Notes under the pieces: model-generated
The model's input: only the letters and a program-made list of their open reading frames with translations
The model's database searches: none
Told to the model about the DNA's origin: nothing
Assembly (NCBI GenBank): GCA_015068765.1
Contig: SVJY01000012.1
Coordinates: forward strand, 1 to 45,422
Source: Oscillospiraceae bacterium
GTDB lineage: Bacteria > Bacillota > Clostridia > UMGS1883 > UMGS1540
Length of the DNA: 45,422 nt
Direction: 5' to 3'
Shown here: piece after piece, positions 1 through 45,422 of the stretch
Layout of the letters: each line of letters starts with the position of its first letter
Position numbering within the stretch: the stretch's first letter is position 1
Translations under genes and position numbers: made by a program

Positions 1-3000
1 GGCGGGAAATTTCCGCATCCGGGTTAAATTTATTCTCGCCCACACCGTTTAAGATGCCCGCCGCTTTGCCGATGGCAAGGGCTTCCGCATACTCTCTTTT
101 GGAGGAAACATCGTCAAAGCTTACCTTGGATCCGTCACCGGTAAGACCGAGTGCACGCACTAAGAACATGGCAAAGTCGCCACGGGTAATATTTCTGCCG
201 GGTGCAAAGGCAATATAAGAAAGGTCGTTTACAATGCCCTTTTCATCCATTTCGATAATGGCATCTCTTGCCCAGACGTGGTGCTGCAGGTCACGGAACC
301 GCGTAACCTTTACATCCGAGAAATCTACCGCTTCATTGGGGGTAATCTTGTAAACGGCAACCTGGAATTTTTCCAGCTCCACATGGAAGGTGTCCCCGGT
401 GATTGTCACCGTCTTTGCCTTGCCGCCTTCCACAAGCTCTGCCGTTGCCCCATTTATCTTGATTTTGCCGGTGTGGTCTACAAGCGGAATATCAATCGTA
501 GAATTCCGGTCTTCCCACATATTGATGGCGATGGCGTAAAGCTCGCCGTCCCGCACAACGGTTCTCCACCAAACGTCTTCTGTTCTGCCCTCATTGAAGA
601 GAGGTGCCACCATTTTGGTAAAGTGGTCAAAGATAAAGTCGTATTCCCACTCTGCCGCCTTCACCATGCCGTTCCATCTTTCATCACCGGGCTTTACGCA
701 CGTTCCGTTTTCCGCGTCAGAGGTTTCCTTACCGAAGGTGTGGAAGCTAAAGCCGTTTGCCCCTTCAAACATACAGGCATAGATATAGTTCCGAAGGTCA
801 TTCCAGGTGGGCTGAAAATCAAACCACTCAAAGGCCTGGGTCATAATACCGATGGGAATCTGCCAGTCATTTTCCTCCAGTCCCATAGCAATGCCCTTTG
901 CCACATTCTCGCCGCGACGGTTATCATAAACCTGTGCCGGATAAAGGTCCATGTCGATAATATCACAGTATTTACCAAATTCCTGCGAATAGAGACGCTC
1001 GGAAAGTACGCCGAAAAGGGGATGCTCCGGGTCTAAATCCCGAATCAGCTTGGCACCGATACGAAGATTTTCATCCAGATCAATATCGTCACCTGCAAAC
1101 TTCGGCTCTTCCCATAAATACCAGCCAATATGGGCCGGATGGTCTTTCACACGATTGATAGTGTCTACAACCTTGGCATATACCTCCGGGTCTCGGATAT
1201 CCTCGTGGTTAAATAATGTTGTGGTAGCATACATACCTGCCTGCCATGCAACGTCCAGTCTTTCCGTTCTGTCTGTCCGAACTGTACCGATACCGCGGCC
1301 TATCGTAGCCCCTACCTCCGGAATACGGTACATAATTTCAGGAGACGTACCCTGTGCAAGCACATAATTCTGAATCACCTTGTCACCGTTTGTAATTAGC
1401 TGCATGGCTTCATTCAGCTTTGTGGGGCGGTCGTACTTATATATGTATCTGCTGAGTGTATCCTCGGTTTCTTCCCCATTCGGGCCGAGCATCATTGCTT
1501 CCAGTCTGTATTCCTTCTTTTTTTCAGATAAAAGCTCCAAGGGATAATTGAACCGCTGTGTCCCGTCCGGTAAAATGGTTGCAATTTCTTCCAGCAATAC
1601 CTTTTCGCCATCATAGAAGCGGAAACGTACTTTCTGCTCTTCGTCGGATGTGGACAGATAAGTTTTCAGGTCTGCATAGCCGTTGCCCTCGTAGTCGGAA
1701 TAATAAAATACGTCATCAGGACTAAAGGTTCTGATTTTTTTACTCAGACCGGAAAGCTCATACAGCTCTACATCATCAAAATAGGTTACGCCATTTCCGC
1801 CCGCACGAATCATAATGTGATAATAGGCGGCTTCGGTCGGCGTTGAAAAGATAGTTACAACCTGTTGCCATTCTTGATTGTCAAAATCCGGGTATACATG
1901 GAGGGAACGCCGTCCATCCTTGAAGTAATTGTCCGGTTCCGTTGCCTTTGTGCTATATGTAAAACAGTCCCCCTGGAAATTATAGCTTTCCCGCATGCCG
2001 CGTGGAATCTTCACCCACATAGAAAGCTGATAGGTGGTCTCGGGCTTCACCTTAATGGCTTGGCCAACCCAGGGCATAACATTGTTGTCACAGTTCAGCT
2101 TCAGGGATTTTGTACCGGTACGGGCTTCCTCATCGGAATAGGTGTACCAGCCGCGGAGCACATCATCATCACGATCAAACCAATACCCTTCCTCCTCCGT
2201 TCCGTGCTTTACATGTACTACATCGTCCGCCTCTTCAAAGCTGGCATCCTTCAGAAGATTTACGGAATCGGCAGCCGGAGCAATGTATTCCGGCATGGAC
2301 ATTTTCTTTGCCGGGCGTCCGGGTCCGACTAATGAAAAATCATCCCAATAGGCTTCTCCGCCGCCGATAAGACGAGCCATCAGCGTTACGGAGACAACAT
2401 CTTCGGGAAGCGTAAAACGGATGGTTTTACGGCTCCAAATCCCTGCGGGTGTATCCCCGAACTGTAAATTGACGCGGTTTGTGTATTCCATGCCCATAAG
2501 AGACTCAGGGTCATTATAAATGCAGGTTAAAGAGATTGTCGGCGAACCGGAAACCCGCTTTACCCACGCAGTCAGCTCATATTCCTGACCGCCAAGTACA
2601 TTGCCGAGACTCTGAAGAAAATGAACATTTTTTCCCTCTGCGGCAATCGTATGTGCAGCGATACTGCCGCCATGCACATCCTTCTTTTCAAAAAAGCCGC
2701 CGGACTCCCCCCATTTTCCACCTTCAAGACCGCCCTGTCCCCAATTCAGGTTTACAGTGTCGGATGAGGATTCAAAGCCGGGGTTTAAAATATGTTCTGC
2801 ATCTCCGTTTTCCTCAGCCACCTTGGTGGGGGCATCTAAATTCACAACCTTGTAGTCTGCCGATTTTTTCGGTCTTTCTTTAATGGAATAGGCAGTTTGT
2901 CTATCCGCACTCAGCTCTACAGTGGGTGCAATCATAATCGGTTGTGCTTCTTCCTCTTCCGCAAAAGCCGCAAAGCCCGGAAGCATCATAATGCCTGCCA

Positions 3001-3025
3001 ATATAACTGCAAGAATTTTTTTCAT
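1..3025 (-). CDS. Large secreted CBM / glycosidase-like / SLH protein (3' end outside window)
   Basis: Absent from the ORF track because it runs off the left edge; read manually on the minus strand as about 1008 codons without a stop. It starts MKKILAVILAG with a signal peptide ending near AFA-E, and AAGGAGG lies 9 bases before the ATG. Two carbohydrate-binding-like beta-sandwich modules follow (about residues 78-235 and 255-440), each ending in the pattern YWDDFSL or YFDDVEL. A linker leads to a TIM-barrel-like region (about 545-830) with GWYLWEEPK as a possible catalytic acid site, then SLH repeats begin near 908 and are cut by the window. It is a clear paralogue of the 1227-residue protein further right. 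Inferred role: wall-attached glycan binding or hydrolysis outside the cell. It is last in a leftward operon, 15 bases after the TIM-barrel gene. The glycosidase family is not identified. Confidence 0.85.
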   Translation of the reverse strand, partial: MKKILAVILAGIMMLPGFAAFAEEEEAQPIMIAPTVELSADRQTAYSIKERPKKSADYKVVNLDAPTKVAEENGDAEHILNPGFESSSDTVNLNWGQGGLEGGKWGESGGFFEKKDVHGGSIAAHTIAAEGKNVHFLQSLGNVLGGQEYELTAWVKRVSGSPTISLTCIYNDPESLMGMEYTNRVNLQFGDTPAGIWSRKTIRFTLPEDVVSVTLMARLIGGGEAYWDDFSLVGPGRPAKKMSMPEYIAPAADSVNLLKDASFEEADDVVHVKHGTEEEGYWFDRDDDVLRGWYTYSDEEARTGTKSLKLNCDNNVMPWVGQAIKVKPETTYQLSMWVKIPRGMRESYNFQGDCFTYSTKATEPDNYFKDGRRSLHVYPDFDNQEWQQVVTIFSTPTEAAYYHIMIRAGGNGVTYFDDVELYELSGLSKKIRTFSPDDVFYYSDYEGNGYADLKTYLSTSDEEQKVRFRFYDGEKVLLEEIATILPDGTQRFNYPLELLSEKKKEYRLEAMMLGPNGEETEDTLSRYIYKYDRPTKLNEAMQLITNGDKVIQNYVLAQGTSPEIMYRIPEVGATIGRGIGTVRTDRTERLDVAWQAGMYATTTLFNHEDIRDPEVYAKVVDTINRVKDHPAHIGWYLWEEPKFAGDDIDLDENLRIGAKLIRDLDPEHPLFGVLSERLYSQEFGKYCDIIDMDLYPAQVYDNRRGENVAKGIAMGLEENDWQIPIGIMTQAFEWFDFQPTWNDLRNYIYACMFEGANGFSFHTFGKETSDAENGTCVKPGDERWNGMVKAAEWEYDFIFDHFTKMVAPLFNEGRTEDVWWRTVVRDGELYAIAINMWEDRNSTIDIPLVDHTGKIKINGATAELVEGGKAKTVTITGDTFHVELEKFQVAVYKITPNEAVDFSDVKVTRFRDLQHHVWARDAIIEMDEKGIVNDLSYIAFAPGRNITRGDFAMFLVRALGLTGDGSKVSFDDVSSKREYAEALAIGKAAGILNGVGENKFNPDAEISR

Positions 3026-3040
3026 CCGAAAAGCCCTCCT

Positions 3041-3883
3041 TTATTCAATCGTATAACCAAGCTTTGTGAGCAAGGATTCAAAATATTCCTTTGCCATTAA
3101 AATATCCTTTGTCTGCTGTTCGCCTGTAATTTCCCGTTCGATGGTGATGAAGCGGTCATAGCCCAGGTCCTTCAGCATTTCAAATACCTTCGGGAAATCT
3201 ACTAAACCCTGTCCGGCCGGCGTTTCCTTACCGAGACCGCGAGGATCGGTGGGCAGTATGCCGTCCTTGCCGTGTATATTTCTTACATACTTTCCGAATA
3301 CACGCAGAGCATCCACCGCATTACCGTAGCCGTAAATAAAGATATTTGCCGGGTCATAATTGATATACAGATTGTCAAAGCCCACATCCTGAATAAGCCG
3401 CAGCAAAACAATCGGTGCTTCCATGCCGGTTTCAAACAGCACATTCAGACCCATACGTTTACATTCCTGTGCCAGGATGTGAATGGAGGTCAGCATATTC
3501 ACATAGCCTTCCTCAAAGGGGTTGTTCGGTACATAGCCGGCGTGCACGATAATATCCTCCACGCCCAGCCAGGACGCAAATTTTGCCGCCTTTAGTGTGT
3601 AGCTCAGCCGTTCCTCGCGGGTAGCTTCCACGTTAAGACCGGCGATGCGGAAATTATAATAGTTATCATAGGGGGCCGCACCTCGCTTGTAGCCGCAAAA
3701 CTGTGCGGAAATCTCAATGTCATACTTGTCTGCCGCCGCCTTGATAAATTCTGCATCCTCCTGCTTGTATTCGTCGGGCTTATAAACAAGCTGGCAAGAG
3801 CTAAATCCGTTTTTCCGTAGTGTAGCAAATTTTTCATCTGCCTGGCTAAGGTCTGCTATTTTTACAAAAGTACCCAGTTTCAT
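3041..3883 (-). CDS. Sugar phosphate isomerase/epimerase-type TIM barrel (xylose-isomerase-like)
   Basis: 280 residues, the usual length for AP-endonuclease-2/xylose-isomerase-like TIM barrels (IolE, IolI and hexulose-phosphate epimerase relatives). Likely metal ligands are visible in order: FETG, NYDPANI, IHGKDG and TIEREI, matching the Glu-Asp-His-Glu pattern of the family. AAAGGGAG precedes the ATG. It lies between the Gfo/Idh dehydrogenase and the SLH protein in one leftward operon with short gaps. Pairing of such a barrel with a Gfo/Idh dehydrogenase is typical of sugar, inositol or 3-keto-sugar catabolism, where the dehydrogenase oxidises a ring hydroxyl and the barrel isomerises or dehydrates the product. 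Which substrate is used here cannot be read from the sequence. The protein is cytoplasmic. Confidence 0.8.
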   Translation of the reverse strand: MKLGTFVKIADLSQADEKFATLRKNGFSSCQLVYKPDEYKQEDAEFIKAAADKYDIEISAQFCGYKRGAAPYDNYYNFRIAGLNVEATREERLSYTLKAAKFASWLGVEDIIVHAGYVPNNPFEEGYVNMLTSIHILAQECKRMGLNVLFETGMEAPIVLLRLIQDVGFDNLYINYDPANIFIYGYGNAVDALRVFGKYVRNIHGKDGILPTDPRGLGKETPAGQGLVDFPKVFEMLKDLGYDRFITIEREITGEQQTKDILMAKEYFESLLTKLGYTIE

Positions 3884-3901
3884 TGTTTTCTCCCTTTCTT
3901 T

Positions 3902-4936
3902 TTAGAACTCGTTCAGTTTAATATATTTTCCACTCTTTATAGATTTTTCTGCCGCTTCCAGTATCTTCTGGCAAGCCACCCCTTCAGAAAGGTAGGGCGT
4001 AAGTGCATCGGTTTTACCGTTTAAATAGTCTATAAAGCATTCTGCCTGGTTTGCAAGGAACGTATCCGGCACCTCTTCCGCTTCGGGTCCCTCGCCTCTG
4101 TCTACACGAAGGCCTGTAGCACTGCTGTAAAGAAGTGCACCCTTTGTTCCGAAAATTTCCATTTCCGTCAGCATCTTTATGCCACGGGTACATCTCGAAA
4201 CAGAGATAGAAACACCGGCACCCTTTACCGTTCTTGCCAATATATTGCACCAATCGTCCGTAGTGACAGGTGCGACCTCCTCCGAATCCAGTCTTTGCCG
4301 TTCTTTTACAACAATACCGCTTTCTGCATACACGCCGTCAAAATCGCCGCAGAAAAGGCGTGCCGTATCCACCATATGGGAACCAAAATCTCCCAGAGCA
4401 CCCGTGCCGGCAAGCTTTTCATCAAAACGCCACTCCAGCTTTCTGCCCGGGCGAAGGGCACTGTCCTTATAATAGCGGATGTATACATTTTTTATATCAC
4501 CGATCACGCCGTCCGCAATCAGCTTTTGCATATACCGAATTGTTTTCTGAAACCGGAAGGAAAAGCTGACAAATGCCGGTAAATCCCCTGTTTTTTTCTG
4601 CAGGTCCAGAACCTCTTCATACCGAAGACCAACAGGCTTTTCCACCGAATAGGGCTTGCCTGCCGCAATCGCCGCCTCGGCAACTGCACAGTGCATAAAA
4701 TTCGGCGTACAAATGTCCACAGCCTCTACTGCCTCACATGCGATCAGTGCCTTGTAATCCTTAAAGCAATATTCCTCCGGGATTCCCAGCTTTTCTCTTG
4801 CCAGCAGGAGTGCCTCATCCCGAGTATCGCACACTGCCACAACCTCTGCCTTGTCTGCACAACCTAAATAGCCGTTGGCATGTGTGCCTTTGGCAATCCC
4901 GCCAAATCCTATAATGCCGATTTTACGTTTCTTCAT
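3902..4936 (-). CDS. Gfo/Idh/MocA-family NAD(P)-dependent sugar dehydrogenase
   Basis: 344 residues with an N-terminal Rossmann motif GIIGFGGIAKGTHANG and the family signature VEKPVGL near residue 97. The C-terminal half has the usual mixed alpha/beta substrate domain. Members oxidise or reduce sugar, inositol or sugar-acid hydroxyls with NAD(P). GAAAGGTAGAGG precedes the ATG. It sits between the M29-like gene (42-base gap) and the TIM-barrel gene (18-base gap) in a leftward operon, so it probably makes the keto-intermediate that the barrel enzyme handles. An inositol dehydrogenase role is possible given the IolB-like gene in the opposite operon, but no substrate-specific residue was recognised. 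Confidence 0.85.
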   Translation of the reverse strand: MKKRKIGIIGFGGIAKGTHANGYLGCADKAEVVAVCDTRDEALLLAREKLGIPEEYCFKDYKALIACEAVEAVDICTPNFMHCAVAEAAIAAGKPYSVEKPVGLRYEEVLDLQKKTGDLPAFVSFSFRFQKTIRYMQKLIADGVIGDIKNVYIRYYKDSALRPGRKLEWRFDEKLAGTGALGDFGSHMVDTARLFCGDFDGVYAESGIVVKERQRLDSEEVAPVTTDDWCNILARTVKGAGVSISVSRCTRGIKMLTEMEIFGTKGALLYSSATGLRVDRGEGPEAEEVPDTFLANQAECFIDYLNGKTDALTPYLSEGVACQKILEAAEKSIKSGKYIKLNEF

Positions 4937-4978
4937 AATGCCTCTACCTTTCCGAAAAAATCTCTGTTTCCGTGTCTC

Positions 4979-6046
4979 TTATTCTTCTCCGTGACGGAAT
5001 ATGATGTCATCGTTGAACTTTCCGTCTTTTAAAATACATTCTCCGTCCACCTCGACCATCGGATCATGCACATCAAAATCCACATGCTCCGTGGAATGAA
5101 TAATTTCGCCGCGGCGGCGGTTGTTACCGATTGCCACATGGATGCAGTTAATCTGATGACTGCCGTCCACCTTCCAGCCGTACATATTATTTTCCGGTGA
5201 GGTTGTGGTTACCAGCCCGATTTCATCGCACAAATCCGCTTTGGGGGAAACCTCCTCCAAAAGCACACGAAGCCGATCCGCCTGGACGGCATCCCCGGAA
5301 AAGTCCGTCAGAATGCTATCTTTAAATACCAGTCGCATCGGTTCCTTATATAACTCATTATGTGTAGGCATATTGGGACGAATGGGGAAACCACGCTGAT
5401 TGCGTGTCCGTTCCGAAGCACCGTCCGCCACCACCGTTCCGTTTACCGTGCCGAGGGAAGGAATGACCGCTACCTCGGAATAAAACGGAATGATGCCCAT
5501 GACAGGGTACATCGCATCCAGTCCGCGGTGAATGGCACAGTATAAATCCGTGCCCCGTTTTGTTGTAATATGTATTTCCTTTGCTTTTTGCAGCCAGGCA
5601 TAAAGGGCAAGGGCACGCCTGCGGTTCGCCAGAACCTCTTCCTTATTTATATTCCATTCCTCCATGCCGCCGCTTTCAAAGGTAAAACGCTTGCTTTTTC
5701 CCAGTAGCGACTCGTCGCCTTCATCCCGTGAGCCGAGATAGGTTGAAAATCCGGTTTTAATCTGGGGCGTTGTCATAAATGTAATGTCCGCATGTAAAAT
5801 CGCCTGCCGTACAGGCTCCATAATCGGGATGTTATCATACCCCTCCTGGCCGCCGTACATATCTACATCCAAAATAACGGCGTTATAGCCGCACTCCCGT
5901 GCCACATCACACAGTGCACGGGCGTTTGAATAAGACTCGCTGTCCGCAATTACCAAAATGTTGTCTCCCGGCTGTGCCTGGGCAATTTCCCGCAGTACAA
6001 AGGTCGCATTTTCGCGTATTTTTTCCATGTCTCTGTACAGATACAT
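4979..6046 (-). CDS. M29 aminopeptidase-like metalloprotein (NicX/leucyl aminopeptidase superfamily)
   Basis: The first gene of the leftward operon. The ORF track starts at 6067, but AAGGAGG lies inside those extra codons, so the ATG at 6046 (MYLYRDMEK) is the better start, giving 355 residues. The C-terminal block NCIHVAIGNN...STEHVDFDVHDP...VDGECILKDGKF resembles the metal-binding end of M29 aminopeptidases and 2,5-dihydroxypyridine dioxygenase (NicX) relatives. Homologues of this type occur in many catabolic operons without a proven peptidase role. Here its partners are a sugar dehydrogenase and an isomerase, so a ring- or amide-opening hydrolytic role on a small molecule is as likely as peptide cleavage. 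Family assignment is moderate; function is unknown. Confidence 0.65.
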   Translation of the reverse strand: MYLYRDMEKIRENATFVLREIAQAQPGDNILVIADSESYSNARALCDVARECGYNAVILDVDMYGGQEGYDNIPIMEPVRQAILHADITFMTTPQIKTGFSTYLGSRDEGDESLLGKSKRFTFESGGMEEWNINKEEVLANRRRALALYAWLQKAKEIHITTKRGTDLYCAIHRGLDAMYPVMGIIPFYSEVAVIPSLGTVNGTVVADGASERTRNQRGFPIRPNMPTHNELYKEPMRLVFKDSILTDFSGDAVQADRLRVLLEEVSPKADLCDEIGLVTTTSPENNMYGWKVDGSHQINCIHVAIGNNRRRGEIIHSTEHVDFDVHDPMVEVDGECILKDGKFNDDIIFRHGEE

Positions 6047-6106
6047 GACTGTCCGTTCCTCCTTCATAAATAACGTTCAACTTTCATTCTACGTTCCCAT
6101 GTTCCT

Positions 6107-6136
6107 ATGTTATCATATCCCACCCCAATCTGTCAA
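6107..6136 (-). promoter_or_regulatory. Sigma-A promoter of the leftward operon
   Basis: On the minus strand TTGACA (6131-6136) and TAACAT (6107-6112) are separated by 18 bases, about 60 bases upstream of the chosen start at 6046. The -35 box overlaps the left arm of the inverted repeat. Confidence 0.6.
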
Positions 6137-6222
6137 TAGATTTTGAAAAAATTTTTCTTTTTTCCGTTTATTGGATTTATTTATTTTTTAAAAAAATGGA
6201 AGTTTTTTTCAAAATCTATTGA
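6133..6222. promoter_or_regulatory. 19-bp perfect inverted repeat with operator-like palindromes between divergent promoters
   Basis: TCAATAGATTTTGAAAAAA (6133-6151) is repeated exactly in inverse orientation at 6204-6222, with a 52-base A/T-rich spacer. The outer ends carry the -35 boxes of both divergent promoters. The inner part contains TGAAAAAATTTTTC (6144-6157), a near-palindrome that recurs with one mismatch at the rpiR promoter, and a weaker inverted copy at 6198-6211. Together this looks like a paired operator that could be bridged by a dimer or tetramer of the RpiR regulator. The 294 bases between the two start codons contain no gene. Confidence 0.7.
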
Positions 6223-6247
6223 AATTCGTTTTTATTCATGTTATACT
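6219..6247 (+). promoter_or_regulatory. Sigma-A promoter of the rightward catabolic operon
   Basis: TTGAAA (6219-6224), a 17-base spacer and TATACT (6242-6247). The -35 box overlaps the right arm of the inverted repeat, mirroring the leftward promoter. Confidence 0.7.
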
Positions 6248-6340
6248 TAAAGAAACTAATTTCTACTTAGGCTTTTTCTGATACGGAAAAAGCTTGCTTC
6301 CCTCCGTAAAAAATACTATAATTAGAAAGAAGGAAAAACA

Positions 6341-7765
6341 TTGACCGATTTTTTATTTGACGTCATTACAACCGAGCTTGAAGACGCAGTCGGCAAAGAA
6401 AACTGCTCTACAAAGACGATTGACAAAATTACGCACAGTGTGGATTACTTCTGGCTTTCCAGAATGTGGGCGGACCGGGGTCTGCGTATGCCGGAGGCCG
6501 ATTTTGTTGTTGCACCGAAGGATGCAAAGGAAACCTCGGCCGTTTTAAAGATTGCCAACTATTATAAAATCCCGGTTACAACCTGGGGGGCAGGCGGCGG
6601 CACGCAGGGCGGTGCACTGCCGGTTTGCGGCGGTATTGTGCTGGACACAAAGCGGATGAATAAGATTTATGATGTAAATGAAGAAAGCATGTACATAGAG
6701 TGCGGCACGGGCACCATCTACAAGCATGTGGAATGGGCGGCAAACGAAAGAGGCTATGCCACCATGCATTATCCCTCTTCTCTGACCTGCTCCACCGTCG
6801 GCGGCTTCCTCGCCCACCGTGGCATCGGCGTTTCCTCTACAAAATACGGTAAAATTGACGATATGGTACTACAGATGGAGGTTGTGCTCCCCAACGGCGA
6901 TATTATCGAGACCTCGCCCGCCCCGAAGCACGCCGCAGGACCAGATCTCAATCAGATTTTCATCGGCTCCGAAGGTACGCTGGGCGTAATGACCAAGGCA
7001 CAGATGCGTATTTATGAGCAGCCGGAGGCAAGAAAATTCAGAGGCTTCCTCTTCCACAATATGACCGATGCTTTTCGTGCCGGTCGTGAGCTTCTCCAGA
7101 AGTTCAAGCCGTCGGTTATGCGTCTTTATGACGAAGCGGAAACGGCAACCTTAATTAAAAAAATCGTCGGGGTGGAACGAAAGGGTGCATTTATGAATCT
7201 TGCCATTGAGGGTGTTGCCGAAATGGTGGAGCTGGAAGAAAAGATACTTCTTTCTACCTTTAAAAAATACGGTGCCGAGGATCTAGGCTCCGAATACGGC
7301 GAAAAATGGTGGAAGGAAAAAATAACCTTCTTCTATCCCGGCCACATGATGGACGTCCCCCAGTGCTTCGGTACAATGGACACCATCGCCCCCTATGATA
7401 AAATTGAAAAAATTTACTGGGCCATGAAGGAAGCCATTGAAACCAACTTCCCCCAAGCTTCCTTTATCGCACATTTCTCCCATTGGTATGAGTGGGGCTG
7501 TATGATATACGATCGATTTATTGTCGACGGCAAGGACGTGCCCCAGGACCCCCACGAGGCATTTCGCCTGCACCAGGAAATCTGGAACTGCGGCGTTCGT
7601 GCGGCACTCAAAAACGGTGGTGTTGTAAACGATCACCACGGCATTGGTATCAAGCTCGGCAGATTGATGAAGGAGCAGTACGGTCCTGCCATGCAGGTCT
7701 TTGAAGGTATCAAAAAGCAGCTTGACCCCAACGGCATTATGAATCCGTTCAAGCTTGGTCTATAA
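6341..7765 (+). CDS. FAD-linked oxidase (GlcD / alkyl-DHAP synthase-like)
   Basis: 474 residues, starting at TTG with AGAAGGA seven bases upstream. The PCMH-type FAD domain spans about residues 55-220, with WGAGGGTQGGA (82-92), STVGGFLAHRG (151-161) and FIGSEGTLGV near 207. The C-terminal FAD-oxidase domain ends in NDHHGIG...LDPNGIMNPFKLGL, as in alkyl-dihydroxyacetonephosphate synthase, D-lactate dehydrogenase and glycolate oxidase GlcD. It should oxidise a hydroxy-acid or similar alcohol through FAD. The next gene encodes a GlcF-type Fe-S protein and the operon also encodes a fused ETF, so electrons probably leave by Fe-S clusters and/or ETF rather than oxygen. First gene of the rightward operon. 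The substrate is unknown. Confidence 0.85.
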   Translation: MTDFLFDVITTELEDAVGKENCSTKTIDKITHSVDYFWLSRMWADRGLRMPEADFVVAPKDAKETSAVLKIANYYKIPVTTWGAGGGTQGGALPVCGGIVLDTKRMNKIYDVNEESMYIECGTGTIYKHVEWAANERGYATMHYPSSLTCSTVGGFLAHRGIGVSSTKYGKIDDMVLQMEVVLPNGDIIETSPAPKHAAGPDLNQIFIGSEGTLGVMTKAQMRIYEQPEARKFRGFLFHNMTDAFRAGRELLQKFKPSVMRLYDEAETATLIKKIVGVERKGAFMNLAIEGVAEMVELEEKILLSTFKKYGAEDLGSEYGEKWWKEKITFFYPGHMMDVPQCFGTMDTIAPYDKIEKIYWAMKEAIETNFPQASFIAHFSHWYEWGCMIYDRFIVDGKDVPQDPHEAFRLHQEIWNCGVRAALKNGGVVNDHHGIGIKLGRLMKEQYGPAMQVFEGIKKQLDPNGIMNPFKLGL

Positions 7766-7780
7766 TGGGAGGTATACAAA

Positions 7781-8851
7781 ATGCAATTTACACAAAAAGC
7801 AAGAGAACATATTGAATCCTGCCGGTTTTGCTGGATGTGTCACCACATCTGCCCCATCGGAAACGCTACAGGTCTTGAAAGAAACACCGCCAGAGCAAGA
7901 GCTCTCGGTCTTTCCCTTGTGGCAAGGGATGCAGTGGACTTCTCCGAAGATATTGTTTCCAACGTTTATGAGTGTGCTCTGTGCGGCGGCTGTGTCGCAG
8001 ACTGCACCACCGGCTGGGACCCCGTTATGTTTACGAAAGAAGCACGGCTTGGGGCGGCCCTTGACGGCAAGCTCCCTTCGTATATAATGGAAATGCTTAC
8101 GAATTTTCAAAATACGGGGAACGTTTACGGTCTGAAAAACGAAAACAAAATCCCTGCCTTCCCTGACAGCGACACCCTCTTTTTCATAGGCGAGGACACC
8201 CGTGCGATGGGTTGTGCCAAAGAGGCAGTACAGCTTTTACAAAAGGCAGGCGTAGACTTTACGGTGCTGCAGGATGAGCCGAACAGCGGCTATTCTCTGT
8301 CCTTTTTAATCGGTGCCGCCGCAGAAACCAAGGCGGTGATGGAAACGTGTGCCGCTTCGCTTGCGAAGTATAAAAGAGTTATCTGCTACGACCCGGCAGA
8401 TGCAAAGGTGATGAAAAGAGAATATAAGGAATGGGGTATTGATTTAAAACCGGAAGTGATAACCTTTACCGCATTCTTAGCCGAACAAATCGAAAACGGA
8501 AGCCTGAAGCCGCAGAAGAAGGAGCTGGTCCTCACGCCCCAGGACAGTCCGCTTCTGGCAAGGGATTTGGAAGAAACCGCACCCATGCGGACCATTTTGT
8601 CCGCCTGCGGTGCTGTGCGTGAAATGCTTCTGCACGGTAAGGAAACCATGCTTGCAGGCAATCTGATCATGAATGAATATATGCCCCGTGTCATGGAAGG
8701 GGTGGCAGAAAACAGATGGAACAACGCCCGGAATATGAATGCCGAAATTCTGGTTACGGCCTGCCCGGCGGAATACATCCTGTTATCCAAAACCCGCCCG
8801 GAAGACCTTGCACTTATGAAGATTGAGGAGGTTGTGCTCCAATGCTTGTAA
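7781..8851 (+). CDS. Two-[4Fe-4S] electron-transfer protein (GlcF/HdrD-like)
   Basis: 356 residues. The N-terminal ferredoxin domain has two cysteine clusters, CRFCWMCHHICP (residues 14-25) and CALCGGCVADC (65-75), each expected to hold a [4Fe-4S] cluster. The rest resembles the cysteine-rich (CCG) partner domain of GlcF, LldE and HdrD relatives, with LSACGAV and TACPAEY near the end, although full CCG motifs are weak. GGGAGG precedes the ATG. It follows the FAD oxidase by 15 bases and overlaps the aldolase gene by 10 bases, so these genes are co-translated. Probable role: an electron relay from the FAD oxidase to the ETF or another acceptor. Confidence 0.82.
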   Translation: MQFTQKAREHIESCRFCWMCHHICPIGNATGLERNTARARALGLSLVARDAVDFSEDIVSNVYECALCGGCVADCTTGWDPVMFTKEARLGAALDGKLPSYIMEMLTNFQNTGNVYGLKNENKIPAFPDSDTLFFIGEDTRAMGCAKEAVQLLQKAGVDFTVLQDEPNSGYSLSFLIGAAAETKAVMETCAASLAKYKRVICYDPADAKVMKREYKEWGIDLKPEVITFTAFLAEQIENGSLKPQKKELVLTPQDSPLLARDLEETAPMRTILSACGAVREMLLHGKETMLAGNLIMNEYMPRVMEGVAENRWNNARNMNAEILVTACPAEYILLSKTRPEDLALMKIEEVVLQCL

Positions 8852-9669
8852 ATCTGAAAGAAATTCTGGATATTGCCGAAAAAGGCGCCTTTGCCATGCC
8901 TGCCTTTAATGTATACAACATGGAAACGGTCATGGGCGTTATCGAGGCCGCAGAAACGTTGCACGCCCCCGTAATTTTACAAAACTATTCACGGCTTTTC
9001 ACAAACGGAGAATCGTATTATGTAGCTCCCATCGCACTGGCCGCCGCCCAAAAGGCCAGCGTGCCCGTTTGCTTCCATCTGGATCACGGTGCAGGCTATC
9101 CGGAGGTGGCAAAGGCTGTACGGTACGGCTGTACAGGCGTTATGATTGATGCCTCCGCCTATCCGTTGGAGAAAAATATCGCCATTACCAAAACGGTAAA
9201 CGACCTGTGTTTGCCTATGGGGATTCCCGTAGAAGGCGAGCTGGGACACGTGGGCAGCGTAAATGACGCTGAAATGGGCGAATATACGAAGGTAGACGAA
9301 GCAAAACAGTTTGTGGATGAAACCGGCGTCGCCGCCCTCGCCGTTATGGTCGGCACGGCACACGGCAGATATAAAAAAGCTCCGAAGCTGGATATCGACA
9401 GAATCAGAGAAATCAAAGAGGCTGTGAAAATTCCCCTTGTTCTCCATGGCGGCAGCGGCGTTCCCGACGAGGAAATCCGTGCCTCCATTGCCGCCGGTAT
9501 CCGCAAGGTAAACTTCGGCACCGACCTTTGCTATGCCTTCCTTGACAAGGTATTTGAAACCTCGAGGGATATCTATGCCATTGATATGTTTATGAAGGAT
9601 GCCGTAGCAAATGTGGCGGCATTCGCAAAGAGTAAAATAACGCTTTTAGGGGCTGAGAATCAAGCATGA
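8842..9669 (+). CDS. Class II (zinc) ketose-bisphosphate aldolase
   Basis: 275 residues, typical of the GatY/KbaY/IolJ/FbaA group. Zinc and active-site motifs are intact: CFHLDHG near residue 76, VEGELGHVG near 131, MVGTAHG near 175, LHGGSG near 200 and NFGTDL near 226. It cleaves a ketose (bis)phosphate to DHAP plus an aldehyde. The start overlaps the Fe-S gene, with GAGGAGG ten bases upstream, and the stop overlaps the kinase start (ATGA). With a PfkB kinase and an IolB homologue next in line, the order parallels the lower inositol pathway, where IolJ splits DKG-6-phosphate to DHAP and malonate semialdehyde. That specificity is inference; tagatose- or fructose-bisphosphate are alternatives. 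Confidence 0.87.
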   Translation: MLVNLKEILDIAEKGAFAMPAFNVYNMETVMGVIEAAETLHAPVILQNYSRLFTNGESYYVAPIALAAAQKASVPVCFHLDHGAGYPEVAKAVRYGCTGVMIDASAYPLEKNIAITKTVNDLCLPMGIPVEGELGHVGSVNDAEMGEYTKVDEAKQFVDETGVAALAVMVGTAHGRYKKAPKLDIDRIREIKEAVKIPLVLHGGSGVPDEEIRASIAAGIRKVNFGTDLCYAFLDKVFETSRDIYAIDMFMKDAVANVAAFAKSKITLLGAENQA

Positions 9670-10613
9670 AATGTATCGTCGGAATCGGTGCAAATGTTTG
9701 CGACACGCTGATAACCGTCCCCCACTATCCCGAGGAGGATACGAAGCTCGGGGCCGCCTCTATCTCGCAGTGCGGCGGCGGTCCTTGTGCCACAGGTCTT
9801 GCGGCCGCCGCAAGGCTTGGTGCGGACTGTGCCTATATCGGCGTGCTTACGGATGACAGTGCCGGAAAATTTTTAATGGAAGATTTGCAGAAATACGAAG
9901 TATCCACGGCACTAGTGGAAACCGTACCGGGGCATACGTCCTTTTCTTCCTATGTATGGCTTTCCGAGGAAAGTGCTACCAGAACCTGCGTGTTCCACCG
10001 GGGCACGCTTCCGCCTCTATCCCTTTCCGCGGCACAAAAGGAAGCGATTTGCAAGGCGGATATACTGATGATAGACGGGAATGAGCTTCCCGCCGCCCTT
10101 GCCGCCGTAAAGCTTGCAAGGGAAAACGGCACACGGGTTTTGTATGACGCAGGGGGACTGTATGCCGGCGTAGAAGACCTTTTGCCCTATGTGGACATCT
10201 TGATTCCCTCGGAAGAATATGCACTTGGCATGACAGGTGCCGTTTCGGCGGAAGCCGCCGCACAAAAGCTGTATGCCTCCTTTGCCCCCGAAATCGTTGT
10301 GATTACCCAAGGGAAAAAGGGTGGCATTCTCTATGACGGGAAGGAAATAATGTCCTATCCTGCTTTTCCTGTTGAAGCAGTGGATACAAACGGCTCCGGA
10401 GATGTTTTCCACGGTGCGTTTGCCTATGCTCTTACAAAAGGGCAGGGCTTTTTCGATGCTGCGGTATTTTCCAGTGCTGTTTCTGCAATCAAATGTACGA
10501 AAATCGGTGCACGGGCGGCTGTGCCCACCCGAAAGGAAGTTTTGAAGTTTTTAAAGGAGCGTGGATATGATGAATTTAAAGAAGACCTGGACGAAGAAAT
10601 GGGGAAAAAGTGA
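9666..10613 (+). CDS. PfkB/ribokinase-family sugar kinase
   Basis: 315 residues with an N-terminal GGGPCATGLAAAARLGA motif and the C-terminal PfkB signature DTNGSGDVFHGAFA containing the catalytic Asp. The overall pattern (GGGP..TA, GDVFHGAFA) is close to the sulfofructose-kinase-like branch of ribokinases, and IolC (DKG kinase) is another relative. The anion-hole GAGD is GSGD here. It overlaps the aldolase by 4 bases and its 3' end overlaps the iolB-like gene by 47 bases, implying tight coupling. Probable role: ATP-dependent phosphorylation of the keto-sugar acid that the upstream aldolase then cleaves. Confidence 0.85.
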   Translation: MKCIVGIGANVCDTLITVPHYPEEDTKLGAASISQCGGGPCATGLAAAARLGADCAYIGVLTDDSAGKFLMEDLQKYEVSTALVETVPGHTSFSSYVWLSEESATRTCVFHRGTLPPLSLSAAQKEAICKADILMIDGNELPAALAAVKLARENGTRVLYDAGGLYAGVEDLLPYVDILIPSEEYALGMTGAVSAEAAAQKLYASFAPEIVVITQGKKGGILYDGKEIMSYPAFPVEAVDTNGSGDVFHGAFAYALTKGQGFFDAAVFSSAVSAIKCTKIGARAAVPTRKEVLKFLKERGYDEFKEDLDEEMGKK

Positions 10614-11361
10614 AATTATCACGAAGGAAAACAGTACTTGTAAGAAGGTAGAAATGGATATGCTGCGTCTTGCGGACGGTGACACCAAGTCCTACCGGGA
10701 AGAAAACAAGGAATACGCACTGGTCATTTTGGGCGGGATCTGCACCGTTATGGGCGAGGGCTTTTCCTTTGCAGATGCAGGCAAACGGAAAAACGTTTTT
10801 GACGGACCGGCAACTTGCGTTTATATTCCGGCAAATACCCCATTTTCTGTAACTGCGAAGGGGGAGGCCATGATTGCCGTGGCAAAATCGCCCTCCACAA
10901 AAGCCGGCACACCAGCGATAATCCGCCCCGAAGATGTGGTGATTAAAAACTTAGGTATGCCCGGCTGGGAAAGAGAGGCCCACTTTATTCTGGACGAAAG
11001 AGTGGATGCGGAGCTTTTGTACATCGGTGAAGCCTTTGTGCAAGGCGGTCAATGGTCCAGCTATCCGCCCCACAAGCATGACGATGATAATATGCCCATA
11101 GAGGCCGAAACAGAAGAAATTTATTACTACGAATTTGATAAGCCCCAAGGCTTTGGTATTCAGAAGGTATACACCCGTGAAGGGGACATCGACGAAACCT
11201 ACACCGTTCGCTGTGGCGACTTTGTAGAAATTCCCCGGGGATATCATCCCTTCCACGTCGCTCCCGGCTACACAAACTACTATTTGTGGATTATGGCAGG
11301 CAAAGACCGTGGCTTTTATATGACAACAGACGACGAACATAAATGGCTGAATAACAGATAA
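10567..11361 (+). CDS. iolB: IolB-like 5-deoxy-glucuronate isomerase (KduI/IolB family)
   Basis: The ORF track starts at a GTG (10561), but AAAGGAG (10553-10559) favours the ATG at 10567, giving 264 residues. The bicupin signature is strong: YALVILGG, GGQWSSYPPHKHD with metal-binding histidines near residue 170, ETEEIYYYEF, VEIPRGYHPFHVAPGY and YYLWIMAGKDR. IolB converts 5-deoxy-D-glucuronate to 2-deoxy-5-keto-D-gluconate in inositol catabolism. The kinase and aldolase next to it fit IolC and IolJ, but no iolD (TPP-dependent ring hydrolase) is present in the window, so the isomerase may receive a deoxy-uronate from another source. Confident family call; the in vivo substrate is uncertain. Confidence 0.85.
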   Translation: MMNLKKTWTKKWGKSEIITKENSTCKKVEMDMLRLADGDTKSYREENKEYALVILGGICTVMGEGFSFADAGKRKNVFDGPATCVYIPANTPFSVTAKGEAMIAVAKSPSTKAGTPAIIRPEDVVIKNLGMPGWEREAHFILDERVDAELLYIGEAFVQGGQWSSYPPHKHDDDNMPIEAETEEIYYYEFDKPQGFGIQKVYTREGDIDETYTVRCGDFVEIPRGYHPFHVAPGYTNYYLWIMAGKDRGFYMTTDDEHKWLNNR

Positions 11362-11372
11362 GGATCAGGGCT

Positions 11373-12848
11373 ATGAAGTATTTACTTGGGATTGATTTTG
11401 GCGGCGGTGCGTCAAAGGCTACGCTTTTAAGCAAAGCCGGTACGCTTTGTGCCACCAATACATGCGAATATCCCACCCGGTACCCTAAGGCCGGATATGT
11501 GGAACAGGACCCACAGGATTGGGTACGGGTGACAGTCGAAAACATAACTGCCATTTTGGAAAAGAGTGGCGTCCGTCCCTGCGACATTGTTGCCGTTTCT
11601 CTGGATGCGGCAACACACACTGCCGTTATCTTGGACGAGGACTTTCAGGTGATTCGCCCTGCCATCTATTGGACGGATACAAGAAGTACCCGTGAGGTCG
11701 AGTATCTGCAAGCACAGCTTGGTGACGTTATTGAAAAGCAGGTGCTCCACCGTCCGGACACCATTTGGTCCCTTCCGGCACTTTTATGGATTAAAAATAA
11801 TGAGCCGGACGCATGGCGGAAAGTGCGGAAAATTATGTTCCCCAAGGACTATGTGCGCCATTTTCTGACCGGGGATTATGTGACCGATTTTATTGAGGCA
11901 GAGGGGTCCATGCTGTTTGATGTGAACACCATGGCATGGAGCGAGACGCTTTGCGGCGTTTTAGGGCTTACACCCCAGATGCTTCCCACCGTGGTAAAGC
12001 CTACGGATATTGTGGGAAAAATCACGAGGGAAGCGGCAACGCTTACCGGACTTACCGTGGGGACGCCTGTGCTTTGCGGCACGACCGATACGGTTATGGA
12101 GGTGTTTGCCTCCGGTGCGGTTTCCCAAGGGAATATGACGGTGAAGCTTGCAACCGCAGGCAGAATCTGTGTGATTACCGACCGGCCGTATCCGAACAGG
12201 CACCTTGTAAACTATTCGCACGTGATCGACGGGTTGTACTATCCCGGCACCGGGACAAAATCCTGTGCCGCCTCCTATAGATGGTTTCGGGATACCTTTG
12301 GCGAGGATTACGCCTCGCTGGACAGGCAGGCGGAAAATATCTGCATCGGTTGTGACGGGCTTGTGTTCCACCCCTACCTAAACGGTGAGCTCACCCCCTA
12401 CGCAAACCCCAACCTATGTGCAGATTTTGTAGGCATTCGTGCCTTCCATACGAAGGCACACTTTGCAAGAGCCGTTTTGGAAGGCGTTGCCATGAGTATG
12501 CTGGACTGCAAGCTTACCCTTGAAAAGCTGCATATTCCCCACGAAGACCGTGCCGTGATTATCGGCGGTGGCGGAAAAAGTCCGCTTTGGCGGCAGATGG
12601 TTTCGGACGCACTTGGGATAAAGCTGATCGAAATGCAATATTCCGATTCTTCGTTCGGAAGTGCTATGCTGGCAGGCGTTGCCACACATATGTTTTCCGG
12701 TTATGCCGATGCACTGAAAAAATGCAATGCTTCCGTATCCGAAACCGTGCCAAATGCCGCCCATACAGAGAAATACCTGGCACTGTACAATAAATACAAA
12801 AAAATTCAAGAAGCGTTAGAGCCAATTTATAACGCCGTCACCCTTTAA
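11373..12848 (+). CDS. FGGY-family carbohydrate kinase (xylulokinase-like)
   Basis: 491 residues, full length for FGGY kinases. Actin-like ATPase motifs are visible: LLGIDFGGGASKATLL at the N terminus, ISLDAATHTAVILDE-type phosphate loop near 70-85, YWTDTRS substrate-side motif near 92-98, CGTTDTVMEVF near 235, and IIGGGGKSPLWRQM near 397 (adenosine site). AAGGATCAGGG precedes the ATG. Members phosphorylate ketopentoses, polyols, aldoses or related sugars. It lies between the iolB-like and nagA-like genes with short gaps. A second sugar kinase in the same operon suggests two phosphorylation events, or two entry substrates converging on one aldolase. Exact substrate not assignable. Confidence 0.85.
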   Translation: MKYLLGIDFGGGASKATLLSKAGTLCATNTCEYPTRYPKAGYVEQDPQDWVRVTVENITAILEKSGVRPCDIVAVSLDAATHTAVILDEDFQVIRPAIYWTDTRSTREVEYLQAQLGDVIEKQVLHRPDTIWSLPALLWIKNNEPDAWRKVRKIMFPKDYVRHFLTGDYVTDFIEAEGSMLFDVNTMAWSETLCGVLGLTPQMLPTVVKPTDIVGKITREAATLTGLTVGTPVLCGTTDTVMEVFASGAVSQGNMTVKLATAGRICVITDRPYPNRHLVNYSHVIDGLYYPGTGTKSCAASYRWFRDTFGEDYASLDRQAENICIGCDGLVFHPYLNGELTPYANPNLCADFVGIRAFHTKAHFARAVLEGVAMSMLDCKLTLEKLHIPHEDRAVIIGGGGKSPLWRQMVSDALGIKLIEMQYSDSSFGSAMLAGVATHMFSGYADALKKCNASVSETVPNAAHTEKYLALYNKYKKIQEALEPIYNAVTL

Positions 12849-12867
12849 AACAGTAAGGAGAAGTTCT

Positions 12868-14046
12868 ATGATTCTCAAAAACGGAAATATTGTAACCAAT
12901 ACCGGTATCCTTGAAAATACCGACGTTGTGATTGACGGTGACAGGATCGCGGCACAGCCTGCCGCCGGTGACCACACCGTCATTGATGCGAAGGGGCTTT
13001 TCATCTGCCCCGGCTTTGTGGATATTCATACCCACGGCGGCGGGGGCGGTGACTTTATGGATGCGGAAGACGATGCCTTTGATAAAGCGATTGCCTTCCA
13101 CAGTCAAAGTGGAACGACTTCCCTCGTTCCCACCTCCGTAACGGCCCCGGTAGAGCAAATCACCGACATGCTGGAGCTCGTTCGCCGGTATAAGACACGT
13201 CCCGATCTGCCTTGCCGCATACTGGGTGCACACATTGAAGGCCCTTATATTTCACTAAAGCATAAGGGTGCACAGCCCGAACAGTTTCTCCGCGTGCCCG
13301 CAAGGGATTCCTATCAGTTTATTTTAGATAACCGGGACTGCATCAAAACCGTAACCATCGCCCCGGAGCTGGACGGTGCGGCAGAAATGGCCGCGGCTTT
13401 AAAGGAGGCCGGTATTGTAGTCTGCGGCGGCCATGATGACGGCGATAAGCCCAGCATTATGCCGGTAATTGAAGCAGGGCTTTCCCACTGCACGCATCTT
13501 TGGTGTACCATGTCCACCGTGTCTATGCGTGACGGTGTCAGAAATGTGGGGCTTTGCGAGCTGGGGCTTACAGATGACCGGCTGACAGTGGAATTTATTG
13601 CCGACAATCATCACATTACCCCTGACATGGTGAAGCTGATTTGCAAATGTAAATGCCCGGATAAGCTTTGCATCGTTTCCGATTCTCTCCGTGCCGGCGG
13701 AATGCCTATCGGGGATACGCTTTACATTCTCGGTCGGAAGCAGGATGCAGATGCACAGAAATTCTTAGTTTCGGACGGCGTTGCCCGTTTGCCTGACGGC
13801 AGCCGGCTGGCAGGCAGTATCCAGCCGCTTTCCCAAATGGTACGAAATCTCGTCCAAGATGCCGGTGTCCCCCTACACGATGCCGTCACCATGGCATCTC
13901 TTACGCCGGCGAAAATTATCGGCGAAGACCGGCGGATCGGTTCCGTCGAAGTCGGAAAGCTTGCAGATATTTGCATTTTGGATAAAGCCCTTACGGTCAA
14001 AATGACGATTACAGGCGGAAAAATCGTATATGATGCTTTGCAGTAA
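12868..14046 (+). CDS. nagA: NagA-like N-acetyl-sugar-phosphate deacetylase (amidohydrolase)
   Basis: 392 residues, the family length. Catalytic landmarks of N-acetylglucosamine-6-phosphate deacetylase are all present: HTHGGGGGDFMDA, GAHIEGPYI (metal Glu), VCGGHDDGD and SHCTHLW (metal His residues), IADNHHI, and VSDSLRAGG with the catalytic Asp. The usual THLYNAM substrate loop reads THLWCTMS, so the Asn that binds the sugar phosphate is replaced. That may mean a different acetamido-sugar is used. AAGGAG precedes the ATG. The next gene encodes a NagB-family protein, as in normal amino-sugar catabolism. Product: amino-sugar phosphate plus acetate. Confidence 0.82.
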   Translation: MILKNGNIVTNTGILENTDVVIDGDRIAAQPAAGDHTVIDAKGLFICPGFVDIHTHGGGGGDFMDAEDDAFDKAIAFHSQSGTTSLVPTSVTAPVEQITDMLELVRRYKTRPDLPCRILGAHIEGPYISLKHKGAQPEQFLRVPARDSYQFILDNRDCIKTVTIAPELDGAAEMAAALKEAGIVVCGGHDDGDKPSIMPVIEAGLSHCTHLWCTMSTVSMRDGVRNVGLCELGLTDDRLTVEFIADNHHITPDMVKLICKCKCPDKLCIVSDSLRAGGMPIGDTLYILGRKQDADAQKFLVSDGVARLPDGSRLAGSIQPLSQMVRNLVQDAGVPLHDAVTMASLTPAKIIGEDRRIGSVEVGKLADICILDKALTVKMTITGGKIVYDALQ

Positions 14047-14065
14047 AGCGAAAGGAGACGCTACA

Positions 14066-14878
14066 ATGGAAAGAAAAATCCGTGAAAATATTTTCTTTAA
14101 GTCCACACCCCGGGAATGGGACGTGTATTTTGATATGGCACTTACCATGCTAGAAACCGTTATGCATAACAATGCCGCCGGCCGACACACCGTTATGATT
14201 GTCCCGGTTGGTCCTACAGATCAATATCCGATTTTTGCAAGGCTTGTCAACCAGCTTGGCGTATCTTTAAAAAACGTACATTTCTTCAATATGGACGAAT
14301 ATATGATAACCCCCACAAAATGCATTGAGGAAGACCACCCCATGAGCTTCCGTCACCGTATGAATACGGAATTTTATTCGCGGGTTTCCCCGGCGCTTGT
14401 TATGCCGGAAAGCCAGCGTCATTTCCCCACGCCGGGACAGGAGACGGCTTACGATGACTTGATCTCCTCACTGGGCGGTGTGGATTTATGTCTTGGAGGG
14501 CTGGGCATCAACGGACATCTTGCCTTTAATGAGGCCGCCGAAGAGGATGACCCCATTTCCGCAGAAGCGTTCGGGAATCTCGGCACAAGGGTTCTGCCCA
14601 TATCCAGAGAAACCCGTACCATAAATGCCTACGGCTACCAGCGTGGCGACCTCAGAGGGATGCCGGAATGGTGCATCACCATTGGCATGAAGCAGATTCT
14701 TGCCTCCCGTGCCATCTATGTGGCTCTCAACCGTCCTTGGCAGCATGGCATTGTAAAGCACGCCCTGTTTGGCAAGGTTCAGCCGCAGGTTCCTGCAAGC
14801 CTTTTGCAGAATCATCCTGCCGTTACCTTCTGTGCCATTGACGCTGTCGCAGACGGTTTATTTGAAACCGTATCATGA
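14066..14878 (+). CDS. NagB-family glucosamine-6-phosphate deaminase/isomerase homologue
   Basis: AAAGGAG (14051-14057) identifies the ATG at 14066 rather than the track start at 14030, giving 270 residues. Recognisable NagB/RpiA-fold motifs are FFNMDEYM near residue 75 (the catalytic-base Asp of NagB) and GGLGINGHLAFNEA near 151 (active-site His and Glu). The Asp before GH in the E. coli enzyme is Asn here, which the family motif allows. The expected reaction is conversion of an amino-sugar phosphate to ketose phosphate and ammonia. It pairs with the nagA-like gene upstream. Its stop overlaps the ETF start (ATGA). Substrate may differ from GlcN-6-P since NagA is also altered. Confidence 0.78.
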   Translation: MERKIRENIFFKSTPREWDVYFDMALTMLETVMHNNAAGRHTVMIVPVGPTDQYPIFARLVNQLGVSLKNVHFFNMDEYMITPTKCIEEDHPMSFRHRMNTEFYSRVSPALVMPESQRHFPTPGQETAYDDLISSLGGVDLCLGGLGINGHLAFNEAAEEDDPISAEAFGNLGTRVLPISRETRTINAYGYQRGDLRGMPEWCITIGMKQILASRAIYVALNRPWQHGIVKHALFGKVQPQVPASLLQNHPAVTFCAIDAVADGLFETVS

Positions 14879-16227
14879 AAATCGTTGTTTGTGTTAAGGT
14901 GATACAGGGAGAGATAAACCCCTTTGATGCATCTGCACTGGAATGTGCTCTTACGCTATCCAATGATGTTTCCGTTTTCTGCATGGGACCTGCTTCCGCC
15001 GAAAACGTGCTATTGCCGCTTACTCGATTGGGGGCACGTGTAACGCTGCTTTCTGACCCTGTCTTTGCCGGCTCGGATACGCTTGCCACCGCATACGTTT
15101 TATCGAAAGCACTCCAAAAGACAGAAGCGGATTTAATTCTCTGCGGCAGACAGAGCGTGGACGGTGATACGGCACAGGTTGCTCCTATGCTTTCCGCCAT
15201 GCTTGGGGTATCGCTCATAACGGGTGCCCTACAGGTTGAAAAATGTGAAACCGGCATAAAAGCCCAAACACGGCTCGGCACATTAGCTGCACCGCTTCCG
15301 GCACTTGTCACCGTAGAACGCAGTTATATTCTGCGATTTCCCAGCATCTTTTCAAAGCCGGGAAGGGTGGATTGCCTGACGAATAAAGACCTTGGCTGTG
15401 ACGAAGCAAAATGCGGTCTCGCCGGGTCACCCACGCGGGTTTTGGAGACGTATGAAAATGAAAAGGGAAAACGGCATTGCCAATTTATCTCCATGGATAT
15501 GCTAAAACCGCTGATCGATTCTCTAAAAAAGCAGGAAGGCAGAAAAGAAGAGGAGCCCTTGCAGCAGAAAAAACTGCCATCCGCCTGGGCAATCGGCACA
15601 GAGGTGCTGGAAAAAGCCCGGAATATTGCCGAAAACGTGATTCTGATTGAAAAAACAGATGTACATACCATTATAAAAAAAGCAAGAGAAGAACAACCGA
15701 AGGTCATTTTATGGAACGCGGATTTCTGGGGCAGAGAAAATGCCCCGATTGCGGCGGCAATGCTGGAAACGGGACTTTGTGCCGATTGCACCCGGCTTGC
15801 GACGGAGGGCGATACGCTCATCATGTACCGACCTGCCCGGGGCGGCAACATCTATGCCAAAATCAAATGCCTGACGCTTCCGCAAATGGCCACTGTCCGC
15901 ACAAAAACAAAAAGCTCGGATGTCATCGTATCCGGCGGTCGCGGCGTTGCCGATAAGACGGATGCCCTCCGTGCCTTCGCCGAGGAAATCGGTGCTGACC
16001 TTGCCGCCTCCAGAGGCATGGTGGATATGGGGAAAATGCCTTACGATCTGCAGGTGGGGCTGACCGGCAAAACCGTCAGTCCTAAAATCTATATTGCCGT
16101 CGGTATATCCGGGGCCGTGCACCACACCTGCGCCATCGAAAATGCCGATACCGTCATTGCCATTAACCCCGATAAGAATGCCCGTATATTCGAGTATGCC
16201 GATTACGGCATTGTCGATACGTTTTAA
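14875..16227 (+). CDS. Single-chain electron transfer flavoprotein, EtfB-EtfA fusion
   Basis: 450 residues combining both ETF subunits. Residues about 1-215 match EtfB: MKIVVCVKVIQGE at the start, the domain motif GRQSVDGDTAQVAPML, and RLGTLAAPLPALVTVERS. After a charged linker (KKQEGRKEEEP) residues about 240-450 match EtfA, with the FAD site VSGGRGVADK, ASRGMVDMGKMP, QVGLTGKTVSPKIYIAVGISGAVHH and DTVIAINPDKN. No Shine-Dalgarno is evident and the ATG overlaps the previous stop, so translation is probably coupled. It likely accepts electrons from the FAD oxidase/Fe-S pair at the operon start, as in lactate dehydrogenase-ETF complexes. Whether it bifurcates electrons cannot be decided by eye. 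Confidence 0.87.
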   Translation: MKIVVCVKVIQGEINPFDASALECALTLSNDVSVFCMGPASAENVLLPLTRLGARVTLLSDPVFAGSDTLATAYVLSKALQKTEADLILCGRQSVDGDTAQVAPMLSAMLGVSLITGALQVEKCETGIKAQTRLGTLAAPLPALVTVERSYILRFPSIFSKPGRVDCLTNKDLGCDEAKCGLAGSPTRVLETYENEKGKRHCQFISMDMLKPLIDSLKKQEGRKEEEPLQQKKLPSAWAIGTEVLEKARNIAENVILIEKTDVHTIIKKAREEQPKVILWNADFWGRENAPIAAAMLETGLCADCTRLATEGDTLIMYRPARGGNIYAKIKCLTLPQMATVRTKTKSSDVIVSGGRGVADKTDALRAFAEEIGADLAASRGMVDMGKMPYDLQVGLTGKTVSPKIYIAVGISGAVHHTCAIENADTVIAINPDKNARIFEYADYGIVDTF

Positions 16228-16246
16228 TGAAAGAAGGTCGACGAAC

Positions 16247-17002
16247 ATGAAAACTTGGAACAACAGAGAATTTCCCGCCGAATGGCATAAATACCCTTAC
16301 CACGCGGGCGAATTTATGGGACAGCCGTATATCGTCGTCTGCCCGAAGGATGTGCCTGCAAACGGAAAATGGATACTGAAAACAGAATATTTCGGTGCCT
16401 TTCCGGAAACGGAATTTGCCCTTTTGGAGCGTGGATACCATGTGGCACATGTCCACAATATATCCCGGTGGTGCCCCGATGAAGTCACCGAAACCCAGGC
16501 CGCCTTCGTGGATTTTGTCCACAGCCGATTTGGGCTCTCGAAAACCTGTGTGCCCGTTGGGATGAGCTGCGGCGGCATGCAGGCTATATTTCTTGCGGCA
16601 AAGTACCCGGAGACCGTTTCCTGTATGTTTATTGACGCACCGGTTTTAAACTTTCTTTCCTCTCCCTTTGGTTTTGGTAAGAAAAACCCGGATGACACAA
16701 TAAAGCTAACAAAGGAATTTATTGCACATAGAAATATTGATCAGATTGCGATTCTTTCCTACCGTCACCATCCCCTGGATTATCTCCCCCGGCTTGTAGA
16801 AAATAAAATTCCCACCATTATGGTAGTGGGTACGTGTGACACCGCTGTTCCCTACGAGGAAAACGCCCTCCTTCTCAAAGAAGCCTATGAAAAAGCCGGC
16901 AACATTCTGGAAACATACATTTGCCCCGGAAGAGGACATCACCCCCACGGTCTTGAAGACATTACACCCATTGTATCCTTTATTGAACGGTACAGCAAAT
17001 AG
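16247..17002 (+). CDS. Alpha/beta hydrolase, copy 1 of a tandem pair
   Basis: The track ORF begins in the ETF gene; AAGAAGG nine bases before the ATG at 16247 sets the true start, giving 251 residues without a signal peptide. The nucleophile elbow GMSCGGMQA holds the catalytic Ser near residue 110. A likely Asp is in VVGTCDTAVPYEEN and the His in GRGHHPHG near the end. The fold resembles prolyl-oligopeptidase/esterase-type hydrolases. It follows the ETF gene by 19 bases and is paralogous to the gene at 17173. Given the operon, a deacylation or small-ester cleavage role on the imported substrate is plausible, but no specific reaction is recognised. Confidence 0.75.
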   Translation: MKTWNNREFPAEWHKYPYHAGEFMGQPYIVVCPKDVPANGKWILKTEYFGAFPETEFALLERGYHVAHVHNISRWCPDEVTETQAAFVDFVHSRFGLSKTCVPVGMSCGGMQAIFLAAKYPETVSCMFIDAPVLNFLSSPFGFGKKNPDDTIKLTKEFIAHRNIDQIAILSYRHHPLDYLPRLVENKIPTIMVVGTCDTAVPYEENALLLKEAYEKAGNILETYICPGRGHHPHGLEDITPIVSFIERYSK

Positions 17003-17013
17003 AAAAGAGCCTT

Positions 17014-17117
17014 GGTTTGCGTCCAAAGGTTTCTTTTGCCGCCGGCATTTCCGGTGCGAAACATTTGCTGTCGAAACGGCAGACACCGTGATTGCCATAA
17101 GCCCCGATAAAGGACTG
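17014..17117 (+). pseudogene. Decayed fragment of an EtfA C-terminus
   Basis: Between the two hydrolases one frame reads GLRPKVSFAAGISGAKH and, after a shift of frame, VETADTVIAISPDKG. These correspond in order to VSPKIYIAVGISGAVHH and IENADTVIAINPDKN in the C-terminal FAD domain of the upstream ETF fusion. Comparing the two copies at base level, the fragment is seven bases shorter between the conserved blocks, which breaks the frame. It therefore looks like the leftover tail of a second etf gene that was duplicated together with the hydrolase and then lost. No start signal or intact frame remains. Confidence 0.72.
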
Positions 17118-17172
17118 TTTCCCATACAGCTTATGGTATCCGCAGCAATTATAATAAGGAGGACTTTATAAA

Positions 17173-17925
17173 ATGAGCATGCTTGACTATTGTTTGGATG
17201 AAGGCGGAAAGACCTGGAAAGGCTTTTCGTTTATTGAAGACACCTTTATGGACAGGAATTATGTTCTTGTTCTTCCCAAGGAAGGCACCGCAAACGGAAA
17301 GTGGATTCTTAAAACCGAATATTTTAACGCTTTCCCGGAAGTGGAAATTGCCCTCTTAAATAAGGGCTGGCACGTGGCACACATTAACAATGTTTCCCGT
17401 TGGTGCCCCGATGAGGTTACGGAAACACAGGCAGCCTTCGTAGGCCACATTCACAAAACATACGGGCTTTGCGAAAAGTGTGTGCCCGTCGGGATGAGCT
17501 GCGGCGGTATGCAGGCTATATTTCTTGCGGCAAAGTACCCGGAAACCGTTTCCTGTATGTACATTGACGCACCTGTGGTAAATCTCCTCTCCTGTCCCTT
17601 TGGTTTTGGCAAGAAAACAGCGCCCAGTATGACAGAAGAATTTATAGCGGCACGGGGCATGGACAGTATTTCCATCCTCTCCTTCCGTGACCATCCGCTG
17701 GATTATCTCCCCCGGCTCACCGCACAGGATATTCCCACCGTGCTGGTATCCGGCGACAGTGATTCTGTGGTTCCCTTTGAGGAAAACGGGAAGCTTTTTG
17801 CGGATGCCTATACGGCGGCAGGCCGTACACTGGAAACATATATCAAGCCCGGCGGTGATCATCATCCCCACGGTCTTCCCGATATTTCGCCACTCGTTGC
17901 TTTCATTGAGAAATATGCAAAATAA
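17173..17925 (+). CDS. Alpha/beta hydrolase, copy 2 of a tandem pair
   Basis: 250 residues, AAGGAGG upstream of the ATG. Same architecture as copy 1: GMSCGGMQA nucleophile elbow, VSGDSDSVVPFEEN with the likely Asp, and KPGGDHHPHG with the His. The two proteins also share the unusual block SRWCPDEVTETQAAFV. Around the nucleophile the DNA is nearly identical to copy 1 for roughly 80 bases, while flanking parts differ much more, suggesting gene conversion or strong constraint there. Last gene of the catabolic operon before a terminator-like hairpin. Substrate unknown; the N-terminal 15 residues differ from copy 1, which may reflect separate specificity. Confidence 0.75.
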   Translation: MSMLDYCLDEGGKTWKGFSFIEDTFMDRNYVLVLPKEGTANGKWILKTEYFNAFPEVEIALLNKGWHVAHINNVSRWCPDEVTETQAAFVGHIHKTYGLCEKCVPVGMSCGGMQAIFLAAKYPETVSCMYIDAPVVNLLSCPFGFGKKTAPSMTEEFIAARGMDSISILSFRDHPLDYLPRLTAQDIPTVLVSGDSDSVVPFEENGKLFADAYTAAGRTLETYIKPGGDHHPHGLPDISPLVAFIEKYAK

Positions 17926-17941
17926 TCGTTTTGCACGTATA

Positions 17942-18008
17942 AACGCCCTCACCGCCGAGTAGCTCTCCGCGATGGGGGCGTTCAATTTATCGGGGATTTT
18001 TTCTTTTT
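17942..18008 (+). terminator. Probable terminator of the catabolic operon
   Basis: AACGCCCTCACCGC (17942-17955) can pair with GCGATGGGGGCGTT (17969-17982), a 14-bp stem with one wobble and one mismatch and a 13-base loop. A T-rich run follows about 15 bases later. The distant T-run makes it imperfect. Confidence 0.5.
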
Positions 18009-18040
18009 GCCCGTCCTTCGAGGACAGAAATGAAAAAAAT

Positions 18041-18090
18041 TTGACAAGTGTATAGGAAATATGCTAAAATATAAATGAAAATATTTTTCA
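18041..18090 (+). promoter_or_regulatory. rpiR promoter with operator-like palindromes
   Basis: TTGACA (18041-18046), 18-base spacer and TAAAAT (18065-18070). TGAAAATATTTTTCA (18076-18090) is a palindrome with 6-base perfect arms located at the predicted transcription start. A related TGAAAAAAATTTGA (18031-18044) overlaps the -35 box. The first shares 13 of 14 bases with the palindrome in the 6.1-kb divergent promoter region, so autorepression by RpiR is likely. Confidence 0.65.
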
Positions 18091-18163
18091 AAAAATGCGT
18101 GTGTTTCGATTGCATATATTGCAACCGTGCACGCATAAATACGCACCGGGTTTGGAGAACGTT

Positions 18164-19000
18164 ATGAACAAAGTTACTTTAAAAATCAAAGTTTTATTGG
18201 ACGAAATGGGAAAGGCGGAAAAAAAGGTTGCCCACTGGATTTTAGAGCATCCGGGAGAAATTTTGCCCCTTTCTATCGTAGAGCTTGCAGAAAAAGCGAC
18301 TTGCAGTGAGGCGACGATTTTTCGCTTTGCACAGCATTTAGGCTTTACCGGCTATCAGGAATTAAAAATTGCCCTCGCCCGCGAAACCAAGAGTGCGATT
18401 GTAAACGCACATATGACTGCGGAGGACAGTGCATTTGAAATCTTTGAAAAGGTTTGTAATGATATATACTGCTCCTTGGAGCGTACAAAAAAGGTGCTGG
18501 ACCCCGATGTGCTGCAAGCGGCGGCAGATTCGGTTATGGCCGCCGGCAAAACCATTGTGATGGGGCTCGGAAATTCTGCGGCAGTCGCGCAGGATGCCGC
18601 CCACAAGCTACTGCGAGCCGGCTATACCGCATTTGCCTATACGGATAACCATATGCAAATGATTGCGGCGGCACACCTCAATCCCGGCGATGTGGCCATC
18701 GGCATATCCCATTCCGGTTCTTCCAAGGACGTAATTGAAGCCTTGCAAACGGCGAAGGAACACGGTGCAACAACCATTTGTATTACGAATAAAGGCAAGT
18801 CACCGATCCAGAAGCATAGCGATCTGGTTCTGTATACCTCCTCCGAAGAAACCCAGTATAATATTCTGGCCTTAAATTCCAGAATTGCACAGCTTTCCAT
18901 TATCGATGCCCTGTATTATCATATTGTATACCAGCAGTCCCCCAAAACCCTTCCCTCCATCGAGGATACGGAAAGCTCCCTGAAAACAAAAAAATACTGA
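18164..19000 (+). CDS. RpiR-family transcriptional regulator (HTH plus SIS domain)
   Basis: The ATG at 18164 has GGAG eight bases upstream; the track start at 18095 has no ribosome site and overlaps the promoter palindrome. 278 residues. An N-terminal helix-turn-helix (about 1-80) contains KATCSEATIFRFAQHLGFTGYQELK, and the C-terminal SIS sugar-phosphate-binding domain (about 110-250) contains VMGLGNSAAVAQDAAHKL and IGISHSGSSKDVIEAL. RpiR proteins sense phosphosugars and repress or activate sugar, amino-sugar, inositol or sialate genes. Neighbouring NagA/NagB/IolB functions and the shared palindrome suggest it controls the divergent operons at 6.1-6.25 kb and itself. A strong hairpin follows the stop. 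Confidence 0.87.
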   Translation: MNKVTLKIKVLLDEMGKAEKKVAHWILEHPGEILPLSIVELAEKATCSEATIFRFAQHLGFTGYQELKIALARETKSAIVNAHMTAEDSAFEIFEKVCNDIYCSLERTKKVLDPDVLQAAADSVMAAGKTIVMGLGNSAAVAQDAAHKLLRAGYTAFAYTDNHMQMIAAAHLNPGDVAIGISHSGSSKDVIEALQTAKEHGATTICITNKGKSPIQKHSDLVLYTSSEETQYNILALNSRIAQLSIIDALYYHIVYQQSPKTLPSIEDTESSLKTKKY

Positions 19001-19008
19001 GAAATGTT

Positions 19009-19058
19009 CATGGGTCTGTAAAAAATCAACTTTTTTACAGACCCATGTTTCTTTTTTT
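19009..19058 (+). terminator. Strong rho-independent terminator after rpiR
   Basis: CATGGGTCTGTAAAAAA (19009-19025) and its exact complement (19031-19047) form a 17-bp stem with a 5-base loop, followed by TTTCTTTTTTT. It separates rpiR from the convergent Asn-rich small gene. Confidence 0.88.
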
Positions 19059-19078
19059 ACATTCCCCGGAAAGTCAGC

Positions 19079-19243
19079 CTAGCGGTTCTGATTTTCCTGA
19101 TTGTTATTGCGGTTATTCTTGTTATTGTCCTGATTATTGTTGCGGTTATTGTTGCTTTGGTTGTTCTGGTTGTTCTGGTTGTTTCTGTTGTTCTGCTGAT
19201 TCTGGTTGTTGTTCTGGTTGTTATTGTTCTGATTGTTGTTCAT
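19079..19243 (-). CDS. Asn/Gln-rich 54-residue small protein
   Basis: Too short for the ORF track and read manually. GGAGGTGAAACC lies directly before the ATG, an excellent ribosome site. The product begins MNNNQNNNNQNNNQ and is almost wholly Asn and Gln with scattered Arg and single Ser, Asp, Lys and Glu, ending QENQNR. No signal peptide, membrane segment or Cys. The Cys-rich plus-strand ORF at 19045-19308 is its shadow. It is divergent from the amidohydrolase gene and convergent with rpiR. Such low-complexity Asn-rich proteins could act in spore coats, phase separation or aggregation, but none of this is shown here. Function unknown. Confidence 0.65.
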   Translation of the reverse strand: MNNNQNNNNQNNNQNQQNNRNNQNNQNNQSNNNRNNNQDNNKNNRNNNQENQNR

Positions 19244-19268
19244 GGTTTCACCTCCTTAATGATTACGA

Positions 19269-19300
19269 GTATAGTTTGCCTCGCTTGTGGAAAACTATAC
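19269..19300. promoter_or_regulatory. Inverted repeat between the Asn-rich gene and the amidohydrolase gene
   Basis: GTATAGTTT (19269-19277) and AAACTATAC (19292-19300) flank 14 bases in the 89-base divergent gap. It might be a shared operator; on the minus strand TATACT within it could be the -10 box of the small gene. No clear -35 box was found for either gene. Confidence 0.4.
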
Positions 19301-19332
19301 GCAGTTAATCAAAATGAAGGGAGACTTTTCCC

Positions 19333-20466
19333 ATGCTTCTAATCCAAAACGGACTTTTATTTACTATGGAGGACGAAAGACCCAGACGGGGAGATTTACT
19401 CATCCAGGAGGGAAAAATTGCCAAAATTGCTGAAAGCATACCGCCGACGGAGGGTATGCAGATTTTCAATGCCGCCAGCATGCAGGTATTCCCCGGCTTT
19501 ATCGATGCCCACAGTCACATCGGCATTTGCGAGGAACGGACAAGCGGACAAGGGGACGAAAGCAACGAGGGCACCAATCCCCAAACACCCTGTATGCGTG
19601 CTATTGACGCAATCAATCCCATGGACGCCGCTTTTCATAACGCCCTTGCCGCCGGCATTACGGGTGCCATGGTCGGGCCCGGCAGTGCCAACGCCATCGG
19701 CGGACAGTTCGCTTTTATTAAACTGCACGGTCGGCGGATTGACGACATGATCGTCCTCGCGCCTGCCGCCATAAAAATTGCCTTTGGGGAAAATCCCATG
19801 ACAAACTACGGCACAAACGGCAATATGCCCTCCACACGCATGGGCATTGCTTCCCTGATTCGTGAAGAGCTGTTCCTTGCACGGCAGTATTTTGAAGGCG
19901 GTGACGGCAAAGCCTTTGCCACGGAATGCTATCGGGATTTATTTGAAGGAAGGATTCCCTTAAAAGCCCATGTGCACCGGGCAGATGATATTTTCACGGC
20001 CATCCGCATTGCAAAGGAGTTCGGGCTGGGACTTACCTTGGACCATTGCACGGAGGGGCACTTAATTGCGGAGGAAATCGCCGAAAGCGGATTCCCTGCC
20101 ATAGTTGGGCCCTCTCTTGCCTCCCGTACAAAAAAAGAAGTAAGCCTCTCCGACTTCAAAACGCCGGGTATTCTTCGCAAAAAAGGCGTGCCGGTTGCAC
20201 TGACGACGGACCACCCCGTGTCTCGCATTCAGTATCTGCCGCTTTGTGCGGCACTGGCGGCAAAGGAAGGCATGGGGGAATGGGACGCACTCCGTGCCAT
20301 CACCATAGATGCCGCACGCATCTGCCGGGTAGACCACCGCATCGGAAGCCTTACCGTCGGAAAAGATGCCGACCTTTGTATCTACAGCGGCAGTCCCTTA
20401 GAAATTGCATCTTCCGTTTGTGCCACAATCATAAACGGTGTCATCGTGTGGGCAAGGCAGGCTTAA
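19333..20466 (+). CDS. Imidazolonepropionase-like metal-dependent amidohydrolase
   Basis: 377 residues; AAGGGAG lies nine bases upstream of the ATG. Amidohydrolase landmarks: FPGFIDAHSHIG (HxH metal pair near residue 60), KAHVHRADDI near 213 (metal His), LDHCTEGH near 235 (metal His), and ALTTDHPV near 294 with the metal Asp. The C-terminal beta-sandwich segment GSLTVGKDADLCIYSG is typical of this superfamily. It hydrolyses a C-N bond in a cyclic or N-acylated small molecule, probably in the cytoplasm. It has its own upstream region and is not obviously part of the rpiR unit. Substrate not predictable. Confidence 0.8.
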   Translation: MLLIQNGLLFTMEDERPRRGDLLIQEGKIAKIAESIPPTEGMQIFNAASMQVFPGFIDAHSHIGICEERTSGQGDESNEGTNPQTPCMRAIDAINPMDAAFHNALAAGITGAMVGPGSANAIGGQFAFIKLHGRRIDDMIVLAPAAIKIAFGENPMTNYGTNGNMPSTRMGIASLIREELFLARQYFEGGDGKAFATECYRDLFEGRIPLKAHVHRADDIFTAIRIAKEFGLGLTLDHCTEGHLIAEEIAESGFPAIVGPSLASRTKKEVSLSDFKTPGILRKKGVPVALTTDHPVSRIQYLPLCAALAAKEGMGEWDALRAITIDAARICRVDHRIGSLTVGKDADLCIYSGSPLEIASSVCATIINGVIVWARQA

Positions 20467-20493
20467 AGACCAAAAAATAAAAAACACAAACGC

Positions 20494-21233
20494 TTATACG
20501 GCAAGTGAAATTTCCCGCAGTAATTGCCTTTCTTCCTGTGGCGAAAGTGTGTAAAACGGTGCACGGCAAGTACCGCAATCCATTCCCTGTGCTTTTAAAA
20601 TTGCCTTAATACTTGGTGCAAGACCATACTTATAAATCACCGTAATTATGCGGGTGACCTCTTCTTGCACTTTCATAGCCTCCTGAAGTTTGTTTTCCGT
20701 AAACAACTGCCGGATTCTGATGAATTTATCCGCCATAAAGTTAAAACTGCTGCCGATAGCACCGTCCGCACCCATCACAAGCCCTGCAAGAAAGGTTTCA
20801 TCATAGCCATTATAAATCACCTTATCGGGAAATTCCGTTTTCATTTGCCGAAGCTGCATGTAATCTCCCGAAGTATGCTTGATGCCCATAACATTTTCTA
20901 TGGAAAAAAGTTCAAAAAGCTGTTCCACCGTAAACTGTACGCCGGTAAAAGCAGGAATATTATAAATAACCATCGGTAGCGCTGATTCCGCTGTGACCCT
21001 TTCAAAATACGTCTTAATTTCCGCAAAGGAAAACTTATGGTAAAAATTTGCATAATTTCTTTTCGTTCTTCCGGAGAAAGCAAAAATGCCTCTGCCGAGC
21101 TTCCGCATACAAAGAAACCGGAAACACCCATTTCCAGATTTTTTTCTATCAGCCCTTCAAGTGCCTTGTGATTCACCTGCATGTCCTTATCATAAGGTGT
21201 GGCCAGTGCAGTGTAAATACCTGTGAAATCCAT
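20494..21233 (-). pseudogene. nanA: N-acetylneuraminate lyase (nanA) broken by an internal deletion
   Basis: Two overlapping frames carry one gene. The first (from ATG 21233, after GGGGGA) reads MDFTGIYTALATPYDKD...CGSSAEAFLLSPEERKEIMQI. The second reads YHKFSFAEIK...VIYNIPAFTG...MGIKHTSGDYMQL...VIYNGYDETFLAGL to the end. The order matches N-acetylneuraminate lyase, including the active-site Tyr in YNIPA and Schiff-base Lys in GIKHTSG. Compared with E. coli NanA about 42 residues after EERKEIMQI are missing and the frame changes at the join, so no working barrel can form. It followed the sialidase by 12 bases in an operon. Confidence 0.85.
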
Positions 21234-21245
21234 ATTGATTCCCCC

Positions 21246-22208
21246 TTAAATAATATTAGCATCTTTTGTCTTTCTATCTGCTACAATATAGCTTTCCGGC
21301 TCAAATCCGGGTAAAGCATCTTTATCGTAAAGCTGTCTGAAATTTTCAATCTTATGAAACGTAGTGGAATTGGAGTCATGTGCTCCGGCGGCACCATTAT
21401 GTGCCGTGCGCGAAAGAACCAGCAAGTCTTCCCCCGAAAAAATCCAATCGGCATACGAAAACGCGTCATCACTTCCTCTTCCGTCTCCGATCACATGCAC
21501 AACCTTCCATTCTTCCAAATCCTCGGAAATCGCCATGCAAAGCACTTGTCGTCCGAATCGGAGGTCATTGCCGATAGCAATATACACGCCCGTCTCTTTA
21601 TCCTGTTTTATCTCAAATTTCGTATCATTACTAAAAGGAAAATTCAGAATATCACACATAAAACGTATAGATTTTTCAGGGTTCTTTGCGTCCACACTTG
21701 CTTTATAGCTTACACCTGTAAATCGGGTGCGGACAATATTCACAAGCCCACCGTCCGGTGCCACCACTATATTCCCCTCAATGCAGTGGTATGGGTCTGT
21801 CTCCACAGGCAAATACAGCTTTGACAGCGACCAGTTCTCCGGCACAAGCAAATCTGCGTTTTCGTCAATGGATAAAACGCCAAGGTAATGTGCTAGATCA
21901 AAAATCTGATTCGGTACAAGCTCCACCGCACCCTCCGGTGCCGCCTCCCTGTTGTTTCCGTATTTGGCTACGTGGCCGTATTCAACTGCTTTATAGAGTC
22001 TTCCTCCATGGGAAAGCACATCCATAGAGGTGGTGTTCCAGCCCCAACGGTCTGCGCCTTCTCCACGGAATAAAACTGTAGGTGTCGTCCAAGTATCCCC
22101 TTCATCATACGACGCCGCAATCAGGATATCTCCAAAATCTGTGCTCGATGTCATAAAATACAAAACATTCTTATGTACAAAAAGACTTCCGTCAAAAGTG
22201 ATATGCAC
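21246..22208 (-). pseudogene. 5'-truncated sialidase-like beta-propeller gene
   Basis: An open frame of 320 codons resembles a sialidase/BNR-type six-bladed propeller, with IAASYDEGDTWTTPTVLF (Asp-box-like), SMDVLSHGGRLYKAVEYG, CIEGNIVVAPDGGLVNIVRTRF and GSDDAFSYADWIFSG. The first blade expected before MHITFDGSLF is absent. The only start is a GTG inside an inverted repeat with no ribosome site, and an in-frame stop lies just upstream of the repeat. The gene is therefore probably inactive and was cut at that repeat. No signal peptide remains, so the original protein may have been cytoplasmic or exported. It sits directly before the broken nanA, which supports the sialic-acid assignment. Confidence 0.7.
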
Positions 22209-22241
22209 CCCAAAAGTCGGACACTTTTGGGGTGCATATCA
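22199..22241. mobile_element. Apposed IS3-type inverted repeats (IS remnant)
   Basis: TGATATGCACCCCAAAAGT (22199-22217) and its exact complement (22223-22241) are separated by five bases. The core GCACCCCAAAAGT resembles terminal repeats of IS3/IS150-group elements as I recall them. An insertion followed by loss of its interior would leave this structure, and it lies at the break of the sialidase gene. It may also stop transcription coming from the phosphofructokinase gene. Confidence 0.5.
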
Positions 22242-22267
22242 AAACTATTTTTTTACTTCCGTGTTTA

Positions 22268-23926
22268 TTATTCTTTTTCCAGTGCCAGTGTTCTTGTGGT
22301 AATATCGCAAACCTCACTGGGGCCGTAATACTGAATGGCACCCGGATATACGTAGGAGGTCTCGATTGCCCAGGTCTCTCTGTTTGCTTCAAAGAATTTA
22401 AAGGGCTTGCCGTCCAGCTCTACCAGTGCTTTCTTGATAACCGGCTTATCCTCTCCGTGTCTTCTTTCAATATTCATCATTTTCGTGATGGGCATACCGC
22501 CTGCAACCCATTCGGAAGCCGGCTTGGAAAGATTGGAAATCTTGGAAAGGTAGCCGTTGTAGCCGTACTGAATCAGCATAAAGGCATTGTAGCCCAGGGA
22601 GTAGCAGTAGTCCGCATCGAAGTTAGACGGGAATGCACATCTGCCCTCATAGCCCAGGAAATGATGCAGCGGTGAGAATTTGCCGCTGTATGTGCCGGCC
22701 TTCTTTCTGGCGGCAAGCTTATCCGCAACGAGTGCCGAGAACAGCTTTTCCGATTCAATCAGAGAAACCTGCACATTGCCGTGGGGATCACGCTCTAAGA
22801 ATAACTGCTGCTGAATGCCCTGGGGTAAAATGGCAAATACTTCCATAGATGCCTTGGTCAAGCCATTTTCAATAAATGCGTACTTTTCCGCCCAAGTAGG
22901 AAGTGCATTGAAGGCATCTGCCTTACTGCCGGCAAGTAGCTCGTTGATTTCCGCAATCAGTATGGCAAATTCCGGAACGAATTCCACAACGCCCTCCGGA
23001 ATCACGGCAACGCCGAAATTCATACCGCGTGCGGCTCTTTCTGCAACAGAGTCGGTAATATAATCCGCAATCTGGGAAAGGGACATTTTCTTCGCCGCCA
23101 CTTCCTCGGAAATGAGGCAAATATTCGGCTGTGTTTTCAGTGCACATTCGAGGGCAACGTGGGAAGCAGAGCGACCCATAACCTTTACAAAGTGCCAATA
23201 TTTTTTCGCAGAGTTTGCGTCTCTTTCAATGTTACCGATAATCTCACTATAGGTCTTGGTGGCTGTATCAAAGCCGAAGGAGCAATCGATATCTTCGTTT
23301 TTCAGGTCGCCGTCAATGGTTTTCGGGCAACCGATTACCTGAACGCCGGTATTGTTGGCGGCAAAATACTCTGCCAGGACAGCGGCGTTCGTGTTGGAAT
23401 CATCTCCACCGATGATAACGATAGCGGTAATGCCATGCTTCTTGCATACCTCACTTACGATGGCAAACTGCTCGTTCGTTTCCAGCTTTGTTCTGCCTGA
23501 ACCGATAATATCAAAGCCACCGGTGTTTCTATACTGATCAATATACTCGTCATCAAAAATTACATAATTGTCTTCAATAAGACCAATCGGACCGTTTTTA
23601 AAGCCGTACAGCACGTTTTCAGGGTTTGTGGACTTTAACGCATCATACAGGCCGCAGATAACATTGTGTCCGCCGGGTGCCTGTCCGCCGGAAAGGATAA
23701 CGCCTACAACCTGCTTTTTAGGCGTGGAAGTATTTTGTCCCTTCTGAAAAACAATTTCCTTTTTGCCGTAGGTATTGGGGAAAAGGGCTTGAATTTTTTC
23801 GCAATCTGCTACGCTTTTCGTTTCTGCCCCTTCCAAAACATTGATCTCGGCGATGCCGCCTCTCAGCATCTGGGGCAGCTTCGGCGTGTAAGCATACCTT
23901 GCTTTTTGCAGTGATGAAATTTCCAT
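22268..23926 (-). CDS. pfp: PPi-dependent 6-phosphofructokinase (long form)
   Basis: 552 residues, the length of the long PPi-PFK class. Key motifs: GVILSGGQAPGGHN near residue 75, IGGDDSNTNA near 173 (GGDDS is typical of PPi use, GGDGS of ATP use), CPKTIDGDL near 203 and VMGRSASHVALECAL near 247. It interconverts fructose-6-phosphate plus PPi and fructose-1,6-bisphosphate plus Pi in central glycolysis, and is reversible. AGAAGGAGA precedes the ATG, with a clean promoter upstream. It is transcribed alone; the inverted repeat 28 bases after its stop probably limits read-through. Confidence 0.93.
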   Translation of the reverse strand: MEISSLQKARYAYTPKLPQMLRGGIAEINVLEGAETKSVADCEKIQALFPNTYGKKEIVFQKGQNTSTPKKQVVGVILSGGQAPGGHNVICGLYDALKSTNPENVLYGFKNGPIGLIEDNYVIFDDEYIDQYRNTGGFDIIGSGRTKLETNEQFAIVSEVCKKHGITAIVIIGGDDSNTNAAVLAEYFAANNTGVQVIGCPKTIDGDLKNEDIDCSFGFDTATKTYSEIIGNIERDANSAKKYWHFVKVMGRSASHVALECALKTQPNICLISEEVAAKKMSLSQIADYITDSVAERAARGMNFGVAVIPEGVVEFVPEFAILIAEINELLAGSKADAFNALPTWAEKYAFIENGLTKASMEVFAILPQGIQQQLFLERDPHGNVQVSLIESEKLFSALVADKLAARKKAGTYSGKFSPLHHFLGYEGRCAFPSNFDADYCYSLGYNAFMLIQYGYNGYLSKISNLSKPASEWVAGGMPITKMMNIERRHGEDKPVIKKALVELDGKPFKFFEANRETWAIETSYVYPGAIQYYGPSEVCDITTRTLALEKE

Positions 23927-23958
23927 ATTTTTTCTCCTTCTGTTTATATAATAGCTTT

Positions 23959-23987
23959 ATTATAATACACTGCGGCGAAAAAGTAAA
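23959..23987 (-). promoter_or_regulatory. pfp promoter
   Basis: On the minus strand TTTACT (23982-23987), 17-base spacer and perfect TATAAT (23959-23964), about 33 bases before the start codon. Confidence 0.7.
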
Positions 23988-24063
23988 GGGGTATGTGAAA
24001 AAAAGGATAAAAAGCTATGCCTCTGTGCGAAATGCAAATATCTTGCGATCGCAAAAAGCCTTG

Positions 24064-24822
24064 TCACTGATTCATATGAACGGGCGAAGTACCGTAGTGC
24101 TGTTTGAACACCTTTCCAAAATACAAAGGGTCTTTATAGCCAACCATCGATGCCAGCTCTTTTACCGTGGTAAATTCTCCGCTGTCAATAATCGATCGGG
24201 CATAAGAAAACCGTTTGCCGGCGATATAATTTTTAGGACTTGTCCCGAATCTTGCGGCAAATATTTTTCTGAAATAGGTGCCGGAGATGCCGCACAACCG
24301 ATGAAGCTTATCAATTTTCAGGTCGCAGTCATAGATGTGCTGCTGCAAATAGGTCACTGCCGGTTCTATCACACTGATTTTCTTTTTGTCCTGATATTGC
24401 AAGGCCTCCAGATTGGAAACATAGGCAAGCAAGCCGTACATCAGAGAAAGACATTGATATTTTTGACTTTGATTTCCGAATTTCCACAAATCCGCAAAGT
24501 GATACATAATATATTCCGCATCATAAAACTCTTTAATAGAATAACGGGACGGACGCACCTCGCCAAAGTCACCCTCCAGATTGATAATTGTGCCAACGGC
24601 ATCCTCTTCTGATACTTTTTTGTATTCATACCGGCTTCCTTTTGGCAAAAATATCATCTCGCCCTCATTAACCAATATGTTTTTATCTTCAAAAAAATAT
24701 TGTATGGCACCACGAACCCGAATGCTAAAGCTGTGCGCTTTTCTTGATGCAACCGTTCCGTAGGGTTTGTTTGTTTTGTGCATTGCGGACAGAACTTTTA
24801 AATTTTCTATATTGTCAAACAT
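24064..24822 (-). CDS. AraC-family transcriptional regulator
   Basis: The ATG at 24822 (MFDNIENL) has GGAG upstream, while the track start at 24840 has none; this gives 252 residues. The N-terminal half is a cupin-like sensor (EGEMIFLPKGSRYEYKK). The C-terminal two-HTH AraC domain (about 155-250) contains LKIDKLHRLCGISGTYFRKIFAARFGTSPKNYIAGKR and VKELASMVGYKDPLYFGKVFKQHYGTSP. It is divergent from the MFS transporter gene across a 175-base gap and probably activates it. Ligand unknown. A GCGATCGC-containing palindrome lies just after its stop. Confidence 0.88.
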   Translation of the reverse strand: MFDNIENLKVLSAMHKTNKPYGTVASRKAHSFSIRVRGAIQYFFEDKNILVNEGEMIFLPKGSRYEYKKVSEEDAVGTIINLEGDFGEVRPSRYSIKEFYDAEYIMYHFADLWKFGNQSQKYQCLSLMYGLLAYVSNLEALQYQDKKKISVIEPAVTYLQQHIYDCDLKIDKLHRLCGISGTYFRKIFAARFGTSPKNYIAGKRFSYARSIIDSGEFTTVKELASMVGYKDPLYFGKVFKQHYGTSPVHMNQ

Positions 24823-24938
24823 ACACTTTCTCCACTCCATAAAGGTTTATGCGTTTATTCTACCATATTACAGAACGGATTACAACCATGCGAAGTAAAT
24901 TATTGTTATAAAAATTCCATGTCGTTTCATTATTTCCA

Positions 24939-24966
24939 TTTACAATATCACATATACCGCTATAAT
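24939..24966 (+). promoter_or_regulatory. Promoter of the MFS transporter gene
   Basis: TTTACA (24939-24944), 16-base spacer and perfect TATAAT (24961-24966), ending 31 bases before the start codon. Confidence 0.7.
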
Positions 24967-24997
24967 GTATGTAGTACCGGGAAAGAAGGAATTTGAA

Positions 24998-26284
24998 ATG
25001 GAAGAACGCTCGAAATTGAAATTTAACTACGTTTGGGTAATCATTGGGCTCTGCTTTATAATGGTTGCCACCAGCCTCGGTCTCTGTAGTAGCGGCCGAA
25101 ATTTGTACTTAACAGCCATTACCGATGCATTAAGCATTCCCCGGGGTGCTTTTTCCGTAACGAACACACTGCGTTTTTTAACAACCACAGTTGTTAATTT
25201 ATTTTTCGGCAAGCTTGTCTACCGCTTTGGAACAAAAAAGCTCATTTGTGCAGGGCTACTCTGTTTGATTTGCTTTGCTTTAATCAATTCTTTTGCTACC
25301 GGTCTTTTTGTTTTCTATATCGGGAGCCTCTTTTTGGGAACGGGGCTTTCCTGGACAGGCACAACGATGACAAGTGCCATTGTAAATAAATGGTGTAAAA
25401 CGAATAAGGGAACCATAACGGGTGCCATCTTGGCGGCAAACGGCATCGGCGGTGCCGTCGCCGTACAGATTATATCCCCCATTATCTTTCAGGAGGGAAA
25501 TCCCTTTGGCTACCGCACCTCTTACCACATGGTTTCAATCGTTTTAGCCGTCGTACTGTTGCTTGTTATCTTTTTGTACCGGGAACATCCAAAGGGCGAA
25601 AATGAAAAAACGGTTGTTTCTCCAAAAAAACGAAAGGCCAGAGGCGAAGGATGGGTTGGAATGGAGTATGCCTCTGCCATCAAAAAGCCTTATTTTTATC
25701 TTGCGATCCTCTGCATGTTTTTTACGGGCATGGCTCTGCAGGGGTTGGGCGGCATTGCCTTCCCGCATATGTATGACATTGGCATTGATGTCGGCTTCGT
25801 TGCCACAATCTCCAGCGTGAGCAGCCTTTTGCTTACAGTGTCAAAATTTTCTGCCGGCTTTCTGTATGACAGACTGGGGATGCGGCTTTCTATGAACGTT
25901 TGTTTCTTTTGTGCATTTATCTCTATAGTGGGACTGATTCTTATCGCAAACACACCGCTGGGGTATGCCATTGCGTTTATCCGCGGCATTTTTTCCTCTT
26001 TTGCGCTGCCCCTCGAAACCGTTATGCTGCCTCTTTTTGCCGCGGAGCTCTTCGGTAACAAAGCGTTTGAAAAGGTTGTGGGCATCTTTGTCTCTGCCAG
26101 CACTGCCGGCTTTGCCATCGGTTCACCCTTCGGCAATATTTGCTATGACCTGTTTGGCAGCTATACCGTCGCCTTTTATGTTTTTGGCATTATGCTGATT
26201 TTTGTCACCATAGCAATGCAATATGTGCTTTCTGCCGCAACCCGTGACAGAAAAGAGATTGAAAAAATCGCTGCATTGCAATAG
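24998..26284 (+). CDS. Major facilitator superfamily transporter
   Basis: GAAAGAAGGA precedes the ATG at 24998; the track start at 24965 falls in the promoter. 428 residues with about 12 hydrophobic segments, two six-helix halves and a basic central loop (PKKRKARGEG). Helix 1 has NYVWVIIGLCFIMVATSLG, and the loop between helices 2 and 3 has FGKLVYRFGTKKL, the usual MFS signature position. The pattern resembles the oxalate/formate antiporter-like and monocarboxylate branch. It probably imports an organic acid or sugar acid. Regulated by the divergent AraC protein. It is the only secondary transporter in the window and could serve one of the catabolic clusters, but nothing ties it to a specific one. 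Confidence 0.87.
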   Translation: MEERSKLKFNYVWVIIGLCFIMVATSLGLCSSGRNLYLTAITDALSIPRGAFSVTNTLRFLTTTVVNLFFGKLVYRFGTKKLICAGLLCLICFALINSFATGLFVFYIGSLFLGTGLSWTGTTMTSAIVNKWCKTNKGTITGAILAANGIGGAVAVQIISPIIFQEGNPFGYRTSYHMVSIVLAVVLLLVIFLYREHPKGENEKTVVSPKKRKARGEGWVGMEYASAIKKPYFYLAILCMFFTGMALQGLGGIAFPHMYDIGIDVGFVATISSVSSLLLTVSKFSAGFLYDRLGMRLSMNVCFFCAFISIVGLILIANTPLGYAIAFIRGIFSSFALPLETVMLPLFAAELFGNKAFEKVVGIFVSASTAGFAIGSPFGNICYDLFGSYTVAFYVFGIMLIFVTIAMQYVLSAATRDRKEIEKIAALQ

Positions 26285-26300
26285 CAATGCTCAGACTGTC

Positions 26301-26336
26301 AAAGCCCGGAAGCGTTTGCTTCCGGGCTTTTCTGTC
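26301..26336. terminator. Bidirectional terminator between the MFS and second AraC genes
   Basis: AAAGCCCGGAAGC (26301-26313) and GCTTCCGGGCTTT (26318-26330) form a perfect 13-bp stem with loop GTTT, with T-rich sequence after it and an A-rich left end. The flanking genes are convergent. Confidence 0.9.
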
Positions 26337-26359
26337 TTATATTAATGAAAACGAAATGG

Positions 26360-27277
26360 CTATCTGTTCTGTTTCCTGTATTCCAAAGGGGAAATTCCCA
26401 TTTCCCGTTTGAAAATCCGGTTAAAGTGGTTGACGTTATTGAAGCCCACATCGTAGCAAATGGTCAGAATTTTCTGATCCGTTGTCTCCAAAAGCTCCAG
26501 TGCCTTGGAAATCCGCACCTTCGTAAGGTATTCCGTAAACGTCCGGGACGTGAAATACTTAAACAGATGCCGAAAATAGGAGGGTGACAGGGCGTATCGC
26601 CTTGCCACGGAGTCCACCGTCAAATTTTCATAGTAGTTACTCTCTATATAGTGGATGGCCTCCAGGATGCATTCCTTCTGGTATCTATAGGTCTGTCCGG
26701 TTTCGGAGCTGTCCAGATACTGCCGAAATTCCCGTCCCACAAGAACCAGAAGATGCAGAAGCTGTGCACGAATCAGTAGCTCGAAGCCGTCCCGCTGTTT
26801 CGTATATTCCTCATATACCTCTTTCAGTATATTTTCCACCGCCGTGCGTACACTGCCTGCCAGATTAAACCGGGGCTTCACCAAATCCTTGGAAACCAGG
26901 AAGGGTCTGATATACGCAAAATCAATGAAAACTTCCGCTTCGCTCAGGTCATGAAAGTTCTGATTGATAAACTCCGGTGTGAACTCAAACTCGAAAATGA
27001 TTGCATTTTCATCGTCCTTTTTCACGATAGAATGGGGAACTCTGGGCGGAATGATAAAAATATCACCCTTTACGATTTCATGGGCTTTATCGTTTACAAT
27101 ATGGAGTGCCTTGCCGCTGTACACATAATTGATCTGAATGAAATTATGCTCGTGCATGGCTCTGTTTTGATAGGTTACATCATATTTCGTTACAAAAAAC
27201 GGAAGGCCGCCGTTATTATTATCTGTCATTTCAAAGATGATATAGGTTTCGCCGTGGCTGTTGATAAAGTTTTGCAT
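26360..27277 (-). CDS. AraC-family transcriptional regulator with cupin sensor
   Basis: 305 residues. The N-terminal cupin domain contains MHEHNFIQINYVYSG and GDIFIIPPRVPHSI. The C-terminal two-HTH domain (about 205-305) has LTVDSVARRYALSPSYFRHLFKYFTSRTFTEYL and ILTICYDVGFNNVNHFNRIFKREMGISPLEYRK. GGGAGGTGA is 27 bases upstream of the ATG, further than ideal, yet no other start in frame is available. The gene follows the DppA-like gene by 110 bases and has its own promoter. It probably senses a sugar and controls the nearby Gfo/Idh-amidohydrolase-DppA operon; that link is inferred from position only. Confidence 0.88.
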   Translation of the reverse strand: MQNFINSHGETYIIFEMTDNNNGGLPFFVTKYDVTYQNRAMHEHNFIQINYVYSGKALHIVNDKAHEIVKGDIFIIPPRVPHSIVKKDDENAIIFEFEFTPEFINQNFHDLSEAEVFIDFAYIRPFLVSKDLVKPRFNLAGSVRTAVENILKEVYEEYTKQRDGFELLIRAQLLHLLVLVGREFRQYLDSSETGQTYRYQKECILEAIHYIESNYYENLTVDSVARRYALSPSYFRHLFKYFTSRTFTEYLTKVRISKALELLETTDQKILTICYDVGFNNVNHFNRIFKREMGISPLEYRKQNR

Positions 27278-27354
27278 ATGGTCGCCGAAACAGTTGTCGG
27301 CTTCACCTCCCTATGAACAGATTGAAAAAACACACCGCTGGAGAATCTATATAC

Positions 27355-27383
27355 AGTATACCTTATTCTCAAAAGGAAAGCAA
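27355..27383 (-). promoter_or_regulatory. Promoter of the second AraC gene
   Basis: On the minus strand TTGCTT (27378-27383), 17-base spacer and TATACT (27355-27360). The -35 box lies within a few bases of the stop of the DppA-like gene. Confidence 0.6.
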
Positions 27384-27387
27384 GCGT

Positions 27388-28170
27388 TTATCGCAAAAAT
27401 ATAAGCTCGTCGTAGGAAGTGATTTTATGAATGGTCCGCTCTACCGTCCGGGCATCCGTTCTGCGGGCAGCATCCCCCACACGTTCCATAGTCGCCTCAC
27501 AATAATCACTCCGGCAGAGCTCCAGCTTAATTTCCAAGGGATAGGGCCTTATAAACGGTGCTTTTTTTATGTGCATTCCGGCCTCTGCCGCATCACAAAT
27601 CCGCCGGAGAGCTTCTTCCCGCGGGAGACAGATGGCACGGTTTCTGGAGGTGGCTTTTTTCACCGGTGCCACTGCCACCTCTCCCAAGGTAGCCTGCACA
27701 TCCCGGCACACTGCCGCATCCCCGCTGACCATCACCACCGGAATCCCGAATGCACCGACAAACAGAGCGTTGATTTCCACCTCGCTCATCTGCTGTCCGT
27801 TGATCGAATACTTATACCACTGGAGAGAGGACATGGTATGATCCAGAAAGCCGTGCATGGTACCGGCTTTTGCATGGGCACCCACTTCCATATATACGTC
27901 AATTTCGCCGCTGCGGATCACATCCTCCCATTCCTTCATGGTAACGATGGTTACCCGTGGGTCGGCCTTTTCCGGGGCAAAAGCATCAAAATGCCCTTCC
28001 ACGGTATAGATTTTCTCTGCACCGCCCCGTTTCGCGCCCTCCACGGCCGCATTCAAATCCTCCATCATCAGCTGTTGGCAGTAGGGAAAGTCCTTACCCT
28101 TCGGGTCTATCATTTCCATGGAATCAATATTGCTGACTCCTTCCAGATCGGTCATAATAAAAACATTCAT
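27388..28170 (-). CDS. M55 D-aminopeptidase (DppA-like)
   Basis: The ATG at 28170 (MNVFIMTDLEGVS) is preferred over the GTG at 28179; AAAGAG lies upstream. About 260 residues. M55 zinc ligands can be placed: TDLEGVS (Asp, Glu), VEGHFDAF (His), VGAHAKAGT (His) and MSEVEINAL (Glu), and the family block FLDHTMSS is present. B. subtilis DppA is a self-compartmentalising D-aminopeptidase releasing D-Ala from D-Ala-containing dipeptides. Here the gene is the last in a four-gene operon of sugar-type enzymes, so the substrate could be a cell-wall-derived or amino-acyl glycan fragment. Only 17 bases separate it from the amidohydrolase gene. Confidence 0.83.
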   Translation of the reverse strand: MNVFIMTDLEGVSNIDSMEMIDPKGKDFPYCQQLMMEDLNAAVEGAKRGGAEKIYTVEGHFDAFAPEKADPRVTIVTMKEWEDVIRSGEIDVYMEVGAHAKAGTMHGFLDHTMSSLQWYKYSINGQQMSEVEINALFVGAFGIPVVMVSGDAAVCRDVQATLGEVAVAPVKKATSRNRAICLPREEALRRICDAAEAGMHIKKAPFIRPYPLEIKLELCRSDYCEATMERVGDAARRTDARTVERTIHKITSYDELIFLR

Positions 28171-28187
28171 TTCGTTCACTCTTTTCT

Positions 28188-29087
28188 CTATAATAGTCCC
28201 AAAAGACGTTCTGCATTCCGATAGGCAATCTTTTCAAAGGTCGCCGGAGAAATCCGTCCCGCATCCCGCAGGCCCTCCAAAAGCGCTGCAAGCCGGTTTT
28301 CTTCTTTAAAGTAACAAAGGTCTGTACCGTACATGGTTCTGTCTGCAAACTCATTGAGGAAGCCCACGGCGTATTCCTTATCTCTAGCAAGGGCGTTATA
28401 GCCGCTTTTTGCCGACAAATCCAGCCACAGATTGGGGTATGTCCGCATAAGCCTTGCCACGCTTCCCTCCCCGTCAACGGGATAGTCGGGGTAGCCGATT
28501 CGATCTTCTTCTGCCCGGAGCGTTCCGATTTCTGACCAGAACGCCGCACCGTGCCCGATAAAGGTCACATCCGGATATTTTTCCAGGCAGGAAGCGAGCT
28601 GGGGCATTCCCGGATCGTCATACAGCCCGTAATGGTGCCCCACCAGTGCAGACAGGTGGAATATAACCGGCAAGGCGAATTCGTTACAAAAATGCAGTAA
28701 ATTCTGCACCTTAGGGTCGCTGAAGGCAAGGGGGAGCATCACTTCTCCCACGCCCTTGCAGCCCTCCTTCAGATAATGCTCTATCAGAAAGCCCAAAGGA
28801 GCATCGCTTGTGTTGGTATATACTCTGGGGTCCACGTTGCAAAACGGAATAAACCGTCCGCCGGATGCCCTGGCAATATCAATAACTTCCCCCACAGATT
28901 GGGGCACATATACCTCCGGACAGTTGATAGGCAGTAAAACCGCCCTGTCAATCTGCATAGCATCATGCCGGGCAAGCATCTGTTCTTCGTTTAAGAACAT
29001 TTCAAAATAGCCTCTCGAATCCATCTGAAGCGAACAGGGCCTCGGATAGGGATACTTATATATATGGGTGTGGATATCCAGATACAT
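28188..29087 (-). CDS. Amidohydrolase-2 family TIM-barrel metal hydrolase
   Basis: 299 residues. It begins MYLDIHTHIY (HxH metal pair), continues with GCKGVGEVMLPLAFSD, VIFHLSAL near 160 and VTFIGHGAAFW near 195 (metal His residues), and ends with MYGTDLCYF near 272 carrying the catalytic Asp. These match the amidohydrolase-2 group, which includes decarboxylases, lactonases such as 4-sulfomuconolactone or L-fuconolactone hydrolases, and related enzymes. AAGGAG overlaps the stop codon of the dehydrogenase gene before it. A sugar lactonase role downstream of the Gfo/Idh dehydrogenase would be a natural pairing (oxidation, then lactone opening), but this is inferred. Confidence 0.8.
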   Translation of the reverse strand: MYLDIHTHIYKYPYPRPCSLQMDSRGYFEMFLNEEQMLARHDAMQIDRAVLLPINCPEVYVPQSVGEVIDIARASGGRFIPFCNVDPRVYTNTSDAPLGFLIEHYLKEGCKGVGEVMLPLAFSDPKVQNLLHFCNEFALPVIFHLSALVGHHYGLYDDPGMPQLASCLEKYPDVTFIGHGAAFWSEIGTLRAEEDRIGYPDYPVDGEGSVARLMRTYPNLWLDLSAKSGYNALARDKEYAVGFLNEFADRTMYGTDLCYFKEENRLAALLEGLRDAGRISPATFEKIAYRNAERLLGLL

Positions 29088-29099
29088 ATAGCTCGCTCC

Positions 29100-30119
29100 T
29101 TATAACGCAATAACCCTTCCCGTCTCGGAGGCCTTGTATACCGCCGTAATGACCTCCACGGTCTTTTTCCCGTCCTCCAGTGGTATAAAGGGCGTTCTGT
29201 CCTCTTTTATGGCGGAAAGGAAATCCCGAATTTGCAGGATATGTCCGCCTGTCCGTACCGCCTTCGGATCAGCGGCGGTATTGGCAACCTCGTCCGCAAA
29301 TTCTCTGTTTTCCTCCCCGGGAACATTCCACTGTGCAATGCTGTCCTCCCGGATGATTATACTGCCCCGGTCGCCATGGATTTCCAGCACCCGTGCCTGG
29401 GCCGGCAGGACTGCTGTGGAGGCACAGACGGTACCGACTGCCCCGTTTTCAAACGTAAAGCAGGCCACCACATTATCCTCCGTCTCAATGGAATGGACCA
29501 GTGTTCTTGCGTTGCCGAACACCGTTTTGGGTTCCCCCACCAGATAAATCATTTCATCCATGCCGTGAATGCCCTGGTTCATCAGAGCACCGCCGCCGTC
29601 CATCGCCCAGGTGCCATGCCAACCACTGCCTGCATAGTAGTCCGGCGACCGATAATATTTCATATGCAGATTAACCATGATGATTTTGCCCAGGCGGCCT
29701 TCTACAATCGCCCGTTTCGTTTCCCGTACTGCATCGGAGAAGCGAAGCTGGGAAATGACTGTACCTTTTACGCCGTTTTCCCGGCAGGCACGAATCACAG
29801 CTTCTGCCCCTTCCGCGGTAGTTGCCAGCGGCTTCTCCACAATCACGTGCTTTCCGGCCTTCGCCGCCTGCACCGCCTGTCTTTCGTGGAGACCGCTGGG
29901 CGTGCAGATGCAAACCACGTCCACGGCATCACTTGCCAAAAGCGCTTCCACACCGGAAAAGGGATAGGTTCCGATTTCTGCCGCAAAGCGCTCTGCTTCC
30001 GATGCCGATGCCCCTGCTACGCCGATGAGCTCTGCCTCCTCTATACTGCGGATTGCCTCAATATGTATTTTAGCGATCATGCCACAGCCGATAATCCCAA
30101 TACCTGTTTTTTTATGCAT
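29100..30119 (-). CDS. Gfo/Idh/MocA-family dehydrogenase
   Basis: 339 residues. N-terminal Rossmann motif IGIIGCGMIAKIHIEAI, family motif VIVEKPLATT near residue 95 and the downstream YYAGSGWHGTWAMDGGGALMNQGIHGMDEM segment containing the conserved GG...QGIH..D catalytic-His pattern. GGAGG precedes the ATG. It probably oxidises a sugar or sugar-derived alcohol with NAD(P). It lies between the SGNH hydrolase (25-base gap) and the amidohydrolase (12-base gap). It is only distantly like the dehydrogenase at 3902, so the two are not a recent duplication. Confidence 0.87.
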   Translation of the reverse strand: MHKKTGIGIIGCGMIAKIHIEAIRSIEEAELIGVAGASASEAERFAAEIGTYPFSGVEALLASDAVDVVCICTPSGLHERQAVQAAKAGKHVIVEKPLATTAEGAEAVIRACRENGVKGTVISQLRFSDAVRETKRAIVEGRLGKIIMVNLHMKYYRSPDYYAGSGWHGTWAMDGGGALMNQGIHGMDEMIYLVGEPKTVFGNARTLVHSIETEDNVVACFTFENGAVGTVCASTAVLPAQARVLEIHGDRGSIIIREDSIAQWNVPGEENREFADEVANTAADPKAVRTGGHILQIRDFLSAIKEDRTPFIPLEDGKKTVEVITAVYKASETGRVIAL

Positions 30120-30144
30120 ATGTCTTTATTCCTCCGTTTTTATA

Positions 30145-30816
30145 TCACAGTATGCCATGTGCCGCAAAAGCTTTCTTTACCAGTGCCGCAATCCGCTTGC
30201 CCCCCTCTTCATTGGGGTGCACCGCATCGCTCTGGTGATAAAGCTGACGAGTGGCGTGGGTAATACCGCTTTCCCGGTACACGTCCACAAAGGGAACCCC
30301 ATACCGCTGTGCCAACTGCCGGGTTGCCTGTGTGCATTCCTCTAAGGAAAAAACAGCAGGTACATTTTCCAGCGGTGCCGACCATACCGGCGACAGAAGG
30401 AAAAGCTTCACCGCCGGATCGTGTGCAAAAAGTGTTTCAATTACGTAGGCATAGGCTCCTACATAGGTATGAACATTTTTCTCCCGGATGTCTGCTTCTC
30501 CGCCAAGGCCGTGTGCATAGAAAACATCGTTGCTTCCCCCCATAATGGTGACCACATCCGGCGTGTTCGGCAGAAGAAGCTGATAGGATATGCCGCTCTC
30601 TGTTACGGCGGTTTTTGTATCGGCATACTTCCCCAGACCCAGTCGTTCATCCGTATAATATGCAGGATGGGTAATGAGAGGAGACGCCGGCACGCCCACC
30701 GTGGTGGACCCAAGCCCGCAGTTAATATGCTCCAGGGGAAACGCCTCCAATACAAAGGGTTGCCACTTTTCCTGTTTGGTGATACTGTCCCCGAAGGAAC
30801 ACCAGATTTTACCCAT
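30145..30816 (-). CDS. SGNH/GDSL-type hydrolase
   Basis: 223 residues, no signal peptide. The four SGNH blocks are visible: SFGDSIT (nucleophile Ser, residue 9 or so), INCGLGSTTVG (Gly), MGGSNDVFYAHG (Asn) and SDAVHPNEEGG (Asp and His). These enzymes remove acyl groups, often acetyl esters, from carbohydrates. AGAAGG precedes the ATG. It is first in the operon with the Gfo/Idh, amidohydrolase and M55 genes, so it could deacetylate an incoming acetylated sugar. An extended -10 promoter lies about 100 bases upstream. Confidence 0.87.
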   Translation of the reverse strand: MGKIWCSFGDSITKQEKWQPFVLEAFPLEHINCGLGSTTVGVPASPLITHPAYYTDERLGLGKYADTKTAVTESGISYQLLLPNTPDVVTIMGGSNDVFYAHGLGGEADIREKNVHTYVGAYAYVIETLFAHDPAVKLFLLSPVWSAPLENVPAVFSLEECTQATRQLAQRYGVPFVDVYRESGITHATRQLYHQSDAVHPNEEGGKRIAALVKKAFAAHGIL

Positions 30817-30915
30817 ACCGGACCTTCTTTCTATTTCTAAAATCGCTTTATTTTCTTCTTTTTATTGCCATAGCCCCTGCGGCGCTACGGATACAAAACG
30901 GCATTTTCTAAAAAA

Positions 30916-30924
30916 AGTATAGCA
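30916..30924 (-). promoter_or_regulatory. Extended -10 promoter of the SGNH operon
   Basis: On the minus strand TGCTATACT (30916-30924) with no good -35 box, in the 267-base divergent gap between the SGNH and MDR genes. Confidence 0.5.
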
Positions 30925-31022
30925 CACTCTTTTTCGTCTTTCTTTGCATATTCTACGTTTCTGTTGTCATATTTTACTTTTTCACTGCCGTTTTCGGCAC
31001 AGTGTCTGCCTCTTTTTTTGTC

Positions 31023-31052
31023 TTGACATTCTGTCCGAGGCTATGCTATTAT
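31023..31052 (+). promoter_or_regulatory. Promoter of the MDR dehydrogenase gene
   Basis: TTGACA (31023-31028), 18-base spacer and TATTAT (31047-31052) with TGC just before it, 32 bases from the start codon. Confidence 0.65.
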
Positions 31053-31083
31053 ATAAAAGAGATTTTTTACAGGAGGCGATACA

Positions 31084-32112
31084 ATGAAGGTACAGGCGTA
31101 TGCCGCCACGGAAAAGGGCGTTATCCGAAAGGTTTCTTTTTCTCTTCCCCCGATGGATGATTATGAAGCTCTGGTCGAAAACGAAGGCTGCGTTTTTTGC
31201 AACACTACCGATAAAATGGTGATTGAAAATCTTTTTGCTACCCCCGACTATCCGGTCTTGTTCGGACACGAAAGCTTTGGGAGAGTGATCCGGGTAGGCA
31301 GTAAGGTAAAAAAATATAAGGTGGGGGACAGAGTAATTTGCTCCAACGCACTTGTAAACGGCTACAACGGGACCTTTTATTCTACCTGGGGCGGCTTTGC
31401 TACCCATGGCGTGGTGGGCGATTTACAGGCGTATCTTGACGACGGCGGTGTATTGGATACCCAAAATGCCTACCGGGGGCGCTATGCGGCAAATCAGATT
31501 ATCCCCGGCGATTTCTCCAAGGAAAAGGCGGCACTGGTCTTTCCCTTAGCAGAAACTGCCGGTGCCATAATGCAGGTAGGGGACCTTACCGGGAAACGGG
31601 TTGTCGTGATCGGCACAGGCGTTGTGGGCTATTTTTTCTGCCTCTTTGCAAAGCAGTTTGGTGCAGAAGAGGTGGTGTGTATCGGCAGACGGCAAGAGCG
31701 GGTAGACGTTGCACTCTCCTGCGGTGCTGACGTGGGCTTTGCCGATACAGCGGCGGCAGAGGCGTACCTTTCCGGCAGGGCGGATATCGTGTTTGAATGC
31801 TCCGGCAACTGGCAAATTTTTGAAAACGGTATGCCCTACTTAAAGGACGGCGGTCTTCTGGCTGTGTATGCCGTGCCCCATCAGCCTTATGCCATGCATC
31901 TCCGTGGTTTTCCGGAAAACTTCAGCGTAAAACGCATTTCGCCCGATGTGGCCGGTGCGCTGGACGCTGTATGCACGCTTCTGCGGGAGGATGCCATAGA
32001 CACCGGCTTGTTCCTCACCCATATCTGGGACTTTGACAGCGTGCCTGCGGCATACGAGGCGGTAGTGCGCGGCGATGTTATAAAGGGACTTGTGGTGATT
32101 AAAAGCGAGTAG
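31084..32112 (+). CDS. Zinc-type MDR alcohol/polyol dehydrogenase
   Basis: 342 residues, CAGGAGG upstream. Medium-chain dehydrogenase layout: GroES-like N-terminal domain with LFGHESFGRVIRVGS (catalytic-zinc GHE), VGDRVIC, then a Rossmann domain with VVVIGTGVVGYFFCLFAKQFGA near 180 and VCIGRRQERVD. The structural-zinc loop with four cysteines of classical alcohol dehydrogenases is absent; a Cys (GCVFCNTTD) is at the usual catalytic-zinc position. Such proteins oxidise polyols, sugars or threonine with NAD(P). It is divergent from the SGNH operon and followed by the giant SLH gene under its own promoter. Substrate unknown. Confidence 0.83.
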   Translation: MKVQAYAATEKGVIRKVSFSLPPMDDYEALVENEGCVFCNTTDKMVIENLFATPDYPVLFGHESFGRVIRVGSKVKKYKVGDRVICSNALVNGYNGTFYSTWGGFATHGVVGDLQAYLDDGGVLDTQNAYRGRYAANQIIPGDFSKEKAALVFPLAETAGAIMQVGDLTGKRVVVIGTGVVGYFFCLFAKQFGAEEVVCIGRRQERVDVALSCGADVGFADTAAAEAYLSGRADIVFECSGNWQIFENGMPYLKDGGLLAVYAVPHQPYAMHLRGFPENFSVKRISPDVAGALDAVCTLLREDAIDTGLFLTHIWDFDSVPAAYEAVVRGDVIKGLVVIKSE

Positions 32113-32117
32113 CCGCC

Positions 32118-32147
32118 GCAAAGGCCATTCTTTGCAAATCCTATTTT
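32118..32147 (+). terminator. Weak hairpin after the MDR gene
   Basis: GCAAAG (32118-32123) and CTTTGC (32130-32135) form a 6-bp stem, followed after some bases by CTATTTTTT. Marginal as a terminator. Confidence 0.35.
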
Positions 32148-32182
32148 TTATTGACGGATTCTCTTTTGTTTTTTTCGTCTTA

Positions 32183-32211
32183 TTGAAAAAAATCGCTACC
32201 TGTGCTACTAT
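32183..32211 (+). promoter_or_regulatory. Promoter of the 1227-residue SLH protein
   Basis: TTGAAA (32183-32188), 17-base spacer and TACTAT (32206-32211) with TGC before it; TTAGGAGG then lies ahead of the ATG at 32266. Confidence 0.55.
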
Positions 32212-32265
32212 ATAAGCAAGGGATTTTTACGATGACAATATTTTTTACTGTTAGGAGGTTTTCTC

Positions 32266-35200
32266 ATGAATCGAAAAATCATGTCCGCATTTATCATTTT
32301 ATCCCTTCTCGCTTCCCTGTTCATCCCTTTTACGGCCCTTGCCGAAGGGGAAGTGGAGAACCTATTGGTAAACGGCAGCTTTGAAGAAGAAAAAGGCGAC
32401 TGGACACCTGCCTGGGAGCTTCTGGGCGACGGTGTAAAGGGCGAAAATGCCGAAATTTCGGATAAGGATGCCGCAGACGGTGACCGTTCCCTGCGTTTTT
32501 ACGGTAAAAGCAGCTCTGTTTTTGTTGCACAGCTGATTGAAAACACAGCACCGGAAACAGATTTTACGTTCACCGGAAAAGTCAAGTATGTAAAAAAAGG
32601 AGAAAACTGGCCGCAGATTAAGGTTACATACTTTTCTCCCGACGGCTACGGCTCCTATAACACCGTGGAAGAGCCTGCCGAGGTCTTTAAAGTGGGCGTG
32701 GGAAAGTGGACCGAGGTTTCCTTTACCTCCACTGCTCCCAAAAACTGTACAAGAATTTCCCTTCTGGTTCGCCTCGTCGGCGGCGGCGAATGCTATTGGG
32801 ACGATGTGAAGTTCACCGGCCGCAGAGCCACGTCCGAAGAGCTGGCGGCGGCACAGAAGGCCGCTACAGAGCTGCATCTTTCCGAAGATGCCGGCCCGGT
32901 TGCCTCTCCCTCCCCCTCTCAGCTTATCAGCTACACCTCTGAAGGGAATGACACCTACAACTTTGTAAAAAACGGCGATTTTGAAGTGGTAAACACGAAA
33001 GGTCTGCCCACGGGCTTCTCTCTTACCGGCGGTAAGGTGGGCGAAAACATAGTTGTCAGCACGGAGGACCCCTATGAAGGCAATAACAGCGTCCGTTTCT
33101 ACGGCACCTCCTCTAATATTTTTATATCCCAGATGCTCTACGGTCTCCTCCCCGGAGAGGCGTATAAAGTAACAGCCGCACTGAAGGTTGTGAAGCCCGG
33201 CGGTCAGAGCTTCGTCAAGTTTGAATTCCAGGATGAAAACAATCAGGTTATCGGCGAGGCGGGATGCGATTTTAAAAAGGCATGGAAGGACGGCGTCTGG
33301 TCTCTCGTGGAGGATAAGGTGGAAATTCCGGCAGGTACGGCACGTGTTTCCATGCTCGTTCGGCTTGTGGGCGGCGGCGAATGCTACTGGGATGACGTGA
33401 AGGTCATCGGCAAAGCCAGCGATACCATGGCGGCCAAAGTTTATTATGCCGAAGAGTTTTCGGAAACGGTTTCCGAAGAAGTTATCGAGGATCCTACGGC
33501 ATATAAGCCCCCCTACGGTAACACCGGCAACCTTCTGACAAATGCTGATTTTGAGGCGGTTTCCGGCAATGCCTTATCCGGCTGGTCCTCCAGAACTGGC
33601 TTCGGCACGGCTACCTCCTGTGCCTTTGTGGAAACCGAGCAGGTACATTCCGGCAGTACGGCGTTAAAGCTTGTGGATACAACAGGCTCCAATAACCCCT
33701 TTATTTCGCAAATTGTTCCCGTTGTGGGGAACGCAGAATACCAGATATCCTTCTGGGTGAAAAAGGAAAGCGGCGTTTGCGACCCCGTAATTAAGTTTGA
33801 ATTCTGGGGTGACAGAACACTCGCCGGTGCAAGCACTGTGGCGGAAACTGCGGTGGATGCCGGTCGGGAAGCCCCCAACGAATGGAAGCAGCATATTCTC
33901 ACCTTCCGAGCACCCAGTAATGCCCTCGACGTTACGATTTTGGTCCGTATTCTGGGCGAAGGTGTAACATATTTTGACGATATCAGCTTCTATATGACCG
34001 CTCCGCCCTCCGCCTTTATTCTGGATACAGACTGGGTCTTCTATTATTCCGATTGGGAAAAGGGCACCATCACCTCCCAGGCACAGCTTGCCTTCTTCCC
34101 CGAGCTTACCGATGCCCTTGTGGACTTTTCCATCAAAGACGGCGAAACGGTTATCTTTGCGAAAAAAGGCGTGGTATCCGAAAACGGCATCGCCGGTGTG
34201 GACTTTGATCTGTCTCTTTTGAAGGAGAAGAAGAAAAAATACATAGTGGAAGCTTCCATATACGGAAAGGACGGTAAGGTTTTAGAAACCCGTACCCAGC
34301 AGATTTATAAATACGACCGTCCCAAGTACCTCCGTGAAGACGGCATCTTCATGAAAAACGGCGTAGAGCCCATTGCGCCCGTGTTTGCCTATCACTGTTC
34401 CCACTATCCGGAGGCCGCCTCTGCCGGCATCAACATCGTGCAGGGTAACGCCATGACAAGTGTAGAGGCACATCTCCAGTATCTGAACGATGCACAAAAG
34501 AACGGGCTTATGATTCTGGTACCTCTTTATGTAAACATGAAGCCTGCCGGACATATTGACAATGTGGAAACCACTATTGATGTCATCAACGCCATCAAGG
34601 ATCATCCGGCTTTGTTCGGCTATGCAGTTATGGACGAACCGTTCCTTGCGGCAGAGAACCCGGAACGGGATATGCGCAATTCCTACCGCCTCATCCGGGA
34701 CCTTGACGATAATCATCCGGTGTATACCGTTGAAGCGGTTGCAGGCTTTTACAGAACCTGCTCCAAGTATGTAGACGTTCTCGCCATTGACCCCTACGGC
34801 GTGGCAACCGACCGCAATTCCTCCAATGCCACCATGCTTGCACTGGAAGCGGTAAAATACCAAAAGCCGGTCTGGACGCTTTTAGAAGCCTTCCGGCATC
34901 CGGACGGACATTATCCCACGGGTGACGAAGAAAGAAACATGATTTACCAGGTTCTGATTGCCGGCTCCAGTGCCATCGGCTACTACAGCTTCAGCGATTC
35001 CGAAGTGGATGAAAACGGCAAATACACCGTTCCGATTTTTGAAATGGACGATATCTGGAGCTCCATTAACCTGTATAACGAAAAGGAATACAAAGAAACC
35101 TTCGATCATTTCGTATTCGGTAACAGCCCTGCGTTTAACGAAAACAGAGGCGACGATTTCTGGTACAGCAGCTGGGTGAAGGGGAATGATATCTACATGG

Positions 35201-35949
35201 CCGTACTGGGTATGAAGAAGGGGCAGACGATAAACGCTTCCGTTCCTCTCACAGACTTCAGCGGTACCATCTCTGTGGGTGACTATACCGCGACAGTGAT
35301 TGCCGGTGCCCCGGAAGGTACCATCAGCGGCAACGGTACACTGGACGTAACGCTTTCCGGTGCACAGACCGTTTTATACAAAATCACCCCCGGCACACCG
35401 CTTGATTTTAGTGCCCTAGGCAAAACAAGGCTGGATGACCTTGCCTCCCATTCCTGGGCCAGGGCACAGATTGCACGGCTTGACGAAAAGGATATTATTA
35501 ACAAAATCTCGACCTGGTCCTTCCAGCCCGGCGAAAATATCACCCGTGCCGATTTTGCATACTTCCTCATCCGCACACTGGGTCTCACCGCTGACAGCAC
35601 CGAGCAGTTTGCCGATGTGGATCCAAATAAATACTACGCCAAGGAAATTGCGATCGGCAAAGCCTTAGGGATTCTAAACGGCGTGGGCGACAATAAGTAT
35701 AACCCGGAAGCCGCCATTTCCCGTCAGGATATGATGACCATTATCGCACGGGGTATGCAGCTGACAGGGGAAGCGGACCTCTCCGCCTTCTCCGACCGGG
35801 ATGCCATTGCCGATTACGCACTGGAATGTGTGAAGGCTATGATCGCCTCCGGTCTTATCAAAGGAAACGCCGACGGCACCATTAACCCCAGAGGTAACAC
35901 AACAAGAGCAGAATCTGCTGTGATTATGGCAAGAATTCTGGATATGTAA
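32266..35949 (+). CDS. Giant secreted CBM(x3) / glycosidase-like / SLH(x3) surface protein
   Basis: 1227 residues; TTAGGAGG precedes the ATG. Signal peptide MNRKIMSAFIILSLLASLFIPFTALA. Three beta-sandwich modules (about 29-182, 225-385, 425-585) start with LVNGSFEE-, VKNGDFEV- and LTNADFEA-type motifs and end YWDDVKF, YWDDVKV and YFDDISF, as in CBM4/9/22-like binding domains. An Ig-like segment (about 590-685) precedes a TIM-barrel-like domain (about 685-945) with GYAVMDEPF near residue 784, a candidate acid/base. A beta domain and three SLH repeats (from about 1045) close the chain and would attach it to cell-wall polymers. It is a paralogue of the protein at the left edge. Probable extracellular glycan binding and cleavage; GH family not identified. 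Confidence 0.87.
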   Translation: MNRKIMSAFIILSLLASLFIPFTALAEGEVENLLVNGSFEEEKGDWTPAWELLGDGVKGENAEISDKDAADGDRSLRFYGKSSSVFVAQLIENTAPETDFTFTGKVKYVKKGENWPQIKVTYFSPDGYGSYNTVEEPAEVFKVGVGKWTEVSFTSTAPKNCTRISLLVRLVGGGECYWDDVKFTGRRATSEELAAAQKAATELHLSEDAGPVASPSPSQLISYTSEGNDTYNFVKNGDFEVVNTKGLPTGFSLTGGKVGENIVVSTEDPYEGNNSVRFYGTSSNIFISQMLYGLLPGEAYKVTAALKVVKPGGQSFVKFEFQDENNQVIGEAGCDFKKAWKDGVWSLVEDKVEIPAGTARVSMLVRLVGGGECYWDDVKVIGKASDTMAAKVYYAEEFSETVSEEVIEDPTAYKPPYGNTGNLLTNADFEAVSGNALSGWSSRTGFGTATSCAFVETEQVHSGSTALKLVDTTGSNNPFISQIVPVVGNAEYQISFWVKKESGVCDPVIKFEFWGDRTLAGASTVAETAVDAGREAPNEWKQHILTFRAPSNALDVTILVRILGEGVTYFDDISFYMTAPPSAFILDTDWVFYYSDWEKGTITSQAQLAFFPELTDALVDFSIKDGETVIFAKKGVVSENGIAGVDFDLSLLKEKKKKYIVEASIYGKDGKVLETRTQQIYKYDRPKYLREDGIFMKNGVEPIAPVFAYHCSHYPEAASAGINIVQGNAMTSVEAHLQYLNDAQKNGLMILVPLYVNMKPAGHIDNVETTIDVINAIKDHPALFGYAVMDEPFLAAENPERDMRNSYRLIRDLDDNHPVYTVEAVAGFYRTCSKYVDVLAIDPYGVATDRNSSNATMLALEAVKYQKPVWTLLEAFRHPDGHYPTGDEERNMIYQVLIAGSSAIGYYSFSDSEVDENGKYTVPIFEMDDIWSSINLYNEKEYKETFDHFVFGNSPAFNENRGDDFWYSSWVKGNDIYMAVLGMKKGQTINASVPLTDFSGTISVGDYTATVIAGAPEGTISGNGTLDVTLSGAQTVLYKITPGTPLDFSALGKTRLDDLASHSWARAQIARLDEKDIINKISTWSFQPGENITRADFAYFLIRTLGLTADSTEQFADVDPNKYYAKEIAIGKALGILNGVGDNKYNPEAAISRQDMMTIIARGMQLTGEADLSAFSDRDAIADYALECVKAMIASGLIKGNADGTINPRGNTTRAESAVIMARILDM

Positions 35950-35956
35950 TGCGATA

Positions 35957-36004
35957 ACAAAAAAGTAGGCACATGGTGGTTTTCCATGTGTCTACTTTTT
36001 ATTT
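35957..36004 (+). terminator. Rho-independent terminator after the giant SLH gene
   Basis: AAAAAGTAGGCACATGG pairs with CCATGTGTCTACTTTTT with one wobble pair, seven-base loop, followed by ATTTT. Likely bidirectional. Confidence 0.82.
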
Positions 36005-36083
36005 TGCTGCTTTAAAAAATCGTGTGATTTTCGTTATACCAAAACCGCTGACAGCGGCCTGAAGATTCCAACCTTATATTAAT

Positions 36084-36109
36084 GCGGCGTGTCCCTCGGG
36101 ACACGCCGC
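36084..36109. terminator. GC-rich perfect hairpin after the GH4 gene
   Basis: GCGGCGTGTCCCTCGGGACACGCCGC forms an 11-bp stem with loop CTCG, 19 bases after the GH4 stop. There is no T-run on the minus strand, so it may instead protect the mRNA end. Confidence 0.5.
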
Positions 36110-36127
36110 AATCTATATATTTCCTTT

Positions 36128-37462
36128 TTAAATCCAGTCCTTGGGAAGAAATTGCTTATTGTATTCCATAACCTCGTGGGCCACAGCCTTCACCTTGGTG
36201 AAATCCTGCACCAGCGGATCTTGGCAAAGTGCGGCAACCAACTTGTCTTCGTTCCATTCCATAGCGGCTTCCATAAACAGCTCTTCCCGCATTGCCGTAG
36301 CCATTACAATGGGGACAACCTGCTTCGGCAGGGGATGGGCAATCGCCGGATGCACACCGGTTCCATCCATATTGACCCAGGTTTCAACCACGATATCCAT
36401 GGGAAGCTCACGAACCTGACCTAAGTTCCGGTAGTTACATACGTCATACAACGGACGGCCGCCCGCCAGGGCCTCAATGGCACGTCCCATTTTTTCTTCG
36501 CTGACGCGAAGCGGCGGAACCTCGCCTTTTTTTACCCAATCCACAATACCGGCACGGAGGCGTTCCACCGTCTTGGGCCGTTCGTCAATGCGGTCATAGT
36601 GCATGCCGAAGGTATCACGGTTTGCCTGTGTACCGGTGGTCTGGAAGTAGAATTCTGCACAGTGCTCATCGGAAAGACCCGGCATAACGCCCAGCATATC
36701 CCAGAGAATGAAGCGGATTCTCTGATTTTCCTTTCCGGCAAAAAAGTCGTTCATGGTGATGGTATCCCCTCGCCATGCCGCTTCAATCATACCCTTATCA
36801 CGCATAATCTGTAGTGCATCCTCGCCCTTAAACTTTACCTCTGTGAGAAAGGAGCAATGGTCCACACCCGATACGGAAAAGCTTACATCCTCAAAGCCGG
36901 ATGCACCGAAATAGGGGAGCAGGATTTCCAGGTGATTCATAATACCGTGGCAAAAGCCGATGGATTCCACGTCCTCGTATTTCTGTACGCAGCGAGCCAA
37001 AGCGGTCAGCGGATTGGTCACATTCAGCATGATGGCTCCGGGACAGAGCTTCTTCATTTTCCGTGCAATCCGGATAAATTCCGGTACGTGGCGAATCGTG
37101 CGGCTGGCACCGGCAATGCCCGATTCACTGCCTTTTACATTATAAAAGCCGCGACGGCGTGCGATATAATGGTCCTCCAGCTCTGCTGCCAGGAAACCGT
37201 GAGAAATGGCTACCAGCACATAATCTGCCCCATCCAAGGCATCGTCCTCGTTTAAGGTCTTGGTAATCGTGATTGCTTTGTCGGAATACTTGTCATTGTA
37301 CATATTAATGAATGCGTACACATCTTCCAGATTCTTTTCCTGCAAATCGTACAGGCAAAACTCTGTATCCTTGTCAAAGAAGTCATTGTCCAATAGCGTG
37401 GAGTAAACCCCGGCAGTCCAGGAATAGGACCCGCCGCCGATAATGGTAATTTTCAGCTTCAT
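36128..37462 (-). CDS. GH4-family glycosidase (NAD+/Mn-dependent)
   Basis: 444 residues, typical for GH4. It begins KLKITIIGGGSYSWTAGV, the NAD+-binding loop characteristic of GH4. Further landmarks are MLNVTNPLTALARC near residue 150, GFCHGIMNH near 172 (metal-binding Cys and His) and SVSGVDHCSFLTEVKF near 200 (metal His). GH4 enzymes cleave alpha- or beta-glycosides, often 6-phosphorylated or uronic, through an oxidation-elimination mechanism. The sequence is nearer the alpha-galactosidase/alpha-glucuronidase/galacturonidase branch by overall look, but this is a weak call. It is cytoplasmic and transcribed alone from a strong promoter preceded by two operator-like repeats. Confidence 0.87.
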   Translation of the reverse strand: MKLKITIIGGGSYSWTAGVYSTLLDNDFFDKDTEFCLYDLQEKNLEDVYAFINMYNDKYSDKAITITKTLNEDDALDGADYVLVAISHGFLAAELEDHYIARRRGFYNVKGSESGIAGASRTIRHVPEFIRIARKMKKLCPGAIMLNVTNPLTALARCVQKYEDVESIGFCHGIMNHLEILLPYFGASGFEDVSFSVSGVDHCSFLTEVKFKGEDALQIMRDKGMIEAAWRGDTITMNDFFAGKENQRIRFILWDMLGVMPGLSDEHCAEFYFQTTGTQANRDTFGMHYDRIDERPKTVERLRAGIVDWVKKGEVPPLRVSEEKMGRAIEALAGGRPLYDVCNYRNLGQVRELPMDIVVETWVNMDGTGVHPAIAHPLPKQVVPIVMATAMREELFMEAAMEWNEDKLVAALCQDPLVQDFTKVKAVAHEVMEYNKQFLPKDWI

Positions 37463-37528
37463 ATTGATCTGCCCTTTCTGTTACGTTATTTTTGTTCTGT
37501 CCGGTGCTTTGACCGATAATATGCAGAG

Positions 37529-37557
37529 ATTATACACTAATTCTCTTCAGATGTCAA
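37529..37557 (-). promoter_or_regulatory. GH4 gene promoter
   Basis: On the minus strand perfect TTGACA (37552-37557), 17-base spacer and perfect TATAAT (37529-37534). Confidence 0.85.
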
Positions 37558-37573
37558 TACAGAAAAAGAAAGA

Positions 37574-37628
37574 GGTAAATATTTTACTGTATAAGGCGTT
37601 ATTAGGTAAATATTTTACTATTATAAGG
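37574..37628. repeat. Tandem operator-like direct repeats upstream of the GH4 promoter
   Basis: GTAAATATTTTAC occurs at 37575-37587 and 37606-37618, each a near-palindrome with GTAAA/TTTAC arms, and each followed by TATAAGGC within a few bases. The 31-base period equals about three helical turns. They lie just upstream of the GH4 -35 box, the place for an activator site; the second copy abuts the stop of the glucosaminidase gene. Confidence 0.65.
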
Positions 37629-39666
37629 CATGATAAAGATTCAAGGCAATCTGTGCCACCTGGGCCCGGGTAGCCGTCGCATCCACACCGAGCGAGCCGT
37701 CCCCCATACCGCGGAGCACCTCATTTTCCAGGCACCACGCCACCGCCGTCTTGGCCTCCCGGTGCAGCGGTTCAAAATCGGAAAAGCCCTCACCCATCGC
37801 TATATCCGCTTCCCCACTCTGTCCCATTGCCTCGGCAAGATAACAGGCCGCCAGGGCCATTTCCAGCCGCGTTACCGGCGTGGACGGGCTGAACATCGGT
37901 CCGTCCGTAAAGGGCAGAATCCTCTCGGCATACGCCCATGCGATCGGTTCGGCATACCAGGCCGCAGGGTCTACATCCAGATACGGAAGTGCCCCCACGT
38001 CTGCCTCGTCCCATCTGTACATATCCTTCGCCAGTCGGAAAAGCACGGTAATAAACATACTCCGGGTCATAGAAAGCTCCGGCGAAAATTCCGTTTCACT
38101 CGTGCCGGTGAAAAGTCCCATTTCCGCCACCGTATTCACCACGTCCTCCGCCCAGTGCCCGTCCATATCCCGAAAGCCACCTTCTTTGATTACTTTCACG
38201 CATACTGCGGCCATACCGCCGCCGGAAGAGAGGGCGTATAGCACCGCTTCACCGCTTTTCTTTGCCTGCACAACGCCTGCCTCATCCACCTCTACCACGT
38301 TCCGGTCCAGGTTTTCCCAATATAGCCGACCGCTTCCGCCGTCTGCCGCCGGGCAGAGATCAAACGCGTCCCCTGCCGCAAGCTGTACCGCCGGCAGAAG
38401 CGTAATATATTCTGCACTGACATAGCCGGTTACCGTATCGGTTTGAATTTCGTACCAATAAGGATTTTTCAGATTCTCCATCCGGTCCTCTGTATCCGTC
38501 CGGGTAGCAGAAAGCACCGTCACCTGTTCCCCGGGTGCCACACTGCCGCATCGGTCATAGGAAACCGCCGGGCCGGAGCGTACGTTCACATTCCCGCTGT
38601 AATTGGAAATGCCGCGCTGCTCGATAACCCCTGCAAAGGAAACCTGTGTGTCCGCTTCCGGCATATTTTCATAAACGGGAATATAAAATACCTTGGCATC
38701 CGCAAGGCTTCCTGCGGCTTCGTAGCCCTTATACGTCCCCTGTGCCTGTCCTGCCGCACCGTATATGTTGGTCATATACTGGTGGGTATAGAGGGCATAG
38801 CCGCTGTCCGGCGACACATTAAATCGTTCAAAATACATGGTATTCTGCCCTTTGGAGATATACAGCTCACCCAGCCAGACGGCACCGTTTATAATCGATG
38901 CCTCCGGGCTTGTCCACGGGCGACCGTAGGATGTGCCGAGGCTTGCCCAGTTCAGACCGTTGGCAATGGGGTTTACGCCGTCGTTTGCCCCGATGTTATA
39001 GAAATTATAAATACCGGGGTAGCCTGCATAGGTGCCGGTAACGCTCCCCGAAGGGGTAACGCCGATTTCCGTGCGGATTTTCGAGGCGATATAATAGGGG
39101 GAAACGCCGCTTTCCGCCGCCGCCTCCATCATAACCTCGCTATAGGTCTTTTCCGTTTCCACCGTTTCGCCCTCTGCCGTCACATAGGAAATCAGGGCTT
39201 CGTGCATAAAGGTGCCGTCCAGTATCAGCTCCACGCCCTCTAAGGTGTGGTAGGTTTCGTCAAAGGAAAGGGCCTCAAACTGGAAAATATATTCCTCATT
39301 TAAAAAGTTTGCCGGGTTCATGAAATAATCCACCGTTGCCCCGGCGGCTGACACCCATGTGGAGGCATCATGGTACGTATACGTCTTTTTTTCCGGGTTA
39401 TAATGCCCCTCGCCCGTGTTCCGGAGAAGGGGGCTGTAATACTTTTCTACCAAGCTTTTCTTTCCGATCTGTGCCGCCACCGCCTCGTCCCAGTCAAGGC
39501 CCGTCTCCACCGCCACGAATATCCATTCCGGATACTTTTCGTGAATGACAGACAGTGCCGCCTGCCATGGGGCAGGGAAGGCGGCCAGCTCGCTTTCATA
39601 GTCCGCCGCTACCGGCATATGTAAAAATAAAAAGCAAAGTAAAAGTGCGATCCATCGTTTTATCAT
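37621..39666 (-). CDS. Secreted glucosaminidase with SH3 and SLH domains
   Basis: 681 residues; signal peptide MIKRWIALLLCFLFLHMPVAA. The catalytic region (about 20-310) resembles clostridial GH73-type endo-beta-N-acetylglucosaminidases, with EYIFQFEAL, IASKIRTEIGVTPSGSVTGTYAGYPGIYNFYNIGA (probable catalytic Glu near 200) and GLNWASLGTSYGRPW. An SH3-type domain follows (about 355-430: ISNYSGNVNVRSGPAVSYDRCGSV), then a BIG2-like segment (about 430-500) and three SLH repeats (about 500-681). It probably cleaves peptidoglycan glycan strands while held at the cell surface. Transcribed alone and divergent from the mrp gene. Confidence 0.88.
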   Translation of the reverse strand: MIKRWIALLLCFLFLHMPVAADYESELAAFPAPWQAALSVIHEKYPEWIFVAVETGLDWDEAVAAQIGKKSLVEKYYSPLLRNTGEGHYNPEKKTYTYHDASTWVSAAGATVDYFMNPANFLNEEYIFQFEALSFDETYHTLEGVELILDGTFMHEALISYVTAEGETVETEKTYSEVMMEAAAESGVSPYYIASKIRTEIGVTPSGSVTGTYAGYPGIYNFYNIGANDGVNPIANGLNWASLGTSYGRPWTSPEASIINGAVWLGELYISKGQNTMYFERFNVSPDSGYALYTHQYMTNIYGAAGQAQGTYKGYEAAGSLADAKVFYIPVYENMPEADTQVSFAGVIEQRGISNYSGNVNVRSGPAVSYDRCGSVAPGEQVTVLSATRTDTEDRMENLKNPYWYEIQTDTVTGYVSAEYITLLPAVQLAAGDAFDLCPAADGGSGRLYWENLDRNVVEVDEAGVVQAKKSGEAVLYALSSGGGMAAVCVKVIKEGGFRDMDGHWAEDVVNTVAEMGLFTGTSETEFSPELSMTRSMFITVLFRLAKDMYRWDEADVGALPYLDVDPAAWYAEPIAWAYAERILPFTDGPMFSPSTPVTRLEMALAACYLAEAMGQSGEADIAMGEGFSDFEPLHREAKTAVAWCLENEVLRGMGDGSLGVDATATRAQVAQIALNLYHAL

Positions 39667-39821
39667 ACGTATTCATTCCTTTGTATAAAGCTGAAAATGT
39701 GGAGAATCCTACATACTATATCATACGCGTCTTCCGGCGGCTTGTCAATTCTTCTTCCGGCTTTCTCATCAAAAAAACACAGGGATTTAACAGCTTTGTA
39801 ATATGAAACAGTAAAATTCCT

Positions 39822-39850
39822 TTGACACTGAGGGCGGAATGTGATATCAT
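39822..39850 (+). promoter_or_regulatory. mrp promoter
   Basis: Perfect TTGACA (39822-39827), 17-base spacer and TATCAT (39845-39850), then AAGGAGG before the ATG at 39880. Confidence 0.8.
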
Positions 39851-39879
39851 ATACAGGAAAAATTAAGGAGGCAAATAGA

Positions 39880-40719
39880 ATGAGTGAAAACTGTTCGCAC
39901 AACTGTTCGTCTTGCAGTTCTAATTGCAGCGAACGCACGGCTCCCCAGAGCTTTTTAGAAAATCCCCATCCCATGTCCAGCGTTAAAAAGGTCATCGGCG
40001 TTGTCAGCGGCAAGGGCGGCGTGGGTAAATCCCTCGTCACCTCGCTGCTTTCCGTTCTGATGCAGAGAAAGGGCTATTCCGCCGGTATTTTGGATGCGGA
40101 TATTACCGGTCCTTCCATTCCGAAGGTTTTCGGGCTCAGAGAACGGGCTCAGGCCATTGAAAGCGGCATTTTGCCGGTGGTGACCAAAACCGGCATTTCC
40201 GTCATGTCCTTAAATCTCTTGCTGGAAAACGAAACCGACCCCGTAGTCTGGCGTGGCCCGGTCATTGCCGGCACGGTAAAGCAGTTCTGGACAGAGGTTA
40301 TCTGGGAGGATGTGGATTATCTGTTTGTAGATATGCCCCCGGGCACAGGCGATGTCCCGCTGACGGTGTACCAGTCCCTGCCCATTGACGGCATTGTAGT
40401 CGTCACCTCACCGCAGGAGCTTGTAGGTATGATTGTAGGGAAGGCGGTCCGCATGGCAGGTCTTCTTAACATCCCGGTGCTGGGGCTTGTAGAAAATATG
40501 TCCTACTTCGCATGTCCGGACTGCGGCGGAAAGCACAGCATCTTCGGCGAAAGCCATATCGATGAATTTGCCGCCTCTTACGGTATTGATACTCTCTCCC
40601 GGATTCCCATAAGCTCTGCCCTTGCCGCCGCCTGCGATGCCGGTGCCATTGAGGACTTTACCGGCGATTTCCTGGACGGACTGGTGAAAAAAATCGAGAC
40701 GGCAGTGCCCACAAAATAA
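39880..40719 (+). CDS. mrp: Mrp/NBP35-family P-loop ATPase (Fe-S carrier)
   Basis: The ATG at 39880 follows AAGGAGG; the track start at 39841 overlaps the -10 box. 279 residues. The N terminus CSHNCSSCSSNC (residues 5-16) holds four Cys that could bind a cluster. Then come GVVSGKGGVGKS (deviant Walker A, near 41-51), LDADITGPSIPKVFG, VDYLFVDMPPGTGDVPLT (Walker B-like) and FACPDCGGKHSIFGE with the CxxC that holds the bridging [4Fe-4S] cluster in Mrp/ApbC dimers. It delivers Fe-S clusters to apoproteins in the cytoplasm. Monocistronic. Confidence 0.9.
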   Translation: MSENCSHNCSSCSSNCSERTAPQSFLENPHPMSSVKKVIGVVSGKGGVGKSLVTSLLSVLMQRKGYSAGILDADITGPSIPKVFGLRERAQAIESGILPVVTKTGISVMSLNLLLENETDPVVWRGPVIAGTVKQFWTEVIWEDVDYLFVDMPPGTGDVPLTVYQSLPIDGIVVVTSPQELVGMIVGKAVRMAGLLNIPVLGLVENMSYFACPDCGGKHSIFGESHIDEFAASYGIDTLSRIPISSALAAACDAGAIEDFTGDFLDGLVKKIETAVPTK

Positions 40720-40782
40720 GCGGTGCATTTTTTTACGCCGTCAACACAAAATAGCCTGAATAAATATCCCCCCGTAAATGGT

Positions 40783-40848
40783 ATAATCCCCTTAGAGTAG
40801 ACACTTGAAATAACAAAAAGTATTGCAAGACTATTCAAAGGGGATTAT
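40783..40848. repeat. 11-bp inverted repeat in the gap between mrp and the ECF operon
   Basis: ATAATCCCCTT (40783-40793) and AAGGGGATTAT (40838-40848) flank 44 bases including GTAGACACTTGAAATAAC. The gap 40720-40997 has no gene; this part looks like a mobile-element end or promoter remnant. Confidence 0.4.
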
Positions 40849-40892
40849 TTCAGAACGGGGGGATTTGTTACCCATAATTGGGTTGTTTTTAG

Positions 40893-40975
40893 GCTTCCCC
40901 TCGAGGGGAAGCTGTCGAGCATAAGCGAGACTGATGCGGTGTTTCGATTATCTATTCCACCTCATCTGCGTTTTG
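40893..40975. repeat. Palindromic interspersed-repeat-like element
   Basis: GCTTCCCCTCGAGGGGAAGC (40893-40912) is a perfect 20-bp palindrome. It is followed by CTGTCGAGCATAAGCGAGACTGATG and a second imperfect pair (GATGCGGTG / CCACCTCATC). The pattern is like dispersed repeats I recall from gut Clostridia genomes. It lies just after the ECF operon stop and could also terminate it. Confidence 0.5.
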
Positions 40976-40997
40976 CTTGCAAAAGGGAAGGCCTTTT

Positions 40998-43346
40998 TTA
41001 CTGCATAAATCCATATTTCGTTTTCACCCTTTCCAGCTTTTCCAAAACAGACCCGCCGGCAAGCCACAGGAAAAAGGCAGTGGATAGGGCATGGATTGCA
41101 TCGAAGGGTGCACCCAGCGTAAAGGCGGACCACAGCTGTGCCACGGTCGGATTCGGTTGCCACAAAAGAAGGGACGACAGATTCATAATCCCACCGTACA
41201 CTAAGAAAGTGATGATGCCGCCGAACAGGGACAAGGCAAGGCGTGTTTTCCCCAAAAGGTCTCGCTGTGCCGGCACCCCTGCCAGAAAGCCGATACTGCC
41301 CAGTGCAAGCATCTGCCATGGCGTCCATGGACCTTGTCCGAAGAAAAAGTTGGAGACAAAGGCAGTCACTGCCCCCACCAGAAAGCCGGTCTCGCCACCT
41401 AAGGCGACGCCCGCCAGTATCACCAGTGCCGCCACCGGTTTGAACTGAGGCAGCATATAGAAGGCGGCACGGCCGGCCACGCCGATGGCACACAGCACGC
41501 TGACGAGCATCAGCTCCCGTGCCGAAGGCTTCCTGCCCTCAAAGGAAAGGGCGAAGGGCACCATAATTTCCAAAAGGAGAAGAAGGCTGATAAAGTAATA
41601 CGGTTTCCGCCCGTAAAAACCGAGAAGAATGGTTATGGGAACTGCCAAAAGAACGAATGCCAAGGCGATTTTCTTTTTTATTTTTCCGCGGGAAACAGCC
41701 GGAAACGGGCTAGGCTCTTCCGGTGGCACGGGCGGCATCAGCATGGGTGCGGCAGGGGGCTTTGGTTTTTCCTCTATACCGCCCAAGGCGGCAATCACGT
41801 CCCCGCAAAGCACCGCTTCTGGCAGACAGGTTTGTGCCATTCGGCTTGCTGCCGTTGTATAAAAGCTTTTCCCGGCGAAAAAAGCACGGGGCTCGTCCGC
41901 CGCCACGATGTTCCCATCAAAAAACATGGCACATCTGTCCGCATATTCCGCACAAAATTCTATATCATGGGAGACCATAACCGTGGTAACGTCGGCACTA
42001 CGCAGTATTTCGGCAAGCTGTTTTTTGAAAAGTCCGTCCATGCCCTTCGTGGGCTCATCCATGAAAAGTACCGCAGGGTCCGTAAGAAGCACCTTGGCAA
42101 GTGCCGTCCGTTCCATTTCGCCGCCGGATACATCAAAGGGATGTCGGTCTAAAATATCTCCAATCCGGCAGAGGGTGACGACCCTCTCCAGCTTCTGCGT
42201 GTCCCGGCACAGTGCCGTAAGCTCTTCGTATACGGTTTTTTGGGTAAAAAGCGTCTGGGGGTTTTGGGGCAGAACGCCTATTTTCCCTACAACACGCACT
42301 TTGCCCCGGTAGGGCGACAAAAGCCCCGCCATAACGGACAGTGCGGTGGTTTTCCCAACGCCGTTTCCGCCTACAATCGCAAAAATCTCGCCTTTCCTAA
42401 CGGTCGCAGAAAACGACCGCAGTATATCCGGCCCGTTTTTCTCGTAGCGGAAGAAAATATCCTTCGCTTCCACCACCGGTTCGGTATCCACCGGCGGCTT
42501 TGCCTTGGGAATTTTCGCCGGGTCTACCTGCCGGTTTTCCAGCCATTCCCGTCCTTCCCGGACAGTGACCGGTGCCGTCCCCCGCCCTTCTACCGCCATA
42601 TAAATCCGCAGGGGCGTAGGGAGTATTCCTGCAATTTCGTGTCCGGCAAGAAAGGTGCCCACCGCAGAGGGCGGTGCGTCGGCAAGAAGCCTTCCGTCTT
42701 CCATCACAATAACCCTGTCGGAAACAGAAAAGGCTTCCTCGGTTCTGTGCTCGCAGAGAATCACCGTCGTCCCCAGCTCCCGGTTAATTTTCTCCAGCAT
42801 CCGGATAAACTGTCCGGCGGCAACCGGGTCCAGCTGGCTGGTAGGCTCGTCCAAAAGAAGCAGAGACGGGCGAAGCAGCATGACCGCCGCCAGATTCAGA
42901 AGCTGCTTCTGTCCGCCGGAAAGCCTCTCCACCTTTTCGTGAAACCAGGTCTGAATCCCGAAAAAGGATGCCATTTCTGCCACCCTAGTCCGAATTTCTC
43001 CGGTGGGCACGCCCAGGCTTTCCAGCCCGAAGGCAAGCTCATGCCACACCGTATCCGTTACAATCTGGCTGTCCGGATTCTGCAAAACAAAGCCGATTTC
43101 CTCCGTCTGTGCCCGGTGGGAAAGTGCAGTAATATCCTGCCCCTTATACCGTACTGTGCCTTCCTGTATGCCGTGGGGCGAAAGCGTAGGCTTCAGGAGC
43201 CGAAGCAAGGTGGTTTTGCCACAGCCGGATTTTCCGCACACGGTGATAAACGCCCCCGCCTGTACGGAAAGGCTTATGTGGGATAGGGCAGGCTCTGTCA
43301 TGCCCGGATATGTAAATTTCAGATTTTGGACTGCAAGTATTTCCAT
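40998..43346 (-). CDS. Fused ECF transporter: ATPase-ATPase-S component
   Basis: 782 residues in one chain. ATPase 1 (about 1-270): CGKSGCGKTTLLRLL Walker A, FVLQNPDSQIVTDT Q-loop, ERLSGGQKQLLNLA signature, LLLLDEPTSQLD Walker B and CEHRTEEA H-loop. ATPase 2 (about 290-500): VGGNGVGKTTALSV, VLPQNPQTLFTQ, DVSGGEMERTALAK, VLFMDEPTKGMD and MVSHDIEF. A Pro-rich linker leads to a six-helix-type S component (about 560-782) with ARELMLVSVLCAIGVAGRAAFYMLP and SNFFFGQGPWTPWQM. ECF modules import vitamins; the ATPases power EcfT and the S component binds the substrate. GGGAGG precedes the ATG, which overlaps the EcfT gene. The DUF4430 partner points to a corrinoid as cargo (inference). Confidence 0.9.
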   Translation of the reverse strand: MEILAVQNLKFTYPGMTEPALSHISLSVQAGAFITVCGKSGCGKTTLLRLLKPTLSPHGIQEGTVRYKGQDITALSHRAQTEEIGFVLQNPDSQIVTDTVWHELAFGLESLGVPTGEIRTRVAEMASFFGIQTWFHEKVERLSGGQKQLLNLAAVMLLRPSLLLLDEPTSQLDPVAAGQFIRMLEKINRELGTTVILCEHRTEEAFSVSDRVIVMEDGRLLADAPPSAVGTFLAGHEIAGILPTPLRIYMAVEGRGTAPVTVREGREWLENRQVDPAKIPKAKPPVDTEPVVEAKDIFFRYEKNGPDILRSFSATVRKGEIFAIVGGNGVGKTTALSVMAGLLSPYRGKVRVVGKIGVLPQNPQTLFTQKTVYEELTALCRDTQKLERVVTLCRIGDILDRHPFDVSGGEMERTALAKVLLTDPAVLFMDEPTKGMDGLFKKQLAEILRSADVTTVMVSHDIEFCAEYADRCAMFFDGNIVAADEPRAFFAGKSFYTTAASRMAQTCLPEAVLCGDVIAALGGIEEKPKPPAAPMLMPPVPPEEPSPFPAVSRGKIKKKIALAFVLLAVPITILLGFYGRKPYYFISLLLLLEIMVPFALSFEGRKPSARELMLVSVLCAIGVAGRAAFYMLPQFKPVAALVILAGVALGGETGFLVGAVTAFVSNFFFGQGPWTPWQMLALGSIGFLAGVPAQRDLLGKTRLALSLFGGIITFLVYGGIMNLSSLLLWQPNPTVAQLWSAFTLGAPFDAIHALSTAFFLWLAGGSVLEKLERVKTKYGFMQ

Positions 43347-44185
43347 CGAAAAACCTCCCGGATTTCAATTAAAATGGGCAAAAAGCAGAGGACGCCGTAG
43401 GCGGCATACGCCAGCGGTGCCGTATTGCCCGAAAGGGCAGGGTAGTAAAAAAAGCGGATTTTTCCTGCTATGCCGCTGCCGATGACGACGCCACCCAGAA
43501 GAAGGATAATAAAGAGAAGGCCTCGGTTATATCGGTCGAAGGTATACAGGGAAAATGTAGTCCTGCCGGGCAGACCATGCCCTCGGGCACGCATGCTGTC
43601 CGCCGTATCCACCGCATTTTCCAAAGACCAATCCAGCGTCACGGAAAGGGCTGTAATTGCCTGCCGCAACCGTCGGAGACTATTGCCGTCCCCTTCCCCG
43701 ATGCCCCGCTGTGCCATGCGGACCTTTTGTATCCGGTTGGTTAAATGGGGAACAAACCGCAGTGTCATGGAAAAAATGAGGGACAGCGACGGAAACAGCC
43801 GCCCGGTAAGGCAAAGAAGCTTATCGCTTGTCATAATCGCCGTAAAGCAGGAAAAATGCAAAACCACGGCACAGAGCATCACGGCGGCGGCAAGGCCGTA
43901 AAGAACGGACTCAAGCGTCAAGGGATTGCCGCTCGGGAAATAGGTTAAAATTGTCTCGCCTCGGTGATTCAAAAGCACATTAAAAAGCACCGCAACGATG
44001 CAAAGCGGAATCAGATACAGACACGTCCTAAACGCCCTTTTCCCGAAAAGCACCCAGGCATGGGCAAAACCGCTGACGACGGAAATCCCTAAAAGCACCG
44101 GATGCATACAGAACATGGTAACCCCGATAACGGCAACAAAGTATGTGAAATTTACAAGGGGATGATACGTTTTGAAGCTTTGCAT
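43319..44185 (-). CDS. ecfT: ECF transporter transmembrane subunit EcfT
   Basis: 288 residues with several hydrophobic helices and the coupling-helix motif AVDTADSMRARGHGLPGR (Ala-Arg-Gly motif that contacts the ATPases) near residue 195. GGAGG precedes the ATG, three bases after the DUF4430 stop, and the 3' end overlaps the fused ATPase/S gene by 28 bases, so all three are translationally coupled. It is the membrane scaffold that joins the two ATPase domains to the S component during vitamin uptake. Confidence 0.9.
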   Translation of the reverse strand: MQSFKTYHPLVNFTYFVAVIGVTMFCMHPVLLGISVVSGFAHAWVLFGKRAFRTCLYLIPLCIVAVLFNVLLNHRGETILTYFPSGNPLTLESVLYGLAAAVMLCAVVLHFSCFTAIMTSDKLLCLTGRLFPSLSLIFSMTLRFVPHLTNRIQKVRMAQRGIGEGDGNSLRRLRQAITALSVTLDWSLENAVDTADSMRARGHGLPGRTTFSLYTFDRYNRGLLFIILLLGGVVIGSGIAGKIRFFYYPALSGNTAPLAYAAYGVLCFLPILIEIREVFRWKYLQSKI

Positions 44186-44188
44186 AAC

Positions 44189-44863
44189 TCAGCCTCCGTA
44201 GGCATAATCGTTTCCGTAGTTGCAGGTATAGAAAAATTCGACGGTATCGCCGGGCGAAAGCCTATATTGGGAGCAACCGACATGCGGAGAAACGCCGTTG
44301 ACATAAAACAGCCAGCCGGAACCGCTTCCACCGTCAAATTCATATAGATTCTGTATACCTTCAATGTACACACTGCCATAGGCCGGCACCTTCGTATACT
44401 CTAAATGAATACCGTGCTGACGGGTGAGACGGTACAGCACGTCCCATACGCTCTCCCCTTCTGCATATGCAACGCTCTGTGCCGCAAAGATAACCCCATC
44501 CGAAGGAACGAGCCCTTTTTTTTCGTCAGAAAGTGCGTCGTTTCCCACAAGGGTATCACAGCGGATGGAAAACGTGCATTGCGTGGCGGCTTCCACCGCC
44601 GCATTGTCTCCCACAGAAGCCGCCGGCGTCTCCGGCGTACGTTCCTCCTCCTTTTCTTCCTCTTCCGGAAGCGTGGAGGTCGGGGAAGCTGTGGGAACTG
44701 CCGGAATAAACGCAGCAGAAGGGTGTGGCGTGGGCGAGACGGTGGGCAGGGGAGCCGGCGGAGATGCCGGCTTCTCTCCCCTAAAATAGGTAACGCCCAA
44801 TAGGATAACCACAGCCAATATTCCAATCACAGTGAATGGATTTTTAACTTTCGGAAATTTCAT
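44189..44863 (-). CDS. Membrane-anchored DUF4430 (transcobalamin-like C-terminal domain) protein
   Basis: 224 residues. An N-terminal uncleaved-type membrane segment (PFTVIGILAVVILLGVTYF) is followed by a long Pro/Ser/Thr/Glu-rich spacer (about 30-100), which would reach through the wall. The C-terminal DUF4430 domain (about 100-215) ends with GSGSGWLFYVNGVSPHVGCSQYRLSPGDTVEFFYT. This domain is related to the beta domain that closes over cobalamin in transcobalamin and intrinsic factor. AAAGGAGAGG precedes the ATG. First gene of the ECF operon, so it likely presents the vitamin to the S component on the cell surface. Binding of B12 itself is inferred. Confidence 0.82.
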   Translation of the reverse strand: MKFPKVKNPFTVIGILAVVILLGVTYFRGEKPASPPAPLPTVSPTPHPSAAFIPAVPTASPTSTLPEEEEKEEERTPETPAASVGDNAAVEAATQCTFSIRCDTLVGNDALSDEKKGLVPSDGVIFAAQSVAYAEGESVWDVLYRLTRQHGIHLEYTKVPAYGSVYIEGIQNLYEFDGGSGSGWLFYVNGVSPHVGCSQYRLSPGDTVEFFYTCNYGNDYAYGG

Positions 44864-44877
44864 AACTACCTCTCCTT

Positions 44878-44939
44878 TATACCGTCACGGTATAAAATAT
44901 CGTTTGCAGTATTGTATCATATACATCGGCCTTTTGCAA
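44878..44939 (-). promoter_or_regulatory. Promoter and operator-like palindrome of the DUF4430-ECF operon
   Basis: On the minus strand TTGCAA (44934-44939), 17-base spacer and TACAAT (44911-44916). Between the -10 box and the ribosome site lies TATACCGTCACGGTATA (44878-44894), a palindrome with 7-base arms that could be an operator or a short mRNA hairpin. No cobalamin riboswitch was recognised in this 104-base gap. Confidence 0.6.
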
Positions 44940-44967
44940 GTAAAGCAGACAGAAAAGCTCCGTTCTC

Positions 44968-45422
44968 TCATTGCAAAACAGTTTCGCAAAGCCGCATCAG
45001 CACAGTTGCCATTTGTGCACGGGTGACGGTGCCGCCAGGGGCAAGGGTGTTGTTCTCCATACCCTGAATCAATCCGGCTGCATAACTCCACGAAACGGCT
45101 TCCCGTGCCCAATCACTGATTTCTCCGGCATCCCTAAAAGCAGAAAGACTTGTTTCTCCGGTGTCGATCCCCTTTTTTGCGGATACGTAGCGATACAAAA
45201 CTGTCGCCAGCTGTTCTCTTGTAACGGGGCTTTCCGGGTGGAATGTGGTTTCGCTGTCTCCTAAAACAATGCCGCCGGTGGCTGCCCATGCCACGGCCGG
45301 GGCATACCATGCGTCATAGCTTACGTCCCGGAAGGCGGTTTCGCCGGTGTATGTGCTGCCACTTAGCCGGTACAGCACCGTGACCAGCATTCCCCGGCTG
45401 ACCATGGCTTCCGGTGCAAAGC
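44968..45422 (-). CDS. SLH-domain protein, C-terminal part (5' end outside window)
   Basis: The open frame runs past the right edge; the track start at 45405 is an internal Met, since FAPEA precedes it in frame. The visible 150 residues are about three SLH repeats: FRDVSYDAWYAPAVAWAATGGIV, FRDAGEISDWAREAVSWSYAAGLIQG and the closing TLAPGGTVTRAQMATVLMRL. These bind pyruvylated cell-wall polymers. It is upstream of, and in the same direction as, the DUF4430-ECF operon with 104 bases between. In related gene groups such proteins carry an alpha/alpha barrel and DUF4430 domain; that part would lie outside this window, so the function is open. Confidence 0.82.
   Translation of the reverse strand, partial: FAPEAMVSRGMLVTVLYRLSGSTYTGETAFRDVSYDAWYAPAVAWAATGGIVLGDSETTFHPESPVTREQLATVLYRYVSAKKGIDTGETSLSAFRDAGEISDWAREAVSWSYAAGLIQGMENNTLAPGGTVTRAQMATVLMRLCETVLQ

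Follow-up and report, generated by a model that had tools for sequence, protein, structure and literature searches.

A predicted corrinoid scavenging operon pairing transcobalamin-like surface proteins with a fused CbrT-type ECF transporter in an Oscillospiraceae bacterium

Capture of vitamin B12 at the cell surface has been established for Bacteroides, in which BtuG works at the outer membrane together with the BtuB receptor (PMC6143338); BtuG is a beta-propeller lipoprotein (PMC6977713). Among energy-coupling factor (ECF) transporters, ECF-CbrT of Lactobacillus delbrueckii (PDB 6FNP; TCDB 3.A.1.32, the cobalamin-precursor ECF family) has cobalamin and cobinamide as proven substrates (PMC5997447), CbrT being a free subunit that uses a shared, general ECF module (group II). 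The CbiMNQO cobalt transporters, whose S component is CbiM/CbiN, are of the same ECF class and are often under cobalamin-riboswitch control. The animal B12 carriers transcobalamin, intrinsic factor and haptocorrin combine an alpha/alpha barrel (Pfam Cobalamin_bind) with a C-terminal beta domain (DUF4430). Here we describe a locus that, in the absence of binding data, we judge to be very probably a cobalamin-riboswitch-controlled corrinoid scavenging operon. Its likeness to BtuG/BtuB is one of functional analogy, a surface-exposed B12 binder placed ahead of a B12 importer; we see no sequence or fold relation between BtuG and the binders of the locus, and a BtuG-type binder was rejected on the grounds that the folds predicted here are an alpha/alpha barrel and a DUF4430 beta domain, not a beta-propeller.

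The window, meaning the whole stretch of DNA analysed, comprises positions 1-45,422 of contig SVJY01000012.1 and is the entire contig; it belongs to assembly GCA_015068765.1 of an Oscillospiraceae bacterium (GTDB lineage Bacteria; Bacillota; Clostridia; UMGS1883; UMGS1540). A preliminary description had placed four genes here, for an SLH protein, a DUF4430 protein, EcfT and an ATPase-ATPase-S chain (A-A-S), and reading frames and Pfam matches bear out all of them, 4/4 encoded on the minus strand (Table 1). The SLH gene is truncated by the contig end and is completed by contig C17 of the same genome (also L005), which shares 126 exact bases with that end; on the strength of this overlap we take C17 and the window contig (C13) to be adjacent. 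The operon so reconstructed reads B12 riboswitch, surface binder, membrane-tethered DUF4430 protein, EcfT and fused ATPase-ATPase-S, with the last two genes overlapping by 28 nt. The four-gene arrangement is not due to chance, as dozens of other genomes have the genes in this order.

Table 1. Features of the predicted operon (window positions unless prefixed by C17)
Feature	Position	Strand or location	Basis
Cobalamin riboswitch RF00174	C17:2710-2929	upstream of binder	64 bits, E 1.5e-14
Intrinsic terminator	C17:3018-3047	between riboswitch and binder start	hairpin -24.7 kcal/mol, z -4.7
SLH-repeat C-terminal part of surface binder	44968..45420	-	SLH Pfam 7e-27; 126-bp exact overlap with C17 end
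21-bp perfect palindrome TTTATACCGTCACGGTATAAA	44876..44896	.	just 5' of DUF4430 start codon
Membrane-tethered DUF4430 protein, 224 aa	44189..44863	-	DUF4430 2.3e-16; AF2 and Foldseek
EcfT, transmembrane coupling subunit, 288 aa	43319..44185	-	PF02361 (CbiQ/EcfT) 5.8e-6; solved-complex EcfT 1.6e-7; 5 hydrophobic segments
EcfA-EcfA'-S single chain, 782 aa	40998..43346	-	Pfam domains and motifs
First ATPase domain, residues about 1-229	42660..43346	-	Walker A 38, signature 142, Walker B 162; ECF_ATPase_1 5-229
Second ATPase domain, residues about 290-520	41787..42479	-	Walker A 326, signature 406, Walker B 426
S component, residues about 560-782, CbrT-like	41001..41669	-	profile vs 6FNP_A; TM scan

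The hallmarks of an ECF transporter, namely two ABC ATPases, EcfT and a membrane-embedded S component, are all satisfied. As had been proposed, both ATPases and the S component lie in one chain, in which Pfam finds two ABC_tran domains (2e-54) and S-type ECF domains (1.7e-7 and 1.1e-6), the latter including PF07155 at 31.9 bits, above its cut-off of 26.7; Walker A, signature and Walker B motifs each occur twice. This fusion is shared by 67 of 80 related loci. When a profile of the S domain (A1) was compared with all PDB chains, CbrT (6FNP_A) was reached at E=1e-11 over positions 45-218, with the next chain at 0.074, and CbrT was the only match of a single-sequence phmmer search. At the level of sequence comparison, then, the S domain is related specifically to CbrT rather than to other S components of solved structure and is homologous across the whole of it; the condition set for refuting the corrinoid reading, a likeness to an S family already proven to carry some non-corrinoid substrate, was not fulfilled. 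EcfA, EcfA' and EcfT are all there as in ECF-CbrT, and both systems are tied to a need for B12. Unlike CbrT, the S component here is joined covalently to the two ATPases, carries two additional hydrophobic segments ahead of its canonical region (TM scan), has a dedicated EcfT and comes with surface and tethered binders. The transporter core, a CbrT-type ECF system, is of an already known, predicted kind, and by homology EcfT and the fused chain would import a corrinoid with ATP, binding and uptake both being inferred.

The protein encoded next to EcfT had been described as tethered by a membrane helix and a long flexible spacer, and we locate these as a single N-terminal TM helix (residues 9-27) and a linker rich in P, T, A and E (residues about 32-95). 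Its sequence profile gave only chance-level matches to PDB sequences, mostly through the N-terminal part and linker, so that a structural comparison was needed. In Foldseek comparisons of its AF2 model (pLDDT 82), the top 17 matches were all transcobalamin, intrinsic factor or haptocorrin, with a TM score of 0.74 to the human transcobalamin beta domain; the supposed resemblance of DUF4430 to the cobalamin-closing domain of transcobalamin is therefore upheld as far as a predicted model allows. A solved structural neighbour of the model, 3U7Z, is labelled putative metal binding.

The joined SLH gene encodes a secreted protein of 971 aa that combines a predicted alpha/alpha barrel with a DUF4430 beta domain (Pfam 6.8e-17 on the C17 protein) and SLH repeats, in keeping with the earlier suggestion that the SLH protein might carry further binding domains and with the check proposed there, a look for an alpha/alpha barrel or DUF4430 domain in this gene. 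Both domains of transcobalamin, intrinsic factor and haptocorrin appear to be present, in identical order, with a sequence similarity that is weak but specific: Pfam Cobalamin_bind matches the C17 protein at E 3.4e-4 and 20.1 bits, below the cut-off of 25, which is why the binder is not filed under PF01122. The same model matched 4 of 10 binder homologues (best 9.7e-6), and a 10-member binder profile reached intrinsic factor at 0.002 among PDB sequences; a separate PDB search with the binder as a single-sequence query had no match. The fold was modelled by AF2 on a homologue, L031, and not on the C17 chain; the top 8 Foldseek matches of this homologue model belong to the transcobalamin/intrinsic factor/haptocorrin family (alignments of 454-478 columns), with moderate TM scores (0.38-0.50 by target) and large rmsd over the two domains. 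Unlike the animal carriers, the bacterial binder adds an N-terminal beta domain, a PEGA-like insert and SLH anchors. By eye the N-terminal domain resembles DUF4430, a profile comparison gave this only 13.6% probability, and the assignment was left unproven. Relatives commonly have a second, stand-alone barrel gene. No counterpart was found in the source genome, where the matches listed were to SLH repeats; SLH proteins number in the dozens there.

An Rfam search of the window alone returned no match, because the riboswitch sits on the next contig, C17; it is the only RF00174 cobalamin riboswitch found in the genome. As it lay outside the window and was invisible to the preliminary description, it lends independent support to the corrinoid reading. 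The source genome also has a MetH-type gene, whose product is likely the main corrinoid user. CbiD, CobS and a FecCD/BtuC-type permease were not found in it, absences that are weak on their own as the genome is 77% complete; across six genomes of the family, CbiD is absent from 6/6 and a MetH-type B12-binding domain is present in 6/6. In G004, a genome from the same genus, B12-binding domains occur without a match to the transporter.

The genes of the cluster are widespread among Clostridia and also occur in some Bacilli, with Paenibacillus and Acetobacterium strains among the carriers. Their arrangement bears on whether the DUF4430 and alpha/alpha-barrel proteins are merely unrelated adhesins or wall proteins that happen to precede a B12 transporter. 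The abundance of SLH proteins in the source genome would permit this, as would the wide distribution of DUF4430 and alpha/alpha toroids, complement C4 and terpene synthases being among the Foldseek matches of the L031 model. We nonetheless hold it to be quite unlikely: among relatives with enough upstream sequence, the DUF4430 gene abuts EcfT in 43/54 and an alpha/alpha-barrel gene lies <=5 kb upstream in 41/54 loci. Furthermore, a B12 riboswitch directly precedes the cluster in 17 of 25 loci tested and stands directly before the binder gene in many loci, which makes the whole set look like one B12 regulon. The barrel and beta domain are also found on separate proteins in many relatives. In L015, L042 and L050 the riboswitch, EcfT and A-A-S occur alone, and the binders are thus not essential to the transporter.

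The nature of the substrate leaves further alternatives to weigh. A Co2+ ECF transporter with metal-binding surface proteins would account for the label of 3U7Z and the match of EcfT to the CbiQ Pfam model, and CbiMNQO-type cobalt systems are B12-riboswitch controlled as well (PMC11477304, PMC4285132); it is very unlikely given that the S domain is CbrT-like, that CbiM/CbiN is unmatched in the locus (no CbiM family among the Pfam results for the window genes), that the fold predicted for the binder is a B12-carrier fold and that cobalt, with CbiD and CobS not found, would be imported without a known corrinoid use. That the imported compound is a precursor or a breakdown product of corrinoids (cobinamide, alpha-ribazole or dimethylbenzimidazole) and not a complete cobamide is unlikely on our reckoning. 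A TCDB-based paper does place CbrT in a 'cobalamine precursor' family (PMC3654945), and cobinamide is a CbrT substrate alongside cobalamin. Against this, CobS, required to complete cobinamide to a cobamide, was not found here, and an alpha/alpha barrel with a beta clamp would, we infer, suit a whole corrinoid and not a free lower base. Scavenging of haem or another tetrapyrrole has a precedent in the ECF haem importer reported for Staphylococcus lugdunensis (PMC7299338); the cobalamin riboswitch, the CbrT-like S component and the predicted B12-carrier fold all point elsewhere, leaving this barely credible.

Corrinoid collection at the cell surface, as first suggested from the window, therefore remains our preferred reading, supported by the CbrT-like S component, the predicted B12-carrier folds and the riboswitch, with binding and the order of hand-off inferred. 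Low internal corrinoid may lead the riboswitch to allow transcription past the terminator. The barrel and DUF4430 beta domain of the SLH-anchored, secreted binder would clamp a corrinoid as transcobalamin and intrinsic factor do (a fold predicted from the homologue), the second, tethered DUF4430 beta domain might take it over and present it near the membrane, and the dedicated importer, EcfT with EcfA-EcfA'-S, would by homology move it inward using ATP. That these parts form a Gram-positive relay, from two-domain transcobalamin-like carriers in the wall and a tethered beta domain to a CbrT-type S component that is itself covalently tethered, is a tentative and still doubtful proposal. We found no description of a transcobalamin-like surface module in the open-licence literature searched, nor of Gram-positive B12 gathering outside the membrane, for which the locus now offers specific, testable genes. 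It also points to what DUF4430, whose role in bacteria has been unknown, is likely to do, and the apparent likeness of these bacterial proteins to the intrinsic factor and transcobalamin of humans bears on the origins of the carriers and on how gut organisms compete for B12. With its S component fused in place, the A-A-S chain additionally allows a natural test of whether transport requires an ECF S component to part from the motor; one study states that its own data do not formally prove expulsion of the S component to be essential (PMC12075633).

Two smaller observations concern regulation. No promoter 5' of the riboswitch passed our scan on the plus strand; a perfect promoter at L005 2637-2609 was rejected as that of the operon, as it lies on the opposite strand and faces divergent NfeD/SPFH genes. 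The palindrome TTTATACCGTCACGGTATAAA has no further exact copy in the genome and is possibly an operator or a hairpin.

Four co-directional genes occupy the right end of the window on the minus strand, and every observed point of the preliminary description, namely the four-gene set and a DUF4430 protein tethered by a membrane helix and linker, is borne out by the gene coordinates and domain matches. The window is the entire contig C13, from a genome (G000) that is 77% complete. The DUF4430 protein has a single N-terminal membrane helix followed by a P/T/A/E-rich linker, and two extra hydrophobic segments (residues 560-578 and 584-602) precede the S part of the EcfA-EcfA'-S (A-A-S) chain. Because the DUF4430 and EcfT genes are spaced by 3 nt and the EcfT and A-A-S genes overlap by 28 nt, we infer that translational coupling across the three is likely. 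A perfect 21-bp palindrome (44876-44896), without another exact copy in G000, lies directly before the tethered DUF4430 gene and could serve as an operator or form a hairpin close to the ribosome site.

Features of the cluster on C13 and on C17, a second contig of the same genome
Feature	Contig	Position	Strand	Remark
Cobalamin riboswitch (RF00174)	C17	2710-2929		upstream of joined gene
13-pair hairpin, then T run	C17	3018-3047		between riboswitch and binder gene
Binder, joined gene	C17 + C13			signal-like N-terminus, N-terminal beta domain, alpha/alpha-barrel region, PEGA/carboxypeptidase-regulatory-like insert, DUF4430, SLH repeats
SLH C-terminal part of binder gene	C13	45420-44968	-	gene cut by contig end
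DUF4430 protein	C13	44863-44189	-	224 aa
EcfT	C13	44185-43319	-	
A-A-S chain	C13	43346-40998	-	782 aa; two ABC ATPase domains, then S component

The binder, an SLH-anchored secreted protein, was completed from an open frame running off the end of C17 (locus L005), recovered by a DUF4430 search of G000. An exact overlap of 126 bases links the end of C17 to that of C13. Beyond it, the final 22 bases of C17 (L005 5703-5724) have no continuation in C13 and resemble the reverse strand of sequence close by, which looks like a typical assembly-end artefact that had hidden the link. The joined product is 971 aa long and holds both of the domains that the preliminary description had proposed to look for in the upstream SLH gene: an alpha/alpha-barrel region, where residues 293-481 match Pfam Cobalamin_bind at a sub-threshold 3.4e-4, and DUF4430 (6.8e-17, residues 662-734). 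The join rests on sequence and is not proven by reads; it is credible because the gene order recurs in relatives whose cluster lies on one contig, such as L046 (binder, tethered DUF4430, EcfT, A-A-S) and L021, where the homologous binder is 1150 aa long (813 bits over residues 6-751). The riboswitch on C17 (64 bits against a cut-off of 31.5 bits, E 1.5e-14) is the only cobalamin riboswitch found in the 77%-complete G000, and together with the hairpin it would, by analogy, form an OFF switch acting by termination.

A profile scan with the S domain across a species-genome collection confirmed at least 577 relatives, and the 80 loci kept come from Clostridia MAGs, Sporobacter, Acetobacterium, Lutispora, Fusibacter, Paenibacillus and Bacillus. 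The A-A-S fusion occurs in 67/80 and a separate S gene in 7/80. Upstream counts were restricted to the 54 loci in which 3 kb or more precede EcfT: a DUF4430 gene adjoins EcfT in 43, and an alpha/alpha-barrel gene lies within 5 kb upstream in 41. Twenty of 25 loci tested with Rfam have a cobalamin riboswitch, located by our own position count directly before the first cluster gene on the same strand in 17. Within the window's family, L018 carries a riboswitch, a 1395-aa binder, a 523-aa barrel-SLH protein, tethered DUF4430, EcfT and A-A-S, and L015 a riboswitch, EcfT and A-A-S only. Gene order within the cluster can vary while the set stays the same: in L023 the binder and barrel genes (12471-19951) lie downstream of the transporter, not upstream. 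In Bacillus sp. REN16 (L045), a tandem pair of cobalamin riboswitches (661-855 and 1044-1224) precedes the binder gene, possibly a sharper or two-input switch. One contig with this Firmicutes-type cluster (L054) is labelled Nitrososphaerota archaeon, most likely a binning error.

B12 carriers head the matches in both structure searches. For an AF2 model of the window DUF4430 (30-sequence alignment, pLDDT 82), each of the best 17 PDB matches is a transcobalamin, an intrinsic factor or a haptocorrin, and the TM to the human transcobalamin beta domain taken alone is 0.74. These matches are followed by chains of 3U7Z, a protein from Ruminococcus gnavus that bears the label 'putative metal binding'. 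The binder fold was modelled on the homologue L031 (residues 25-690; 10-sequence alignment, pLDDT 85) in place of the C17 chain. The best 8 matches of this model are again transcobalamin, haptocorrin and intrinsic factor, ahead of complement C4 and other alpha/alpha toroids, with predicted-structure alignments of 454-478 columns that are long enough to span both barrel and beta domain. These matches have moderate TM-scores and a large rmsd, which would be expected if the relative placement of the two domains differs. At the sequence level, the binder profile finds intrinsic factor at 0.002, and the alignment takes in both domains in their order.

Similarity of the S component to a proven non-corrinoid family would have counted against the proposed corrinoid capture; instead, among all PDB chains, a five-member S-domain profile finds CbrT of Lactobacillus delbrueckii (6FNP_A) at 1e-11, with the runner-up at 0.074, and CbrT is the sole match of the single sequence. 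ECF-CbrT is proven to import cobalamin and cobinamide (PMC5997447); cobinamide as an additional substrate, that is, precursor uptake, cannot be excluded here. The most serious formal rival is a cobalt importer, since cobalt ECF systems are also found under B12 riboswitches (PMC11477304; PMC4285132), but the CbrT-like S component and the predicted B12-carrier fold speak against it, as does the failure to find the corrinoid-synthesis genes CbiD and CobS in the 77%-complete G000. CbiD, CobS and FecCD (BtuC type) were searched for and not found in the 77%-complete G000, which has a MetH-type gene. In the six genomes of the family, CbiD is absent from all (four are >90% complete), FecCD is over its cut-off in none, and all have a B12-binding domain of MetH type. 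These data fit an organism that depends on corrinoid without being able to synthesise it and takes it up through this cluster; the exception is G004, a genome of the same genus, with B12-binding domains and no match to this transporter.

Genes, domains, riboswitch and conservation are established, and the folds by prediction. From these we infer that the binder's barrel and beta domain would close around a corrinoid, that the beta domain on its membrane tether would take it over and present it to S, and that S, covalently held on its motor, would carry it inside. The natural A-A-S fusion makes it testable whether an ECF S component has to leave its motor for transport. The transporter core is of an already known predicted kind, because the transporter classification includes a CbrT family whose members have 6 or 8 helices (PMC3654945). 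As far as the open-licence literature was accessible, it gives no bacterial function for DUF4430; the capture module was not found described there, and mention in older ECF comparative work or subscription journals is not ruled out. The cluster thus joins a transporter of known type to a capture module for which no description was found.

Other genes of G000 deserve mention. A third, small, lipoprotein-like DUF4430 protein (contig C7, L006 6639-7193; 4.9e-9) is encoded right behind a glutamine synthetase-like gene, and no ECF genes were seen in its vicinity. Most of 44 matches across many contigs of the 1.7-Mb genome are SLH repeats, and surface proteins anchored in this way are unusually abundant here; window genes 2-3025, 32266-35949 and 37621-39666 are among them, and the last encodes a secreted protein, probably a wall hydrolase, that combines a glucosaminidase-like region with SH3 and three SLH repeats. 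At 6341-17002 of the window, an FAD-linked oxidase, an FGGY kinase and electron transfer flavoprotein (ETF) alpha are encoded co-directionally, in what looks like an ETF-linked operon for substrate oxidation.
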